IMG/VR virus record: IMGVR_UViG_3300044825_002252
Span: 1-60,262 of that record
From: a virus
Strand: one strand, 5' to 3'
DNA length: 60,262 bases
Shown here in pieces: positions 1-60,262 of the stretch. Numbering within the stretch: position 1 is the stretch's first letter; every line of letters starts with the position of its first letter. The notes below the pieces were generated by a model. That model had not been told where the DNA came from, searched no databases, and saw nothing but the letters and a program-made list of their open reading frames with translations. A program made the position numbers and the translations under genes.

Positions 1-2
1 GT

Positions 3-3000
3 TTAGATGATAAAATATTTAAATTTAGATATGTAATACCAAAAGATTCTTTAGTAAGTGGAAGACCACCACTAGATGGTTTTATTATACAAGAATCAAG
101 TAGTAATATTGGTTCAAATTTTGAATTATCTTCTCAATTTGATTTTGATACAAATACACTAACTAGATCTGATAATCTTAAAAATATAAAAGTTATTTCT
201 GGTGCAACATACTCTGGTGGAGTAGTAACTATCACATCAGAAACTCCACACAATTTATCAGTTGGTTCACAAGTTAATATTCAACAAATTTCTTCTTCTG
301 ATAATACATCGGCACAATATAATGTTGGATATAACGGATTATACATAGTTACTTCAATTTTAAGCTCAACTAAGTTTACGTATAATACAACAAAAACTCC
401 AGGAACATTTCTAAACAATATCTCATCTAGGACTACATCTCTTCCATATTTGACTCGAAAAAGATATAAAGAAACATATATCGTTTATAGAACACAAGAA
501 ATTCAATCCTATGTCAGAGATCAACAGGATGGAATTTATCATATCATAGCAATTAATGCATCAAATTCACCACGAGTGAGTGAGTTTTCGCACCTAAAAT
601 TATCTCAACCGATTCAATATCTATATCCACAAGAGAATAGAGATAATCCAGTATCAGACCCTCAATCAACTATATCATATGCTTTACCAGATCCAATAGG
701 GCAAGTGGTGATAGATGATCCACAAAACAGTTTAACAAAAGAAACTTTTGAAAAATTTGTAAATGATCATAGAGTAGGATTTGGTATTACTAACATTATA
801 TCGTCCACAGGAACATCACACGTAATCCATACTGATATTGATCATGGCTTGAATGGTATATCTAGATTAAGTATTGTCCCTGGTAGTGCCGGACTTGCAT
901 ATGGAAATATTTCTGGAATTAGTGCAGATTTATATAATGCTAATTTAGTCGGATTTGCTGGATCTACAGTTGGGGAAGCTGCAACTGCAGTCATTAGAAT
1001 TGACGCAAGTGGTCAAATTACAGACATAAAAGTAATTAATCCAGGTAGTGCATATGGAGTAGGCAACACATTATCAGTTGTAGGCGTCGCAACAACAACA
1101 GGTCACGTAGCTGCTACCGTTAGAGTCGAATCTGTTATTAATTCTATAGATGATGTAATAAGTGTTGACAATATTAAACACGATGATTTAATAGAATATA
1201 ATAATCTTTATAGAGTTACAGGAATCACAAGTAGTAGATCTATTGTTGTTTCTTCTGCTTCAAGTATTTCGAATAGACCACTTAGTGGAATATCTACAGT
1301 TATATCAACATCAAGTATAATTTCACAATTAGGACCAAAAGCCTTATTTGTATCGGAATTAACTCACCCTGTAAATTCAGAAGTTGGTATAATAACGACC
1401 ACAACAGCACATGGTTTAAAAATAAACTCAAAGGTAAAAATATCCGGTGCAACACAATCTCAGTATAATAAAGATTTTATTGTTAAAAAAATTAATAGTT
1501 TGACCTCATTTGATTTGACTCTCGGATTTACAACTACTTCCAATACAGTAGAGTCTTCTCTTTATGTATATCCATATACTTATTCATCTAACTTTGGATC
1601 AATATCAATTTCCGATGAAAAAACTACATCTAGATTGATTCCACCATTTGCTGGAATTACTACAACAATTTCAGCAAATGTAACTTCTTTAGATTCTACT
1701 ATTACAATTCCAAATGCGATTGATACTGGATTGAAAATTGGTGATTTCATTTCAATCGATAATGAGATATTTAAAATTTCCGAGACTGTAGCATCAAATG
1801 TGATTTCAGTAATTCGAGGTGTTCTAGGAACTATTGTTGAATCACATGTATCTGGATCAATTGTAAGAAAAATATCTCCAATTCCAATTGAATTGAGAAG
1901 GCACTCAATTTTAAGAGCATCTGGCCACACATTTGAATATGTTGGCTTTGGTCCAGGAAATTATTCTACTGCACTACCAGAATCTCAAGATAGATTAATT
2001 TCACCACAAGAAGAATTATTCTCACAATCGTTTAAATCTGATGGTGGAATTAATGTATTCACTGGAATGAATAATGATGGTGATTTTTATATTGGAAATA
2101 AAAAAGTAAGTTCTTCAACTGGACAGGAAGAAGTATATGATTCACCTATCCCAACTGTAACTGGTGAAGATTTTGAAATTGGTAGAGCTGATGTCATCAA
2201 TCCACTTGAAATAAATGTAACCAAATCTATCAAAGTTGAAGGTGGTACATCAAAAGATATAATTTCAAAATTTGATGGTCCAGTAGTATTCAATAATAAA
2301 ATTACTTCTACTTCCGACAAAGGAGTCGAAGCAAACTCTATATTTATACAAGGAACTGCAAATGTATCTAGAAAACTAAGTGTTGGCATTTCTACCCCAA
2401 CACTTATTGGAAATGCAGGTGACATAGATTTCAATTCAACTCCAGATAATGGTGGATCGGCAGGTTGGATATTTACCAATCAAAATCAGTGGAGAGAATT
2501 TGCTCCAGTTAAAGATTTAAATGGAAGATATGTTGGAGTATGGAGTGGTACATTTTATGGTGATGGATCTAATCTGTCTGGACTAGAATCAACATGGATT
2601 GTCCAACCTAGTGTTGGAATATATACTGGTAGTAATGTTGGTATTGGAATTACAGCCACATCAAAAGCAAAGTTACGTGTAAATGGAATCGTAAATGTAA
2701 CTGAAATTATTGAAAAAGCTACCATTGTTACCACTAATTGGCCCAATTTAGTTCCTTCCATAACTCCAATCGATATTTACGTCGGAGATAATAATGTATA
2801 CTATTACACAACTCCGTCTTCTGCGAATTGGACCATAAACTTTACTGGTGGCCCAAGTACTTCTTTGGGCAGTGTATTGGAAGTTGGTGAATCAATTACT
2901 GTTGCATTTATAGCAACTATAGGTACTATTGGTAGATATAATAATGCAATCACAATTGATGGAGGAGCATTTACTAATGTTTATTATTATGGTGGATCGG

Positions 3001-3125
3001 CATATACTTCAGGTACTCCAAATGCAATTGATGTATATACATATGTGATCATTAGAAAATCTACATCTGGTACTATAAATGACCAATTTACAATATTAGC
3101 ATCTCAATCAACTTACGGTATATAA
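3..3125 (+). CDS. Virion structural (fibre/baseplate-type) protein, 5' end outside window
   Basis: The frame is open from the first complete codon, so the gene starts upstream; 1,040 codons are visible. A TTG at 450 could be read as a start but is internal: the upstream 149 codons are in the same Ser/Thr/Ile-rich style. The protein is beta-rich, with AHGL-type modules (TTTTAHGLKINSKVKISG near visible residue 465), an ASGHTFEYVG motif near residue 640 and a YGDGSNLSG motif near residue 853. The last two recur in other fibre proteins of this window, for example 31701-33566. The C-terminal 120 residues form a distinct Gly/Tyr-rich tail. Its stop is 3 bases from the next ATG, so the two are co-transcribed. 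A virion role is inferred from composition and neighbours; no enzyme motif is seen. Confidence 0.8.
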   Translation, partial: LDDKIFKFRYVIPKDSLVSGRPPLDGFIIQESSSNIGSNFELSSQFDFDTNTLTRSDNLKNIKVISGATYSGGVVTITSETPHNLSVGSQVNIQQISSSDNTSAQYNVGYNGLYIVTSILSSTKFTYNTTKTPGTFLNNISSRTTSLPYLTRKRYKETYIVYRTQEIQSYVRDQQDGIYHIIAINASNSPRVSEFSHLKLSQPIQYLYPQENRDNPVSDPQSTISYALPDPIGQVVIDDPQNSLTKETFEKFVNDHRVGFGITNIISSTGTSHVIHTDIDHGLNGISRLSIVPGSAGLAYGNISGISADLYNANLVGFAGSTVGEAATAVIRIDASGQITDIKVINPGSAYGVGNTLSVVGVATTTGHVAATVRVESVINSIDDVISVDNIKHDDLIEYNNLYRVTGITSSRSIVVSSASSISNRPLSGISTVISTSSIISQLGPKALFVSELTHPVNSEVGIITTTTAHGLKINSKVKISGATQSQYNKDFIVKKINSLTSFDLTLGFTTTSNTVESSLYVYPYTYSSNFGSISISDEKTTSRLIPPFAGITTTISANVTSLDSTITIPNAIDTGLKIGDFISIDNEIFKISETVASNVISVIRGVLGTIVESHVSGSIVRKISPIPIELRRHSILRASGHTFEYVGFGPGNYSTALPESQDRLISPQEELFSQSFKSDGGINVFTGMNNDGDFYIGNKKVSSSTGQEEVYDSPIPTVTGEDFEIGRADVINPLEINVTKSIKVEGGTSKDIISKFDGPVVFNNKITSTSDKGVEANSIFIQGTANVSRKLSVGISTPTLIGNAGDIDFNSTPDNGGSAGWIFTNQNQWREFAPVKDLNGRYVGVWSGTFYGDGSNLSGLESTWIVQPSVGIYTGSNVGIGITATSKAKLRVNGIVNVTEIIEKATIVTTNWPNLVPSITPIDIYVGDNNVYYYTTPSSANWTINFTGGPSTSLGSVLEVGESITVAFIATIGTIGRYNNAITIDGGAFTNVYYYGGSAYTSGTPNAIDVYTYVIIRKSTSGTINDQFTILASQSTYGI

Positions 3126-3128
3126 GAT

Positions 3129-5216
3129 ATGCCAATTATAGGAGCCATAGGAAATGCATCTGAGTATGCATATCGTTCAAATTTAATTGATTTTCCAGAT
3201 CCATTTGATTTTACAGATTTATCTAATGTAGAACCTGGAGTAACATATTATAGTGAATATGTTAAAATTACTGGAATTAAAAGTAAACTAAAAGTTGAGA
3301 TTGATCCAGGTACATCATATTCAATTTTTGCTAGTGTATTTGATAATTCAAGTAGATCATCTCTTGCATTCGATAATGATAACACATCGAATGCAAATTT
3401 TTCACAAGATTTGGCACCTAGTCTTAGATATACATCGGGTGAATCTTATATTTCAAATAATCAATCAATAATACTTTCTAGGCAAATCCCATCTGTTCCT
3501 ACTTTACCTAGTGCTTCACTTGATAGTAGTTTAATTACTTTTGATGAATATAATCCTAGATTTAGTCAACAGATATTACCTTCATCTACTCTTCCTACAG
3601 TTTTTGGTCAAACTTATACTTCTACTGTTTCTATAGGAAAATCAACACAAGATTGGGTACTTAAAGTTAGAGATATAGATTCAACTGTAAATAACTTTAG
3701 CTTCAATTCTTTATCCAATGTTTTTGCTGGAATTGCGGTCACTTCTAATGAAATTACTATATCTGGACTTGAAAAAAATTATCTGTTCCCAAGTCAAGTA
3801 TCAACAAGCAATGCAAGAATAATAGTTGATAATGTAGCTTTTCCTGTTGGTGTTTCTACATTACTTCAAAATGGAAATTTGGTTAGATTGGATACAAATT
3901 CATCAACAAGTTATAGTACAGCAAAATCTGTTAATCTGGATGTTTCTGGATTTAGTACTAGTTGGAACGTTACGACTGAACCATTAGATCTAACTCCTAC
4001 ATTTACTTTTTATGATTTAGGACTTTTAAATCCATCAAAAACTCAATTTTCTCCAATCACTAATGCAGCCCTGACTGCACTTTACAGTACAGCTGTTTCA
4101 GGAAATTTTCAAAGGTTTGATATTAGCGGACTGAATGTCGGTTTATCAACAAATATAACATTCACAAATGGAGCTGAATATCAAGTTATAAGACCAGGTA
4201 CTACTGCAGGTACTGCCTTGGAGTCAGCATCTACTGTAAAAAATTTCACTGATCCACCAATACTTGTACAAAATGGTGATGGAATTAGAATTCGATTGAC
4301 CTCATCTGCGAATTATAGTACAACAGTCACAACTTCAGTTACAGTTGGTACAGTTACACGGCAAGTTTGGTCAATTCAAACACAAGCTGACCCTGGTACT
4401 GGTACTGGTGGTCCAATCACACCAGACCCACCACCACCTACTATACCAACAAACACTATTAGTAGATATTATAATAGTACTATAACAGATCATTTTTATG
4501 GATTTGGTTCTGCAATATCTGGAACTGTGCAAGTTAATCAAGCAAGTTCAACATCTGCACTTGCATACAATACAAATGCAGCATGTTTTATTGGAGATGA
4601 AAATAATGGAAATGACGCCTTTGTCAATTTTGGTAATGATCCCACTTATGGTGGAAATTATTACCTTATAAGACCAGTAATAATATATAATGTCATATCA
4701 AGTGCACTTGTATCAAATCGTAATGCAAATGATGTAACCGATATCTCCGATTTGGGACTTACAGATATAGGTTTTACACAAAGACCAAATGGACTATTTT
4801 ATAATAGATACATACAAAGATTTAGAAATCTTACCAATAATTTACAATCATTAGCGAGGTCATGGCGCTTTACTTACTCTCTTAATGGATATGGGCTAGA
4901 ATCGAGTAATTTTTTCAGATGCTATCAATCAAACCCTGGTGGTGGAGCACAACAATTGTATCTATTATATTCTCATGCCAACCAAGATCATTTATTGAGT
5001 TTATCGAATGCTGAAGGAAGCCCAAGTTACAGTTTAGTTCAATCTTTGGGATGGGTGTACCCAGGAACAGGAGCTCAACCATCTGGAACTAGACCTTTAT
5101 ATAGACTATACATATCAGCTGATGTCAATCACTTCTACACAACTTCAGATGTTGAAAGAGCTAATGTTATTGCGGCAGGTGCAATAAATGAGGGGAGAAT
5201 TGCATGGGTTCTTTGA
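3129..5216 (+). CDS. Virion protein with C-terminal DUF5648-like domain
   Basis: 695 aa. Residues 1-425 are a Ser/Thr-rich beta protein with no motif I can name. A Pro-rich hinge (about 427-440, PDPPPPTIP) leads to a C-terminal domain of about 255 residues. That domain repeats a pattern of aromatic-Tyr-x-x-x-x-x-D-H-F-Y (YYNSTITDHFYGFG; LYISADVNHFYTTS) and ends with a block ERANVIAAGAINEGRIAWVL, the hallmark of DUF5648, a beta-trefoil-like or lectin-like domain of secreted and surface proteins. The likely role is a receptor- or glycan-binding tip on a fibre; this is inference. It lies directly between two other fibre genes. Confidence 0.75.
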   Translation: MPIIGAIGNASEYAYRSNLIDFPDPFDFTDLSNVEPGVTYYSEYVKITGIKSKLKVEIDPGTSYSIFASVFDNSSRSSLAFDNDNTSNANFSQDLAPSLRYTSGESYISNNQSIILSRQIPSVPTLPSASLDSSLITFDEYNPRFSQQILPSSTLPTVFGQTYTSTVSIGKSTQDWVLKVRDIDSTVNNFSFNSLSNVFAGIAVTSNEITISGLEKNYLFPSQVSTSNARIIVDNVAFPVGVSTLLQNGNLVRLDTNSSTSYSTAKSVNLDVSGFSTSWNVTTEPLDLTPTFTFYDLGLLNPSKTQFSPITNAALTALYSTAVSGNFQRFDISGLNVGLSTNITFTNGAEYQVIRPGTTAGTALESASTVKNFTDPPILVQNGDGIRIRLTSSANYSTTVTTSVTVGTVTRQVWSIQTQADPGTGTGGPITPDPPPPTIPTNTISRYYNSTITDHFYGFGSAISGTVQVNQASSTSALAYNTNAACFIGDENNGNDAFVNFGNDPTYGGNYYLIRPVIIYNVISSALVSNRNANDVTDISDLGLTDIGFTQRPNGLFYNRYIQRFRNLTNNLQSLARSWRFTYSLNGYGLESSNFFRCYQSNPGGGAQQLYLLYSHANQDHLLSLSNAEGSPSYSLVQSLGWVYPGTGAQPSGTRPLYRLYISADVNHFYTTSDVERANVIAAGAINEGRIAWVL

Positions 5217-5219
5217 TGT

Positions 5220-5227
5220 AATAAATA
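5220..5227 (+). promoter_or_regulatory. Late promoter octamer (AATAAATA)
   Basis: Matches the NATAAATA late-promoter consensus reported for T4-like cyanophages. It sits 37 bases before the ATG at 5265, which is preceded by a good Shine-Dalgarno sequence (AAGGAG, 5253-5258). Confidence 0.55.
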
Positions 5228-5264
5228 ATAAAAAAAGGGGATAGTGAACCTTTAAGGAGAAAAA

Positions 5265-6458
5265 ATGGCTTTAAGTAAGAATTTCGTCATAAGAAATGGA
5301 CTTGAAGTTTCCAACGATTTAATTTATGCTGATGCTAGTTTAGATCATGTTGGAATCGGAACTACAACACCTCTATATCACTTAGATACAATTGGTGATA
5401 TAGCTTTAACTAATCGTCTTTTAGTTGGAGTAAATAGTTCACCAACAGTTAAAATAACTACAGGAATTGCATCCGCTGCCTCACCAGGTGTAATCAGTGG
5501 AATAAATACGTCTTCAATAAGAATTAACGATACATTAACAGAAAGTCTTAATACGTATTTTTCACCTGGAACTAGAATAGTATCAATAGGAGCATCAATA
5601 TTAAATTTAAATGTAGCTCATTTAAATGGAATAGGATCAACTACTCTTAATATCACTGTTAGTCGTAGAGTGACTTCAGGTGATAAGGATAACATATTAG
5701 TTTCAAATGGAGCTAACATTGGTCCAGAATGGAAAAGAATCGATGAATTTATTGCAATTGGAGTTACTCAAAGTAATGATAACATAAACTATAATGTAAT
5801 TTTTACTGGTAATCCAGGTGATATAGAGACGAAGCTTAGAGTCGATAATAATGGATTAATTTATAATCCTTCACTTAATAGACTTGGTATTGGGACAAGT
5901 GCCCCATCGGTAAGTTTAGATGTAGTTGGAAATACAAAAGTTTCGGGTATAGTCACGACAAATACACTTTTAGTTACTACTGCATCTACTCTTGCTAGTG
6001 CAAATGCAACTTCTTTAACTGTAACTCCTGGAGACACAAATCTAGAAGATGTTTTTGCGGAAGACATAGAAGCAACATCATTTAGAATAGGTTCTCCGCC
6101 ATCTCTCACTGATTTTCAAATTGATAATTATAATTTTTATAGACAATCTTCTTCCTTTTCGGCAACAGTCGGAGTTGCTGTAACAGTAGATTCATATAAT
6201 ATATCAGCTTCAAACTTTAAAGTAGCAGAATATACTTTCTTCATTCAAAATGGAGCAAATATACAAGCACAAAAAGTTCTTTTGATGCAGAATGGCACTA
6301 CTGCATTCACTGAAGAATATGCAATCATGTATAATCCAAATATTATAGTTTCAATTGGATCCACGATATCTGGATCTACTTGCAGTCTATTAGCCACACC
6401 TGTTACGGGAACCGTTGGTATAGTAACTTATATGTTTACAAGAAATAGCTTGAGATAA
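5265..6458 (+). CDS. Fibre-type virion protein
   Basis: 397 aa. It begins MALSKNFVIRNGLEVSNDL, the usual opening of T4-like cyanophage fibre and baseplate proteins, followed by two VGIGT.-P-x-LD-V-G modules (about residues 29-45 and 205-220) that recur in the larger fibres of this window. The end (residues 275-397) is a compact beta domain ending VTYMFTRNSLR. It has its own late promoter and the ribosome-binding site AAGGAG. It probably encodes a tail or baseplate fibre subunit; which one cannot be told from sequence. Confidence 0.75.
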   Translation: MALSKNFVIRNGLEVSNDLIYADASLDHVGIGTTTPLYHLDTIGDIALTNRLLVGVNSSPTVKITTGIASAASPGVISGINTSSIRINDTLTESLNTYFSPGTRIVSIGASILNLNVAHLNGIGSTTLNITVSRRVTSGDKDNILVSNGANIGPEWKRIDEFIAIGVTQSNDNINYNVIFTGNPGDIETKLRVDNNGLIYNPSLNRLGIGTSAPSVSLDVVGNTKVSGIVTTNTLLVTTASTLASANATSLTVTPGDTNLEDVFAEDIEATSFRIGSPPSLTDFQIDNYNFYRQSSSFSATVGVAVTVDSYNISASNFKVAEYTFFIQNGANIQAQKVLLMQNGTTAFTEEYAIMYNPNIIVSIGSTISGSTCSLLATPVTGTVGIVTYMFTRNSLR

Positions 6459-6459
6459 T

Positions 6460-8463
6460 ATGGAATATAAACACTATACTCTAAGTGTAACTGATCCTGA
6501 ATATTGGCAAGAAATTCATGATTTATTATGTGACGAGTCTGATTGTGATTATATTCCAAATCGATGTGTAGAATGCACTGACCCAAAACATCATAGTCCA
6601 ACAAGAGGTACTTTCTTGCTCACTGAAAGTGAAGTACAAGAACTTACTAATCACCCAAAAATCAGTTGGATTGAATTGTCTATGATTGATTATCCAAATC
6701 AATATCCACAACCAGAACATTGTTTGCCTAGATGGCCAACTAATGTAAAAATCTACAGAGATTTGGACTTGAATCGTCCTCCGACCTCACCTACATCTGC
6801 AGATTTAAATCGAACTAATTGGGCACTAAAAAGAACCACGTTGAAAAAAAATTCTGATTTTTGGAATACTATAACTGGGGAATTCGTTCCTCCAGTAAAT
6901 GACAATATAAATTATACTATGATGGGAAATAATGTAGATATTGTCATACATGACTCAGGTATTTTGCAGTATCACCCAGAATTTATGGACGTTACTGGAA
7001 AATCTAGAGTTAGAGATATAGTTCTAGATGGACCATATTATATTGATCCAGCTCATTTCAATTTAATTGGAGCCACAGTATTAAAACCAGATGGAAGAAT
7101 AGGAATAACTAGAACTTCTGCAATAAATTGGTGGCAAAATGCAGCGAGTAGATCTTCATCTTTTTCTGCTATAGGGACATTTATTATACCGTCATTATAT
7201 ACAGAAGAAAATACTCTTGGGACTAATTTGAATGGAACAAATGGAATGACAGATTCTCATGGTACCGCATGTGCATCTCTTTCTGCTGGAAAAAATTTTG
7301 GAACTGCTTTTGCTGCCAACATTTGGAGTATTTTTGGTCCAACTCAAAATCCTAAATTTATTATGCCCATTGAATTGGCGTATGATTTGATGAAAATTTT
7401 TCATTTATATAAGCCAACAAATCCGTCAACTGGAGTTAAAAATCCAACTATCATTAATGCAAGTTATGCCTATGTTGGTGGATTTACTGCAACTGATACT
7501 ATAAGTTATAGATTCAAAAATCAAACTGGTACTTTCACTGGAAATGCTCCAGCGACTGATCCAACATCTCCAGTATTATATGCAAAAGAATCTTTAACTA
7601 ACAATTTATTGGCAACAAATTATGGTGCATATAGAACATTCAATACTGAATCTTCTAGTTCCAGTGTTGTGACATCAGGAGAAGAACTTATGAATTCTGG
7701 TGTTATATTTGTGTCGGCTGCTGGAAATCAAAATCAAAGAGTGGGAGTTGGATCTGATGATCCACATAGATTAGATTATTATGAAGATTCTATCTTTGGC
7801 ATTTATAGAAACAATCCAAATTTTCCAGCAGGATGTGCACCAAGTGGACACAGAGATTGGTTACTTCCATGTGGACTTGGATTTGATTCGGTTAATGATT
7901 TTCATCCCGTAATAAATGTTGGTGCTATGGATGAGTTTATTAATGGAGATTACTCAGAAAGAAAAGCTTTTTATTCAAATAATGGTCCTGGAATAGATGT
8001 TTGGGCACCAGCAGATGAAACTCTCGCTGCTGGAATTTCTGGATTGGATCCATTCCGTAGAGTTGATAATTCTGTATTTTTTGATCGTTTATTTAATGGC
8101 ACTAGTGCTGCTGCTCCTGTTGTAGTCGGAATAATTGCCATATATTTACAATTAAATCCATTAGCTACTTCAGCTCAGGTTAAAAATTGGTTGTCTACAA
8201 TTGGATCACAAACTCTAGTTACTGAATATTTGGATCAATATCCAAATGAATCTGATACATTATATTGGTCTGGTACTTTTAATATGAGAGGTGCACCTAA
8301 AAAAATAGTATATAATCCTTATGAAAATAGTATCACTCCAACACCAACACCACCAGAACCACCAACGCCACCAACACCACTTCCACCAATAGTTGATGAT
8401 GTTAGAGTAAAACTTGTAATATCTGGTGATACTCTTTTGTTAGATGGAATTTCAATAGAATAA
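6460..8463 (+). CDS. Subtilisin-like serine protease (S8) in the fibre operon
   Basis: 667 aa. The catalytic residues of the subtilase family are all present and in order: Asp165 (VIHDSGI), His267 (DSHGTACAS), oxyanion Asn423 (SAAGNQNQ) and Ser549 (NGTSAAAPV). The N-terminal 75 residues end with GTFLLTESEVQELTNHPKIS, which looks like the C-terminal part of an inhibitor-I9 propeptide and suggests a zymogen that matures by self-cleavage. A Pro/Thr-rich linker (about 626-643) precedes a short C-terminal tail, perhaps a virion anchor. No signal peptide is seen. It starts one base after the previous stop, inside a run of structural genes. It may process fibres or attack host surface protein; the target is unknown. 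Confidence 0.88.
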   Translation: MEYKHYTLSVTDPEYWQEIHDLLCDESDCDYIPNRCVECTDPKHHSPTRGTFLLTESEVQELTNHPKISWIELSMIDYPNQYPQPEHCLPRWPTNVKIYRDLDLNRPPTSPTSADLNRTNWALKRTTLKKNSDFWNTITGEFVPPVNDNINYTMMGNNVDIVIHDSGILQYHPEFMDVTGKSRVRDIVLDGPYYIDPAHFNLIGATVLKPDGRIGITRTSAINWWQNAASRSSSFSAIGTFIIPSLYTEENTLGTNLNGTNGMTDSHGTACASLSAGKNFGTAFAANIWSIFGPTQNPKFIMPIELAYDLMKIFHLYKPTNPSTGVKNPTIINASYAYVGGFTATDTISYRFKNQTGTFTGNAPATDPTSPVLYAKESLTNNLLATNYGAYRTFNTESSSSSVVTSGEELMNSGVIFVSAAGNQNQRVGVGSDDPHRLDYYEDSIFGIYRNNPNFPAGCAPSGHRDWLLPCGLGFDSVNDFHPVINVGAMDEFINGDYSERKAFYSNNGPGIDVWAPADETLAAGISGLDPFRRVDNSVFFDRLFNGTSAAAPVVVGIIAIYLQLNPLATSAQVKNWLSTIGSQTLVTEYLDQYPNESDTLYWSGTFNMRGAPKKIVYNPYENSITPTPTPPEPPTPPTPLPPIVDDVRVKLVISGDTLLLDGISIE

Positions 8464-8466
8464 ATA
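8459..8466 (+). promoter_or_regulatory. Late promoter octamer (AATAAATA) over a stop codon
   Basis: NATAAATA match overlapping the TAA stop of the protease gene; the next ATG (8483) follows 17 bases later. Confidence 0.5.
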
Positions 8467-8482
8467 TTTAAAAAAAAGAGAA

Positions 8483-11400
8483 ATGTCAGATAAAAGTTTT
8501 GGCGCAAGAAAAATACATCTGATTGGTGGGGAAGAAGTACCCAACATTACAAGTCAAAACGATTTAGATATCAATGCTGTTAATGTTGCAATTAGCACCA
8601 ATCTTGGAGTAGGAAGTTCAGTAACTGCTCAAACATATTATGGAGATGGCGTAAATTTAGTTGGAATTGTAACTAACTTAGTTCCTGGCATTGGTATTGA
8701 TTTATTTCCATCGCAGACACCTGGTAATAAAGGTCAGGTAAAAGTACAAGCATATAGGCCATTAGGAAAAACCATTTTTGTTACTCAAAATGGAAATGAT
8801 AATAATACTGGATTGACTGAAAGTGATGCAAAGAAAACAATTAAAGCCGCAGCAACGGTAGCTGTATTTGGAGACACTATCAAAGTGTATCCTGGCGTTT
8901 ACGTCGAAGAAAATCCAATTGTACTCAAAAAGACAGTTTCTGTAGAGGGAACAGAACTTAGAAACTGTGTGGTCACACCAAAATATCCATACCTTGATTT
9001 GTTCCATGTCAATAATGGATGTCACATTACTGACATGAGTTTTATTGGACCAAATATGACAGATGGTGCTGCAGTTGTGGCACTTCAACCTCTCCAAGGT
9101 GTTTCAGTAGATAGATATTTCGATGCTGCAAGAATGCTTCGTTTAAATCTTGATTATATTGCAAGAGAATCAGTTGGATTCCTTACCAGTGGATTTAGTG
9201 GTTTTGCTGGGAATCATAGAGAGCAAGATGCGGCAAGGCTGATTGATAAAAATTTAAATTATATTTCCGCAGAAGCAGTTGGTTTCTTAACATCACCAAC
9301 AGGATATAATTTCTCACTTTCTAGTGGAGATTATACAAATTGTAGAGAAGATGTTGTAAGTATAATGGGAGCAGTCTCATATGATTTGAAGGCAAATAGT
9401 AATCGTAAGTCAGTTGGTGCGGCACTCTCATACTTTAATAGTTCTGGTGGATTAATTCATATTACAGGTATTGCAACACAACAAGCAACAATTGCTGCAT
9501 TGGATTATGCAGTTGGAATTGCTAAGTCTGTAATAGACAATGTGTCTCCACCAATATCATATCAATCTGGAATTGGTAGCATTGCACAAGTTAAAGATTT
9601 ATCTGTAATTGCAGTTGCAGGTGGATGCGTTGGAGTTGGAACTACAATTGCTCAACTTGTTGGTATTGTCACACAAGCAATTGGAGCAGCAAGTACAAGT
9701 GGACTACCTTCGATTCGTTTTGGCGTAACACTAGAAAGCAAAGATTGCTCAGATGATGTAAAAGATATTTGGAAATGTGTGATTCATGATATCACAAGAG
9801 GTGGAAATTCTCGCTCAGTTGACGCAGGAAAATCATATTATGACTCAAATTGGAACTTAATTCCACAGATCCTTAAAAATCCGAATGAGGTTAACCAAAC
9901 AGTTGCCACACTAGATTATTCATTCGGTATTGCTCGCTCTGTAATCAATAACTCAACATGGGGAGGATATCCTGTTGGTCTAGGTACAACAGTAACAAAT
10001 GCTGTATATGATAATATAACAGGGGTGACTTCAATCACTGCATTGAATCATGGACTATCATTAGATGATGCAGTAAAAATAGTTGGATTAGGATTTACTT
10101 GTCCTTCTGGTCCAGGTATTGTTACTTACCCATCAGGATCTTTAGGTTACATATTTAATGTATTAAGAGTTGTAGATAGTAATAATTTTGAAGTTATAGT
10201 TGGACAGTCCACTCTTCCACATACTTATGTTTCTGGGGGAAATGTACAAAAATATACTAATTACCAGAATCAAATTTCCCAAGTAAAAGATCTTGGGATG
10301 CAAAAAGATCCATTGACTGGATTTAATAATGGAGTCAATGGTTGTGCCAATGTCGTCTCTGCAATGAGATCTTGTGTTGGAATTGTAACAAATATTGTTG
10401 GATATGGATCAACTGCTTTTACATCAGTAGGCATCAGAACCACATATCCAGGAAATTCTGGAATTGGATTCACGTCCATTCTCGGGATTACTTCAGCAGT
10501 ATATGATGAAGTATCTGGTAAATTGACTGTAATTTCACCAGGGATCAAAGCAATAAAAGGCGAATCGGTAGAAATAAGAAATCTAGCATTCAGCTGCAGT
10601 TCAGGTGGAAGTGGAATATCAACTCAATCATTCCCTTCTGGTAGATATGGATATGACTTCTTTATCGATAAGGTAAATAGCAATGGCTCATTTGAAGTTT
10701 ATGTTGGAGCTTCGACTTTACCCCACACTTATGCTGGAGGTGGATTCGTATTGGATAGAACGGTTGCAATAACAACCGCAACTTATAATCATGTGACTGG
10801 AATTACAACAATTAAAGCAAATGGACTTTCAATTGAAACTGGAGATTTAGTAAAAATTAGAGGATTGCAATTCTCTTGTCCAAGTGGAAGTGGAACTACT
10901 ACAATATATCCAACTGGAAATAATGGTTACGAATTTAGAGTTCTAGATATAGTAGTAGATAAACCATTTAATGTCACAAATGCAGTTTATAGCAATATAA
11001 CTGGAATTGCAACTATAACTGCCCCTGGAATAGCGGTTACATATAATGATCTAGTAGAACTAAGGAATTTAGAATTCAGCTGCCCTAGTAGCCCACCAAA
11101 TCTACTATACCCAACTGGAAATAATGGATATGAATTTAGAGTTCTAAGTTCAATTGGATCTACGTTTACAGTTGATGTTGGTAAGTCAACCATTCCCCAT
11201 ACTTATGTTCCTAGCACTGGTACTGTAATTAATAGAACTAAAACTGCAAATGATACATTTACGATTAATGTTGGACCATCTACAATTCCACATACTTATG
11301 TTTCTGGTGGAATAGCAATTCCTGAATTTTCTAGAGGAGTTGGACCAATTACTCAAGGTCCTTACATTAGAAACTGTACTAATTTCATTGGCGATAGTAT

Positions 11401-12460
11401 CGGAATGAAAGTGGATGGATTTGCTGCTGAACCTGGCGATCAAGATGATATTGGTGTAACTGGAACTATGAGTGTTGATTCTTACACTCAATATAATCAA
11501 AATGGAATTGGAGTGTCAATTACTAATGGAGCTTATGCTCAGTTGGTATCTATTTTCACTATTTGCGATGATATTGCAATTTATACTGGCTCTGGTGGTC
11601 AATGCGATTTAACTAATTCCAATGCCTCATTTGGTAATTATGGTTTGTACTCAAATGGAGTTGGAGATCAAAATTCCAAGTCAATCTATCGTTACACCGG
11701 CAAAGTAACCCAAGAAGCTCCAATTGAAACAGATACAATTACTGTGTCTGGCGTTGGTACAAATCGTCCATATGATGGACAAGCATTATATTTTGGTCAA
11801 TTGTATAATACAGTTCAAACAATAATAGTAGACAATCCAGGATTAGGATATTTACCTGGATTGCCACCAAGAGTAATTATTGATCTACCGGAGGGTCCAA
11901 ATGGTATTCGTGCTGAAGCTTCCGCAAATGTTGATGTTTTTGGTAGAGTTACATCGATTGATGTAATTAGCAATGGAAGTCAATATGTTGGTATACCAAC
12001 AGTTTCAATTGATCCCCCACCAGGAGCTGGAATTCAAGCAGTTGCGAGAGCTACGTTATATCCGACTTATTATAATATAGCTTCAGCAACAGACCCTGTA
12101 AATGGAGTCTCTACTATAGTGTTGACTCAGACTCTAAATAATACAGTTGGGGCTGGTACTACAGTATATTTTAATAGATTAAGTCTACAAATTGCTACTA
12201 CCATTTCGTTTGAATGGGTGGGAGCAGGGACAAATATCAACACTGCAAAGCCTGCATTAGGTGGAATTACAAATCCAGATAATGAAGTTGTTAAATTAAA
12301 TGGTGGACAAGTGGTATATACTAGTACAAATCAGGCAGGTAACTTTAAAATTGGTGATGATATTACAGTTAATCAATTAACTGGTACAATTACTGGAAGG
12401 TCTTTCGATCAAAGTTTGTTAAATACAATAACACCTTTAATCATTGCATTAGGTAAGTAA
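8483..12460 (+). CDS. Large beta-helix virion protein with four internal repeats
   Basis: 1,325 aa. Residues about 90-210 have the pattern of a right-handed beta-helix opening (KTIFVTQNGNDNNTG, then GDTIKVYPGVYVEENPIVL), as in pectin-lyase-fold phage proteins. Then come helical AARLIDKNLNYI-type segments (about 215-490). Four related modules start near residues 507, 672, 766 and 834: each has a Y-x-x-(I/V)-(T/S)-G start, (F)-(T/S)-C-(P/S)-S-x-G and YPTGNNGYEF cores and, in three, a STLPHTYVSGG-type end. A conserved domain with YTQYNQNGIGVSI and DLTNSNASFGNYGLYS follows, then a C-terminal GNFKIGDDITVNQLTGTITG block. Residues 90-200 and 950-1325 match the protein at 31701-33566, so the two are paralogs. 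It is probably a fibre or adhesin; no catalytic residues are evident. Confidence 0.8.
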   Translation: MSDKSFGARKIHLIGGEEVPNITSQNDLDINAVNVAISTNLGVGSSVTAQTYYGDGVNLVGIVTNLVPGIGIDLFPSQTPGNKGQVKVQAYRPLGKTIFVTQNGNDNNTGLTESDAKKTIKAAATVAVFGDTIKVYPGVYVEENPIVLKKTVSVEGTELRNCVVTPKYPYLDLFHVNNGCHITDMSFIGPNMTDGAAVVALQPLQGVSVDRYFDAARMLRLNLDYIARESVGFLTSGFSGFAGNHREQDAARLIDKNLNYISAEAVGFLTSPTGYNFSLSSGDYTNCREDVVSIMGAVSYDLKANSNRKSVGAALSYFNSSGGLIHITGIATQQATIAALDYAVGIAKSVIDNVSPPISYQSGIGSIAQVKDLSVIAVAGGCVGVGTTIAQLVGIVTQAIGAASTSGLPSIRFGVTLESKDCSDDVKDIWKCVIHDITRGGNSRSVDAGKSYYDSNWNLIPQILKNPNEVNQTVATLDYSFGIARSVINNSTWGGYPVGLGTTVTNAVYDNITGVTSITALNHGLSLDDAVKIVGLGFTCPSGPGIVTYPSGSLGYIFNVLRVVDSNNFEVIVGQSTLPHTYVSGGNVQKYTNYQNQISQVKDLGMQKDPLTGFNNGVNGCANVVSAMRSCVGIVTNIVGYGSTAFTSVGIRTTYPGNSGIGFTSILGITSAVYDEVSGKLTVISPGIKAIKGESVEIRNLAFSCSSGGSGISTQSFPSGRYGYDFFIDKVNSNGSFEVYVGASTLPHTYAGGGFVLDRTVAITTATYNHVTGITTIKANGLSIETGDLVKIRGLQFSCPSGSGTTTIYPTGNNGYEFRVLDIVVDKPFNVTNAVYSNITGIATITAPGIAVTYNDLVELRNLEFSCPSSPPNLLYPTGNNGYEFRVLSSIGSTFTVDVGKSTIPHTYVPSTGTVINRTKTANDTFTINVGPSTIPHTYVSGGIAIPEFSRGVGPITQGPYIRNCTNFIGDSIGMKVDGFAAEPGDQDDIGVTGTMSVDSYTQYNQNGIGVSITNGAYAQLVSIFTICDDIAIYTGSGGQCDLTNSNASFGNYGLYSNGVGDQNSKSIYRYTGKVTQEAPIETDTITVSGVGTNRPYDGQALYFGQLYNTVQTIIVDNPGLGYLPGLPPRVIIDLPEGPNGIRAEASANVDVFGRVTSIDVISNGSQYVGIPTVSIDPPPGAGIQAVARATLYPTYYNIASATDPVNGVSTIVLTQTLNNTVGAGTTVYFNRLSLQIATTISFEWVGAGTNINTAKPALGGITNPDNEVVKLNGGQVVYTSTNQAGNFKIGDDITVNQLTGTITGRSFDQSLLNTITPLIIALGK

Positions 12461-12462
12461 AA

Positions 12463-12831
12463 ATGGCAGCAATTGCACTCAATAAATTTAGAACAATTAG
12501 GGTCGGTGTTACAACCAATATGGTTGGAATATACACTTGCCCTATTGGTGTGGCATCTATTGTTATCTTATCTCAGGTAACAAATGTCTCCACTGCAGGA
12601 ACAACTTATAACGTAACTGCTATACATTCTCGTGATTTAGCAATTCAGCCAACTGAGATTAAAGCTGATTATAAATTTGCAAATCAAGTTGACATCCCAG
12701 CAAATGACAGTGTTTCTTTGATACCAGATGGTAGACTTGCATTAGAAACATATGATGTAATTAAAATTCAAGGTAATGAAAATGGTGTTCTTGAATTAAT
12801 TCTAAGTGTCCTCGAAACTGCTAAGAAATAA
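12463..12831 (+). CDS. Small virion protein, partner of the beta-helix and collagen-like proteins
   Basis: 122 aa, beginning MAAIALNKFRTIRVG. It starts two bases after the previous stop and ends 6 bases before the collagen-like fibre gene. It is a paralog of the 113-aa protein at 33569-33910: both share an MA-x-ALN-x-F-x-T opening, IYTxPxG, QV(A/T)N(V/I)S, ANDxxxL and a final (S)(V/I)LET block. It sits in the same position of the duplicated three-gene cassette, which suggests a connector or capping protein between the two large proteins. That role is inference; the family is unnamed to me. Confidence 0.75.
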   Translation: MAAIALNKFRTIRVGVTTNMVGIYTCPIGVASIVILSQVTNVSTAGTTYNVTAIHSRDLAIQPTEIKADYKFANQVDIPANDSVSLIPDGRLALETYDVIKIQGNENGVLELILSVLETAKK

Positions 12832-12837
12832 AAGTAA

Positions 12838-15800
12838 ATGACTAAGTATACTTCAGGAAGAGTAAAGAGATTCCCACAATCGGGAATCACTTCAGATCGA
12901 TACCAATTTTTAGGCTTAGAGCAAGCTGAACCTGATCTTGGCGATCCTATTGTTGGTGTTTCTTCTATCGGGGTAAATCCAGCACCTTATGGTGACCAAT
13001 ATGTTTTAACCAGTATTGCTGGACAAACAGGAAAAAGATATTGGATAAAAGCAATAGATCTCAATACTGATGGTATACAAGGTACGCAAGGTTCACAAGG
13101 AACACAAGGACTACAAGGTACTCAAGGTATCGGAAGTCCTATAGTTGAAATTTTAGGGACAGTTCCAGTATTTACTGATTTACCTGGATACGAGACTCCA
13201 CCAACTCCACAGACTTATACTGGAGCAGCTGGTGATGCTTACATTGAAGAAGCCACTAATAATTTGTGGATATGGGATAGCACTAAATGGGTTAACGTAG
13301 GGCAAATTCGTGGACCCCAGGGAGCTCAAGGATCTCAAGGATTTCAGGGTACACAAGGTCCACAGGGACCACAGGGTCCACAGGGATTACAAGGAACTCA
13401 AGGTCCACAGGGTTTACAGGGAATACAAGGATCACAAGGTCCACAGGGTTCACAGGGATTACAGGGACCACAAGGACTTCAGGGACAAGCTGGAACTGCA
13501 CAGGGAGCTCAAGGTTCTCAAGGAACACAAGGTCTTCAAGGTCCACAAGGAATTCAAGGAACACAAGGAATTCAAGGACTTCAAGGAAGACAAGGATCAC
13601 AAGGTCTTCAAGGTCCACAAGGAATTCAAGGAACACAAGGAATTCAAGGAAGTCAAGGTTTACAAGGTCCACAGGGAGCACAAGGTTTACAAGGTATACA
13701 GGGTACTGCTGGTAACGTACAAGGAGCTCAAGGTACACAAGGTAGCCAAGGAACACAAGGTCTTCAAGGACCACAGGGAATTCAAGGATCACAGGGAATT
13801 CAAGGTGCTCAAGGACTTCAAGGAAGACAAGGATCACAAGGTATCCAAGGATCACAAGGTCTCCAAGGAGCTCAAGGTCTTCAAGGACCACAGGGACTTC
13901 AAGGAACTCAGGGCATTCAAGGTAGCCAAGGTCCACAAGGAACGCAAGGTTTACAAGGCTTACAGGGTCTCCAAGGTATTCAAGGACAAGCTGGATCAGT
14001 TCAAGGTGCACAAGGTTCTCAGGGCACACAAGGAGCTCAAGGTGCTCAAGGACTTCAAGGTATACAAGGAAGTCAAGGTTTACAAGGTTCACAGGGCACA
14101 CAAGGAGCTCAAGGTATTCAAGGAGTACAGGGCCAAGAAGGAATTCAAGGACCAAAAGGAGAACCAGGATCAAATAATAATGGATTTAATGTAGTAAATG
14201 AAACTCTGTCCAACTCAAGTTGGTATGTTGGATTATTATCCACATCATCTGGCGTTTCAACAGATGTATACGTATCTGATTCAAAATTAACTTTTAATCC
14301 ATCATCAGGCAATCTTGGCATTGGAACCACAAATCCAACATCATCATTACAAATCAATAATACTAAAGGAACTGTTAGTGTTGGAGTTGTAACATCACGT
14401 ATTTCCTCTGACAATGGCATATTATTTGCTGGTATTGGAACCATAGCTCCTGGTATAGGAAGTGAAACTTTAACTTCTGGAGTTTTTACTGAAGTAAATG
14501 GACTACTTTTAAATAGTGGAATTAATTTATCTCAACTAATTAATCCAAGAGATACTACCAGAGTCGGTGGTATTATTAGATTGGATTCGAGAACTCTCAA
14601 TGAATCTTTTGGTGGTATAGGTGATTATAAATGTTTCGTTGTTAAATATGCTCCTGTCGGAGTTGCAACAAATAATGACCAAGGAATAAAAGATGGTCTT
14701 GTCATAAGTTTAGAAAATGGACAAACATATCTTGTACCTGATGAAGGAAATGTTCTAGTTGGACTTAAAAATGATACAGGAACAGCAAACCAAAAACTTC
14801 AAGTAGATGGTGGTGCTTATGTAAGTGGTAATCTTGGAGTTGGTGTTACTAGTCCAGAGGCAAAACTGCATGTAGCAAGTTTTACTGGAACAACAAATAG
14901 ATTATTAATCAGTCAACAAAAAACTTATGGAACTGGTACAGGAACCACAGAGAGAGTTGGTATTGACTTTGCAATAAGTGAAACTTATATTTCTCCAGTA
15001 ACAGATAGAATTTTTGCCAGAATAGACGCTGGACCAGAAAGTGAAACCGACTCTGGACAATCATTTTTATCTCTCTCTACTAGAGATGGTGGTGTAGTAG
15101 AAGAAAAAGTTCGTATAACTTCATCTGGAAATGTTGGCATTGGAACCACAAATCCATCACAAAAACTACAGGTAGGAAGTGGATCTTCTACATTCGTTGT
15201 TACTGGTGTCGGTAGTGTTGGTATTGGAACCACAAATCCTATTGTCTCATTAGATGTTGTCGGCGACACAAGAATTTCAGGAGTATCTACATTTAATGGA
15301 TCAATAAAATTAAATTCAACTTTAAAAGATTTATATGATAGTGTTGGTAGTTCTGGATCCATTTTAATTTCCACAGGTGCTGGAGTTAGTTGGACTAATC
15401 CATTTGCTGCAGGATTGCAGGGACTTCAAGGAACTCAAGGTAGTGAAGGTCTCCAAGGAGCTCAAGGTACTCAAGGTCTCCAAGGAGCTCAAGGAACTCA
15501 AGGTCTCCAAGGAACTCAAGGTAGTGAAGGTCTCCAAGGAGCTCAAGGTACTCAAGGAACTCAAGGTCTGCAAGGAACTCAAGGTAGTGAAGGTCTCCAA
15601 GGAACTCAAGGTCTGCAAGGAACTCAAGGTAGTGAAGGTCTCCAAGGAACTCAAGGTACTGAAGGTCTACAAGGAGCTCAAGGTCTCCAAGGAACTCAAG
15701 GTAGTGAAGGTCTCCAAGGAGCTCAAGGTACTCAAGGTGCCAGTGATGGTGGAATCGCCATTCTTGATGACACATCGACAAATTCAAATTGGTATGTTGG

Positions 15801-17814
15801 ATTCGTATCTATAACATCTGGTATAGCAAAAACAGCTCATGTTTCTTCTGGAAAATTAACTTTCAATCCATCATCAGGTAATCTTGGTATTGGAACCACA
15901 AATCCAACATCAAAACTTTATGTTGTTGGTGATGGATACTTCACTGGTGTAGTAACAGCAACTACTTTCTATGGTGATGGTTCACAATTAACAAATCTTG
16001 CTACTCCCGGAACACTTATTTCAATTTCTACTAACACATCAAACCAAGCACAATTCTTAACTTATGCAGTAGGTGTTGGATCAACTGCTGGACTTGGTGT
16101 AACAACTACAGGTTTAGTATTCAATCCATCATCAGGCAATCTTGGTATTAAAACCGACAATCCAACATCAAGACTTTGGGTTGATGGCGATGGATATTTT
16201 ACTGGTGTAGTTACGGCAACATCATTTATAGGTAGTGGTGCTTCATTAACTGGATTGATTCCAAATACCATACAAAACATAGATAATAATCAGTTATATT
16301 ATCCATTATTATCTCCAGCATTTAGTGGAACTATTTCTAGTATTTCTGCATCAAGCACTTCAATTGTTTTTAATCCAGGAACTGATTCTCTAGGAATAGG
16401 AACAACAAATCCAACACAAAAACTACATGTACAAGGTAATGCTAGAATTACTGGTGCGATTTATGATTCTACAAATTCTCCAGGAGGTTCAGGTCAAGTT
16501 CTTTTATCAACCTTAACAGGAACACAATGGAGTCCGTTTCCACCAGATGCAAATGCAAGCAAATTCAATACCAACATTGATAATTCTCTTTACGTTCAGC
16601 CAACAGGAACATTAGATATTGTTGGTGTAGGTGTAACAACAACGCAAATTACAACACTCCCATCTGGTTCTAGTAAGTACATAGTTCGTTCAATTCACGT
16701 TACAAACGTATCAAATGGTGACGCAGAAATTACCTCTGGATTCATAATGAATGCAAGAAAAGTTCCTGCTACTATTTCAGTGAGTGTTGGGTCTAGTGGT
16801 GGTGCTGGTATTCATACATTTACCGTAGGTTCTGCAAGTAGCATTAGAATTGGTATGGCAGTCACTGGTACTGGTAATATTGGAGAAACTACAGGTATTG
16901 GTTCAACTGCTGGATTCCAGTATAATACATATGTAACCAGTGTTGATGGAAACGTTATCACAATCAACAAACCAATGAGTGGTCATGCAACAGGGATTTT
17001 ACAGTTCTCACCAGTTTCAATTATTGCATCTAGACTACCAGTTCCTGTTGGTTCTGCAGTTGAACTCCTGAAAGAACCAATGATCCTAGATTCATTGGAT
17101 AGTATAGTCGTTCAATCTACTGGTGCTGGTTCTGGTATTGGATCAACATCAACTGCAGCAATTTCGCAAACTGCAAACTCTAATTTCCTAACTGTCACTG
17201 CAGGAGCTGCAATTACAAACTATATTACTCCGGGAATGTTAATCCAGTCAACTGACAATAACACTGGAATTCAAACAAATACTTTTGTTGGCGATGGATA
17301 CAGTCCAGGATCATTGTCAATTCCAATGACAAAACCAGCAAGAACATCCTTTGCTAACACTTCATATTCATTTACTGAAGTTGTTGTACCTCAAGATGGT
17401 GCATTACAAACATCTATAGTATATCAATCTATATCAGATTCGTCCTATCAAAATGGCACAGGAACTGTAGTAGGACTCGTTGCATCTGGAGCGGTTTCTG
17501 GTATTACTGCAACAGCACCAGTATGTTATTATGGAACTGGAAGTACATATCCAGCAGTAGTACAATCAATTAGAGTCACTAACATTTCCGATGAATACAT
17601 TTATCCAGGAGGAGATTATCCAGTTTGGGTTGGTATTGGTAATAGTGATACGGTATTCTCTTGGTTGGCATATAATATGGTAATTCCAAGAAACTCTTCA
17701 ATTGAACTTTGCGAGTCTCCAAAGAGATTGGGAATCGGTCAATCAATCTTTGCTTATGCATATGCACCAAATACAATAGAAATTCAAATCTCAGCAAAAC
17801 AAAAAATCACATAA
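12838..17814 (+). CDS. Giant collagen-like fibre protein (Gly-X-Gln triplets)
   Basis: 1,658 aa. Collagen-like Gly-X-Y tracts, nearly all with Gln in the third place (GPQGAQGSQ...), cover residues about 79-99, 159-445 and 859-968. The first long tract is broken by short inserts (GQAGTAQG, GTAGNVQG, GQAGSVQG) and ends in GPKGEPGS. Between and after the tracts lie several NLGIGTTNPTSxL beta modules, each followed by V-x-G-D and T-G-V-V-T-A-T, with YGDGSQLTNL copies: typical trimeric phage fibre repeats. Residues about 1240-1658 form a non-repetitive C-terminal domain, probably the tip. X positions carry Ser, Thr, Pro, Leu, Ile and Ala, so Thr/Ser could be glycosylated. The long open frames on both strands across the tracts are by-products of the repeats. 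Confidence 0.88.
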   Translation: MTKYTSGRVKRFPQSGITSDRYQFLGLEQAEPDLGDPIVGVSSIGVNPAPYGDQYVLTSIAGQTGKRYWIKAIDLNTDGIQGTQGSQGTQGLQGTQGIGSPIVEILGTVPVFTDLPGYETPPTPQTYTGAAGDAYIEEATNNLWIWDSTKWVNVGQIRGPQGAQGSQGFQGTQGPQGPQGPQGLQGTQGPQGLQGIQGSQGPQGSQGLQGPQGLQGQAGTAQGAQGSQGTQGLQGPQGIQGTQGIQGLQGRQGSQGLQGPQGIQGTQGIQGSQGLQGPQGAQGLQGIQGTAGNVQGAQGTQGSQGTQGLQGPQGIQGSQGIQGAQGLQGRQGSQGIQGSQGLQGAQGLQGPQGLQGTQGIQGSQGPQGTQGLQGLQGLQGIQGQAGSVQGAQGSQGTQGAQGAQGLQGIQGSQGLQGSQGTQGAQGIQGVQGQEGIQGPKGEPGSNNNGFNVVNETLSNSSWYVGLLSTSSGVSTDVYVSDSKLTFNPSSGNLGIGTTNPTSSLQINNTKGTVSVGVVTSRISSDNGILFAGIGTIAPGIGSETLTSGVFTEVNGLLLNSGINLSQLINPRDTTRVGGIIRLDSRTLNESFGGIGDYKCFVVKYAPVGVATNNDQGIKDGLVISLENGQTYLVPDEGNVLVGLKNDTGTANQKLQVDGGAYVSGNLGVGVTSPEAKLHVASFTGTTNRLLISQQKTYGTGTGTTERVGIDFAISETYISPVTDRIFARIDAGPESETDSGQSFLSLSTRDGGVVEEKVRITSSGNVGIGTTNPSQKLQVGSGSSTFVVTGVGSVGIGTTNPIVSLDVVGDTRISGVSTFNGSIKLNSTLKDLYDSVGSSGSILISTGAGVSWTNPFAAGLQGLQGTQGSEGLQGAQGTQGLQGAQGTQGLQGTQGSEGLQGAQGTQGTQGLQGTQGSEGLQGTQGLQGTQGSEGLQGTQGTEGLQGAQGLQGTQGSEGLQGAQGTQGASDGGIAILDDTSTNSNWYVGFVSITSGIAKTAHVSSGKLTFNPSSGNLGIGTTNPTSKLYVVGDGYFTGVVTATTFYGDGSQLTNLATPGTLISISTNTSNQAQFLTYAVGVGSTAGLGVTTTGLVFNPSSGNLGIKTDNPTSRLWVDGDGYFTGVVTATSFIGSGASLTGLIPNTIQNIDNNQLYYPLLSPAFSGTISSISASSTSIVFNPGTDSLGIGTTNPTQKLHVQGNARITGAIYDSTNSPGGSGQVLLSTLTGTQWSPFPPDANASKFNTNIDNSLYVQPTGTLDIVGVGVTTTQITTLPSGSSKYIVRSIHVTNVSNGDAEITSGFIMNARKVPATISVSVGSSGGAGIHTFTVGSASSIRIGMAVTGTGNIGETTGIGSTAGFQYNTYVTSVDGNVITINKPMSGHATGILQFSPVSIIASRLPVPVGSAVELLKEPMILDSLDSIVVQSTGAGSGIGSTSTAAISQTANSNFLTVTAGAAITNYITPGMLIQSTDNNTGIQTNTFVGDGYSPGSLSIPMTKPARTSFANTSYSFTEVVVPQDGALQTSIVYQSISDSSYQNGTGTVVGLVASGAVSGITATAPVCYYGTGSTYPAVVQSIRVTNISDEYIYPGGDYPVWVGIGNSDTVFSWLAYNMVIPRNSSIELCESPKRLGIGQSIFAYAYAPNTIEIQISAKQKIT

Positions 17815-17817
17815 TTT

Positions 17818-18471
17818 ATGAGTATTCTTATATCATTACCTTGTTATGGTGGATTGGTGAATGAAAAAACCACAACATCATTGTTTAATCTTGGTAAACT
17901 TTTAGTTCGCAATAATATAGAACACGGCATAATGACCGTCGCAAATGAGTCATTGATTACTCACGGACGGTCAAGAATTGCAAACTTCTTTATGAATAAT
18001 ACTGAGTTTGAGTATTTGTTCTGTTTGGATGCTGATGTTGCATTTTCATCAGAAGATGTATTAAAGTTATATTCATATCAAAAACCAATTGTGTCTGCAT
18101 CATATCCAATGAAAACAATACCAATTAGACACTGTTATGAGGTTTGTAATCCTGTAAAGTTATGTGGAAATCTAGTCAAGATTGGTGGAATTGGTATGGG
18201 ATTTGTATTAATTCACCGAAATGTCTTTCTGGAACTAAATAAGTATTATAGTGAATTGAAATATTTTCCTGGATTGAATAATTCAAACTATCCAATCACC
18301 GAAAAAGAATATCACAATTCTTATCACTACTTTGCAGAAATGAATAAGGAAGGAAAATACTTAGGAGAAGATATGAGTTTCTTTCATCGCGTCAGTGATA
18401 TTGGTTATGATGTTTGGATGGATACAACTATAGAATTACAACACATCGGTTCTCACGTATTCGGTAAGTAA
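17818..18471 (+). CDS. GT-A fold glycosyltransferase (phage type)
   Basis: 217 aa. Features of a small GT-A glycosyltransferase: LISLPCYGG at the N-terminus, an Arg-rich motif HGRSRIANFF (49-58), the metal/sugar-nucleotide motif FCLDADVAF (DAD at 71-73), a glycine-rich GIGMGFVLIHR segment (124-134), and GEDMSFFHR (183-191), where Glu-Asp would be the catalytic acid region. It starts 3 bases after the collagen-like fibre stop and ends one base before a YGWFGGG repeat protein, so it is translated with both. It probably adds a sugar to one of these virion proteins or to a phage glycan; donor and acceptor are unknown. Confidence 0.75.
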   Translation: MSILISLPCYGGLVNEKTTTSLFNLGKLLVRNNIEHGIMTVANESLITHGRSRIANFFMNNTEFEYLFCLDADVAFSSEDVLKLYSYQKPIVSASYPMKTIPIRHCYEVCNPVKLCGNLVKIGGIGMGFVLIHRNVFLELNKYYSELKYFPGLNNSNYPITEKEYHNSYHYFAEMNKEGKYLGEDMSFFHRVSDIGYDVWMDTTIELQHIGSHVFGK

Positions 18472-18472
18472 A

Positions 18473-20299
18473 ATGGCAATTGGAGTATTTGGTTTACAAG
18501 TTGCTTATAAACTGAAGAGAGCTGAATTACTGAGTACTGATGATACTCACGGTTGGATCGGCGGTGGATCCACTCCTGGACCAGTATCATTATCAACGGT
18601 AGATCGTATAGATTTTTCAAATGATTTGATAACAGCATCAGTAAGAAGTCCTTTAAATTCAGAAAGATTTAGATTAGCAGCAACAGGAAACTCTAATTAT
18701 GGTTGGTTTAGTGGTGGAACATTTGGAACGGCGTCATCATTAGATCGTATAGATTTTTCTAATGATTTTTCAAATGCTTCTCCAAGAGGACCATTGAGTT
18801 CAGGAAGATATACTTTAGCAGCAACAGGAAACTCTAACTATGGTTGGTTTGGTGGTGGGATAATACCATCACCATCTAAACCACAATCATCGACAGTTGA
18901 TCGTGTTGATTATGCTAATGATTCCTCCATTTCGTCACCAAGAGGACCATTAACTTTAGCAAGAGGGTTTATTGCAGCAACAGGAAACTCTAATTATGGT
19001 TGGTTTGGTGGTGGTTCTGGACCAGGACCTAGCGTATCTTCACCACCAGTATCAACAGTAGATCGGGTTGATTTTTCTAATGATTTTGTATCAGCATCAC
19101 CAAGGAGTTTATTGACTTTATCAAGATATGCACTAGCCGCAACAGGGAACTCTAACTATGGTTGGTTTGGTGGTGGAACTGAGATTGGAACCACAACAAG
19201 AGTCGATCGAGTTGATTTTTCTAATGACTCTTTGTGTTTAGTTAGAGGAAATATTGTTACTAGATCTTTCTATGCAGCGACAGGAAATTCTAATTATGGA
19301 TGGTGGACTGGTGGAAGTCCAACAACTTCTCTTGTATATAGAATTGATTTTTCTAATGATTTGGCATCAGCATCATCTAGAGGATTTACAAGCGCAACAA
19401 AAGGATCTTCATCTGCTGCATCAGGTCAAGCAAAGAATAATTCAATAAAACCACAAAAGACAGGAAGTTACGGATGGTGGGGTGGTGGTAATCCTAATAT
19501 ATCAACCGTAGTGCGTACCGATTTTTCCAATGATTTAGCATCATCATCACAAAGAGGACCATTAAGTACAGGAAGAGCTTTCCTTGCAGCAACAGCAAAT
19601 GCAAATTATGGTTGGTTTAGTGGCGCTGGTGGTGGAGCAATGGATCGCATAGATTTTTCTAGTGATCTTACAAGAGCAATACCAAGAGGAAGTGGACCAA
19701 GTTTAACAAGAATGGCTGCAGTATCAAATTCTAGTTATGGTTGGTTTGGTGGTGGATATAATCCTACTTCTTCAAGTGTAACAAGAATTAATTTTTCAAA
19801 TGATTTAAGTACAAGATCACCTAGAGGAAATTTATTTCAACAAAGACATTATTTAGCAGCGACAGGAAATTCTAACTATGGATGGTTTGCTGGCGGAAGA
19901 AATCCTTCACCAATTACATTTACTGTTGAAACAGTAGATCGTATAGATTATACTAATGATTTAGCAACGGCATTACAAAGAGGACCATTAAACTCAGCGA
20001 GATCTTTACATGCAGCAGTAGGAAATTCTAATTATGGATGGTTTTCTGGTGGAGATTCTGGAGGAGTTACATATGAAAGAATTAACTTCTCAAATGATTC
20101 AATCAATTCTTTAACTAGAATTCCAAATTCACCTAGTCTCGTTGCGCTTGGAACTGGAAATAATAATTATGGATGGTTTGATCATTATGACGGTATCGCA
20201 TATAGATTGGATTTTTCCAATGATACATCTTTAAGACGAAGAGGACCATTAGCAGCAGGGGAATATGGAGCAGCAACCTCCAACACACCAGTAGGATAA
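18473..20299 (+). CDS. Twelve-repeat YGWFGGG propeller-like protein 1
   Basis: 608 aa. After a 25-residue leader (MAIGVFGLQVAYKLKRAEL) the protein is twelve repeats of 40-60 residues with the plan (Y)GWFGGG - variable loop - (T)VDRIDFSND - x - ASPRGPL - x - AATGNSN. Repeat 6 ends with an irregular insert (SGQAKNNSIKPQKTG), so the array is 6 + 6. This looks like two six-bladed kelch-like beta-propellers; the fold is inference. The variable loops after GGG differ in length and composition and would line one face of the propeller. It has two paralogs (21763-23601 and 26001-28241) with the same 6 + 6 plan. It ends SNTPVG, directly on a late promoter. It is likely a host-binding virion protein. 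Confidence 0.8.
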   Translation: MAIGVFGLQVAYKLKRAELLSTDDTHGWIGGGSTPGPVSLSTVDRIDFSNDLITASVRSPLNSERFRLAATGNSNYGWFSGGTFGTASSLDRIDFSNDFSNASPRGPLSSGRYTLAATGNSNYGWFGGGIIPSPSKPQSSTVDRVDYANDSSISSPRGPLTLARGFIAATGNSNYGWFGGGSGPGPSVSSPPVSTVDRVDFSNDFVSASPRSLLTLSRYALAATGNSNYGWFGGGTEIGTTTRVDRVDFSNDSLCLVRGNIVTRSFYAATGNSNYGWWTGGSPTTSLVYRIDFSNDLASASSRGFTSATKGSSSAASGQAKNNSIKPQKTGSYGWWGGGNPNISTVVRTDFSNDLASSSQRGPLSTGRAFLAATANANYGWFSGAGGGAMDRIDFSSDLTRAIPRGSGPSLTRMAAVSNSSYGWFGGGYNPTSSSVTRINFSNDLSTRSPRGNLFQQRHYLAATGNSNYGWFAGGRNPSPITFTVETVDRIDYTNDLATALQRGPLNSARSLHAAVGNSNYGWFSGGDSGGVTYERINFSNDSINSLTRIPNSPSLVALGTGNNNYGWFDHYDGIAYRLDFSNDTSLRRRGPLAAGEYGAATSNTPVG

Positions 20300-20302
20300 A
20301 TA
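20295..20302 (+). promoter_or_regulatory. Late promoter octamer (GATAAATA) over a stop codon
   Basis: Exact NATAAATA match that contains the TAA stop of repeat protein 1, 22 bases before the ATG of the oxygenase-like gene. Confidence 0.55.
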
Positions 20303-20323
20303 CTCACAACTACATTATTTCAT

Positions 20324-20935
20324 ATGAATCAAAATATAATTATTGTTGATAATTTCTATGAGAATCCATATGAAGTTCGTCAATATGCACTAAACCTGGA
20401 ATATCCACAACCACAAGAAGGTTATACATATCCAGGTAGAAATTCAAAAGGAACTTTTTATAATCAAGAGATTCATAATAAGTTTGAGAATCTTCTTGGA
20501 AGACCACTAATTCCAGCACAAGAAGGTAATCACGGAGACTTTAGATTATCATTAGAGAAAGATACATTTCAACAAGATATTCACATTGATCCTATTTGGG
20601 ATTGGGGGTGTGTTCTCTATATGAACCTTCCTAACCAATGTATTGATGAAGCAGGAACATCTTTCTGGAAACATAAAAAACTAGGATGGGAAAGATGTCC
20701 CGAACAACACGAAGCAGGTTGGTTTGGGTATAATTCTTATGAGGAAATTCGTGATGGTATTGTATACGGTGATGGACTTGACCGTTCTAAATGGGATAGA
20801 TACTGTTTAGCAAATATGAAATATAACAGGGCTGTTATATTCAATCCAAAACTTTGGCACTCACACGGAGAAAATTTTGGAGATTGTTTAGAAAACGGTA
20901 GATTAGTTCAGTTGTTCTTCTTTAATAATGCATAA
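20324..20935 (+). CDS. 2OG-Fe(II) oxygenase-like protein (DUF6445-like)
   Basis: 203 aa. The pattern of a double-stranded beta-helix dioxygenase is visible: H87-x-D89 (QDIHIDP), VLYMNLP, GTSFWKHK, then WHSHGENF (H179 or H181 as the distal Fe ligand) and R193 in NGRLVQLFFF as the probable 2-oxoglutarate anchor. This set resembles the family I know as DUF6445, often found near sulfotransferases and glycosyltransferases. Its stop overlaps the start of the sulfotransferase by 8 bases, so the two are coupled. Substrate is unknown: amino-acid side chains of virion proteins are one possibility, a small molecule another. Confidence 0.7.
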   Translation: MNQNIIIVDNFYENPYEVRQYALNLEYPQPQEGYTYPGRNSKGTFYNQEIHNKFENLLGRPLIPAQEGNHGDFRLSLEKDTFQQDIHIDPIWDWGCVLYMNLPNQCIDEAGTSFWKHKKLGWERCPEQHEAGWFGYNSYEEIRDGIVYGDGLDRSKWDRYCLANMKYNRAVIFNPKLWHSHGENFGDCLENGRLVQLFFFNNA

Positions 20936-21758
20936 GACTTATTTTTTTGAAAGTGGATTACCTCGTTCTGGTTCTACATTACTTTCTGCAATTCTAAATC
21001 AAAATCCAGACCTTCATTGTGGTGCAATATCTCCTGTTCTGGAGATTATGTATTATACAGAACAGTACTTTGAGGGATCAGAGCAAGCACTTGCATATCC
21101 AAAACCAGAACAGCATCATAAGATTATTTCAAGTGTGATTGATAATTATTATAGCGATAGAGAAGAGAAGTATATTATAGATAAATGTCGTGCCTGGCCG
21201 AATAATGTAGATCGAGCACAAGAATACATTACAAAAACTCCAAAGATTCTGTGTCCTGTGAGAGATGTATTAGAGATTCTTACATCTTTCATCGAAATGA
21301 TTCATCGCAATTCAAATCAATTGTCTTTTATAGATACCAGACTCATAGAAAAAGGGTATGCACTTACTGATAATAATAGATGCGATTATCTTATGTCTCA
21401 AGATGGTATTGTGGACCAGTCTTTATATGCATTTGGTGAGGGATTTAGAAAGGGATGTGAAAAGTATATGCATATAATTGAGTATAATGATTTGGTGAAT
21501 CATCCAGAAGAAACAATGAGAAAAATATATAAGTTTTTGGATATTCCACATTACTCACACGACTTCAATAACGTGTTCCATAAATATAGAGAGAAAGATA
21601 ATAAAATTTATGGACTAAGTGATATGCACGAAGTTCGTAAAGAAGTAAGAAAAACTTCTAAAAGACCTGAAGAAGTTTTGAGTGATTATATTTTAAATAA
21701 GTATTCTAATATGGAATTTTGGAGAAAGGCAAAACAACCAATCAGTCTTTTCATCTAA
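20928..21758 (+). CDS. Sulfotransferase
   Basis: 276 aa. The 5'-phosphosulfate-binding P-loop GLPRSGSTLLSAIL (10-23) is at the N-terminus, and the 3'-phosphate-binding motif follows at CPVRDVLEILTSFI (Arg112, Ser120), as in PAPS-dependent sulfotransferases. The late pattern (YNDLVNHPEETMRKIYKFLDIP) is also typical. Length is normal for the family. It overlaps the oxygenase-like gene by 8 bases and is followed 4 bases later by the second YGWFGGG protein. It may sulfate a sugar or tyrosine on the virion, or a host metabolite. Confident in family, not in target. Confidence 0.85.
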   Translation: MHKTYFFESGLPRSGSTLLSAILNQNPDLHCGAISPVLEIMYYTEQYFEGSEQALAYPKPEQHHKIISSVIDNYYSDREEKYIIDKCRAWPNNVDRAQEYITKTPKILCPVRDVLEILTSFIEMIHRNSNQLSFIDTRLIEKGYALTDNNRCDYLMSQDGIVDQSLYAFGEGFRKGCEKYMHIIEYNDLVNHPEETMRKIYKFLDIPHYSHDFNNVFHKYREKDNKIYGLSDMHEVRKEVRKTSKRPEEVLSDYILNKYSNMEFWRKAKQPISLFI

Positions 21759-21762
21759 GCAA

Positions 21763-23601
21763 ATGACGATAAACAATAATAGTATATTTGGAGTATTTAC
21801 ACTTGGAGAAGTTCGTAGCGGAAGACTTTCTGGCGATTGGCTGAATAAAGAAGCAGTTGCGAATTATGGTTGGTTTGGCGGTGGATTTCTTCCAATAATA
21901 TCATCAGTAGATCGTATAGATTTCTCTAATGATTCGGTATCAGCATCACCAAGAGGTCCATTAAGTCAAACAAAAAATAATTTAGCAGCAACAGGAAATT
22001 CTAATTATGGATGGTTTGGTGCTGCAACAGCAGCAACATCCATTATATCAACTGTAGACCGTGTTGATTTTTCCAACGATTCTACAACAGCATTAATTAG
22101 AGGATCATTGAGTCTGTCAAAAAGTGAGGCAGCAGCAACAGGAAACTCTAATTACGGTTGGTTTGGTGGTGGGGGAGACCCTTCACCTGTTCTTATATTA
22201 TCTTCAGTAGACCGTATAGATTTCTCTAATGATTCCACAACGGCATCACCAAGAGGTCCATTGAGTTTAGCAAGATTGAGTTTAACATCAACAGGAAACT
22301 CTAACTATGGTTGGTTTGGAGGTGGTTCTCCAGGATCAATATCACAAATAGATCGTATAGATTTCTCTAATGATTCCACAACGGCATCACTAAGAGGTCC
22401 ATTGAGTCAGGTAAAAAATAACGTAGCAGCAACAGGAAATTCTAATTATGGTTGGTTTGGAGGTGGTACTCCTGGTCCACAATCAAGAGTAGACCGTATA
22501 GATTTCTCTAATGATTTAGTACAAGTATCAGTAAGAGGTTCATTAAGTCAAACAAGACATGATTTATCGGCAACAGGAAACTCTAACTATGGTTGGTTTG
22601 GTAGTGGTAGAAACCCATCAATTCCTGCGAGCTATAGTACAGTTGATCGTATAGATTTCTCAAATGATTCAGTCCAAGCATCTGTAAGAGGTTCATTACT
22701 TTTAGAAAAATATAATACTGCTGCAACCTCAGGAGTTCTCAATATTCGCAGGCAGAGAGGTGGAAATTTTGGATGGTTTGCTGGAGGTGGAAATCCATTT
22801 GCAATAGATTTTGTTAATAGAATTAATTTTTCAAATGATTTAACTTTAACACCAAGAGGAGCTTTAAGCACACCCATTCAAGGTTTAGCATCCGCTTCAA
22901 CGTCCGATTATGGTTGGTTTGGTTTAACTCGAATAGATAGAATAAACTTTTCTAATGATTTAACAACAGCATCACCAAGAGGATCATTACAAACAACTAG
23001 ACCAAATTTATCTGCTGCTGGAAATTCTAACTATGGCTGGTGGGCTGGTGGTCTACCTGGAGCACCAGTGGCAATTATAGAACGAATGAATTTTTCCAAT
23101 GATCTTGCATCAGGTTCACCAAGAGGACCATTAAGTGTGGGAAGAACCACCTTGGCTGCTACTGGAAATTCAAACTATGGTTGGTTTAGTGGTGCCTCAG
23201 GTGGTGCATTTGATCGTGTAAATTTTTCAAATGATTTAGCGACTGCATTACCAAGAGGTTCAGGTATGTCTAGGAGTTCTGTTGCTGCAACAGGAAACTC
23301 CAATTATGGTTGGTTTGGTGGTGGATATAATCCAAGAACAGCAATGGATCGTATAGATTTCTCAAATGATTTACTCGCTTCTTTACCTAGAGGACCAATA
23401 AGAGATAGGGCTGGACATGCTGCAACTGGAAACTCTAATTATGGTTGGTTTGGTGGTGGATTTGTTGGTGATCCATTACCTACAGTTGATCGCATAAATT
23501 TCTCTAACGATTCTGTATCATCGACAGCAAGTGGTTCATTTGTGAACTTATTCAGAGGATCTGTAGGACTAACAGCAGCATCAAACACCCCAATAGGATA
23601 A
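21763..23601 (+). CDS. Twelve-repeat YGWFGGG propeller-like protein 2
   Basis: 612 aa. It has the same plan as its paralogs: a 34-residue leader (containing SIFGVFTLGEVRSGR), then twelve repeats, with an irregular insert (SGVLNIRRQRGGN) after repeat 6, giving 6 + 6. Repeat 8 has lost its GGG loop (YGWFGLTRIDRI). Repeat 11 (23347-23460) is almost the same DNA as repeat 4 of paralog 3. It ends SNTPIG followed by a GATAAAATATG junction with the next gene. The likely function is host binding; the propeller fold is inference. Confidence 0.8.
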   Translation: MTINNNSIFGVFTLGEVRSGRLSGDWLNKEAVANYGWFGGGFLPIISSVDRIDFSNDSVSASPRGPLSQTKNNLAATGNSNYGWFGAATAATSIISTVDRVDFSNDSTTALIRGSLSLSKSEAAATGNSNYGWFGGGGDPSPVLILSSVDRIDFSNDSTTASPRGPLSLARLSLTSTGNSNYGWFGGGSPGSISQIDRIDFSNDSTTASLRGPLSQVKNNVAATGNSNYGWFGGGTPGPQSRVDRIDFSNDLVQVSVRGSLSQTRHDLSATGNSNYGWFGSGRNPSIPASYSTVDRIDFSNDSVQASVRGSLLLEKYNTAATSGVLNIRRQRGGNFGWFAGGGNPFAIDFVNRINFSNDLTLTPRGALSTPIQGLASASTSDYGWFGLTRIDRINFSNDLTTASPRGSLQTTRPNLSAAGNSNYGWWAGGLPGAPVAIIERMNFSNDLASGSPRGPLSVGRTTLAATGNSNYGWFSGASGGAFDRVNFSNDLATALPRGSGMSRSSVAATGNSNYGWFGGGYNPRTAMDRIDFSNDLLASLPRGPIRDRAGHAATGNSNYGWFGGGFVGDPLPTVDRINFSNDSVSSTASGSFVNLFRGSVGLTAASNTPIG

Positions 23602-23604
23602 AAT

Positions 23605-25125
23605 ATGAAATCAGGAGCAAGTGAAAGTTCTTATGTTTTTCTTGAAGAATATTATAAGTTTCCAGAAAATATTATAGTTTCTCATTTACCACAAGAACTT
23701 CAACAGTCAAATAAACCAATAAAAGTATTATGGTCGCAACATTCTTACGACCAACCAGTTTATCTTAACTTTGATTTTTCAATTTGTGATTTAATTGTAT
23801 CTCCATCCAACTGGTGTAGAGAACAATTCATCAAGTATCATCACATTCCAGAAGATAAAATCGTCACAATTCCAACAGGAGTATCCAAGCAATTTACATA
23901 TTCCAACAAGAAATCAAAAACATTTATCTATACTTCCATACCATATAAAGGTCTTGAAGTATTAGCACAAATCATTCCTCATATTCCAGAGGCAACATTT
24001 AAGATTTTCTCTGCGATGAATCTTTATGATATTCAAGAAGATCCATACACAGAACTTTATGAGTATCTCAAGTCACTTCCAAATGTGATCTACTCACCAG
24101 CAGTAGACCAAGCAGAACTGATAGAGCACTTACAAGATGCTGCGTTCTTTATTCATCCAAACATCTGGGAAGAAACATTCTGTGTTTCACTAGCAGAAGC
24201 AATGTCTTGTGGTTGTTATCCAATTTTGACTGACATTGGAGCACTTCCAGAAGTATCAAATGAGATTGCAAATATTGTTCCAATGGAAGGTATAAGAACC
24301 ACAAAAGGTTATGAAGTTACAGACAACTTCCTAAATAACTTTATAGATGCCTGTAAGTCTGCATTATATTTCTTTGATACTGATAGGCAATACTACGACC
24401 AAATTTCACAATCTGCTTCACATTATGCTACTGAAACTTATGATTGGAAGTTGGTTTCTAAACTATGGGAAAATGCTATGAACTCTTTATTATACCCAAA
24501 AACTAATGAACTTTATTTTCGTCCACAAACATTAGATGAATGGATATACAATGAAGTTTATGTAGAAAACACTTATGAGATAAACCAATTCAACCAAGAT
24601 GATATTGTAGTTGATATTGGAGCACACTCTGGATATTTCACAAAACTCTGTTTGGATAAAGGTTGCAGACAAGTACATTGTTTTGAGCCAGAAGAAGATA
24701 ATTTTCAAAATCTTCTGAGAAATCTTTCATCTTATAAGCAATATCAACCTTATCAATTAGCAGTTCATAAAGAAATGGGAACTTATGATTTTTGTGTTGT
24801 TCCTGGAAAAAATACTGGACTGCATTCTTTATATCAAAGAGGTGGGATTTCAACAAAAGTAAATTGCGTATCTCTTGATAATATTCTATCCAAATTGGAA
24901 AAAGTTTCACTGCTAAAAATTGATACTGAAGGTTCAGAGTTTGAGATTTTAATGAACTCAAAACTTCTTCATAAAGTTGAAAAGATTGTTGGTGAATATC
25001 ACAATGATTTGACTGAGTATCATATTCATAATCTAATTGAATTTTTAGAGCGGAATGATTTTACGATTGATAAAATTAAAGAAACTAATGATACATCAGG
25101 AACTTTCTTTGCAACACATAAATAA
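23605..25125 (+). CDS. Fused GT4 glycosyltransferase and FkbM methyltransferase
   Basis: 506 aa, two enzymes in one chain. Residues about 1-300 are a GT-B glycosyltransferase of family GT4 lacking most of the N-terminal half: VSPSNWCREQF (65-75), IPTGVSKQF, and the donor-site E-x7-E motif at Glu190 and Glu198 (EETFCVSLAEAMSCG). Residues about 315-506 are an FkbM-type SAM methyltransferase: VVDIGAHSGYF (335-345), FEPEEDNFQNL, VSLDNIL and KIDTEGSEFEIL (438-449). Such a pair would add a sugar and O-methylate it. It lies between repeat protein 2 and a helical unknown, inside the fibre region. Acceptor unknown. Confidence 0.85.
   Translation: MKSGASESSYVFLEEYYKFPENIIVSHLPQELQQSNKPIKVLWSQHSYDQPVYLNFDFSICDLIVSPSNWCREQFIKYHHIPEDKIVTIPTGVSKQFTYSNKKSKTFIYTSIPYKGLEVLAQIIPHIPEATFKIFSAMNLYDIQEDPYTELYEYLKSLPNVIYSPAVDQAELIEHLQDAAFFIHPNIWEETFCVSLAEAMSCGCYPILTDIGALPEVSNEIANIVPMEGIRTTKGYEVTDNFLNNFIDACKSALYFFDTDRQYYDQISQSASHYATETYDWKLVSKLWENAMNSLLYPKTNELYFRPQTLDEWIYNEVYVENTYEINQFNQDDIVVDIGAHSGYFTKLCLDKGCRQVHCFEPEEDNFQNLLRNLSSYKQYQPYQLAVHKEMGTYDFCVVPGKNTGLHSLYQRGGISTKVNCVSLDNILSKLEKVSLLKIDTEGSEFEILMNSKLLHKVEKIVGEYHNDLTEYHIHNLIEFLERNDFTIDKIKETNDTSGTFFATHK
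25117..25124 (+). promoter_or_regulatory. Late promoter octamer (CATAAATA) over a stop codon
   Basis: NATAAATA match overlapping the TAA stop of the GT4-FkbM gene, 28 bases before the next ATG (25153). Confidence 0.5.
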
Positions 25126-25152
25126 GAATAGTTATCATTTTATAAAATATAA

Positions 25153-25989
25153 ATGACTGAAAATTGTAACCAACTGCAAATTATTTCCCCAGAGGAAGCA
25201 GTAAGTAACGAAGAATATTTACAACAAGCATTTCAGGAAGTCCTTCGTTGGGAAGAATCAGATAAAGAACTCGCACAAGGCAGAACCAATTTCCAGATTG
25301 AGAAGTTCTTTCTGTTAGAACAATATACAGTTCCAGCAGCATTCCAAGCAGCAATTAAGAATCGTCGTATTCTTGCTGAAGGTTATATGCAGAAACTGAT
25401 TGAAATGAAAGAGAAGGTTCGTGAATTTGAGTATCGTTGGAAAGGTAAGAATAAAGAAGAACCAGTAGAGTGGCATACTTCAGGACCCAATGGTGGATCC
25501 ACAAAACTTTATTGGTATGATTTGGATTCTCTTTCAACTCAAAATTACTTGAAATCTTGTGAGTTAGAGATTCGTGATCGCATCCAACAAATGAATTTCT
25601 TTGATAAGATTATCAATCGTCTGATTGAACTGAATGGTGGTAAGACAGTTACTAGAGAACAGTTTGAAGCAGAAGATCACGTTTATTGGGAACGTCGTTT
25701 TGCAGAGCAATCTCTGGATGAAATGGTAAGTTCCAAGACTGGTATTAGTATTGGTAATCTTCACTCAATGAGAAGAGGAACTGCTCCAACACTAGTAAGT
25801 GAAGACACAAATCGTATTAAGAATGGTTATGGATCACTTGCTGATGCAATCAATGATCCAGAAAGATTCCTAAATACTCTACAAGAGAAAGTTCTCCGTG
25901 GTATTGAAGAAGTTACAAATACTGATCTTGGTCTAATTGCTCCTGGTACAGAACAACATCAACAACTTTTAGAAACTAGAAATCCATAA
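25153..25989 (+). CDS. Conserved-looking helical protein, function unknown
   Basis: 278 aa, highly charged and mostly alpha-helical by composition; the stretch 65-95 (MQKLIEMKEKVREFEYRWKG) could form a coiled coil. No signal peptide, membrane segment or catalytic motif is seen. Codon use is like the neighbouring genes. It stands apart from the beta-rich proteins around it and ends 11 bases before repeat protein 3. A chaperone or assembly role for that protein is possible but rests only on position. Confidence 0.65.
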   Translation: MTENCNQLQIISPEEAVSNEEYLQQAFQEVLRWEESDKELAQGRTNFQIEKFFLLEQYTVPAAFQAAIKNRRILAEGYMQKLIEMKEKVREFEYRWKGKNKEEPVEWHTSGPNGGSTKLYWYDLDSLSTQNYLKSCELEIRDRIQQMNFFDKIINRLIELNGGKTVTREQFEAEDHVYWERRFAEQSLDEMVSSKTGISIGNLHSMRRGTAPTLVSEDTNRIKNGYGSLADAINDPERFLNTLQEKVLRGIEEVTNTDLGLIAPGTEQHQQLLETRNP

Positions 25990-26000
25990 GGAGAAAATAA

Positions 26001-28241
26001 ATGCCTGCAGGAGACGTATTTGGACTTGATGGATTTTTTCTCAACAAGTCAAATCCTATTGTTGTTTCTACAATAGGTATTAACTCAACAGATTCTTCTG
26101 CTGGTATTGCAGTTACTGCAGGTTCTTTTAGTTCTGGAACAGTAACATTAAATCTGTCCGATGCTGTGGGTCTTTCTACGACACCTTTTTATACTGGTGC
26201 AAAAATTGCAGTATCTGGTTTAGTAGATGCAACAGGAGTAGCACATACTGGATATAATGGAACTTTTGTAGTTACTGGTTTTGCAGGAACCACAACAGTT
26301 TCTTATGCAACCACTGGTTATATTGGTCCAGTAACTGCTGGTATTACCACAACTGGTTTGGTAATGTTAGTGACTGATACACAAGTCACTAACACAACTT
26401 GGAGTAGCAATCAAACTCACGGTTGGTTTGGTGGTGGTTCTCCTGGAAGCGGAACATTATCAGCAGTAAACCGCATAGATTTCTCTAATGATACCATAAC
26501 AGCATCACCAAGAGGTACATTAAGTTTAGCAAGACAACGTTTAGCAGCAACAGGAAACTCTAACTATGGTTGGTTTGGTGGTGGATCCAATACAACTCCA
26601 GCAATAATATCAACAGTAGACCGTATAGATTTCTCTAATGATTCTGGAACAGCATCACCAAGAAGTCCATTAAGTTTAGCGAGAGAGAGATTAGCAGCAA
26701 CAGGAAACTCTAACTACGGTTGGTTTGGTGGTGGTATTATTCCTAGTCCAGCAGTAGTATCAACAGTAGACCGTATAGATTTCTCTAATGATTCTGGAAC
26801 AGCATCACTAAGAAGTCCATTAAGTTTCGCAAGAGAGAGATTAGCATCAGTAGGAAACTCTAATTATGGTTGGTTTGGTGGAGGATTAGTTCCAGGTTCA
26901 GTAAGAGTATCAACAGTAGACCGTATAGATTTCTCAAATGATTTACTCGCATCTTTACCTAGAGGACCAATAAGAGATAGACCTGGACATGCTGCAACTG
27001 GAAACTCTAATTATGGTTGGTTTGGTGGTGGCGGATCTACGCCACCATCGTCAACATTTTCAACATTATCAACAATAGACCGTATAGATTTTTCTAATGA
27101 TTCTACAACAGCATCACCAAGAAGTACATTAAGTTTAGCAAGAGGTAATTTAGCAGCAACAGGAAACTCTAACTACGGTTGGTTTGGTGGTGGATTCACA
27201 CCACCAGGAAATCTGTCAACAGTAGACCGTATAAATTTTTCTAATGATTCTGTAACAGCATCACCAAGAGGACCATTGAGTTCAGGAAGATATAGTTTAG
27301 CAGCAACATCAGGACAGGCAAGAAGTTTATCATTTAAATCTTTACCAGTAAAATTAGGTTTTGGATGGTTTGTTGGAGGATTTACTCCACCATCAACATC
27401 ATCAAATAGAATAGATCGTATAAATTTTTCCAACGATTCTGCAACAGCATTGACTAGAGGTGGTTTGCAAGCAGGAGTCTCTGTGGCTCCTGCTGCAACA
27501 TCAAATGCTAATTATGGATTCTTTACTGCTAATAATAATGTTATAGATTTTTCCAACGACTTAATTCAATCAAGAATTGATACATTAATTTTTACAGATT
27601 TTGGAGCATATTCTTCAGCAACAGGAAATTATAACTATGGTTGGTTTGGCGGTGGTAGTCCTGGAGCTAGAACTTCTGTTACTCGTTTAAATTATTCAAA
27701 TTTTACAGCAGCAACTACACCAAGAGGTCTATTAAGTCAAGGAAGATATGGTTTAGAAGCAACAGGAAACTCTAATTATGGTTGGTTTGCTGGTGGCGCA
27801 AACGCCACTCCGACAATAGTAAATACAGTAGATAGAATAGATTTTTCTAATGATTTCATATCAGCATCTCCTAGAGGATCATTAATTATTCCAAATTTAT
27901 TTGTTGCCGCAACAGGAAACTCTAATTATGGTTGGTTCGGTGGTGGTTATCTTGCACCAGGACCAGTAAGATATTCAAGAATACAACGTATAGATTTTTC
28001 TAATGATTCTATTTTAGCCCTATTAAGAAGTCAATTAACAGCAGAAAAATCTGGTGCATCTGCTTCGGGAAATTCCAATTATGGTTGGTTTGGTGGTGGA
28101 TTCGTTGCACCAGGATTTTCAACAATAGCAGCAGTAGATAGAATTGATTTCTCAAATGATCTTGCCTCGGCATCACCCAGAGGACCACTAAGTCAAAGTA
28201 GAGGTGGACTTGCCTCAGTATCAAATGTACGAATAGGATAA
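26001..28241 (+). CDS. Twelve-repeat YGWFGGG propeller-like protein 3 with N-terminal beta domain
   Basis: 746 aa. It has a strong ribosome-binding site (AAGGAG, 25988-25993). Residues 1-130 form an extra beta domain absent from the paralogs (AVTAGSFSSGTVTLNLSDA; YNGTFVVTGFAGTTTVSYAT), probably a virion adaptor. Residues about 136-746 are twelve YGWFGGG repeats with an insert (SGQARSLSFKSLPVKLG) after repeat 6, so again 6 + 6; repeat 8 is degenerate (YGFFTANNNVIDFSND). Its repeat 4 is nearly identical DNA to repeat 11 of paralog 2. It ends SNVRIG on a late promoter. Confidence 0.8.
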   Translation: MPAGDVFGLDGFFLNKSNPIVVSTIGINSTDSSAGIAVTAGSFSSGTVTLNLSDAVGLSTTPFYTGAKIAVSGLVDATGVAHTGYNGTFVVTGFAGTTTVSYATTGYIGPVTAGITTTGLVMLVTDTQVTNTTWSSNQTHGWFGGGSPGSGTLSAVNRIDFSNDTITASPRGTLSLARQRLAATGNSNYGWFGGGSNTTPAIISTVDRIDFSNDSGTASPRSPLSLARERLAATGNSNYGWFGGGIIPSPAVVSTVDRIDFSNDSGTASLRSPLSFARERLASVGNSNYGWFGGGLVPGSVRVSTVDRIDFSNDLLASLPRGPIRDRPGHAATGNSNYGWFGGGGSTPPSSTFSTLSTIDRIDFSNDSTTASPRSTLSLARGNLAATGNSNYGWFGGGFTPPGNLSTVDRINFSNDSVTASPRGPLSSGRYSLAATSGQARSLSFKSLPVKLGFGWFVGGFTPPSTSSNRIDRINFSNDSATALTRGGLQAGVSVAPAATSNANYGFFTANNNVIDFSNDLIQSRIDTLIFTDFGAYSSATGNYNYGWFGGGSPGARTSVTRLNYSNFTAATTPRGLLSQGRYGLEATGNSNYGWFAGGANATPTIVNTVDRIDFSNDFISASPRGSLIIPNLFVAATGNSNYGWFGGGYLAPGPVRYSRIQRIDFSNDSILALLRSQLTAEKSGASASGNSNYGWFGGGFVAPGFSTIAAVDRIDFSNDLASASPRGPLSQSRGGLASVSNVRIG

Positions 28242-28244
28242 ATA
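28237..28244 (+). promoter_or_regulatory. Late promoter octamer (GATAAATA) over a stop codon
   Basis: Exact NATAAATA match containing the TAA stop of repeat protein 3, 22 bases before the ATG of the prolyl-hydroxylase-like gene. This is the same arrangement as at 20295-20302. Confidence 0.55.
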
Positions 28245-28265
28245 CCTCAAAATACACTATACTAA

Positions 28266-28916
28266 ATGAATTTATTATCCAAAGTTTTGATTGCACCAAA
28301 GGTCATCAACCAAGAAGGTATTGATGCACTGGTACATCATATGAAAACTTCAACAACAGAAGACCTTTCAGTATTCGACCCAGACAAATCCAATCAGACA
28401 CGAGGAACTGAATGGATTACTGACAAAAAATTAAGAGATACTCAAATTGCTCCAATTGAACCTGTATTTACACAGGTCAATGAACTGATGCATCATATTG
28501 TAAAGCAAGTCATCAATCCCTTTTATCAATTTGAGGTCGATAGTTCAGAAGTTCCACAACTCCTTTGTTATGGGGTAGGAGGACACTATCAACCTCATAT
28601 TGATGGCGAAGGTGTATGGACTGCACCAGACCAAACACAGATCTGGAGAAAGACAGTAGATCGTGATTTATCAATGGTCTTATATCTAAATGATGAATTT
28701 GAAGGTGGTGATTTTGTATTTCCAGACCTTCATATTCGCATTCGTCCTGAACCTGGACTTCTAGTATGTTTTCCTTCTAACAGATATTATCGTCACGGTG
28801 TTGAACCAGTAACCAAAGGAAACAGATATTCAATGGTGACTTGGATGACAGTCAAAGGATTTGAGAGTATGGAAACTCAATGCAACAATCTTAAATCTAA
28901 ATATGGTGTATGCTAA
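28266..28916 (+). CDS. Prolyl 4-hydroxylase-like 2OG-Fe(II) oxygenase
   Basis: 216 aa. All the core residues of the P4H-type dioxygenases are visible: the Fe ligands H111 and D113 (YQPHIDGEG) and H177 (RYYRHGVEPV), and the 2-oxoglutarate-binding R187 (KGNRYSMVTW). LSMVLYLNDEFEGGDFVF (135-152) is the usual strand between the ligands. Phages of this group often carry such genes, and their targets are mostly unproved. Here it lies between a propeller-like protein and fibre genes, in a window with two collagen-like fibres rich in Gly-Pro-Gln. Hydroxylation of those fibres is an attractive but untested idea. Confidence 0.88.
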   Translation: MNLLSKVLIAPKVINQEGIDALVHHMKTSTTEDLSVFDPDKSNQTRGTEWITDKKLRDTQIAPIEPVFTQVNELMHHIVKQVINPFYQFEVDSSEVPQLLCYGVGGHYQPHIDGEGVWTAPDQTQIWRKTVDRDLSMVLYLNDEFEGGDFVFPDLHIRIRPEPGLLVCFPSNRYYRHGVEPVTKGNRYSMVTWMTVKGFESMETQCNNLKSKYGVC

Positions 28917-28922
28917 AGAAAA

Positions 28923-29417
28923 ATGATTAATTATACTTGGAATATTATTAGATTAGATTGTGCTCCATCAGAAAATGGATTAACGAATGTAGTTAAAGTT
29001 ATCCATTGGAGTCTTACAGGAACAGATGAGAACGGATTGTCTGCATCAATCAATAATTTATATCCACTTCCTTCACCAACTCCAGAAGGATTTACTGACT
29101 ATTCAACTCTTACTGAAGAAACTGTGATTGGTTGGTTGGAAAGTAATCTTGATGTTGGATACTTACAAACAAAACTTGCTAATGAGATTGCAACTCAATA
29201 TAATCCTCCAATCACCCCATTACCTCTTCCTTGGATAAAAGTGGAAGAACCTGTTGTTGAAGAACCAGTACTAGAACTTGTTGAAGAACCAGTTGTACTT
29301 GGAGTACCATCACTAGAAGAAATGATTGCTGATGGGTTTAAACCCGATGCACGAGATGGTGATAATGATGGAATGGTTCAGGACACAACTAAATGGGAAA
29401 GACCAATTGATTTATAG
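28923..29417 (+). CDS. Virion-associated protein with C-terminal calcium-binding-like loop
   Basis: 164 aa. Residues 1-100 resemble a short domain common in cyanophage fibre regions (TWNIIRLDCAPSENG; VIHWSLTG; WLESNLDV). A Pro/Val/Glu-rich linker (about 98-131; EEPVVEEPVLELVEEPVVLG) follows. The last 27 residues hold DARDGDNDGMVQD, whose D-x-D-x-D-G spacing is that of an EF-hand or dockerin calcium loop, then TTKWERPIDL. It starts 6 bases after the oxygenase gene. Function unknown; calcium binding is a motif-based guess. Confidence 0.65.
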   Translation: MINYTWNIIRLDCAPSENGLTNVVKVIHWSLTGTDENGLSASINNLYPLPSPTPEGFTDYSTLTEETVIGWLESNLDVGYLQTKLANEIATQYNPPITPLPLPWIKVEEPVVEEPVLELVEEPVVLGVPSLEEMIADGFKPDARDGDNDGMVQDTTKWERPIDL

Positions 29418-29425
29418 TATGATAT

Positions 29426-29433
29426 TATAAATA
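29426..29433 (+). promoter_or_regulatory. Late promoter octamer (TATAAATA)
   Basis: Full T4-type late promoter octamer in the gap between 29417 and the ATG at 29453. Confidence 0.65.
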
Positions 29434-29452
29434 TTTAAAACCATAAAGAAAA

Positions 29453-29794
29453 ATGGCAGTCGCTGAAATTAACAACTTAACTATTGAAAAAGGAACCACC
29501 TTTGCTGCTACTTTTAACTTATCGAATGCTGATGGTACAAGTGTTGCATTCCCTGGTATATCAAGTGTTTATGCAAAAATAGCAAAATATCCAACATCAA
29601 GCGAATCTGAAACTTTTACAGCAAATTTAACTACATCAACTGGAATTTTAGTATTAACTTTACCGTCAAATAAAACTGCCAATTTAAAAACTGGTAGAAA
29701 TTATTTTGATGTTTCAATATGGAATAGTGTAAATAACGCTACAATTAAGTACATTAAAGGAACAATTATAGTAGAAGATAGTGTCTCGGTGTAA
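29453..29794 (+). CDS. Small virion protein, beta-rich
   Basis: 113 aa. The pattern EKGTTFAATFNLSNADGTSV ... LKTGRNYFDVSIWNS ... YIKGTIIVEDSVSV is that of an immunoglobulin-like or baseplate-upper (BppU-like) beta-sandwich found near phage baseplate and fibre genes. It has its own TATAAATA promoter and is followed after 2 bases by another small structural gene. The role is inferred from this resemblance and position. Confidence 0.65.
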   Translation: MAVAEINNLTIEKGTTFAATFNLSNADGTSVAFPGISSVYAKIAKYPTSSESETFTANLTTSTGILVLTLPSNKTANLKTGRNYFDVSIWNSVNNATIKYIKGTIIVEDSVSV

Positions 29795-29796
29795 AC

Positions 29797-30129
29797 ATGT
29801 CAATTAAAATAAATGTCACACCTAGTTCTAATATAAAGGTATCAACATCAGGGACAAATTCATATTCAATAAAATCGTCTTTATCTGTAACAATCATGCC
29901 ACAAAGACTAAATGAATTATCTGACGTTGATATTACTGGGGATCCAGATAATTACGTTTTGATGTATGATGCAGCAACTTCAACTTGGAAAAATAGAAAC
30001 CCAGATGAAGTTTTAATTGCTGCAACAGAAGACAATTCTCCAGGTTATGTTGGATTGCCTAGTGCATTCGAAAATCAACTTGATGTAGATTTAGACAATA
30101 AAATTGATTTGGACGCTGGAGAATTTTAA
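29797..30129 (+). CDS. Small virion protein with LNELSDVDITG motif
   Basis: 110 aa. Residues about 1-35 are beta-prone. The segment LNELSDVDITGDPDNYVLMY (39-58) then TWKNRNPDEVL is a linker motif seen in many phage tail and fibre proteins (LxDLxDVDxxG-P-xxGxVLxYD). The C-terminus is acidic (DVDLDNKIDLDAGEF). It probably acts as a short fibre or adaptor subunit. Transcribed with the gene before it. Confidence 0.65.
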   Translation: MSIKINVTPSSNIKVSTSGTNSYSIKSSLSVTIMPQRLNELSDVDITGDPDNYVLMYDAATSTWKNRNPDEVLIAATEDNSPGYVGLPSAFENQLDVDLDNKIDLDAGEF

Positions 30130-30134
30130 ATCAA

Positions 30135-30142
30135 AATAAATA
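30135..30142 (+). promoter_or_regulatory. Late promoter octamer (AATAAATA)
   Basis: NATAAATA match, 23 bases before the ATG at 30166. Confidence 0.55.
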
Positions 30143-30165
30143 ATATTATAATTTAATAGGATAAA

Positions 30166-31404
30166 ATGGCAGCTCCAGTATTAAAATTCAAAAGAGGTGC
30201 TTTTGCTAATTTGCCTGGATTAAGGGTAGGTGAACCTGGTTTTACTACAGATAAATATGATCTGTACGTTGGTCTCACCTCCGAAACGTCCACTAATAAA
30301 TTTTTTGGTTCACATCGTTATTGGGGAAGAGAAGATGGAACGACATCTCTTCGTTTTAAACTAGTTGATAAAGACGGAATCAATAGTATAAATTTAAAAT
30401 CTCCAAATACTTTAGCAGGTATAGTTACATATCAACTTCCTGGCGCACAAGGTCCAGTAAATAGTGTGCTCACAAATGATGGAAGTGGAAATTTAAGTTG
30501 GGGAAGTGGGTCACAGAACGCAGTTTTTACTGGAATTACAACAATTAATGGAACATTTCTTGATGTTAATGTAAATGCTGATTTTTCTGGTATAACAACA
30601 ATTTCACAATTAACCATAGGAACTGGTGTTGCAGCAACCCAGTTTTCTAATTCCGTTTCAACTGGAAATTCAGTATCTTCTGTGCCCACATCATCGGCAA
30701 TCATTAATTATGTTTCCTCCCAGATAGGGACAATGGATCTGACACTTGGAATTAATGCTGATACAGGTGGACCAAGTACAGTTGACACATCTCAAACATT
30801 AACAATTGCAGGAACTACAAATGAAGTAGAAACTTCTGTTTCTGGTCAAATTATTACAGTTGGATTGCCAAATTCAGTTATTGTTGGTACTTCATTAAGT
30901 GCACCCACAATTAAAACTGCTACAGTCCAACATTCAAATGGAACACAAGCAGCAACAATTGATGCATCTGGTAACATAACTGCTTCCCAAAACTTTACAA
31001 TTACTGGAAATCTTTATGTAAATGGTTCAACAACTCAAGTCAATACAGAGACATTAACAGTTGAAGATAGACTAATTGAAGCAGGTAAAGTACAAACTTC
31101 TCCACCTTCAGATTCAACTTGGGATGTTGGCGTTCTCTTCAACTACTATAAATCTAATGTAAATAAGAGAGCTGGTGTATTCTGGGACGATAGTGTAGGT
31201 AGAATTGGAATTGCATCTGAAACGTCTGTAACTAATGATAGTGGAACTGGAAGTGGCGATCCATTAATCAGTGTGTCTACTTGGGCACCTATTGAAATCG
31301 GTGCTCTATGGGTAAATGATTGTGCTGGACAATCTCAAGTTATTTCTTGTACTGGAACTGAGAGATTTCTTGAAAATATTACTGTTGATGCCGGAACTTT
31401 CTAA
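30166..31404 (+). CDS. Fibre-type virion protein
   Basis: 412 aa. The opening LKFKRGAFANLPGLRVGEPG then FTTDKYDLYVG is the common N-terminal virion-attachment motif of marine phage fibres; a shorter version opens the protein at 31701. The middle has a VNSVLTNDGSGNLSW linker and I-T-T-I-N-G-type beta repeats. The C-terminal part (about 285-412) is a T4-like fibre domain with VEDRLIEAGKV, WDVGVLFNYY and RAGVFWDDSVGRIGIASET. It is followed by a strong terminator, which closes the operon. Confidence 0.75.
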   Translation: MAAPVLKFKRGAFANLPGLRVGEPGFTTDKYDLYVGLTSETSTNKFFGSHRYWGREDGTTSLRFKLVDKDGINSINLKSPNTLAGIVTYQLPGAQGPVNSVLTNDGSGNLSWGSGSQNAVFTGITTINGTFLDVNVNADFSGITTISQLTIGTGVAATQFSNSVSTGNSVSSVPTSSAIINYVSSQIGTMDLTLGINADTGGPSTVDTSQTLTIAGTTNEVETSVSGQIITVGLPNSVIVGTSLSAPTIKTATVQHSNGTQAATIDASGNITASQNFTITGNLYVNGSTTQVNTETLTVEDRLIEAGKVQTSPPSDSTWDVGVLFNYYKSNVNKRAGVFWDDSVGRIGIASETSVTNDSGTGSGDPLISVSTWAPIEIGALWVNDCAGQSQVISCTGTERFLENITVDAGTF

Positions 31405-31424
31405 AGAATAAGTTAGGTCAACTA

Positions 31425-31455
31425 AATACACCCAGGAAACTGGGTGTATTTTTTT
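31425..31455 (+). terminator. Strong intrinsic terminator with GAAA tetraloop
   Basis: An 11-bp perfect stem (31425-31435 with 31440-31450) with a GAAA loop, followed by a T run that extends to 31455. It ends the fibre operon. The next ATG begins at 31456, directly at the end of the T run. Confidence 0.9.
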
Positions 31456-31620
31456 ATGTCTGAAGACGACTTAAAATTAATCTTAGCGAAATATCAACAG
31501 AAATCATTTGAATTATATAATAAAAATATTATATTGGAAACTCAGGTAGAAACTCTTACGGAAAAAGTGAATATATTATCAACAGATATTGAAAAGTTGA
31601 AAAAGACAAAGAACACGTAA
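31456..31620 (+). CDS. Small coiled-coil protein
   Basis: 54 aa: begins MSEDDLKLILAKYQQKS and continues with a heptad-like pattern (ILETQVETLTEKVNILSTDI), ending KKTKNT. Short trimeric coiled-coil proteins are frequent near T4-like fibre genes as whisker- or chaperone-like proteins, but I do not recognise this one. It starts immediately after the T run of a terminator and has no obvious ribosome-binding site other than U-rich sequence, so it may be expressed only by read-through. Confidence 0.6.
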   Translation: MSEDDLKLILAKYQQKSFELYNKNIILETQVETLTEKVNILSTDIEKLKKTKNT

Positions 31621-31638
31621 AGCTTGGAGAAAATTTTT

Positions 31639-31646
31639 AATAAATA
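31639..31646 (+). promoter_or_regulatory. Late promoter octamer (AATAAATA)
   Basis: NATAAATA match in the 80-base gap before the gene at 31701. A 20-base perfect palindrome (31653-31672, AAACTCTTAT and its complement) lies between it and the ATG and would form a hairpin at the start of the transcript. Confidence 0.5.
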
Positions 31647-31700
31647 ATAAAAAAACTCTTATATAAGAGTTTCTACGGTAAATACCAAACATGGAGTTGA

Positions 31701-33566
31701 ATGGCTGACCCTAAAATTAAAATTAAAAGATCAGCAATACCTGGCAAAATACCTACTGTAGAGCAACTTCCTTTAGGTGAGCTGGGACTTAATACATTTG
31801 ATGCAGATATATTTGCTCGTAGAGAAAGAGCAGGTATTGGAACAGACATAGTAAGGCTTGGAGCTGGAGCAACTGTTACAAATGTACTATATGTCACACA
31901 AGACGGAATCGACACAAACACAGGAAAAAAGCTTGGAGACGCAAAAAGAACAATTGGAGCAGCACTGTCAGAAGCAACAACAGGAACAATTATTAAAGTT
32001 AGTGCTGGATCTTATGTAGAAAATAACCCATTAATTTTACCTAAGCAGGTTTCTATTGTTGGAGATAGTTTGAGGGAAGTTTCAGTTTCCCCACAAAATT
32101 CAAACCAAGATTTATTTTATGTTTTAGAAGGAAATTATATTGCAGAAATATCTTTCACTGGAACTCTAAATCCAGGTAAGGCAATTTTTGCATTTAATCC
32201 AAATCAAGTTGGATTTACTAGTCAGTCACCATATATTCAAAATTGTACTAATTTTATTCCAAATAGTATTGGATTAAAAATCGATGGCTCAAAATGCATT
32301 GGGCCATTAAAATCTATGGTTTTGGATTCATATACTCAATATAATCAAGGTGGAATTGGATGTTCAATTACCAATGAAGGCTATGCTCAATTGGTATCAA
32401 TGTTTACTATTTGCAATGACATTGCAGTTTACTGTGGATCCGGTTCTGCATGTGATTTGACCAATTCTAATTCTTCATTTGGAAATTATGCTTTAGTCTC
32501 AGATGGAGTTGGTCCTTTAAAATACACTGGGATTATAACTAATCCTGCTACAATTAACTCAGATACTTTTGTTTTAGACCTAAATGTACCAACTTTAAAT
32601 GTTAATTCTGCATTATATGATAATTTAACTGGATTGACTACAATTACAGTCAATACGAATCATAATTTAAGTATTGGAATGGGAGTCACGATTTCTGGAC
32701 TTGCATTTACATGTACATCTGGACCTGGAATTGTTACATATCCATCTGGCAATAAAGGTTATATTTTTGAAGTTGTTGGAGTACCTTCATCCACTTCATT
32801 TGAAGTTTATGTTGGAATATCCACTTTACAACATACATATCAGTCTGGTGGAACAGTAAAAATAAATGTATCCAGACCTTTTGATGGTCAGGTAATTTAC
32901 TTGGAAGATTTATATTATACAGTAGGAAAAATTAATGTAAGTTCTGGAGGAACTGGATACACTGAAACGCCAGAAATTACAATAGAAAGTCCACCTACAC
33001 AATGGGGAATTCCAGCAACTGCTGTTGCCGAAGTCATAAATGGATCTGTATCTTCGGTAGAAATTGTGTCCAGTGGTCGTGGATATAGCTCAACTGTTCC
33101 TACTGTAAATTTTGGTATGCCGAATATTGGTATAAATTCGGCAACCGCGACAGTAAATCTTACTCCTACTTATTATGTAATATCCAAATCAACTCCAATT
33201 TCTTCTGGGATTTGTACGGTAACCTTAACCGATAATGTTCCATATGCAGTTGGAGTTGGTTCTACCGTTCCATTTTTTAAACAAAGTAGAATATTGGCAT
33301 CTGGGCACTCATTAGAATACATTGGATCTGGGACTGACATTTCAACATCATTGCCACAAAATGGTGGAGTGCCAATTCAATCAAATGAAACCGATTCAAG
33401 AAATGGTGGATTAGTTGTATTCACATCAACTGATCAATCAGGTAATTTTAGAATTGGAGATGGGGTTGTAATAAATCAACAATCAGGGACTATTACTGGA
33501 ACATTTTACTCTAAAAGTTTGTTTTCTACAATAACACCGTTCATTTTAGCACTAGGAGGAGATTAA
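31701..33566 (+). CDS. Beta-helix virion protein, paralog of 8483-12460
   Basis: 621 aa. The N-terminus (KIKIKRSAIPGKIPTVEQL, LGELGLNTFDADIFARRER) is a fibre attachment motif. Residues about 57-120 are a beta-helix opening (NVLYVTQDGIDTNTGKKLGD, AGSYVENNPLILP). Then come the YTQYNQGGIGCSI and DLTNSNSSFGNYALVS block shared with the larger paralog and one copy (about 308-390) of the module that is present four times there (SGPGIVTYPSGNKGYIFEV). The end has ILASGHSLEYIGSG and GNFRIGDGVVINQQSGTITG. It is followed by paralogs of the two genes that follow 8483-12460, so the whole cassette is duplicated. Confidence 0.8.
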   Translation: MADPKIKIKRSAIPGKIPTVEQLPLGELGLNTFDADIFARRERAGIGTDIVRLGAGATVTNVLYVTQDGIDTNTGKKLGDAKRTIGAALSEATTGTIIKVSAGSYVENNPLILPKQVSIVGDSLREVSVSPQNSNQDLFYVLEGNYIAEISFTGTLNPGKAIFAFNPNQVGFTSQSPYIQNCTNFIPNSIGLKIDGSKCIGPLKSMVLDSYTQYNQGGIGCSITNEGYAQLVSMFTICNDIAVYCGSGSACDLTNSNSSFGNYALVSDGVGPLKYTGIITNPATINSDTFVLDLNVPTLNVNSALYDNLTGLTTITVNTNHNLSIGMGVTISGLAFTCTSGPGIVTYPSGNKGYIFEVVGVPSSTSFEVYVGISTLQHTYQSGGTVKINVSRPFDGQVIYLEDLYYTVGKINVSSGGTGYTETPEITIESPPTQWGIPATAVAEVINGSVSSVEIVSSGRGYSSTVPTVNFGMPNIGINSATATVNLTPTYYVISKSTPISSGICTVTLTDNVPYAVGVGSTVPFFKQSRILASGHSLEYIGSGTDISTSLPQNGGVPIQSNETDSRNGGLVVFTSTDQSGNFRIGDGVVINQQSGTITGTFYSKSLFSTITPFILALGGD

Positions 33567-33568
33567 AA

Positions 33569-33910
33569 ATGGCATTAGCACTCAATGTTTTTCAGACGGT
33601 TACTTCAGTTGTCCCAACTAGTGCAACAGTAATATATACTGCTCCAGTTGGATATACTGGAGTTATCCTCCTAGCACAAGTTGCAAATATTAGTGGAAAT
33701 TCTGAAGATATTTCTTTATCACATCAAAGATCAGTTGCTGGAATAGCAGTAACTACGGAAATGTTAAAGCAATATCCCATTTCAGCAAATGATACTGCCA
33801 ATTTGCTTTCTGGAAAATTAGTATTAGAAAGTGGAGATAAATTAGTTCTATCTGGTAGTAATGGAACTGATCTCAAATTCATAGCTAGCATTTTAGAAAC
33901 ACTTAATTAA
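33569..33910 (+). CDS. Small virion protein, paralog of 12463-12831
   Basis: 113 aa, beginning MALALNVFQTVTSVVP. Shared blocks with the 122-aa paralog are the ALNxFxT start, IYTAPVGYTGVILLAQVANIS, the HQRS/HSRD region, ISANDT and the SILET end. It lies two bases after the beta-helix gene and 11 bases before the second collagen-like fibre, the same order and spacing as the first cassette. Role unknown; conservation of order suggests it contacts one of the two. Confidence 0.75.
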   Translation: MALALNVFQTVTSVVPTSATVIYTAPVGYTGVILLAQVANISGNSEDISLSHQRSVAGIAVTTEMLKQYPISANDTANLLSGKLVLESGDKLVLSGSNGTDLKFIASILETLN

Positions 33911-33921
33911 TATACCGTAAA

Positions 33922-36900
33922 ATGGCAAAGTATCTTAGCAATCGTCAAAAAAATCTTAGGGTTGGTATTGGTTCATATACCGAAAATCAAACAGTAGTTG
34001 ATATTACTGGAAAGGTAGGTATTGGAACAAAAGATGCTTCTGCTTCATTACACGTTTTAGGTGGAGCCATTTTTAATGGAGAAAATCCTAACGAATTAGT
34101 TAGAATTACTCAAATTGGAACTGGACCAGCATTTGTAGTTGAAGATAGTGCAAATCCAGATTCCACACCATTTGTTGTCACTGCTGATGGTAAAGTTGCT
34201 ATAGGTGTTGCAGCTGGTGGAATTTCATCATCTTATAAATTAGAAGTTGATGGTGGAGATATAAGATTTGTAACTGGTAGTGAAGGAGATCTAATCATCT
34301 CTCACCAAGATATGGTCTCAAATGTTCGTGCTGGTGGTTCAGTACAACTTAATTTGGGAGCAAATGGTGGAGATGCGATTAGAATAAATTTAAATAATCA
34401 AGTTGGAATTGGTACAACAAATCCAACCTCAAAATTACATGTGGTTGGAAATACGTATCAAGATGGAATAGTTACCTCAAAGCAAATTGACGTTTTAGAA
34501 TCTTCTAGATTTAGGGGTACATTGTATGATTATAACAATTCTTCTGGTGTACAAGGACAAGTTTTAGTTTCTACTGGTACAAATGCTACTTGGACTGATG
34601 TTGGTGAAATTTCAGTAATTCAAAACATTATTAATACTTCACTTACTGGAATTGAAATCAAGGAAGAAAGTGTTGGTATTGGGACAACTTTCACGGCAAT
34701 TAATTTTATTGGTCTTGGTGTAACTGCATCCGCAAATGGTAATGTTGCTAATGTTACTTTTTCTCAGCAAGTTGGTGCACAGGGATCTCAAGGAACACAA
34801 GGACCACAGGGACTCCAAGGAACCCAAGGACCACAAGGTAGTCAAGGACCACAAGGTAGTCAAGGAACACAAGGAACTCAAGGACCTCAGGGAACTCAAG
34901 GACTACAAGGTTTACAAGGTACTCAAGGACCCCAAGGAACTCAAGGACCACAGGGAACTCAAGGACTACAAGGTTTACAAGGTACTCAAGGACCCCAAGG
35001 AACTCAAGGACCTCAGGGAACTCAAGGACCACAAGGTAGTCAAGGACCACAAGGTAGTCAAGGAACTCAAGGACTACAAGGTTTACAAGGTACTCAAGGA
35101 CCCCAAGGAACTCAAGGACCACAGGGAACTCAAGGACTACAAGGTTTACAAGGTACTCAAGGACCCCAAGGAACTCAAGGACCTCAGGGAACTCAAGGAC
35201 CACAAGGTAGTCAAGGACCACAAGGTAGTCAAGGAACTCAAGGACTACAAGGTTTACAAGGTACTCAAGGACCCCAAGGAACTCAAGGACCACAGGGAAC
35301 TCAAGGACTACAAGGTTTACAAGGCACCCAAGGACCACAGGGAACTCAAGGTAGTCAAGGTAGTCAAGGTTTACAAGGTTTACAAGGTTTACAAGGACCC
35401 CAAGGAACTCAAGGAACTCAAGGACCCCAAGGAACTCAAGGACCACAGGGAACTCAAGGACCACAAGGTTTACAAGGCACCCAAGGACCACAGGGAACTC
35501 AAGGACCTCAAGGTAGTCAAGGTTTACAAGGTTTACAAGGCACCCAAGGTACTCAAGGACCACAGGGAACTCAAGGACCACAAGGTAGTCAAGGTCTACA
35601 AGGTTTACAAGGCACTCAAGGACCACAGGGAACTCAAGGACCACAGGGAACTCAAGGACCACAAGGTTTACAAGGCACCCAAGGATCACAAGGTGTTTCT
35701 GGTCCAGTAGCAGGTTCTGCTAACCAAGTTGTTTACAAAGATGGATCTAACAATCCTACAGGTTCCAACAATTTAACTTTTAATGGAACAGAATTAGTTG
35801 CACACACACTAACGGTCCTCAACAATACTGATATTAATGGTAACTTGAATGTTGATGGAACTATTACTATTGGTGGTACTGCTGCACAACTTAACACTCA
35901 ACAACTAACAGTATCTGATCCTGATATTGTTCTTGGTATTGGAACGTCATTCTCACCAACTGATGCAACTGCAAGTCACGGTGGTATTGCAATCGCATCA
36001 ACAGAGGGAACTCCACTTGTAAATCTCAATATCGCAGGAGAAACCAATCCTTACACATATAAGAAAATTATGTGGTTCAGGGGTGGTGATATTGGTGCTG
36101 GCATTACTGATGCTTGGCTATTTAACTACGGTGTAGGAATTGGGAGCACTCAAGTACCTAATGGTGTTAGACTTGCTGCTGGTGGAATGCAAGTTACTGA
36201 CCTAACTGTTAATTCTCCACAATTAAGGATAACAGGAGTATCTACATTTGGTCAAACTGTAGAATTGGATGCTGGACTCAAAGACATTTATGGACAGTTA
36301 GGTAGTTCTGGATCTATTCTCATTTCGACTGGAGCTGGAGTTAGCTGGACCTCTCCTTTTGCAGCTGGACTACAAGGTTTACAGGGAACACAAGGTACTC
36401 AAGCTACTCAAGGCAGTCAAGGTCCACAAGGAACTCAAGGAACACAAGGTACTCAAGGCAGTCAAGGTCCACAAGGAATTCAAGGAACACAAGGTACTCA
36501 AGGCAGTCAAGGTCCACAAGGAATTCAAGGAACACAAGGTACTCAAGCTACTCAAGGCAGTCAAGGTCCACAAGGAATTCAAGGAACACAAGGTACTCAA
36601 GCTACTCAAGGCAGTCAAGGTCCACAAGGAATTCAAGGAACTCAAGGAACTCAAGCTACTCAAGGTAGTCAAGGTCCACAAGGAACACAAGGTCTACAGG
36701 GAACTCAAGGAACTCAAGGACCACAAGGTAGTCAAGGTCTACAAGGTTTACAGGGAACACAAGGTATTCAAGGTGGAAATAATGGCGGAGTAACAATACT
36801 TGATGATACATCTACAAATTCTAACTGGTATGTTGCAATTTCTAGTGTTACCTCTGGAATTCAAACTACATTAAGAGTTTCCTCTAATAAACTTCAAATT

Positions 36901-38157
36901 AATCCATCAAGTGGGGCACTTGGTATTGGAACAATTATTGATATTATTCCTTATGATACTTTAAATTCAGGAACTCTTTCTTGGGAAGGTTCTGCAGGAC
37001 AGCTATTCAGTATTACTAATAATCTTACAACTGGTTCTATATTCTCCGTAAATGATGTTTCTGGTATTCCAAGTATTGATGTAGATGCAAATGGAACTAT
37101 ACAAATTGCACCTTTTGGGGGTAACTTGGGTGTTGGAACCACAAATCCAACATCAAAACTTCACGTTGTTGGTGATGCTAGATTTACTGGAGTTGTTACC
37201 GCATCTAGTTTCTCTGGTAATGCTACTAGTTCAACTTATGCAACAACTGCCGGTATTGCTACTTATGCTACCTCAAGTGGAATAGCAACTTATGCTACTA
37301 ATGCGGGTGTATCCACATATGCAACCTCAAGTGGTATTGCTACTTACGCTACTTCAAGTGGTATAGCAACCTATGCAACCAATGCTGGAGTATCTACTTA
37401 TGCAACCTCTAGTGGTATTGCTACATATGCTGCAACAGCAGGCATAGCAACCTATGCTACTAACTCTGGAGTATCAACATCAGTCATTGGTGGTATCGCA
37501 TCAGTAACACAATTAAGTGTTAGTGGAATAACAACACTTGGTTTTGTAACTACAGGTAATATATTCTCTACAGGTATCATAACTGCAACTTCTTATAGAG
37601 GTGATGGTTCTCAACTAACAGGTATTAGTGCTTCTGGTGGAATTACTGTTATAAATGATGAGTCAACAAACTCAATTCGTTATATTACATTTGAAGATGT
37701 AACTTCAGGACTATCTACAAATGTTGGAATTTCTTCCACTAAACTTGTATTCAATCCATCATCCGGTAATCTTGGAATTGGAACCACAAATCCAACATAT
37801 AAGTTACACGTTGTTGGTTCTTTTGGTGCTACTACAAAGTCATTCATTATTCCACACCCAACAAAAGAAGGTAAGCAACTTCAATATGGTTCACTTGAAG
37901 GTCCTGAACTTGGTGTATATGTTCGTGGAAGATCGCAAGAAACTACTATTGAACTACCAGAATATTGGACGAAACTTATAGATTCTCAAAGTATTACAGT
38001 TTCTCTTACACCTATTGGAAATAGTGCATTACCAAGAGTAGAAAAGGTTTTGGATAATGTTGTTTATGTCTTTAGTAAGGAAGAGGGTGAATTGAATTAC
38101 TATTACACCGTCTTTGCAGAGAGATGTGATGTTAATAAACTAGAGGTGGAGATTTGA
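33922..38157 (+). CDS. Second collagen-like fibre protein with conserved fibre C-terminus
   Basis: 1,411 aa. An N-terminal region with VGIGT and TSKLHVVGN fibre modules is followed by Gly-X-Gln collagen-like tracts at about 285-595 and 816-950. The first tract contains a perfect 171-bp tandem repeat. The second has four regular Gly-to-Ala breaks (GTQATQGSQ). Residues about 1095-1195 are a run of TYATSSGIATYATNAGVS repeats, nearly the same DNA as in 40546-41667. The last 105 residues (SFIIPHPTKEGKQLQYGSLE, GPELGVYVRGR, YWTKLIDSQSITVSLTPIG) are a C-terminal domain I associate with T4-like cyanophage fibres. It is the counterpart of 12838-17814 in the duplicated cassette but with a different C-terminal end. 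Confidence 0.87.
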   Translation: MAKYLSNRQKNLRVGIGSYTENQTVVDITGKVGIGTKDASASLHVLGGAIFNGENPNELVRITQIGTGPAFVVEDSANPDSTPFVVTADGKVAIGVAAGGISSSYKLEVDGGDIRFVTGSEGDLIISHQDMVSNVRAGGSVQLNLGANGGDAIRINLNNQVGIGTTNPTSKLHVVGNTYQDGIVTSKQIDVLESSRFRGTLYDYNNSSGVQGQVLVSTGTNATWTDVGEISVIQNIINTSLTGIEIKEESVGIGTTFTAINFIGLGVTASANGNVANVTFSQQVGAQGSQGTQGPQGLQGTQGPQGSQGPQGSQGTQGTQGPQGTQGLQGLQGTQGPQGTQGPQGTQGLQGLQGTQGPQGTQGPQGTQGPQGSQGPQGSQGTQGLQGLQGTQGPQGTQGPQGTQGLQGLQGTQGPQGTQGPQGTQGPQGSQGPQGSQGTQGLQGLQGTQGPQGTQGPQGTQGLQGLQGTQGPQGTQGSQGSQGLQGLQGLQGPQGTQGTQGPQGTQGPQGTQGPQGLQGTQGPQGTQGPQGSQGLQGLQGTQGTQGPQGTQGPQGSQGLQGLQGTQGPQGTQGPQGTQGPQGLQGTQGSQGVSGPVAGSANQVVYKDGSNNPTGSNNLTFNGTELVAHTLTVLNNTDINGNLNVDGTITIGGTAAQLNTQQLTVSDPDIVLGIGTSFSPTDATASHGGIAIASTEGTPLVNLNIAGETNPYTYKKIMWFRGGDIGAGITDAWLFNYGVGIGSTQVPNGVRLAAGGMQVTDLTVNSPQLRITGVSTFGQTVELDAGLKDIYGQLGSSGSILISTGAGVSWTSPFAAGLQGLQGTQGTQATQGSQGPQGTQGTQGTQGSQGPQGIQGTQGTQGSQGPQGIQGTQGTQATQGSQGPQGIQGTQGTQATQGSQGPQGIQGTQGTQATQGSQGPQGTQGLQGTQGTQGPQGSQGLQGLQGTQGIQGGNNGGVTILDDTSTNSNWYVAISSVTSGIQTTLRVSSNKLQINPSSGALGIGTIIDIIPYDTLNSGTLSWEGSAGQLFSITNNLTTGSIFSVNDVSGIPSIDVDANGTIQIAPFGGNLGVGTTNPTSKLHVVGDARFTGVVTASSFSGNATSSTYATTAGIATYATSSGIATYATNAGVSTYATSSGIATYATSSGIATYATNAGVSTYATSSGIATYAATAGIATYATNSGVSTSVIGGIASVTQLSVSGITTLGFVTTGNIFSTGIITATSYRGDGSQLTGISASGGITVINDESTNSIRYITFEDVTSGLSTNVGISSTKLVFNPSSGNLGIGTTNPTYKLHVVGSFGATTKSFIIPHPTKEGKQLQYGSLEGPELGVYVRGRSQETTIELPEYWTKLIDSQSITVSLTPIGNSALPRVEKVLDNVVYVFSKEEGELNYYYTVFAERCDVNKLEVEI
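34901..35325 (+). repeat. 171-bp perfect tandem repeat inside collagen-like tract
   Basis: Unit 34901-35071 is followed by an apparently identical unit 35072-35242 and a partial third copy up to about 35325. Each unit codes for 57 residues, 19 Gly-X-Gln triplets, so copy-number change keeps the frame. Confidence 0.85.
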
Positions 38158-38158
38158 T

Positions 38159-38851
38159 ATGGCAATTGGATATGGTCCTCGTGTTGTTACGGATGGGTTA
38201 GTTCTTGCTCTTGATGCAGCAGATAGGAACTCATATCCTGGTTCTGGAACTACTTGGTCCGATTTAAGTGGTAGAAGTAATACCGGAACTCTCACTAATG
38301 GACCGACTTATAGTAGTTCTAATGGTGGGTCTATTGTTTTTGATGGGACTAATGATTATGTTGCTCCCACGGGAGTTACTGATTCTTTTTTACAAGGAAA
38401 TTGGACTGTAAGTTTTTGGATAAATTTTGATACTTTAAGTGTTGCAAATAATGGAACTGATGATAAAACTTTATTGCAGCACGGCACTTTTACAACAAGA
38501 AAAGGACTTCATTTAACTCAAAGAAACTCCCGCATTCATTTTGGGTTATATGGTGATGATTTGCAAGCAACAACTGTTTTAAGCACTGGACGATGGTATA
38601 ATGTTGTTTTTACTTTAAATAATACCTCATTTGTAAAACAAAATTATTTGAATGGTGTTTTGGATAATTCTCATACTGGTGGTGGTGCTTATACAGGTAC
38701 TGGTAGTAATGCAAGAATCTGTGGAGTTGTTTTAAATTTTGGTTTAACTTTTGATGGATTTATGAGTAATTGTAATTTTTATAATCGTGTTCTCACAGCA
38801 ACAGAAGTCCAACAAAACTTCAATGCACTTCGTGGTCGTTACGGAATCTAG
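38159..38851 (+). CDS. LamG-like (concanavalin A fold) fibre protein 1
   Basis: 230 aa, single domain: GLVLALDAADRNSYPGSGTT, WSDLSGRSNTGTLTNGPTYS, GSIVFDGTNDYV, then WTVSFWINFD, GRWYNVVFTLNNTS and a C-terminal NFYNRVLTATEVQQNFNALR. This is the laminin-G/concanavalin-like lectin fold common in marine phage fibres. It is one of three neighbouring paralogs that share head and tail sequence but differ in the middle. It follows the collagen-like fibre after one base and is probably a glycan-binding fibre tip. Confidence 0.82.
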   Translation: MAIGYGPRVVTDGLVLALDAADRNSYPGSGTTWSDLSGRSNTGTLTNGPTYSSSNGGSIVFDGTNDYVAPTGVTDSFLQGNWTVSFWINFDTLSVANNGTDDKTLLQHGTFTTRKGLHLTQRNSRIHFGLYGDDLQATTVLSTGRWYNVVFTLNNTSFVKQNYLNGVLDNSHTGGGAYTGTGSNARICGVVLNFGLTFDGFMSNCNFYNRVLTATEVQQNFNALRGRYGI

Positions 38852-38865
38852 GAGAGTAAATTAAA

Positions 38866-39573
38866 ATGGCAGCATTTTCGGGTCCTGATGTTATTGATAG
38901 TGGATTAGTTCTTGCTCTTGATGCAGCAGATAGGAACTCATATCCTGGTTCTGGAACTACTTGGACTGATTTGAGTGGTAATAGTAATACTGGAACACTA
39001 ACAAATGGTCCCACTTATAGTAGTTCTAATGGTGGTTCTATTGTTTTTGATGGAACTAATGACAGAATTGATTGTGGTACAAATTTTTCTTCTGTTATAA
39101 CAGGTACAAATAGTTTTTCTATAGAATGTTGGGTGTACCCTCAAAACACACAAGCAACATATGCTGATATATGGGGAAATCATACTGATAATTTTACTGG
39201 AATTGTTTGTCAGCAGAACTCTACAACATTAAATCAATATAGTTGGGGGTGGGGAAATGGAGTATCTTGGGCAACTTCTGGTGGTTCTAATTATTTTAAT
39301 TTAGTCACATTACAGTGGAACCATCTTATAGCAATTAGGAGTGGCACAAGTATTTTGACTTATTTAAATGCAAATTTAGTAGATTCAGTAACAAACTCCT
39401 CTTCCATAGCACCAAATTCTTCATTTAATTTTCAAATTGGAACGGGATATAACTTAGGAGGTACTAGGTATTTTAGAGGAAATGTTTCTAACTTTAAAAT
39501 CTACAACAGAGCACTCACAGCAGCAGAAGTTAGACAAAACTTTAATGTAACTCGTTCACGTTACGGAATCTAA
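38866..39573 (+). CDS. LamG-like fibre protein 2
   Basis: 235 aa, same plan as its neighbours: a conserved first 60 residues (GLVLALDAADRNSYPGSGTT, GTLTNGPTYSSSNGGSIVF), a divergent middle (SFSIECWVYPQNTQATYADI, WNHLIAIRSGTSI), and a conserved end (FKIYNRALTAAEVRQNFN). The end codon lies in a CTAAATA sequence that could act as a weak late promoter (39570-39576) for the following genes. Confidence 0.82.
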   Translation: MAAFSGPDVIDSGLVLALDAADRNSYPGSGTTWTDLSGNSNTGTLTNGPTYSSSNGGSIVFDGTNDRIDCGTNFSSVITGTNSFSIECWVYPQNTQATYADIWGNHTDNFTGIVCQQNSTTLNQYSWGWGNGVSWATSGGSNYFNLVTLQWNHLIAIRSGTSILTYLNANLVDSVTNSSSIAPNSSFNFQIGTGYNLGGTRYFRGNVSNFKIYNRALTAAEVRQNFNVTRSRYGI

Positions 39574-39590
39574 ATACTTCAAAAACTATT

Positions 39591-39845
39591 ATGTACGAAG
39601 CAAGACAGTTCGCAATCTTCTCTACAACCGAGTTAGATCAAATCAACTTTACTGAAGTGTTAGAAACTTCTGCAGATACTGTAAGAAAATCTGTAGATGA
39701 AACAAAGACATTTGTAAAGTGGGATGGAGAAACTTTACCATCATCAGTACAAGCACTCACAACACTTGAAGGACCTTATACATACACAGAGATTTTAGAT
39801 ATTTTAAGTACTCCCGAATGGTCTGCACCTGTGGAGGAGATATAA
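39591..39845 (+). CDS. Small protein of unknown function between LamG genes
   Basis: 84 aa (begins MYEARQFAIFSTTELDQINF), acidic, without cysteines, membrane segments or known motif. Its TAA stop shares one base with the ATG of the third LamG gene, so translation is coupled. It is not related to the LamG proteins. Small proteins of this kind next to phage adhesins are sometimes fibre-assembly chaperones; nothing here proves it. Confidence 0.65.
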   Translation: MYEARQFAIFSTTELDQINFTEVLETSADTVRKSVDETKTFVKWDGETLPSSVQALTTLEGPYTYTEILDILSTPEWSAPVEEI

Positions 39846-40513
39846 TGTCTCTTTCTCACGGACCAGCAGTAGTTACTAATGGATTAGTTCTTGCTCTTGA
39901 TGCAGCAGATAGGAACTCTTATCCTGGTTCTGGAACTACTTGGACTGATTTGAGTGGTCGTGGAAATAATGGAGCTCTCACCAATGGACCAACTTATAGT
40001 AGTTCTAATGGTGGGTCTATAGTATTTGATGGTACTAATGATTATGCAACAACAGGTGATATGTTTGATCCTAATAGTAATTTTACATTTTCTGTATGGA
40101 GTAGAACAAGTACCACTTCAAAAATACATACGTGGATATCTAGATATTCGCAAACGGGATCTATACAGATAAGAGTGGAAAATACTGGAAATAACGTTCA
40201 AGTAGTTGATAATAGTATAGTAAACGTTGGAACTTTTTCTGACACTTCAATTAATAGTAATCAAACATATAATGTGGTAGTTAATAGATCTGGTAATGTT
40301 TATTCTTGTTATATTAATGGTGTTTATAGATCTCAATTTACAAATGCTAATGCATACACTTATGCGGCAAATACCATAGGTAGTAATTATTTTGCCACAA
40401 GTACTGAATATTTTTCTGGAAATATATATGCAATGAGTTGTTACAACAGAGCACTCACAGCAGCAGAAATCTCACAAAACTACAATGCACTTCGTGGTCG
40501 GTTTGGATTGTGA
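39845..40513 (+). CDS. LamG-like fibre protein 3
   Basis: 222 aa from the ATG at 39845 (MSLSHGPAVVTNGLVLALD), preceded by a GGAGGAG ribosome-binding site at 39834-39840; an in-frame upstream ATG at 39818 would add 9 residues inside the previous gene and is not favoured. Same head (GLVLALDAADRNSYPGSGTT) and tail (CYNRALTAAEISQNYNALRG) as the two upstream paralogs, with an unrelated-looking middle. Confidence 0.82.
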   Translation: MSLSHGPAVVTNGLVLALDAADRNSYPGSGTTWTDLSGRGNNGALTNGPTYSSSNGGSIVFDGTNDYATTGDMFDPNSNFTFSVWSRTSTTSKIHTWISRYSQTGSIQIRVENTGNNVQVVDNSIVNVGTFSDTSINSNQTYNVVVNRSGNVYSCYINGVYRSQFTNANAYTYAANTIGSNYFATSTEYFSGNIYAMSCYNRALTAAEISQNYNALRGRFGL

Positions 40514-40519
40514 TAAATA
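40512..40519 (+). promoter_or_regulatory. Late promoter octamer (GATAAATA) over a stop codon
   Basis: Exact NATAAATA match starting within the TGA stop of LamG protein 3, 26 bases before the ATG at 40546, which has a GGAG ribosome-binding site. Confidence 0.55.
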
Positions 40520-40545
40520 CCTAATAAGGTGGAAATACTAGGAGA

Positions 40546-41667
40546 ATGGCACTTAACGATAAAAATCTTATTATTACTCCAAATATTGGTTCAACAAGTG
40601 AACCAAAAATAGATTTTGTTGGTGCTAGCACAAATACTGGACCATCAACGATTACTGCAACCATTTACTCTACGAATAATGGTACTATAAGTTTTGATGC
40701 AACTGAAGGATCTTTATTTTCTATAGTTAATAACTTATCAACTGGTTCTATTTTTTCAGTTAATCCAATTTCTGGTATTCCTATTATTGATGTAAATGCT
40801 GATAGGACTATTTCATTAAATCCTTTTGGTGGTAATACTGGTATAGGAACCACTAACCCAACATCAAAACTTCACGTTATTGGTGATGCTAGATTTACTG
40901 GAGTTGTTACCGCATCAAGTTTTTCTGGTAATGCTACTAGTGCTACTTATGCAACATCATCTGGTATAGCAACTTATGCCACATCAGCAGGAATAGCAAC
41001 TTATGCAACAACTGCTGGTATTGCAACTTATGCCACATCAGCAGGAATAGCAACCTATGCAACCTATGCAACCAATGCTGGCGTATCTACATATGCAACT
41101 TCCAGTGGTATAGCAACTTATGCAACTTCCAGTGGTATAGCAACTTATGCAACTTCAAGTGGTATTGCTACTTATGCAACTAATGCTGGAGCATCAACAT
41201 CAGTCATTGGTGGTATTGCATCCGTAACACAATTAAGTGTCTCTGGAATAACAACACTTGGTATTGTAACTGCAGGTAATATATTCTCTACAGGTATCAT
41301 AACCGCAACGTCATATAGAGGTGATGGATCTTTACTAACTGGCATTAGTGCTTCTGGTGGTATAGCAATCTCCACTAATACAACAGACCAAGCACAATAT
41401 ATAACTTATACACCAGGAACAGGATCTACAACTGGATTGGGTGTAACTGCTACAGGATTAGTCTTTAATCCATTTAGCGATAATCTTGGAATAGGAACCA
41501 CAAATCCAACATCAACTCTTCATGTTATTGGTAGTGGTAGATTTACTGGAGTAGTTACAGCAACTAGTTCTTCTTCCACTATTTCTGGATTTAGAAACGT
41601 CAGTATCTCAACTGAAAGTCCAACAGGAGGATCTGATGGTGATGTCTGGATTAAATATATACCATAA
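40546..41667 (+). CDS. Fibre-type virion protein with TYATSSGIA repeats
   Basis: 373 aa, beginning MALNDKNLIITPNIGST. It is built of modules also present in the second collagen-like fibre: a YSTNNGTISFDATEGSLFSI segment, GIGTTNPTSKLHVIGDARF, a run of about twelve TYATSSGIA-type repeats (about 125-215), then YRGDGSLLTGISASGG. It ends with SPTGGSDGDVWIKYIP, a common phage fibre ending. There is no collagen tract. The closeness of the DNA to 37126-37660 suggests recent duplication or recombination. Confidence 0.78.
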   Translation: MALNDKNLIITPNIGSTSEPKIDFVGASTNTGPSTITATIYSTNNGTISFDATEGSLFSIVNNLSTGSIFSVNPISGIPIIDVNADRTISLNPFGGNTGIGTTNPTSKLHVIGDARFTGVVTASSFSGNATSATYATSSGIATYATSAGIATYATTAGIATYATSAGIATYATYATNAGVSTYATSSGIATYATSSGIATYATSSGIATYATNAGASTSVIGGIASVTQLSVSGITTLGIVTAGNIFSTGIITATSYRGDGSLLTGISASGGIAISTNTTDQAQYITYTPGTGSTTGLGVTATGLVFNPFSDNLGIGTTNPTSTLHVIGSGRFTGVVTATSSSSTISGFRNVSISTESPTGGSDGDVWIKYIP

Positions 41668-41683
41668 GAAGGAGGAAATATAA

Positions 41684-44305
41684 ATGCCAGTTCTTTATGT
41701 CGATTATGAAGGTGGAAATGATAACTATGCAGGAACTAGTTTTTCTTTACTAGCATCTGGTACTGATGGTCGTATCACTAGCACAACTTTCTCTGCTGCT
41801 ACTGCTAGTTTTCCAAATGATGGTTCTTTAATTAACCAGTATCTATCAATATTCAATGGATCAATTTATGCTGTTTATAGGATTACTGCTTGGATTTCAT
41901 CAACATCATTAACAATCGCAGCAATCAGTGGTGGAACAGCACTTGCAGATCGAGCAATTGATAGTCAATACTATATTGGTGGAAGATGGAGGACTTTTGT
42001 AAATGGTGCAACAGGAGTCCGTATTGGTGCTGGTGATACTATTCGTGCAATGGCTAGTCCTGATCCAACAAGTCTTGGAATTAATGGTACTTGGACTAAT
42101 GGTCCATTAGAACCTTCAAAAAATATTACTTCATCTACGGGTAATCCTGTTTCATTTACCCTACCTAGCCATGGATATAGTACTGGCGATACTGTAACAA
42201 TCAACTGCAATAACCAAGCTAACCGCACTGGAACTTTTGAAATTACGGTAACTGGGGCGAATTCATTTACATTGAACGGAAATATTGCGGGCGACGCATC
42301 AAACCCTACTGGAAATGTAAGAAAACGCAATAACACTAGAGTTAGTTTAGCAAGTTCTGTAACACAAAATATTGAGTGTTGTGGTGAATTTAGCAACTGG
42401 ACTGGTGCTGCAAACGTTACTCCTACATTAAATATAACATCCTTTAAAGAGCACCGAGCAAGTCAGCAGATTGCAGTTGGAGCAGCATTCTCAACTGGAT
42501 TGGCATGTTATAAAACACTACCTGCTACATTAAATTTGAGTGGATATCAGCAGGTTAGTTTTTGGATCAATCAAACTGCCGGAACCGCTACAACTGCAAC
42601 ATCAATTAATCTTACACTTTGCTCTGATAGTGTTGGCGTAACAACAGTTAATACGATTCCAATTCCAGCACTCACTTTAAATAGATGGATTCCTATAACA
42701 TTTAATAATGCTGCAGCACTTGGAAGTAGTATCAATTCTATTGCATTTAATGTAAACACTGATGCTGGTGCTCAAACATTCTTATTGGATAATATTATTG
42801 CTTGTAAGGCAAGTAGCGAACCGGATTCATTAACACTAACAAGTCTTATTGGTAAGAATACAACAGGCGAAACTTGGTGGCCGATTCAAAGTATTAATGG
42901 AACTCGTGTAATGTTAGATGGTAGAGATGCATCTAACTCAGTCATTCCTACAAGCGCCAGTTCTCGTGGTTACTATGGTCCAGTTGGAGTAGCAACTACT
43001 GCTACTGTTACAACATTTAAGAGAGAAACCATCAATGTTTTAAATAATGGATTGGGTGGAGTTTTTGCGCCATTAAACGATACCGCAGAATTTAGTGGTG
43101 GGTGGGATAGGACAAATATGTCTTCTCGAACTGGACAAACTTGGTATGATAATAGAAATGTTGGTGCGGTTTGTTATCAGGCTCCATCCACTAACACTGT
43201 AATAAGTCTTACTAATCTTTGTGCTACTAGATTTGATACTGGAATGCAAATATCTGCTAGTGGTGGTTCTGGAGTCACAGTAGGAATCACTAGTTGTGAA
43301 TTTAATGGAAACGGTAACGCATTTCAACCATTACAAGGAGTCGCATCAATTGCAACAACCAGTGTATTTGCGGTAGCAAATAATAATGGAATTCGAGTAG
43401 GTGAGGGAGGAAACAGTAGTTTTGCTTCTTACAATTTAACTTTTAATGATATTACATCAAACAGTAATGTTACTGGTATAAGTATTGCTAACCTAGCAAC
43501 AAGAGGATCTACGCAACTTACATTTAATTCAATTAAAAATAGTAATAACGGAACTGGTATAATTTTTGGAGAAAGTAGAAATCTTTTATTTACTAGTTGT
43601 GTTTTTAATGGCAATACTACAGCAATGAATCAGTCAAACACAACAAACTATGGAGTAAATAATACTTTTAAATCATTCACTTGCGATACAGATATAATTG
43701 TTGCTAATCCTGCTGGATGGAGATTTGAAGATTCCAATCTTTTAAGTATCACTGGATCTACATTTTCTAATGTTTGGGCATCAGACATATATTGCACAAA
43801 TACTACTTTTTCTGCGGCTACCGAAGTTAGTGGACAGATGGTGGATTCTGATTGTCGTTTGTATTCACATAACCATGATAATACGATTGATAATCATAGA
43901 ATATTTACTGATGGAGGTCTGATATCATCGGCAATAGATCAACGTAGAACTGCTAGTGGTATTAGTTGGAAGATGCAACCTACCAGTACAGTTCGTAGTA
44001 GTTTTTATCCATTAAGTCTTTCCATTGCAAAAATAGCAGTTTCTGCAAACTCATTAGTTACTGTTAAAGGATGGATGAGAAGAGACAACACTGGACTTAC
44101 AATGCGTTTAGTTTGTAAGGGAGGGCAAATTGCTGGTGTAAGTACTGATGTAGCAGCATCTATGACTGCTGCTGCTAATACTTGGGAAGAACTTTCAATT
44201 AGTTTCACTCCAACTCAAAAAGGTGTGGTTGAGATCACTGCAGAAGCATTCGGTGGATCAACTCTTACTGGTTGGGTTGATGATTTAACAATTACGCAGG
44301 TATAA
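41684..44305 (+). CDS. Beta-helix fibre protein with C-terminal carbohydrate-binding-like domain
   Basis: 873 aa, preceded by a strong AAGGAGGA ribosome-binding site. The N-terminus (MPVLYVDYEGGNDNYAGTSF) is the start of a right-handed beta-helix protein, with a TLPSHGYSTGDTVTINCNNQ module near 155-178 and a long stretch of short, Asn-rich coils at about 490-690 (SNSNVTGISIANLATRGSTQ). Two segments look like carbohydrate-binding jelly rolls: about 260-365 (SFWINQTAG, FLLDNIIACKAS) and the last 125 residues (NTWEELSISFTPTQKGVVEI, GWVDDLTITQV). Probably a polysaccharide-binding or polysaccharide-degrading fibre; catalytic residues cannot be assigned. Confidence 0.78.
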   Translation: MPVLYVDYEGGNDNYAGTSFSLLASGTDGRITSTTFSAATASFPNDGSLINQYLSIFNGSIYAVYRITAWISSTSLTIAAISGGTALADRAIDSQYYIGGRWRTFVNGATGVRIGAGDTIRAMASPDPTSLGINGTWTNGPLEPSKNITSSTGNPVSFTLPSHGYSTGDTVTINCNNQANRTGTFEITVTGANSFTLNGNIAGDASNPTGNVRKRNNTRVSLASSVTQNIECCGEFSNWTGAANVTPTLNITSFKEHRASQQIAVGAAFSTGLACYKTLPATLNLSGYQQVSFWINQTAGTATTATSINLTLCSDSVGVTTVNTIPIPALTLNRWIPITFNNAAALGSSINSIAFNVNTDAGAQTFLLDNIIACKASSEPDSLTLTSLIGKNTTGETWWPIQSINGTRVMLDGRDASNSVIPTSASSRGYYGPVGVATTATVTTFKRETINVLNNGLGGVFAPLNDTAEFSGGWDRTNMSSRTGQTWYDNRNVGAVCYQAPSTNTVISLTNLCATRFDTGMQISASGGSGVTVGITSCEFNGNGNAFQPLQGVASIATTSVFAVANNNGIRVGEGGNSSFASYNLTFNDITSNSNVTGISIANLATRGSTQLTFNSIKNSNNGTGIIFGESRNLLFTSCVFNGNTTAMNQSNTTNYGVNNTFKSFTCDTDIIVANPAGWRFEDSNLLSITGSTFSNVWASDIYCTNTTFSAATEVSGQMVDSDCRLYSHNHDNTIDNHRIFTDGGLISSAIDQRRTASGISWKMQPTSTVRSSFYPLSLSIAKIAVSANSLVTVKGWMRRDNTGLTMRLVCKGGQIAGVSTDVAASMTAAANTWEELSISFTPTQKGVVEITAEAFGGSTLTGWVDDLTITQV

Positions 44306-44309
44306 AACT

Positions 44310-44516
44310 ATGTTGTACGAAGTTGTTTCTATAGAACAAGATATAGCAGGTAAATGGTATGCTCGTATCATCACTGCCGTTGATGAGTTAGAAAATCCTA
44401 CTGAAACTCAATTCTTTAAGTTTGATCATGAACCTACGGAAGATGATATTCAATTGGTAATTGATCAATTGAAATTATTAAAACCAGAGGAGACACCTGA
44501 TGCCGTTACCGAGTAG
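44310..44516 (+). CDS. Small acidic protein, function unknown
   Basis: 68 aa (begins MLYEVVSIEQDIAGKWYARI). It starts 4 bases after the beta-helix gene and overlaps the next gene by 17 bases, so it is translated with both. An acidic single domain with no cysteines; no family recognised. Confidence 0.65.
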   Translation: MLYEVVSIEQDIAGKWYARIITAVDELENPTETQFFKFDHEPTEDDIQLVIDQLKLLKPEETPDAVTE

Positions 44517-46764
44517 TAGAGATCTTATTACACTTGATTATGCTTATCTAGGACAACCATTCGTTCAGGTTCAAAATAATTGCGGTAATACTCAAAGTCT
44601 TGATACTGCTTATCTTGCTCAGCCCTTTGTCGGTGCTGGATCATCAGTAACGTCAAATGTTTATGTGAATGTAAATGGAACTTGGAAACAGGCATGTCAA
44701 GTTTTTGTAAATGTTTCTGGGTCTTGGAAAGCCGTTCAAGGCGATACACTTTATCCAAATAAAACTCTTTCTTGGAAATCTAATACTGTCACTGATCCTT
44801 ATTTTACCAGTACCATGTTATTATTGCGTGGAGATGGTTTTAACGGATCTCAAAATAATACTTTTGTTGATAGTAGCAACAATAACTTTGCAATTACTAG
44901 AAATGGTAATGTAACGCAAGGATCTTTTAGTCCTTATGGAAACCGATGGAGTGTTTATTTTGATGGCACTGGGGATTACCTAACAACCCCCGATAACGCT
45001 GCATTTGATTTTGGTACAGGTGCTTTTACGATTGAATGCTGGGCTTACATCTCAGGTAATTCAGCACCAGATTTCGGGAATGAGCGAAATGCTACCTTGT
45101 TTTCCAACTACCCAACATCAGGAACAATCGACGGATATGCCCTAGGAATTAACGGCAGCTCCACTACAACCGGAACCGGATTAGTTTTTACTAACTGGGT
45201 AGGCGGAGTTCAATATCAGATTACGGCGCCGACAACTGTTGCCCAAGCAAGTTGGCATCACATTGCAGTTTCTAGAGACGGAACCACGACACGCCTCTTT
45301 TTGAACGGATCTCAAGTGGGCAGTGGCACGCTAGGTAATCAGAACGTCAACAGTTCATTCAATGTCAACATTGGCCATCTTGGATATATAAACTATTTAC
45401 AAGCATTTAACGGATACATCTCAAACCTCCGTGTCCTTAAAGGAACCGCTCTTTATACTTCAAACTTCACTCCACCTACTTCACCACTCACTGCGATTAC
45501 CAATACCTCTCTATTGACCTGTCATACAAATCGATTTTTTGATGGAAGCACAAATAACTTTGCGATTACAAAAAATGGTGACGCAGTAGTTAGACCAGTA
45601 GCACAATTTGTTCCAAGTCAAGAATTTTCAACAAATCTTATTGGTGGGAGTGCTTATTTTGATGGGACTGGGGATTATTTAACAGCTCCAAATAACGCAG
45701 CTTTTGCTTATGGTACTGGAGACTTTACAGTAGAAGGGTGGTTTTACCTAACAACATCAAACACAGCACAGTGTCTCATTGATTTTAGGTCGTCAGGATC
45801 CTCTTCAACTGGATTTTTTATTGGCGTAGTATCTGGCGGAAACTTCCAGGTCTGGAATAACGCCAACTTGGTAAACGTAAGTGCCGGAATTGCACTCAAC
45901 CAATGGTATCACTTTGCAGTAGCAAGAAACGGTAGCACATTGAAAGCATTTCTTAATGGCACGGAAATCGCCTCTGTTACTAACTCAACAAACTGGAGCG
46001 ATCAGGTCTGTTCGATCGGGAGAAGTGCTTCAGCAGGTGAGATAATAACTGGTTACATATCAAACCTCCGTGTCCTCAAAGGAACCGCTCTTTATACTTC
46101 AAACTTCACTCCACCTACTTCACCACTCACTGCGATTACCAATACTAGTCTTCTGCTTAATTCCACTAACGCTGGTATCTTTGACTCTACTGGTAAGAAT
46201 GTGTTGGAGACAGTTGGCAACGCACAGATCAGCACAGCACAGAGTAAGTTTGGCGGGAGTTCAATTTATTTTGATGGAAGTGGAGACTGGCTTGACATCC
46301 CCAATCAATCGGACCTAAACGTAGGGACTGGTGATTTCACTATTGAATGCTGGATAAACAGAACTTCAGCAATCAGCGGCACTGGATTCGGAGATGTCTT
46401 TATCGGCAAGGGGTCCAACAACATTGTGTTTGACATCCTAGTTAGCACTGGAGTCATTAGGTTTGGTAGGTACGGAGGTGCTTCGCTTCTGGTATCGACA
46501 ACTGCAGTAACTAATAACACTTGGTATCACATCGCTGTTACAAGAAATGGTACATCGCTGAGACTCTTTGTTAATGGAACCATAGAGGCTAGCACCACAA
46601 GTTCGGCGGATTTCACAAGTACGACTGCTTTAAGGATTGGATCAGATCCGTCGTTCGGCACCCAGATATTCAACGGATACATTTCTAATCTTCGGATCAC
46701 AAAAGGTATCGCCAGATATAATGCTAATTTCACCCCACCGACAACATCTTTCCCTGACATATGA
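44500..46764 (+). CDS. Fibre protein with three LamG-like domains, GC-richer than neighbours
   Basis: 754 aa. The N-terminus (LDYAYLGQPFVQ, LDTAYLAQPFVG, VNVNGTWKQACQVFVNVSGS) is followed by three concanavalin-like LamG domains beginning near residues 148 (YFDGTGDYLTTPDNAAF), 383 (YFDGTGDYLTAPNNAAF) and 585 (YFDGSGDWLDIPNQSDL), each with WYHxAVxRNG and NGYISNLRxxKG. DNA from about 45000 to 46740 is richer in GC and in codons such as GCC, ACG and CGG than the flanks: 45241-45300 has 31 G/C of 60. This suggests recent transfer. It is not a close relative of the three single-domain LamG genes upstream. Confidence 0.82.
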   Translation: MPLPSSRDLITLDYAYLGQPFVQVQNNCGNTQSLDTAYLAQPFVGAGSSVTSNVYVNVNGTWKQACQVFVNVSGSWKAVQGDTLYPNKTLSWKSNTVTDPYFTSTMLLLRGDGFNGSQNNTFVDSSNNNFAITRNGNVTQGSFSPYGNRWSVYFDGTGDYLTTPDNAAFDFGTGAFTIECWAYISGNSAPDFGNERNATLFSNYPTSGTIDGYALGINGSSTTTGTGLVFTNWVGGVQYQITAPTTVAQASWHHIAVSRDGTTTRLFLNGSQVGSGTLGNQNVNSSFNVNIGHLGYINYLQAFNGYISNLRVLKGTALYTSNFTPPTSPLTAITNTSLLTCHTNRFFDGSTNNFAITKNGDAVVRPVAQFVPSQEFSTNLIGGSAYFDGTGDYLTAPNNAAFAYGTGDFTVEGWFYLTTSNTAQCLIDFRSSGSSSTGFFIGVVSGGNFQVWNNANLVNVSAGIALNQWYHFAVARNGSTLKAFLNGTEIASVTNSTNWSDQVCSIGRSASAGEIITGYISNLRVLKGTALYTSNFTPPTSPLTAITNTSLLLNSTNAGIFDSTGKNVLETVGNAQISTAQSKFGGSSIYFDGSGDWLDIPNQSDLNVGTGDFTIECWINRTSAISGTGFGDVFIGKGSNNIVFDILVSTGVIRFGRYGGASLLVSTTAVTNNTWYHIAVTRNGTSLRLFVNGTIEASTTSSADFTSTTALRIGSDPSFGTQIFNGYISNLRITKGIARYNANFTPPTTSFPDI

Positions 46765-46973
46765 TTGATTTTTTTATTTCCCATAGGGGCTTGACACCAG
46801 CAGCAGTAACACTCAATCCTCTTTATGCTATTACTGGTCTTGTTGGTGGTGCTGGTCTTTCTGCACCAGGTTTCTCTAACAATTCGATGCTGAAGAGAAC
46901 GATTATAGAGTATTGTGAAGGTAGATTTAGCAACAAAATGCAGTTAGAAATAGCAAATAAATATTACAGTTGA
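46761..46973 (+). CDS. Small protein, function unknown
   Basis: 70 aa (begins MIDFFISHRGLTPAAVTLNP). The ATG overlaps the stop of the triple-LamG gene (ATGA), a coupling typical of real genes here. It has a Gly-rich middle (AITGLVGGAGLSAPGF) and a basic C-terminus. No family is recognised; an alternative is that only the overlap makes it look genuine. Confidence 0.5.
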   Translation: MIDFFISHRGLTPAAVTLNPLYAITGLVGGAGLSAPGFSNNSMLKRTIIEYCEGRFSNKMQLEIANKYYS

Positions 46974-47032
46974 GAAACTTGAGTACAGGATTGGGTTCAA
47001 TTTTCAAGAGAACTTTGGAGGAAAAATTAAAA

Positions 47033-47221
47033 ATGGCAACTGAAAGCACAACTCTTACTTTACCTTTAGCACATCTTTATTATCTGACTGCAGATACTAA
47101 TAATCAAACTGGTTATACTCTTGAAGAAGATAGTGAGGAATATACTCAAATTCAGAATCAAATCTCTTCTGTAGAACAGGATATTTTAATGTGCCAGGAA
47201 CACATTTCAAGTATCTCTTAA
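47033..47221 (+). CDS. Small acidic protein, function unknown
   Basis: 62 aa from the ATG at 47033 (MATESTTLTLPLAHLYYLTA), chosen because GGAGG at 47017-47021 precedes it. An in-frame TTG at 46970 would extend it by 21 residues but has no ribosome-binding site. The C-terminal half (SEEYTQIQNQISSVEQDILM) looks like a short coiled coil. Confidence 0.6.
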   Translation: MATESTTLTLPLAHLYYLTADTNNQTGYTLEEDSEEYTQIQNQISSVEQDILMCQEHISSIS

Positions 47222-47251
47222 TAATATTTTTTTATCATTTTTTGAAATTTT

Positions 47252-48229
47252 ATGAATTTTGCAAAATTGGCATTGGAAAATGGTGGAAGTATTCATCCTT
47301 TAATTATTCCATCTACTGAATTAAAAGGACCATCAATTACTAATCCATCGATTTATGTGGATGGAGATACAATTAGAGTAAATTTGAGGAACATAAATTA
47401 CACATTATATCATTCTGAGAAAAAAATATTTGAGCACCATTGGGGTCCTTTAGTTTACATTCATCCAGAAAATGACATTCGTTTACGTACTTGGAATATC
47501 ATGTGCGAATTAAACGATGAAATGGAAATTACAAGGTATGATCATATTGATACTTCATCATTTCCAGACAAAGAATTATGGGAATTTGTTGGGTTGGAAG
47601 ACTGTAGAATAGTTCGTTGGGATGGAAAGTTATATGTATGTGGAGTTAGGAGAGATTTAGACAAAATAGGCACAGGTAGAATGGAACTATCTGAATTGGA
47701 AATCACAAAAGATTATGTAAAAGAAGTAGCTCAATACAGAATACCAACTCCAGGTGATAACAGTTCTTATTGTGAGAAAAATTGGATGCCAATTACTGAT
47801 ATGCCTTTCCATTTTGTCAAATGGACTAATGGAACTGAAGTCGTAAAATACGATATCGAAACCGGAATCACAACTCAAGTTCATGTGACGGATTGGAAAG
47901 ATTTGGGATGCATCGATCTAAGAGGTGGATCACAAGTAATAAAATTAGATGATAAAAATAGATTTTGTTTAAATCACGAGACTTTTCTATCAAGAAGTGA
48001 AGCAGATAGAAAAGATGGTTTATATCGCCATCGTTTTATCGTATGGGATGAAAATTGGAACATAATAAAAGTATCTAAGCAATTTTCATTCATGAATGCA
48101 AATATTGAGTTCGCGGTTGGTATGTGTGAATATAAAAATGATTATTTAATTACTTTTGGGTTTCAGGACAACGCTGCGTATTTAATTAGAGCACCAAAAA
48201 ACTTTGTAAATGATTTCATATTCAACTAA
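47252..48229 (+). CDS. GH130/GH43-like beta-propeller protein
   Basis: 325 aa. The order of blocks is that of a five-bladed beta-propeller related to GH130 mannoside phosphorylases: NPSIYVDGDTIRVNLRNINY (31-50), WEFVGLEDCRIVRWDGKLYV (110-129), EKNWMP (175-180), IDLRGGSQVI (221-230), H242/R260-rich YRHRF, and NIEFAVGM (284-291) followed by TFGFQDNAAYLI. In bacteria the same domain is often fused to glycosyltransferases and TPR repeats; here the next gene has exactly those parts. It could bind or cleave/phosphorolyse a glycan. Asp/Glu catalysis cannot be confirmed without structural alignment. Confidence 0.6.
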   Translation: MNFAKLALENGGSIHPLIIPSTELKGPSITNPSIYVDGDTIRVNLRNINYTLYHSEKKIFEHHWGPLVYIHPENDIRLRTWNIMCELNDEMEITRYDHIDTSSFPDKELWEFVGLEDCRIVRWDGKLYVCGVRRDLDKIGTGRMELSELEITKDYVKEVAQYRIPTPGDNSSYCEKNWMPITDMPFHFVKWTNGTEVVKYDIETGITTQVHVTDWKDLGCIDLRGGSQVIKLDDKNRFCLNHETFLSRSEADRKDGLYRHRFIVWDENWNIIKVSKQFSFMNANIEFAVGMCEYKNDYLITFGFQDNAAYLIRAPKNFVNDFIFN

Positions 48230-48240
48230 CACAATAAATT

Positions 48241-51075
48241 ATGATATTAGATTTTAATTACGCATATAATAAGTACAACTTAAATGCGACTGGAATTATT
48301 CATATTGGTGGACATTATGGAAATGAGATAGAAAAATATAGGCAAAATAATATAAAAAATATAATATTATTTGAGCCATTATCATCTAATTTTTCAGTGC
48401 TTCAAAAAAATATTGAAGACATTAAGGAAAATGTAATCATACATCAAGTTGCACTAGGAAATGATAATCGTAGAGTTACTATGAATATTAGTAGTAACGA
48501 AGCTCAAAGTAGTTCCATTTTAACGCCAAAAGTTCATTTAACTGCTCACCCAGAGGTCTCTTTCAATGGGACAGAAGAAGTAGAAATGAAAAAACTAGAT
48601 GATTATAACTACAAGGATTATAACATGCTAGTAATTGATGTTCAAGGTTATGAGTTAGAAGTACTAAAAGGCGCGACTAATACATTAAACTATGTAAATT
48701 ACATTTATTGTGAAGTTAATAGAGATGAAGTCTATGAAGGTAATGCAAAAGTAGAAGAGATAGATAAGTTTCTTTTAAATTTTGGTTTTGAGAGAGTGGA
48801 AACTCAATGGTATTATACTCAAGTTTGGGGAGATGCTCTTTACATTAAAACAAAACCAAAAACAAAACCAAATATTTCCCTGATTTGTGCATGTAAAAAT
48901 AGATACAAGGCACTAAAATTGGCGGTTAATTCTTGGCTAATGTTTGATGAAATTAAAGAAATAATTATAGTAGATTGGAGTTCAGATGATTTAATTAATG
49001 ACTTAGTAAAATTAGATGATAGAATCAAAGTCATTAGAGTAAATGACAAAAAATATTTTAACTTATCTCAACCTTTAAATCTTGCTGCATCTTTTGCTAC
49101 ATGTGAGTATATATTGAAAGCTGATTGTGATTACATATTAAACCCATATTATAATTTTTTTGATAATTATAATATTGATGATAATTCATTTTTAAGTGGA
49201 AATCCAATATTTAAACATCACGAGGGAGAATTTGACGAAGATAATTTAAATTTACATAATATGCCTTTAGATGAAGTGGTAGATTATGTAAATTCACATG
49301 TACACTATTTTAAGTATCTAAAAGGACTTCTTTATGTTTCAAGATCTAATTTTAATAAAATAGGAGGATTTGACGAATCAATCCAGACATATGGATGGGA
49401 AGATGGAGAAATCATACAAAGACTGGAAAAATTAAATCTAGAGCACAAAAAAATCTATTTCGATTATAGTATTTTACATTTGCCACACCCAGACCGAAAA
49501 AGATTCGAAAATAGTGAAAATTATAGCCCAGAACGTGAAAATGAAATTAAAAATTATATTAGATCTGAATTCACAGAAGATGAATTAAATTGGCAAGTTG
49601 ATTATGTGTTAATAAATGAAATGACAGAAAAAAATAAACAAAAATTATTTGAACAAAATAAGATATACTCTAACGATCAAAATTATTACATAAAACCAGA
49701 AACAAATTGGAATATACAACAAATTGATGGTAATTATTATGTCGCAACGGAAATGAATAAAAATCAATCTATTTTGAATGGATTCCCATCTGTTTATTAT
49801 ATAAGTCTAGAAGAATCCAGTGATAGAAGACAAATTTTAGAGTATCAATTTTTGAGTTATGATATTAAATTAAATGCAATCATATCAAAAAGGCACGAAC
49901 AATCTGATGACATAATAAAAGGAGATTATATTCATACATTAAATAATGGAACAAAAGGTTGTTGCGTATCTCATCTGAAAGCAATTAAACGATGGTACGA
50001 AGAGACCGATGATGATTATGGTTTCTTTTGTGAAGATGATTTAAGTTTAGAGACTGTAGATTACTGGGACTTTACGTGGGAAGAATTTATAGAGTCTATT
50101 CCAGATGATGCAGAATGCGTTCAGTTGCTTACAATTAGAGATAACTATGAAACATATGAATTGAGGGAAAGATTGTGGAATGATTGGGGAGCCACAGCAT
50201 ACATTTTGACGAGAGCATATGCCAAAAAAATAATTGATACATTTATAGAAGAAGATGCATTCAATTTGAATTTACCTAATCAAAACGTGATGCCTTTAAT
50301 TGAGAATATTCTTTTCTCTAGTGTAGGAAAATGTTATACCATTCCTTTGTTTGTAGAAAATATTAATTTCCAATCAACTTTTGTTGACAAAGACGAAGAT
50401 GTAGTTGATGGACACAAAACTAATCATAAAAAAGCAGCAAATGTAGTTTTAAATTATTGGAAAAATAAAAATAATGAAGATGTAATTACACTTGATACTC
50501 TTTTGAGTGATTATTCCATAGACACGGAAAATCCAAACCATAATTTCAATCTAGGACTTTGGTATGAAAATCAAGGCCATACTGCCCCAGCATTATCATA
50601 CTACTTGAGATGCGCAGAAAGAGCATATGAATCAGATTCTGATCTTGCATATGAAGCGTTAATTCGTGGATCATTTTGTTACGAAAAACAAGGAACAAGA
50701 GATGGTAGTTCTAGATCTTTACTTTTTCAAGCACAAGCATATAGAACAGACAGACCTGAAGCATATTTTCTACTCAGTTCTTTTGCACAAAAAAGAGAAT
50801 GGTGGCAAGATTGTTATATAAATGCAGATCTTGCACTGAAATATTGTAACTTTGATTGTTTGCCATTGAGAACTTCCGTAAAGTATCCAGGTAAATATGG
50901 ATTACTATTTCAGAAAGCTATTGGTGGATGGTGGTGGGGAAAATCTGATCAAAGTAGATCTTTATTGATGGAAATCATAAATGATTACGATTTAGAAGAC
51001 GATGAGTATCAGGTAATGTGTGATACTTTGAAGAAAATGGGAATTGAGATTTCCGAAGAACGGAATGGACAGTGA
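48241..51075 (+). CDS. Four-part enzyme: FkbM methyltransferase, GT2, GT25 and TPR-like domain
   Basis: 944 aa. (1) About 1-203, FkbM-type methyltransferase: IIHIGGHYGNE (19-29), FEPLSSNF, VIDVQGYELEVLKGA (131-145). (2) About 210-450, GT2 glycosyltransferase: SLICACKNRYKALKLAVNSW, DWSSDD, KADCDYILNP (DCD at 295-297), GGFDESIQTYGWEDGE (375-390). (3) About 513-740, GT25-like domain: SVYYISLEESSDRRQILE, GTKGCCVSHLKAIKRWYE, FFCEDDLSL (EDD 598-600), WGATAYILTRAYAKKII. GT25 is the family of LPS and collagen galactosyltransferases. (4) About 765-940, TPR-like: GLWYENQGHTAPALSYYLRC, AIGGWWWGKSDQSRSLL. It lies 11 bases after the propeller gene. It probably builds and methylates a multi-sugar glycan; the acceptor is unknown. 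Confidence 0.85.
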   Translation: MILDFNYAYNKYNLNATGIIHIGGHYGNEIEKYRQNNIKNIILFEPLSSNFSVLQKNIEDIKENVIIHQVALGNDNRRVTMNISSNEAQSSSILTPKVHLTAHPEVSFNGTEEVEMKKLDDYNYKDYNMLVIDVQGYELEVLKGATNTLNYVNYIYCEVNRDEVYEGNAKVEEIDKFLLNFGFERVETQWYYTQVWGDALYIKTKPKTKPNISLICACKNRYKALKLAVNSWLMFDEIKEIIIVDWSSDDLINDLVKLDDRIKVIRVNDKKYFNLSQPLNLAASFATCEYILKADCDYILNPYYNFFDNYNIDDNSFLSGNPIFKHHEGEFDEDNLNLHNMPLDEVVDYVNSHVHYFKYLKGLLYVSRSNFNKIGGFDESIQTYGWEDGEIIQRLEKLNLEHKKIYFDYSILHLPHPDRKRFENSENYSPERENEIKNYIRSEFTEDELNWQVDYVLINEMTEKNKQKLFEQNKIYSNDQNYYIKPETNWNIQQIDGNYYVATEMNKNQSILNGFPSVYYISLEESSDRRQILEYQFLSYDIKLNAIISKRHEQSDDIIKGDYIHTLNNGTKGCCVSHLKAIKRWYEETDDDYGFFCEDDLSLETVDYWDFTWEEFIESIPDDAECVQLLTIRDNYETYELRERLWNDWGATAYILTRAYAKKIIDTFIEEDAFNLNLPNQNVMPLIENILFSSVGKCYTIPLFVENINFQSTFVDKDEDVVDGHKTNHKKAANVVLNYWKNKNNEDVITLDTLLSDYSIDTENPNHNFNLGLWYENQGHTAPALSYYLRCAERAYESDSDLAYEALIRGSFCYEKQGTRDGSSRSLLFQAQAYRTDRPEAYFLLSSFAQKREWWQDCYINADLALKYCNFDCLPLRTSVKYPGKYGLLFQKAIGGWWWGKSDQSRSLLMEIINDYDLEDDEYQVMCDTLKKMGIEISEERNGQ

Positions 51076-51087
51076 AAAAACTGTCCA
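51066..51087 (+). other. Stop-codon hairpin (8-bp stem, 6-base loop)
   Basis: TGGACAGT pairs with ACTGTCCA around GAAAAA; the TGA stop of the preceding gene lies across the end of the left arm and the start of the loop. No T run follows, so this is not a standard terminator. A twin with the same stem and loop sizes is at 54894-54915. Confidence 0.5.
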
Positions 51088-51236
51088 CATGATTGCAAAT
51101 CAGATGTGAACTGAGCTACGCTAAGAGCAAATGAATGATCACATGAATTCAAAAAATTTAGATAGACTCTTGTTTTTGGTTTCATTTTTCTGGTTTATGA
51201 ATTGGCTCACTAGACTCACATATGCATTTTTAGTTT

Positions 51237-51671
51237 ATGTTGGATCTTGAAATTGTTAATTGCAAAAGACGTGAACCACTTTGCATTGACATTGTAGAGT
51301 GGTTTTACTACAGGAACTTAACTGATTATACATTAGAAATCATAATTGAACATAAAAATTTAAAGAAAGATGAAGTGTATGGTTACTGTGATGTTTCTCC
51401 CTATGAAGAAAACCCAAAAACCCCAAGAAGTTTTTTAATTGAAATTGAAAAGACGTTGAAGACAGATGATTACATTAAAATTATCCTCCATGAATTATAC
51501 CATGTTTTTCAATTTTGTAAAGGAGACCTTAGGTTAAGGGATAAAGGAAGATATTGGAAGGGAAATCTAATTGAAAATCTTGATTATGAAGAACAACCAC
51601 ATGAAATTGAAGCAAATGAATATGAATTAAAACTTTATCATGAATTCCTGACATTCTTAGATAATGCTTGA
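51237..51671 (+). CDS. Zinc metallopeptidase-like protein (HExxH)
   Basis: 144 aa. HELYH (at about 87-91, in IILHELYHVFQF) is a zinc-binding HExxH motif. The downstream PHEIEANEYELKLY (about 122-135) offers a Glu as third ligand, the gluzincin-like arrangement found in small phage and plasmid peptidases and SprT-like proteins. No signal peptide. It is the first gene after the long late region. Its stop lies inside a strong promoter sequence (51668-51696). The substrate is unknown; a role in remodelling host proteins is possible. Confidence 0.7.
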   Translation: MLDLEIVNCKRREPLCIDIVEWFYYRNLTDYTLEIIIEHKNLKKDEVYGYCDVSPYEENPKTPRSFLIEIEKTLKTDDYIKIILHELYHVFQFCKGDLRLRDKGRYWKGNLIENLDYEEQPHEIEANEYELKLYHEFLTFLDNA

Positions 51672-51696
51672 CAAAACCCTAAAACAGCAGTAGAAT
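51668..51696 (+). promoter_or_regulatory. Sigma-70-type promoter (TTGACA - 17 - TAGAAT)
   Basis: Perfect -35 TTGACA (51668-51673), a 17-base spacer and -10 TAGAAT (51691-51696). It overlaps the stop codon of the metallopeptidase. No ORF begins in the expected place downstream; transcription would run into the terminator at 51824-51849. Confidence 0.75.
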
Positions 51697-51702
51697 CAGC
51701 TT

Positions 51703-51849
51703 TGTCAGGTTTGAAGATAAATTATATACTTAATTAATTCATAAGAACTTAATAATAAAAATAGTTTAGATTATTTTCGAAGAAAAGTTTCCGAAGGAAA
51801 CTATCCACTTTATAAAGTGTCATAAGGACTATCTAGGTAGTCCTTTTTT
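51703..51849 (+). ncRNA. Possible small non-coding RNA
   Basis: The stretch between the promoter at 51668-51696 and the terminator ending at 51849 has no ATG on the + strand. Its 3' part holds three hairpins in a row: 51786-51802 (AGTTTCC/GGAAACT, GAA loop), 51806-51819 (CACTTTA/TAAAGTG) and the terminator. The 5' part is AT-rich and unpaired. A transcript of about 147 bases is expected if the promoter works. It could also be only a long leader or the remains of a lost gene. Confidence 0.4.
51824..51849 (+). terminator. Intrinsic terminator
   Basis: AAGGACTA (51824-51831) pairs with TAGTCCTT (51838-51845), followed by a T6 run (51844-51849). Confidence 0.85.
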
Positions 51850-51853
51850 GCTG

Positions 51854-51859
51854 TATCAT
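51854..51859 (+). promoter_or_regulatory. Candidate -10 box (TATCAT) just after terminator
   Basis: Five of six bases match TATAAT. It lies 4 bases after the T6 run of the terminator and 22 bases before the helicase ATG, the same geometry as at 53774 and 57213. No good -35 is seen 17 bases upstream. Confidence 0.45.
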
Positions 51860-51881
51860 TAAGGAAATCAACCAACTGACC

Positions 51882-53102
51882 ATGAAACTCCGTATCCATC
51901 AACAACGAGCTATTGATTCCATGTCAGTTCATGACAAAGGAATTGTTACTATGACAACTGGTGCTGGTAAAACCAATGTTGGAATTGTTGATGTAATGCG
52001 TCAGTTTGAACTGAATGAACCACAAACTATTTGTATCGTTGCTCCTAGAATTCTTCTAGCTTGTCAGTTGAGTTCTGAGTATCTAGAGCATATCAAGAAT
52101 GCTCGTGTACTTCATGTGCACTCTGGAAAAGTTCAACACTATCATACCACAAAAACTAAAAATATTCAAGAATGGATGCAGATCCATAAGAATCACCATA
52201 AGATCATTTTTACCACATATAACTCTCTTCGTCGCATTCAGGAAGCCAATATCAAGATCAATACTTACATCATGGATGAAGCACATAATTCTGTGAAAAG
52301 ATCTTTCTTTGAGCATGTAGAGAATGCATCTAAAACATCTGATCGTTGTTTCTTCTTTACTGCAACGCCAAAGACAAGTTCTGTCTACGATAAGCCAGGT
52401 ATGAATTTGTCTGAGATTTATGGCAATAATATTTGTAATGTATCTGCACCTGAATTGATTCAAAATGGTTATATTGTTCGACCAAGAGTTGTTACTGCTG
52501 AGCTCGAATCTGTGATTGATAATGTTGCAGAAAGAGATCGTAATCATCTACTTCAAATTATTGACGAACAAAAACTCAATAAGATCATGGTTGCAGTGAA
52601 GACCACAAAGAATATGATGGCACTATTTGCTGAGACTGATTTTCAACAACAACTGAAAGATCGTGGTTATTCACTACTTCACATTACATCACAGCATGGT
52701 GCATACATTGATGGTGTAAATGTAAACCGAGAGAAATTCTTTCGTACTTTGAATTCATGGGGTAAAATTGACTCTAAGAAATTCATTGTCATGAATCACA
52801 GCATTCTTGGTGAAGGTATCAATATTTCTTGTCTGGATGCTGTGTGTTTTATGCGTTCTTTGGATGTGACATCCATGCTCCAGAACATTGGTCGTACACT
52901 TCGTCTACATCCAGATGATGCTGCTGGTATGCAAAATGGTAGTGTAATTCCTGGTGATCTTACTACTTACTTAAAGCCAGAAGGTGTTGTGATCTGTCCA
53001 GTATTCAATAAGAGTACATCAAATTCTGCCAATCAAGTTCAAAATATTGTAGATGCAGTGTTTCAACGAGGAGAACTGGTTGCACAAGAAATTCAAAAAT
53101 AA
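51882..53102 (+). CDS. Superfamily 2 DEAH-box helicase
   Basis: 406 aa. Helicase motifs in order: LRIHQQRAIDSM (Q-like, 3-14), Walker A TMTTGAGKTNVG (23-34), motif Ia IVAPRILL, motif II MDEAHNS (131-137), motif III FTATPKT (159-165), motif V NHSILGEGINISCLD (305-319) and motif VI QNIGRTLR (334-341). It lacks the N-terminal domain of T4 UvsW and is about 100 residues shorter, so I do not call it UvsW. It probably remodels DNA or RNA during early infection. It follows a terminator and a candidate -10 box, and is followed by the deformylase gene 38 bases later. Confidence 0.88.
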   Translation: MKLRIHQQRAIDSMSVHDKGIVTMTTGAGKTNVGIVDVMRQFELNEPQTICIVAPRILLACQLSSEYLEHIKNARVLHVHSGKVQHYHTTKTKNIQEWMQIHKNHHKIIFTTYNSLRRIQEANIKINTYIMDEAHNSVKRSFFEHVENASKTSDRCFFFTATPKTSSVYDKPGMNLSEIYGNNICNVSAPELIQNGYIVRPRVVTAELESVIDNVAERDRNHLLQIIDEQKLNKIMVAVKTTKNMMALFAETDFQQQLKDRGYSLLHITSQHGAYIDGVNVNREKFFRTLNSWGKIDSKKFIVMNHSILGEGINISCLDAVCFMRSLDVTSMLQNIGRTLRLHPDDAAGMQNGSVIPGDLTTYLKPEGVVICPVFNKSTSNSANQVQNIVDAVFQRGELVAQEIQK

Positions 53103-53140
53103 TGGTGTTATAACTAGTTAAATCTGAAAAAGAGGTAATC

Positions 53141-53560
53141 ATGCAAATTCTCACATCAGAAAATACAACTCTACGGAAGAAATCCAAGAGAGTTTCAGCA
53201 ATTGATGATTCTGTAAGGAATTTAGCATATTCTATGATTAAAACCATGTACGATGCGAATGGCGTTGGTTTATCTGCTGTTCAAATTGGAATTTTAAAGC
53301 AAATTGTTGTAATTGATAATTTTGGTGAACCAATCGTGATGGTCAATCCATTGATCACTAAAGTTTCTGAAGAAACTATTGAAATGGAAGAGGGTTGCTT
53401 ATCTTGTCCTGATGTTTTCAAGAAAATAACTCGTCCAAAAAGTTTAAATGTCAAGTATCGTGATTTAAAAGGAAAACCACATTTTGAATTTTATGACGGA
53501 CTTATTGCTCGAATTATTCAACATGAGATACTGCACTTATACGGAGAACTTATCGTATGA
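53141..53560 (+). CDS. def: Peptide deformylase
   Basis: 139 aa. All three deformylase motifs are present: GVGLSAVQIG (41-50), EEGCLSCPD with metal ligand Cys86 (83-91) and QHEILHLYGE with His128, Glu129 and His132 (127-136). The Asp usual in the third motif (HExDH) is Leu here, but the HExxH ligands remain. The protein ends 7 residues after the motif, as in other short phage deformylases. The enzyme removes formyl groups from new proteins; in cyanophages it is an auxiliary gene thought to favour turnover of photosystem proteins. A ribosome-binding site (AAAGAGG) precedes the ATG. The next small gene starts inside its stop (ATGA). Confidence 0.92.
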   Translation: MQILTSENTTLRKKSKRVSAIDDSVRNLAYSMIKTMYDANGVGLSAVQIGILKQIVVIDNFGEPIVMVNPLITKVSEETIEMEEGCLSCPDVFKKITRPKSLNVKYRDLKGKPHFEFYDGLIARIIQHEILHLYGELIV

Positions 53561-53721
53561 TCACCACACAAACAAAGGCGGCATTCGAAAGAATAGAAGA
53601 AGCATTAGTAGGTAAGACTGACGATCGATTGGATCTTTTAATTGCAAATCTTGATCGACTTCTAGAGAAAGCAAAAGAAATTAAAAAAATTTCAACTCAG
53701 AATCGAATTGGCGATTACTGA
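53557..53721 (+). CDS. Small helical protein downstream of def
   Basis: 54 aa (begins MITTQTKAAFERIEEALVGK). The ATG overlaps the stop of the deformylase gene (ATGA). Pattern of two amphipathic helices, the second LLIANLDRLLEKAKEIKKIS coiled-coil-like. Unknown function; probably co-translated with def. Confidence 0.65.
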   Translation: MITTQTKAAFERIEEALVGKTDDRLDLLIANLDRLLEKAKEIKKISTQNRIGDY

Positions 53722-53744
53722 CAGCCAATTTAAAAACTGTCTAC

Positions 53745-53769
53745 TTCAATGGTAATCATTGAATTTTTT
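53745..53769 (+). terminator. AT-rich intrinsic terminator
   Basis: TTCAATG (53745-53751) pairs with CATTGAA (53757-53763) around GTAAT, followed directly by T6 (53764-53769). Confidence 0.6.
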
Positions 53770-53773
53770 ATGG

Positions 53774-53779
53774 TAGAAT
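53774..53779 (+). promoter_or_regulatory. Candidate -10 box (TAGAAT) just after terminator
   Basis: Preceded by TGG (extended -10), 4 bases after the T6 run and 23 bases before the ATG at 53803. No clear -35. Confidence 0.45.
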
Positions 53780-53802
53780 TCTTTTGTACATGATAATTGA
53801 CC

Positions 53803-54033
53803 ATGGATCAAAACGACATTACTGTCACACTTACAGAAGTGGAGCACGAACTGATTAATGACATTCTGCTACATGCCCTAGAGTCCATTCATCTTGTAGC
53901 ACCTTATAATGCTGGAATCTGGGATTTGCCTATTGACAGTCCTATTCTTCAACGCTATACTTTGATTGAAAACCTGAAAGAACGATTCAATCTTCTTTGG
54001 GCAGATCGTTTCGAAACTGGAGATTCTCTGTGA
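53803..54033 (+). CDS. Small acidic protein, function unknown
   Basis: 76 aa from the ATG at 53803 (MDQNDITVTLTEVEHELIND); a TTG two codons upstream is not needed. Helical and acidic, with no motif recognised. It follows a terminator/-10 module and overlaps the next gene by GTGA. Confidence 0.65.
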   Translation: MDQNDITVTLTEVEHELINDILLHALESIHLVAPYNAGIWDLPIDSPILQRYTLIENLKERFNLLWADRFETGDSL

Positions 54034-54299
54034 AATTTTGTGACCTTGACTTTCATTCACACGGCTCTTTCCCAGATGGTATTGCTGCACGATACTTTTT
54101 TCCGAATGGATATGGGGTGAGTGTAGTACAATTTCCTGGATCTTATGGTTACGAAGAAGGACTATATGAAGTGGCAGTCCTCAAAGGACTTGAAGAAAAC
54201 TGGGAAATATTCTATGATAATCACATCACTGACGATGTGATTGGATATCAAACGGTAGATAATATTGATAATCTTCTCTCACAAGTTGAATCTCTTTAA
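54030..54299 (+). CDS. Small protein, GTG start, function unknown
   Basis: 89 aa from GTG at 54030, which overlaps the stop of the previous gene (GTGA), the same junction as at 55994. It begins (M)KFCDLDFHSHGSFPDGIAAR and has a beta-rich middle (YGVSVVQFPGSYGYEEGLYE, IFYDNHITDDVIGYQTVDNI). No family recognised. Confidence 0.7.
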   Translation: MKFCDLDFHSHGSFPDGIAARYFFPNGYGVSVVQFPGSYGYEEGLYEVAVLKGLEENWEIFYDNHITDDVIGYQTVDNIDNLLSQVESL

Positions 54300-54301
54300 T
54301 T

Positions 54302-54493
54302 ATGAAAACTTCTACTACAGTCGGTATAATTTTTGTTGCTGTTATTATTGTAACTTTCAGCATCTTATTTGAGGCATGGTTGCTTGGACTTATTCTTTCC
54401 TGGTTCAATGTATCCTTGACTTTCTGGCAGAACCTTGCTATTGTGGCTCTTGCTAATATGATTTTCAAAAACACTGGAGTGTCTTCTAAATGA
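54302..54493 (+). CDS. Small membrane protein
   Basis: 63 aa with two hydrophobic segments, about 6-34 (VGIIFVAVIIVTFSILF) and 41-56 (FWQNLAIVALANMIF), so probably a two-pass inner-membrane protein. It lies 2 bases after the preceding stop and overlaps the SPFH-like gene (ATGA). Paired expression suggests the two membrane proteins act together. Function unknown. Confidence 0.65.
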   Translation: MKTSTTVGIIFVAVIIVTFSILFEAWLLGLILSWFNVSLTFWQNLAIVALANMIFKNTGVSSK

Positions 54494-54897
54494 AAAACCA
54501 AAACGGATTTATTGACCCTACTATTGCTGTTGGTCTTCTTTGTGTAGGTGGATTTGCTGCTCTTCTGTTTATTGGTGGTCCACAATACAATGTGTGGCAA
54601 CAATCTCTTGCTGGTAAGGCAGAACTGCAAAAGGCAGAATATACTCGCCAGGTAGCAGTTCTGGAAGCACAAGCAAAGAAAGACTCAGCACAACAACTTG
54701 CTGATGCTGAGATTATCCGTGCAACTGGTGTTGCCAAAGCAAACCAAATCATTGGTGATTCGTTGAAAGACAATCGTGAGTATCTTCAGTATCTGTATAT
54801 TACTGGTCTGGAAGATGGTAGCAAGAATGGCAATGTAACCATTTATGTTCCTACTGAAGGTGGTATGCCTGTGCCAACTCTACAGATGAACAAGTGA
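54490..54897 (+). CDS. Membrane-anchored SPFH/prohibitin C-terminal fragment
   Basis: 135 aa. One membrane segment (about 11-28, TIAVGLLCVGGFAALLFI), then LAGKAELQKAEYTRQVAVLE, QAKKDSAQQLADAEIIRATG, VAKANQIIGDSLKDNREYLQ and NVTIYVPTEGGMPVPTL. This is the coiled-coil half of prohibitin/HflC-type band-7 proteins joined directly to a membrane anchor, with the SPFH domain missing. It may insert into host prohibitin or FtsH-linked complexes and alter protein turnover; this is inference. Its stop codon lies inside a hairpin. Confidence 0.7.
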   Translation: MKNQNGFIDPTIAVGLLCVGGFAALLFIGGPQYNVWQQSLAGKAELQKAEYTRQVAVLEAQAKKDSAQQLADAEIIRATGVAKANQIIGDSLKDNREYLQYLYITGLEDGSKNGNVTIYVPTEGGMPVPTLQMNK

Positions 54898-54915
54898 CAG
54901 TTTAAAGACTGTCAC
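54894..54915 (+). other. Stop-codon hairpin (8-bp stem, 6-base loop)
   Basis: GTGACAGT pairs with ACTGTCAC around TTAAAG; the TGA stop is within the left arm. Twin of 51066-51087. A true terminator follows 3 bases later. Confidence 0.5.
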
Positions 54916-54918
54916 ATC

Positions 54919-54947
54919 AGCACTCCAGAGTGGTTCTGGAGTGCTTT
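54919..54947 (+). terminator. Intrinsic terminator
   Basis: An 11-bp perfect stem, AGCACTCCAGA (54919-54929) with TCTGGAGTGCT (54935-54945), loop GTGGT, then a short T3 run. Confidence 0.75.
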
Positions 54948-54952
54948 ATAAT
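54947..54952 (+). promoter_or_regulatory. Consensus -10 box (TATAAT) fused to terminator
   Basis: Perfect TATAAT that begins in the T run of the terminator, 22 bases before the ATG at 54975. The -35 position would lie in the hairpin and has no good match. Confidence 0.55.
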
Positions 54953-54974
54953 GGTTTCGTACACAACAATAACA

Positions 54975-55247
54975 ATGACTGAATTCATTCATGCCTGCAA
55001 AGACTGTAAGCATTGTCGCTTGATTCCTGGTCTTTTTCATGTTTGCGAAAAGCATTATGTTGAAGAATTAGATTATATCAATGGTAAAGTTTATGCTGTT
55101 GATATGATTTGCATAGAAGTTAGAAAAGATAAGTCTCTTTGTGGGAAACATGGTAAAGATTTTGTACAAAGAGAACAACCACTTGAAGATGATAAATCTA
55201 AATCTACCTGGTGGCGCATCAAACAGATGATCAAACAACTATTCTGA
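54975..55247 (+). CDS. Small cysteine-rich, probably zinc-binding protein
   Basis: 90 aa from the ATG at 54975 (MTEFIHACKDCKHCRLIPGL); in-frame upstream starts at 54930 and 54951 lie in the terminator and -10 region and are rejected. Cysteines and histidines are arranged as C-x2-C-x2-C, then C-x2-H, and later C and C-x2-H (CGKHGKDF), suggesting a zinc-binding fold. The basic C-terminus (WWRIKQMIKQLF) could bind nucleic acid or membrane. Function unknown. Confidence 0.7.
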   Translation: MTEFIHACKDCKHCRLIPGLFHVCEKHYVEELDYINGKVYAVDMICIEVRKDKSLCGKHGKDFVQREQPLEDDKSKSTWWRIKQMIKQLF

Positions 55248-55254
55248 AAATCCT

Positions 55255-55803
55255 ATGACTATTGAAGGCTCAGTTAAGTTTATCTACGAAACCAAAACAA
55301 TTGGACATCCCCAGTATCATGAGGCATATCCAGATATGATTGACGATCAGACTATCACGATGGAAGTACCTTCCACTGAAATGAATGTCTACCAGCATTT
55401 TAATCTGTTCAATTCATTTCTTCGTGCAGTTGGTTTTGATGAACTAACAATTATGAGAGGTGCAACTGGACTTGCATTTAGTGATATGCGCAAAGACGAA
55501 GATATGCGCAAAGTTGCAGATGAGCATGACATCATGATGTCAGAACATCATGATCGAATTGTTTCGGATTTAGAAAAAGAAATTTTGGATTTAAAGGCAA
55601 AGCTATCAAGATTTGAGAACCCCAGTAATCCAAATTACACAGACGAAGAAATGGATGCCATGACCGCCTGGAATGGTTCAATTCCTGGGTCACCAAGCGC
55701 AATTGCTTCTGGTTGTAAGTGTCCTGTGATGGACAATGAAGAAATGCCTGAAGAGCGTAAGTGGGTGAATGCCGATTGTCCAATTCATGGTAAAGTAAAA
55801 TGA
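55255..55803 (+). CDS. Protein with C-terminal Cys/His cluster, function unknown
   Basis: 182 aa. Residues 1-75 form an alpha/beta domain (ITMEVPSTEMNVYQHFNLFN). The middle (about 82-122) is a charged coiled-coil-like helix (SDLEKEILDLKAKLSRF). The end has GCKCPVMDNE and DCPIHGK, a C-x-C ... C-x2-H set typical of small phage zinc-binding tails. It overlaps the next gene by ATGA. Confidence 0.65.
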   Translation: MTIEGSVKFIYETKTIGHPQYHEAYPDMIDDQTITMEVPSTEMNVYQHFNLFNSFLRAVGFDELTIMRGATGLAFSDMRKDEDMRKVADEHDIMMSEHHDRIVSDLEKEILDLKAKLSRFENPSNPNYTDEEMDAMTAWNGSIPGSPSAIASGCKCPVMDNEEMPEERKWVNADCPIHGKVK

Positions 55804-55997
55804 CTGATAGAGCAAAAGAGTTTATGAGTTTTGTGTGGGATCAGCGAAATAACCAAGGCGCTGATACTGAGGAAAAGTTAGTTGCTGCTATTCTTTCTCT
55901 TGCCGCTGAGTATGTGAGGTATTATGTGGCACAAAATGATCTTATCGTTTTAGATAAGAATGATATGCTACAACTTGCTGAGGAACTGAGACAGTGA
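55800..55997 (+). CDS. Small helical protein, paralog of 58411-58611
   Basis: 65 aa (MTDRAKEFMSFVWDQRNNQG ... LAEELRQ). It shares the MT(D/E)RAK start, a VAAxL core, an aromatic-rich helix with YxxY and a LA(E/D)EL end with the 66-aa protein at 58411. Both ends overlap neighbours (ATGA before, GTGA after). Function unknown. Confidence 0.65.
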   Translation: MTDRAKEFMSFVWDQRNNQGADTEEKLVAAILSLAAEYVRYYVAQNDLIVLDKNDMLQLAEELRQ

Positions 55998-56269
55998 AAC
56001 TCATTAAATTCTCTCACCATGAAGATTTTGGACACGAGTGGTATGTTCAATTTTTATTTACAGACCGTTGGGCACTCTTTCAAGGTTCTGTGAGTTGGAA
56101 TGATTTTCCTGGTTGGCCTTATATTCAAATCAAATCTGGAACTGGTAGTGTTCTAAGCATTATATTCTGGACATACAAGTTTGGATTTGATATTGGTATT
56201 TGCGAACATACCTGGAATTTTGAGTATCTTAATGACATTGAAGGGGAAGACCATGAATCAACTACCTGA
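55994..56269 (+). CDS. Small protein, GTG start, function unknown
   Basis: 91 aa from GTG overlapping the previous stop (GTGA): (M)KLIKFSHHEDFGHEWYVQFL. Rich in Trp and aromatics (DRWALFQGSVSWNDFPGWPY). It shares a general architecture with the 86-aa protein at 57993 (aromatic beta strands, a W-x-F-G start region and FGxDxG), so the two may be distant relatives. Function unknown. Confidence 0.65.
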   Translation: MKLIKFSHHEDFGHEWYVQFLFTDRWALFQGSVSWNDFPGWPYIQIKSGTGSVLSIIFWTYKFGFDIGICEHTWNFEYLNDIEGEDHESTT

Positions 56270-56408
56270 TAAAGAACAACTGGATGCAATGTGGATGCTT
56301 GCCACAAATGCCAGTTTTGAAACTGGCACAAGACCTCACTATGGATTCGCAGATCTGCTGTATGATTATCTCAACGACATCGATCAATCAGCAGGACTTA
56401 CAGAATGA
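56253..56408 (+). CDS. Small acidic protein, function unknown
   Basis: 51 aa from the ATG at 56253 (MNQLPDKEQLDAMWMLATNA), preceded by GAAGGGGAAG as ribosome-binding site; overlaps the previous gene by 17 bases and the next by ATGA. An upstream ATG at 56181 in the same frame lies deep in the previous gene and is not favoured. Confidence 0.6.
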   Translation: MNQLPDKEQLDAMWMLATNASFETGTRPHYGFADLLYDYLNDIDQSAGLTE

Positions 56409-56680
56409 GCGGCGGACACTTTGGAGATTACTGCTATTTTCAGGTCTCCCAATTTGCCAGAGATTTAGAGGAAGAGATTAAAAATAATTCTACTCCAGAT
56501 GAATATGGATATACTAACAACTATTCACCTGAAGTGATTGAGTATCTTGAGGAACAGGTTCATTATCTTCACAAGATTTCGGACATTATGTACCACATTG
56601 ACCGTCTTTATTCTGGTGACCACGGAGAAGATAGTTTTATGGAACGGGTGAAAGAAGTTGAGGAAAAGTATGGCAGTTGA
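56405..56680 (+). CDS. Conserved small cyanophage-type protein (MSGGHF)
   Basis: 91 aa. Begins MSGGHFGDYCYFQVSQFARD, an opening I recall from hypothetical proteins of many T4-like cyanophages, and continues as charged helices (DLEEEIKNN; YLEEQVHYLHKISDIMYHID). Overlaps both neighbours, the next by 11 bases. Function unknown. Confidence 0.75.
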   Translation: MSGGHFGDYCYFQVSQFARDLEEEIKNNSTPDEYGYTNNYSPEVIEYLEEQVHYLHKISDIMYHIDRLYSGDHGEDSFMERVKEVEEKYGS

Positions 56681-57170
56681 ACTGATATCACAACCTTATT
56701 ATGGTTTCACCTATCCTATTCTTAGTGATGGTGTAGTAAAAACATTTATTCATAAGTCTTGCGAACCAAAGGGATTCATTCGTGATATACTTTCCTTTAC
56801 AGAAAATCTAATTGGTATTGATTTTAAGGCAGTAAAAAAACAAAGGAACGCAGAACTTAAGTTTTTTGAAATTCCACTAATTGCAAATGAACCGACTTAT
56901 GTTGGACTTGCTGTTCCTTATGTTTCCCGTGTTGGTAATACTTGGAATCTTTATGTAAAAACAAATCCAGTATCTTCAAAAAAATGGATCTATCTTCACG
57001 AGTTCGGTCACTTTCTTGGAATGGAACATCCATTTGATGATAATGATAATGATGTATGGTATGGTGAATCTACAAATGATACTGTAATGTCCTATAACTA
57101 TCAACCAAGTTCCTATTGGTGGTTTAGGCGGGCAGATATTGATACGATTACTGGTATGTGGGTCGGTTGA
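56670..57170 (+). CDS. Metzincin-type metalloprotease (matrixin/serralysin-like)
   Basis: 166 aa from the ATG at 56670 (MAVELISQPYYGFTYPILSD), with GAGGA 6 bases upstream; a TTG at 56658 is less likely. The full metzincin signature H110-E-F-G-H114-F-L-G-M-E-H120 is followed by an acidic loop (PFDDNDNDVWYGE, perhaps calcium-binding) and the Met-turn VMSYNYQ (Met140). No signal peptide or propeptide cysteine switch is seen, so it would act inside the host cell unless carried in the virion. The unit ends in a terminator 11 bases later. Confidence 0.82.
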   Translation: MAVELISQPYYGFTYPILSDGVVKTFIHKSCEPKGFIRDILSFTENLIGIDFKAVKKQRNAELKFFEIPLIANEPTYVGLAVPYVSRVGNTWNLYVKTNPVSSKKWIYLHEFGHFLGMEHPFDDNDNDVWYGESTNDTVMSYNYQPSSYWWFRRADIDTITGMWVG

Positions 57171-57181
57171 GAAACTGGCAC

Positions 57182-57208
57182 AAGGGGTCTTCACGGAGAC
57201 CCTTTTTT
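57182..57208 (+). terminator. Intrinsic terminator
   Basis: 57182-57190 pairs with 57197-57205 (AAGGGGTCT with AGACCCTTT, one G-T pair), followed by a run of Ts to 57208. Confidence 0.85.
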
Positions 57209-57218
57209 GGTCTATAAT
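57190..57218 (+). promoter_or_regulatory. Promoter candidate overlapping terminator (TTCACG - 17 - TATAAT)
   Basis: Perfect -10 TATAAT (57213-57218), 4 bases after the T6 run. A 4-of-6 -35 match (TTCACG, 57190-57195) lies in the terminator loop at 17-base spacing. The ATG at 57240 follows 21 bases later. Confidence 0.6.
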
Positions 57219-57239
57219 GACTTCATAGATAACAAACCG

Positions 57240-57476
57240 ATGACCTACGACCAACTCTACGATCATATCGTCAACTACATTTCTCTGCCTTATCCTGTTA
57301 TTACTGGTGAGATTACCAACTGGACAGGAAAACCTCTTGAACACGATAAGAAACGTGCTTGTCTAATTCTTGGTGCTTTTATGGAGTTTATCCTTGATTG
57401 TAATGATGCTGGTATTGATGTAAGGACTCTTGATATTACTGGTTTTGTAAATGAGAAACTTGATGAACTGAAATGA
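57240..57476 (+). CDS. Small protein, function unknown
   Basis: 78 aa from the ATG at 57240 (MTYDQLYDHIVNYISLPYPV). First gene of a run of overlapping small genes that continues to the window end. Mixed alpha/beta, acidic C-terminus; no motif recognised. Ends in ATGA with the next gene. Confidence 0.65.
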   Translation: MTYDQLYDHIVNYISLPYPVITGEITNWTGKPLEHDKKRACLILGAFMEFILDCNDAGIDVRTLDITGFVNEKLDELK

Positions 57477-57823
57477 CCGACCTTTCTAACTTTACTTACA
57501 AGCAAATACAAGAACTTGAAAGGCAAATTGAAGAACAGAAAAGGTTGATTCAAGAACGCAAGAAGTTTTTGAGTCAAACAAAAGAGTGTGCGGTTGGATA
57601 TAAGGTGACTTTTTGTGTGAAGTTCAATCCTTATGCTCACGAACACGATGAACTGTGTAGTAAGGAAGAATTTGGTGATTGGCTGGCAAATGTTACCGCA
57701 AAACAAATTATTGACTACTTTGGAATTAAAACTCCTGTTGAAGATGTAAGTGGTTTTGATATTACAGAAATGACCGATAAAGACAAGGTAGAATGGAAAT
57801 GTTTTTGGGAGAATGAAGAATGA
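57473..57823 (+). CDS. Small protein with N-terminal coiled coil
   Basis: 116 aa. Residues about 8-38 form a strong coiled coil (QELERQIEEQKRLIQERKKF); the rest is a compact domain (YKVTFCVKFNPYAHEHDELC, WLANVTAKQIIDYFGI, DKVEWKCFW). Overlaps both neighbours by ATGA. Function unknown. Confidence 0.65.
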   Translation: MTDLSNFTYKQIQELERQIEEQKRLIQERKKFLSQTKECAVGYKVTFCVKFNPYAHEHDELCSKEEFGDWLANVTAKQIIDYFGIKTPVEDVSGFDITEMTDKDKVEWKCFWENEE

Positions 57824-57996
57824 ACTACCTCTGCCTTGTTGATGGTGTCGTAGAATACGGCAGCACAGACCTCTACCAATTCAATCATTATCGTATGGTG
57901 TATTACGAAGACCACAAAGATGCTGAAAATGTAGAGTATCTTGTGCTGACTGATGAAGCATACAACGAAATGTTCCCTTGTGAGGATGAAGAATGA
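57820..57996 (+). CDS. Small protein, function unknown
   Basis: 58 aa (begins MNYLCLVDGVVEYGSTDLYQ, ends MFPCEDEE). Overlaps both neighbours by ATGA. The DGVVEYGST start and acidic end recall the 54-aa protein at 58250 (MKIYCVVDNVDLGYHIEYAS) and those at 59564 and 59785, a possible family of small paralogs. Confidence 0.65.
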   Translation: MNYLCLVDGVVEYGSTDLYQFNHYRMVYYEDHKDAENVEYLVLTDEAYNEMFPCEDEE

Positions 57997-58253
57997 AACT
58001 CTTTCAATACGATAAAAAAGTTTGGGATAATGGTGAAACTGACCGCACTTGGCAGTTTGGTATCATCAACAATCGTTCATTACTTTGGATGAATTATGAA
58101 AATCCCAGTAGTTTAGTCCATAGCAATGGTGGATTTCACATCATGCTCTCATTTCTTACTTCTTCTTCTCTTTTTGGAGTAGATTTTCAAGTCGGTAAGG
58201 TTGGTTTCAGTTTTAACTTTTTCACAACATACTTTGATGGGTGGCAAGAATGA
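57993..58253 (+). CDS. Small aromatic-rich protein, function unknown
   Basis: 86 aa (begins MKLFQYDKKVWDNGETDRTW). Many Phe and Trp in beta-like patterns (FGIINNRSLLWMNYE, FGVDFQVGKVGFSFNFF). ATGA overlaps at both ends. Function unknown. Confidence 0.65.
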   Translation: MKLFQYDKKVWDNGETDRTWQFGIINNRSLLWMNYENPSSLVHSNGGFHIMLSFLTSSSLFGVDFQVGKVGFSFNFFTTYFDGWQE

Positions 58254-58414
58254 AAATCTATTGTGTGGTTGATAATGTTGATTTGGGTTATCATATTGAG
58301 TATGCTTCCACTTCCAAAGACAAAGCAAATGAGGTATTGATTGTGAAACTTCAGGAAGAAAGACAAAAATTTTATACTACTTATGAAATGATTGAGATTG
58401 AGGTGGAAGAATGA
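58250..58414 (+). CDS. Small protein, function unknown
   Basis: 54 aa (MKIYCVVDNVDLGYHIEYAS ... MIEIEVEE). The pattern beta-strand, helix (STSKDKANEVLIVKLQEERQ), beta-strand matches the shape of small phage proteins at 59564 and 59785. ATGA overlaps at both ends. Confidence 0.65.
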   Translation: MKIYCVVDNVDLGYHIEYASTSKDKANEVLIVKLQEERQKFYTTYEMIEIEVEE

Positions 58415-58611
58415 CTGAAAGAGCAAAAAAGATTATGGAAGCATACGAAGCAGAGGATACTTACAACTTCCCAAATGACGGAGTTGCTGCTGCTCTCCGT
58501 GAAGTTGTTATTGAAGTAATACTCAAGTATATGCAGTATGCTGAATGGGAAATAGTCAATAAAATTATGGAAGACATTAACGAACTTGCTGATGAATTGG
58601 AGGCACTATGA
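58411..58611 (+). CDS. Small helical protein, paralog of 55800-55997
   Basis: 66 aa (MTERAKKIMEAYEAEDTYNF ... INELADELEAL). Related to the 65-aa protein at 55800 in start, VAAxL core and end. ATGA overlaps at both ends. Confidence 0.65.
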   Translation: MTERAKKIMEAYEAEDTYNFPNDGVAAALREVVIEVILKYMQYAEWEIVNKIMEDINELADELEAL

Positions 58612-58835
58612 AAAACTTTGAAGGAATTGATTGGGCAGTTTTGTCTGTATTTTTTATTGCAATCGTTGCTGGTAGTATCATCACTTATGATGCCCAACAA
58701 CAACGAGCACTCTTTCAACAAACATACAATAAGAACTTGGAGTGTCGTCAAGCACTCAAAGACCAAACAGTAGGACGAGTAAGTGAGATTTGTGGAACAG
58801 TTCCACAAATCAAAGATTTTGTTGGAGGAAACTGA
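58608..58835 (+). CDS. Small membrane-anchored protein
   Basis: 75 aa with one membrane segment near the N-terminus (about 9-26, WAVLSVFFIAIVAGSIIT) and a polar domain with two cysteines (NLECRQALKDQ, SEICGTVPQIKDFVG). Likely an inner-membrane protein with the C-terminus outside. The next gene, one base later, has the same design, so they may form a pair, for example a lysis-accessory or membrane-modifying duo; this is a guess. Confidence 0.65.
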   Translation: MKNFEGIDWAVLSVFFIAIVAGSIITYDAQQQRALFQQTYNKNLECRQALKDQTVGRVSEICGTVPQIKDFVGGN

Positions 58836-58836
58836 A

Positions 58837-59031
58837 ATGTATAGTAATGATGATAATTGGTGGGGACTTATTCTTTTATTCGTTTTTTGTTCTTCTCTTG
58901 TGGGTATGTTGTTATATGTTGATGGACAAGGATACAAAAAGGGAGTGAATGAAACTCTTGTTTTGTGTATGGAGAACCCAAAAGATTGTAAAATTAAGTA
59001 TGATTACTTGAAGTTGGAAGAGCAGAAATGA
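58837..59031 (+). CDS. Small membrane-anchored protein
   Basis: 64 aa from the ATG at 58837 (MYSNDDNWWGLILLFVFCSS), with GGAGGA at 58824-58829 as ribosome-binding site. One membrane segment (about 9-26) followed by a polar tail with two cysteines (LVLCMENPKDCKIKYD). Same plan as the preceding gene. The next gene starts within its end (ATGA). Confidence 0.65.
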   Translation: MYSNDDNWWGLILLFVFCSSLVGMLLYVDGQGYKKGVNETLVLCMENPKDCKIKYDYLKLEEQK

Positions 59032-59204
59032 TTGAACTTCGTATCGTTGAGAATGAACTGGGAGTGAAACCAGACATTCAGTATCGTCATCATCGGTTTG
59101 GATTTAATGCGAGTGGAGCATTATGCCCATTAGCACCCGAATTTATTTGGAGTGAATGGAAAACTGCCGAATGGGTAACAGCAGAGGAGATTGAAAATGA
59201 TTGA
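59028..59204 (+). CDS. Small protein, function unknown
   Basis: 58 aa (begins MIELRIVENELGVKPDIQYR; has FIWSEWKTAEWVTAEEIEND at the end). Overlaps the next gene by 8 bases. The W-x-x-W-x-x-A-E-W pattern is seen in several small phage proteins but gives no function. Confidence 0.6.
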   Translation: MIELRIVENELGVKPDIQYRHHRFGFNASGALCPLAPEFIWSEWKTAEWVTAEEIEND

Positions 59205-59352
59205 AATTCAAAAGAACTACAAACTCACACTCACAGAGCAACAAGCAAAAGAACTCTACTGGATTTTGAAAGATGTAAATTTGGATGTTGATAATGAGTT
59301 GAAACTTGTTTATCACGAACTCAAAAAGATCTTTGATAGTGGTATCCGATGA
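59197..59352 (+). CDS. Small helical protein, function unknown
   Basis: 51 aa (begins MIEIQKNYKLTLTEQQAKEL). Pattern LTLTEQQAKELYWILKDV then ELKLVYHELKKIFDSGI: two amphipathic helices. ATGA overlap with the next gene. Confidence 0.6.
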   Translation: MIEIQKNYKLTLTEQQAKELYWILKDVNLDVDNELKLVYHELKKIFDSGIR

Positions 59353-59567
59353 AAAAGTATCGTATCAAAAAAGAAACTTATGGTGGTACTACAAAGTATT
59401 TTCCACAAGAGAAATTTTTGTATTCTTGGTATAATATCTTTGCCTATGAGGTTTATTTTGATGGTGGATATGATACTCTAGAAGAAGCACGGAAACGACT
59501 TTGTGACTATTGTAGAGAACCTGTGGTAGAATACCTGAACTTTGACCCTAATGAGGACTGCAAATGA
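59349..59567 (+). CDS. Small protein, function unknown
   Basis: 72 aa (begins MKKYRIKKETYGGTTKYFPQ). Basic start, then YDTLEEARKRLCDYC, a helix pattern shared in outline with the two following proteins (a D-T-x-E-E-A motif). ATGA overlaps. Confidence 0.6.
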   Translation: MKKYRIKKETYGGTTKYFPQEKFLYSWYNIFAYEVYFDGGYDTLEEARKRLCDYCREPVVEYLNFDPNEDCK

Positions 59568-59788
59568 AAATTTATTCACTCTATTATAAAGACACATTCG
59601 TAGTCGCATTTCCAAATCGGGAAGATGCTATTGATTATGGTAAGAAGTATTATGATGAGTATGCTTGGGATTGTAATATCCTTGAAGAGTATTTGAGTAA
59701 ATCTCCGTTAGTTTATACTCCTCCACATTATACTTCTCTTCATTCTCTCACTCCACAACAAACAATTCCTTGTAATAATGTAAAATGA
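59564..59788 (+). CDS. Small protein, function unknown
   Basis: 74 aa (begins MKIYSLYYKDTFVVAFPNRE). Strand-helix pattern (VVAFPNREDAIDYGKKYYDE) followed by a Pro/His/Thr-rich tail (PLVYTPPHYTSLHSLTPQQT) of low complexity. ATGA overlaps at both ends. Confidence 0.6.
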   Translation: MKIYSLYYKDTFVVAFPNREDAIDYGKKYYDEYAWDCNILEEYLSKSPLVYTPPHYTSLHSLTPQQTIPCNNVK

Positions 59789-59967
59789 AATATTATCTTC
59801 TAATCGCAGGATACAACTTTTATCCTGCTCCACATACTGATGATTGGATTGGATGTTATGATACTGAGGAAGAAGCAGAGGAGAAATTGAAAGAACTCAG
59901 ACAAGAAAAGTATCCTGTTGAATGGTGGGATATTGTTGATTTAAGGAGTTGGATTGGTAATGACTAA
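59785..59967 (+). CDS. Small protein, function unknown
   Basis: 60 aa (begins MKYYLLIAGYNFYPAPHTDD). Contains CYDTEEEAEEKLKELRQEKY, the D-T-x-E-E-A helix pattern also seen at 59349. Ends 8 bases into the next gene. Confidence 0.6.
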   Translation: MKYYLLIAGYNFYPAPHTDDWIGCYDTEEEAEEKLKELRQEKYPVEWWDIVDLRSWIGND

Positions 59968-60127
59968 AACTCAATCAGCATTAGAACGAGTTATTATTGA
60001 ACTTGATAGTTGGTGTGATAATTGGACACCCACATCTTATAATGACCCTCGCATCAGTTTGAGACAGATTGCTGACCGTGCTCGTGATGTTTTAGAACAG
60101 GAGAAAAATGACTATGATTTTAGATGA
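59960..60127 (+). CDS. Small helical protein, function unknown
   Basis: 55 aa (begins MTKTQSALERVIIELDSWCD; ends with RQIADRARDVLEQEKNDYDF). Overlaps the previous gene by 8 bases and the next by 20 bases. No motif recognised. Confidence 0.6.
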   Translation: MTKTQSALERVIIELDSWCDNWTPTSYNDPRISLRQIADRARDVLEQEKNDYDFR

Positions 60128-60262
60128 AGAAGTCATCAAACTTGTAAAAGAACACTTTGAAGAAGATTGGGATGAAAATGATGGTTGGGAGTATTCTGGA
60201 AACTTTGATGCCTTTGTGAAGTTTGCCCAAGAAATCTTTCAAATGGGTTATAATGAAGGTAG
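60108..60262 (+). CDS. Small acidic protein, 3' end outside window
   Basis: 51 codons visible from the ATG at 60108 (MTMILDEEVIKLVKEHFEED) and still open at the window edge. A ribosome-binding site (AGGAG) lies just upstream. An ATG two codons later is also possible. Function unknown. Confidence 0.6.
   Translation, partial: MTMILDEEVIKLVKEHFEEDWDENDGWEYSGNFDAFVKFAQEIFQMGYNEG

Follow-up and report, generated by a model that had tools for sequence, protein, structure and literature searches.

Three paralogous repeat genes with a 6 + 6 plan

Between positions 18473 and 28241 of the window (the whole stretch of 60,262 nucleotides analysed here, positions 1 to 60,262 of the IMG/VR virus record IMGVR_UViG_3300044825_002252), three related genes encode proteins made mostly of one short repeat. 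Why should all three hold the same number of repeats, what do these repeats fold into, and what might they do for the virus? We named the proteins A (18473..20299, 608 aa), B (21763..23601, 612 aa) and C (26001..28241, 746 aa), all on the + strand. An earlier note on this DNA had counted twelve repeats in each, and translation followed by repeat splitting gave the same number at the coordinates stated there: 12 repeats of ~47 residues, with 12 YGWF(G/S/A)GG-type repeats and 12 (D/N)(F/Y)xND-type motifs per protein. The irregular insert that it had placed after repeat 6 alone was also recovered by repeat splitting in all three proteins, between blade 6 and blade 7 only, where the usual GNSN turn is replaced. 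It measures 15 aa in A (SGQAKNNSIKPQKTG, 19421..19465, +), 13 aa in B (SGVLNIRRQRGGN, 22729..22767, +) and 17 aa in C (SGQARSLSFKSLPVKLG, 27309..27359, +), a range of 13-17 residues. Blades 1-6 and 7-12 on either side are encoded on the + strand by 18548..19420 (A1) and 19469..20296 (A2), 21865..22728 (B1) and 22768..23598 (B2), and 26418..27308 (C1) and 27360..28238 (C2). The chain end past repeat 12 departs from GNSN as well, reading SNTPVG, SNTPIG and SNVRIG in A, B and C respectively, in line with every six repeats forming a unit.

Ahead of the first blade stands an N-terminal tag, MAIGVFGLQVAYKLKR in A, where it is short, MTINNNSIFGVFTLGEVRSGRL in B and MPAGDVFGLDGFFL in C. These tags are paralogue-specific and conserved among relatives. 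Protein C has in addition an extra N-terminal domain (residues ~10-135; 26028..26405, +), which is kept in C orthologues and has no Pfam match.

Predicted fold of the repeat blocks

The six-repeat module C1 was predicted by AlphaFold2 (model m5a1bc380208e) as a closed six-bladed propeller of kelch type, with a pLDDT of 96.1 and a pTM of 0.93. Foldseek matched this module to Keap1 (4xmb; E 1.4e-20, TM 0.85/0.90), and also to the designed six-bladed SAKe proteins. The AlphaFold2 model of full-length B (m8c4070c92b23) has four strands per repeat and two propellers; its confidence is modest (pLDDT 67.5, pTM 0.49, with low pLDDT at residues 326-333 of the linker), so the model does not fix how its two propellers sit relative to each other. 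Its structure matches span ~300 columns for KLHL12/Keap1 and ~650 columns for the tandem six-bladed LRP6 E1E2, the latter without global superposition (TM 0.33). Both models thus agree with the closed propellers, rather than an open solenoid, that had been proposed from the repeat pattern.

Of the kelch and RCC1 families suggested for comparison in the earlier note, the first was matched in part and the second not at all. Pfam Kelch_3 scored 26.2 bits in C, above its cut-off of 22, and neither A nor B had a kelch match; no RCC1 or WD40 Pfam profile matched A, B or C; the blades number six and the best folds are kelch. Within the blade core GG(G) is nearly invariant and is followed by an aromatic residue (RID[FY]), and the later kelch Trp is absent. 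Pfam matches of the repeats to FAM183, DUF7406 and DUF5816 were discarded as composition artefacts, since no stretch passes alone. Searching PDB sequences with the repeat proteins returned chance matches only, and one pattern-based scan of bacterial and archaeal genomes confirmed no cellular homologue.

The models give good support to a plan in which A, B and C each consist of two closed beta-propellers in tandem, both six-bladed and of kelch type. The chain of a module would run b1-c1-d1-a2 ... d6-a1, its last strand closing the ring by taking the inner position in blade 1. Ring closure of this kind would account for whole sets of six repeats per module, and for an irregular linker after every sixth. 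An incomplete ring would then not fold, and blade number would be held at multiples of six.

Repeat number across relatives

Repeats were counted in complete relatives from IMG/VR and from the marine virus AG-345-L05, made non-redundant at 90% (n=99). The number was 6, 12, 18, 24, 30 or 36 in 98 of the 99, and a multiple of six in 24/24 clusters when they were grouped at 50%; 38/99 are stand-alone proteins of six repeats. The sole exception is an intact one-blade ORF (L137:4979-5236). No other homologue in this set has a number not divisible by six, and the constant 6 + 6 plan described in the earlier note holds. Several apparent exceptions were rejected on inspection. A 17 + 2 arrangement (L033) comes from a frameshift in a single 18-blade gene. 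Two of the three S-SKS1 loci, at first split as 9+3 and 3+9, each read as a 12-blade gene interrupted by frameshifts, and a 6+24 arrangement (L084) reads as a frameshifted 30-blade gene; these S-SKS1 loci and L084 are left out of the final tally. Counts of 13, 9 and 8 in AG-345-L05 were undercounts, a family-specific HMM giving 18, 18 and 12, and a count of 35 (L046) was corrected to 36.

Linkers follow the same period. Long linkers, defined by a blade-to-blade distance of at least 58 aa, were found in 89/99 cases at junctions after a multiple of six blades, vs 4/1000 at other junctions, and in relatives they lie after blades 6, 12, 18, 24 and 30. The six-repeat periodicity is not a chance effect, and both repeat counts and six-period modularity are well supported.

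Variability and divergence

Variation is unevenly spread over the blade. The b-c and d-a loops, which share one propeller face, reach 2.84 bits, vs 1.06 bits for the c-d and a-b loops (p 3.5e-4). The variable loops after GGG had been placed on one face beforehand; this was supported, and extended to the d-a loop of the same face. Among eight relatives the propellers are 66-67% identical, and the genes between them 87-95%. One-sided variability and fast divergence are well supported. Fast divergence by itself is no proof of receptor binding.

Blades may be exchangeable cassettes that homologous recombination, acting through the conserved AATGNSNYGWFGGG core, moves from one position or paralogue to another, with selection for a closed ring fixing their number at six and whole propellers (1 to 6) being gained or lost as units. 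We put forward this combinatorial adhesin only tentatively. The best cross-genome match of a blade lies at the same gene and position for only 76/396 blades, a comparison that is suggestive and non-decisive because a repeat of 47 residues holds little signal; once the linker had been trimmed, blade 6 no longer kept to its position. Codon identity in the conserved core exceeds the codon-usage expectation at some sites, in a small sample.

Genomic neighbourhood and proposed role

The genes next to the propellers are conserved, and all lie on the + strand. They are g217, which weakly matches a family of phage glycosyltransferases (17818..18471); a DUF6445 gene (PF20043, 20324..20935); a sulfotransferase (PF13469/PF00685, 20928..21758); a glycosyltransferase plus FkbM methyltransferase (23605..25125); g278 (phrog_1409, function not annotated, 25153..25989); and a 2OG-Fe(II) oxygenase (PF13640, 28266..28916). 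The enzymes encoded between propellers are found next to propellers in remote relatives too, S-SKS1 and AG-345-L05 among them. Both sides of the cluster are flanked by tail-fibre, collagen-like and LamG genes, a well-supported tail-gene neighbourhood, and in relatives modules are fused to LamG, Ig/FN3-like or other domains. Propeller matches reach 18 per contig, and arrays 36 blades. In the 12 contigs searched, the T4-type capsid gene gp23 was present in 8/12 and psbA in 4/12, which makes these viruses T4-like cyanophages.

The tail-fibre cluster, the conserved N-terminal tags, the hypervariability and the fused LamG domains make a phage receptor-binding family, already suspected in the earlier note, likely on sequence grounds. 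Our best reading, which we consider probable, is that of virion-displayed hypervariable propeller arrays binding the host surface; both incorporation into the virion and receptor binding are what we infer from these features. The N-terminal tag, with the extra domain in C, would most likely dock the protein on the tail-fibre or baseplate apparatus, and the variable face, on which the d-a loops join the b-c loops that follow GGG, would bind glycans or proteins on the surface of cyanobacteria. With two propellers in each of the three paralogues, a virion could then present six different ones, for broad or avid attachment, while blade sequences would diverge or swap quickly at a constant blade number.

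Kelch propellers may also be intracellular scaffolds (BTB-kelch) or enzymes, and other roles had to be weighed. The proteins could be decorations of capsid, tail or fibres, weakly sticky to many glycans or particles rather than specific receptor binders. The many copies and very long arrays would suit avidity, and jumbo phages such as CBB, with whiskers along the tail, have kelch proteins in their virions, namely CBB_552 (PMC5259590). We judge this unlikely, as selective binding better explains why hypervariability is one-sided and why each of the three N-terminal tags is specific to its position. Another conceivable role lies outside the virion: propellers as scaffolds or substrate holders for the sulfotransferase, glycosyltransferases and 2OG oxygenase, which together would modify a host glycan or a fibre of the phage. 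Protein binding is the typical task of kelch domains, and the same enzymes accompany propellers in distant relatives; yet enzymes so conserved beside propellers so variable would be unusual partners of one complex, and the tail-fibre flanks and the fusions to LamG and Ig/FN3-like domains also speak against a scaffold, which we find improbable. Very improbable is that the propellers are themselves enzymes, such as depolymerases or lyases that use the six-bladed scaffold to cleave glycans: propeller folds do house many glycan-active enzymes, but here conservation falls on structural residues that recur from blade to blade, no single blade was seen to have a conserved polar cluster of its own, and the closest folds, kelch binding domains, are not enzymes. 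Finally, one twelve-bladed ring or an open solenoid can practically be dismissed: propellers with up to twelve blades exist (PMC6805158), but stand-alone six-repeat proteins are common, members with 18, 24, 30 and 36 repeats occur, a linker follows every six blades, and the single module was predicted closed.

Comparison with known propellers

The proposed host-binding arrays resemble Keap1/KLHL12 in their six four-stranded blades, the GG in strand b, TM scores of 0.85-0.90 to the predicted module, a closing inner strand supplied by the C-terminal end of the module, and the location of the cyanophage variable loops on the b-c/d-a face. This face is the ligand-binding face in Keap1. Unlike Keap1/KLHL12, the cyanophage proteins are viral, are without BTB/BACK, have much shorter loops and highly similar blades, and form 1-6 tandem propellers.

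Among phage proteins, Foldseek matches included kelch-type proteins of PhiPA3 and BcepSaruman; these and CBB_552 belong to other phage lineages, with 10-19% identity, and we found no report of multiples-of-six arrays for them. Known or putative receptor-binding propellers of phages, phi11 Gp45 (five-bladed), PhiKZ gp131C (seven-bladed) and PRD1 P2 (five-bladed), sit at the host-recognition tip or baseplate periphery (PMC4901313), but differ in blade number and sequence family, and each of their chains has only one propeller domain. WRAP of Nostoc punctiforme has near-identical tandem blades in a whole multiple of ring size, 14 WD40 blades forming two seven-bladed propellers (PMC6805158); it is however a seven-bladed WD40 and cellular protein, single and without a copy-number series. 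By sequence, PHROG 19111 (unknown function) and S-SKS1 SWZG_00287, 00289 and 00291 belong to the same family; the S-SKS1 proteins are annotated as hypothetical only, and neither propeller nor six-fold rule is recorded.

Neither tandem propellers nor kelch propellers in the virions of phages are new; no earlier description of the multiples-of-six rule, with one to six propellers, was found in the open-licence literature. The field has asked explicitly whether evolving beta-propellers tolerate intermediate blade numbers (PMC6805158). In the present case a natural family stands at 6, 12, 18, 24, 30 and 36 blades with essentially none between, which makes selection for closed rings directly visible in sequence. 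The many near-symmetric propellers that occur naturally in the family are also a resource for design. If blades were indeed exchanged as cassettes, these proteins would form a modular hypervariable recognition system, with a logic analogous to that of repeat-based immune receptors. For the phages themselves, they are a probable, previously undescribed and fast-evolving host-recognition set, present in T4-like cyanophages of both fresh and sea water, among them the isolate S-SKS1, whose host is Synechococcus WH7803.

Repeat anatomy of the three propeller proteins

The paralogous propeller genes A (18473-20299), B (21763-23601) and C (26001-28241), all on the + strand, were translated (608, 612 and 746 aa, respectively) and their products split into repeats. 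Exactly twelve repeats, most of them 41-54 aa long, were found in each. At the junction of repeats 6 and 7 the usual GNSN turn is replaced by an irregular insert of 15 aa (A), 13 aa (B) or 17 aa (C). An earlier note had proposed this 6 + 6 plan, and its repeat count, coordinates and insert sequences were all right. Each paralogue also has a conserved N-terminal tag of its own (MAIGVFGLQVAYKLKR in A, MTINNN-IFGVFTLGEVR in B, MPAGDVFGLDGFFLN in C), and the tags of longer family members read RGIF-L-DVRERQ or DVFGLE-VY, as expected of docking peptides.

Blades are counted in sixes across the family

Relatives were gathered from IMG/VR, Synechococcus phage S-SKS1 and marine virus AG-345-L05, and repeats were counted by profile HMM. 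Frameshift-broken genes were resolved or set aside before the final tally, and the very divergent AG-345-L05 proteins were recounted (18, 18 and 6+LamG+6 repeats). Complete proteins had 6, 12, 18, 24, 30 or 36 repeats. Homologues with repeat numbers indivisible by six would, by the note's own criterion, have refuted paired six-bladed propellers. Of the 99 proteins in a 90% non-redundant set, 98 had a multiple of six and the other had one blade; the clusters at 50% (24/24) and 45% (11/11) all had multiples of six. If residues modulo six are equally likely and clusters independent, the chance of 24/24 is ∼2e-19. Linkers, defined as blade-to-blade distances of at least 58 aa, occupied 89/99 junctions following blades 6, 12, 18, 24 or 30, against 4/1000 other junctions.

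The sole exception among intact ORFs, at 4979-5236 of a relative's contig (L137), encodes 86 aa, an N-terminal tag plus exactly one blade; it may be a deletion remnant, or possibly a hexamer-forming protein. On another relative's contig (L075, 5601-5906), an intact 12-blade ORF is followed, in a different reading frame, by a third module shrunk to a single blade. In AG-345-L05 (L119:21838-24585), two six-blade modules are separated by a LamG-type domain that was inserted precisely at their boundary. The propeller genes of S-SKS1 (L059) are split by frameshifts, either sequencing errors or real, into several annotated and unannotated ORFs.

Predicted fold and variable face

For module C1 (blades 1-6 of C), taken with 77 further modules of the window and its relatives, the prediction reached a pLDDT of 96.1 and a pTM of 0.93. 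The predicted module aligned from end to end with solved kelch propellers (Keap1 4xmb, E 1.4e-20, TM 0.85/0.90) and, similarly, with the designed six-bladed SAKe proteins. The full-length B model, with four strands per repeat, was of lower confidence (pLDDT 67.5, pTM 0.49); it matched single kelch domains over ∼300 columns, and tandem six-bladed LRP6 over ∼650 columns without global superposition. On these models the two predicted rings per protein are well supported, but not their mutual orientation. Strands follow the order b-c-d-a inside the sequence repeat; from this phase and the known kelch topology, a module's last strand would form the inner strand of blade 1, the ring being closed by its C-terminal end.

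Over 1302 repeats, mean entropy was 2.84 bits for the b-c loop (directly after GGG) and the d-a loop, and 1.06 bits for the c-d and a-b loops (Mann-Whitney p 3.5e-4). Since b-c and d-a loops share a side in a four-stranded meander, variation is concentrated on one face. In Keap1, that side is the ligand-binding face.

Fast divergence and probable blade exchange

Eight related genomes contain the complete cluster, and in these median identities were 66-67% for propeller proteins and 87-95% for the genes between them. Orthologues are barely closer than within-genome paralogues (∼65% in most genomes, lower in the window and contig L025), so that positional identity is almost erased while neighbours are nearly identical. 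Single blades frequently had their best match at another position, likely by recombination between blades. B blade 11 (23292-23459) and C blade 4 (26852-27031) have private sequence in common (87% DNA identity over 180 bp), which suggests a recent blade transfer across genes and positions.

Genome context and putative function

Among larger related contigs, the T4-type capsid gene gp23 was found in 8 of 12 searched and psbA in 4 of 12, a mark of T4-like cyanophages; for the window's own virus a cyanobacterial host is inferred. In the window, a virus contig, tail-fibre genes flank the propeller cluster on both sides. The fibre set (large fibre, ∼115-aa phrog_1276 protein, collagen-like fibre) occurs twice, once to each side of that cluster, at 8483-17814 and 31701-38157. 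The window also holds a second tandem trio of paralogues, three ∼230-aa Laminin_G_3 (LamG) proteins (38159-40513), and a three-LamG protein (44500-46764). An enzyme set (g217, DUF6445, sulfotransferase, glycosyltransferase/FkbM, g278, 2OG oxygenase) accompanies the propellers, distant relatives included. The 1658-aa collagen-like fibre at 12838-17814 (PF01391, E 2.8e-60) shares its contig with a 2OG-Fe(II) oxygenase (28266-28916) and a multi-domain protein that combines FkbM, GT2 and GT25 domains (48241-51075), which possibly hydroxylate and glycosylate the phage collagen.

Propellers of the kelch type, propellers in phages and propellers in tandem are each already known. As precedents, some phage propellers sit at receptor-binding tips, whether established or putative, namely phi11 Gp45 (five blades), PhiKZ gp131C (seven) and PRD1 P2 (PMC4901313); a kelch protein, CBB_552, occurs in phage virions (PMC5259590); and the 14 blades of WRAP form two rings of seven (PMC6805158). 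Our literature search found no description of a family with blade numbers of 6, 12, 18, 24, 30 and 36 and nothing between, nor of this hypervariable propeller cluster in cyanophages. Virion presence, ligand binding and a need for the propeller proteins in adsorption are putative. Their fold, modularity, one-sided hypervariability and tail neighbourhood are supported, as is the fusion of modules to LamG and further domains of surface type, and the best explanation would be that these propeller arrays are displayed on the virion, where they may bind the host surface.
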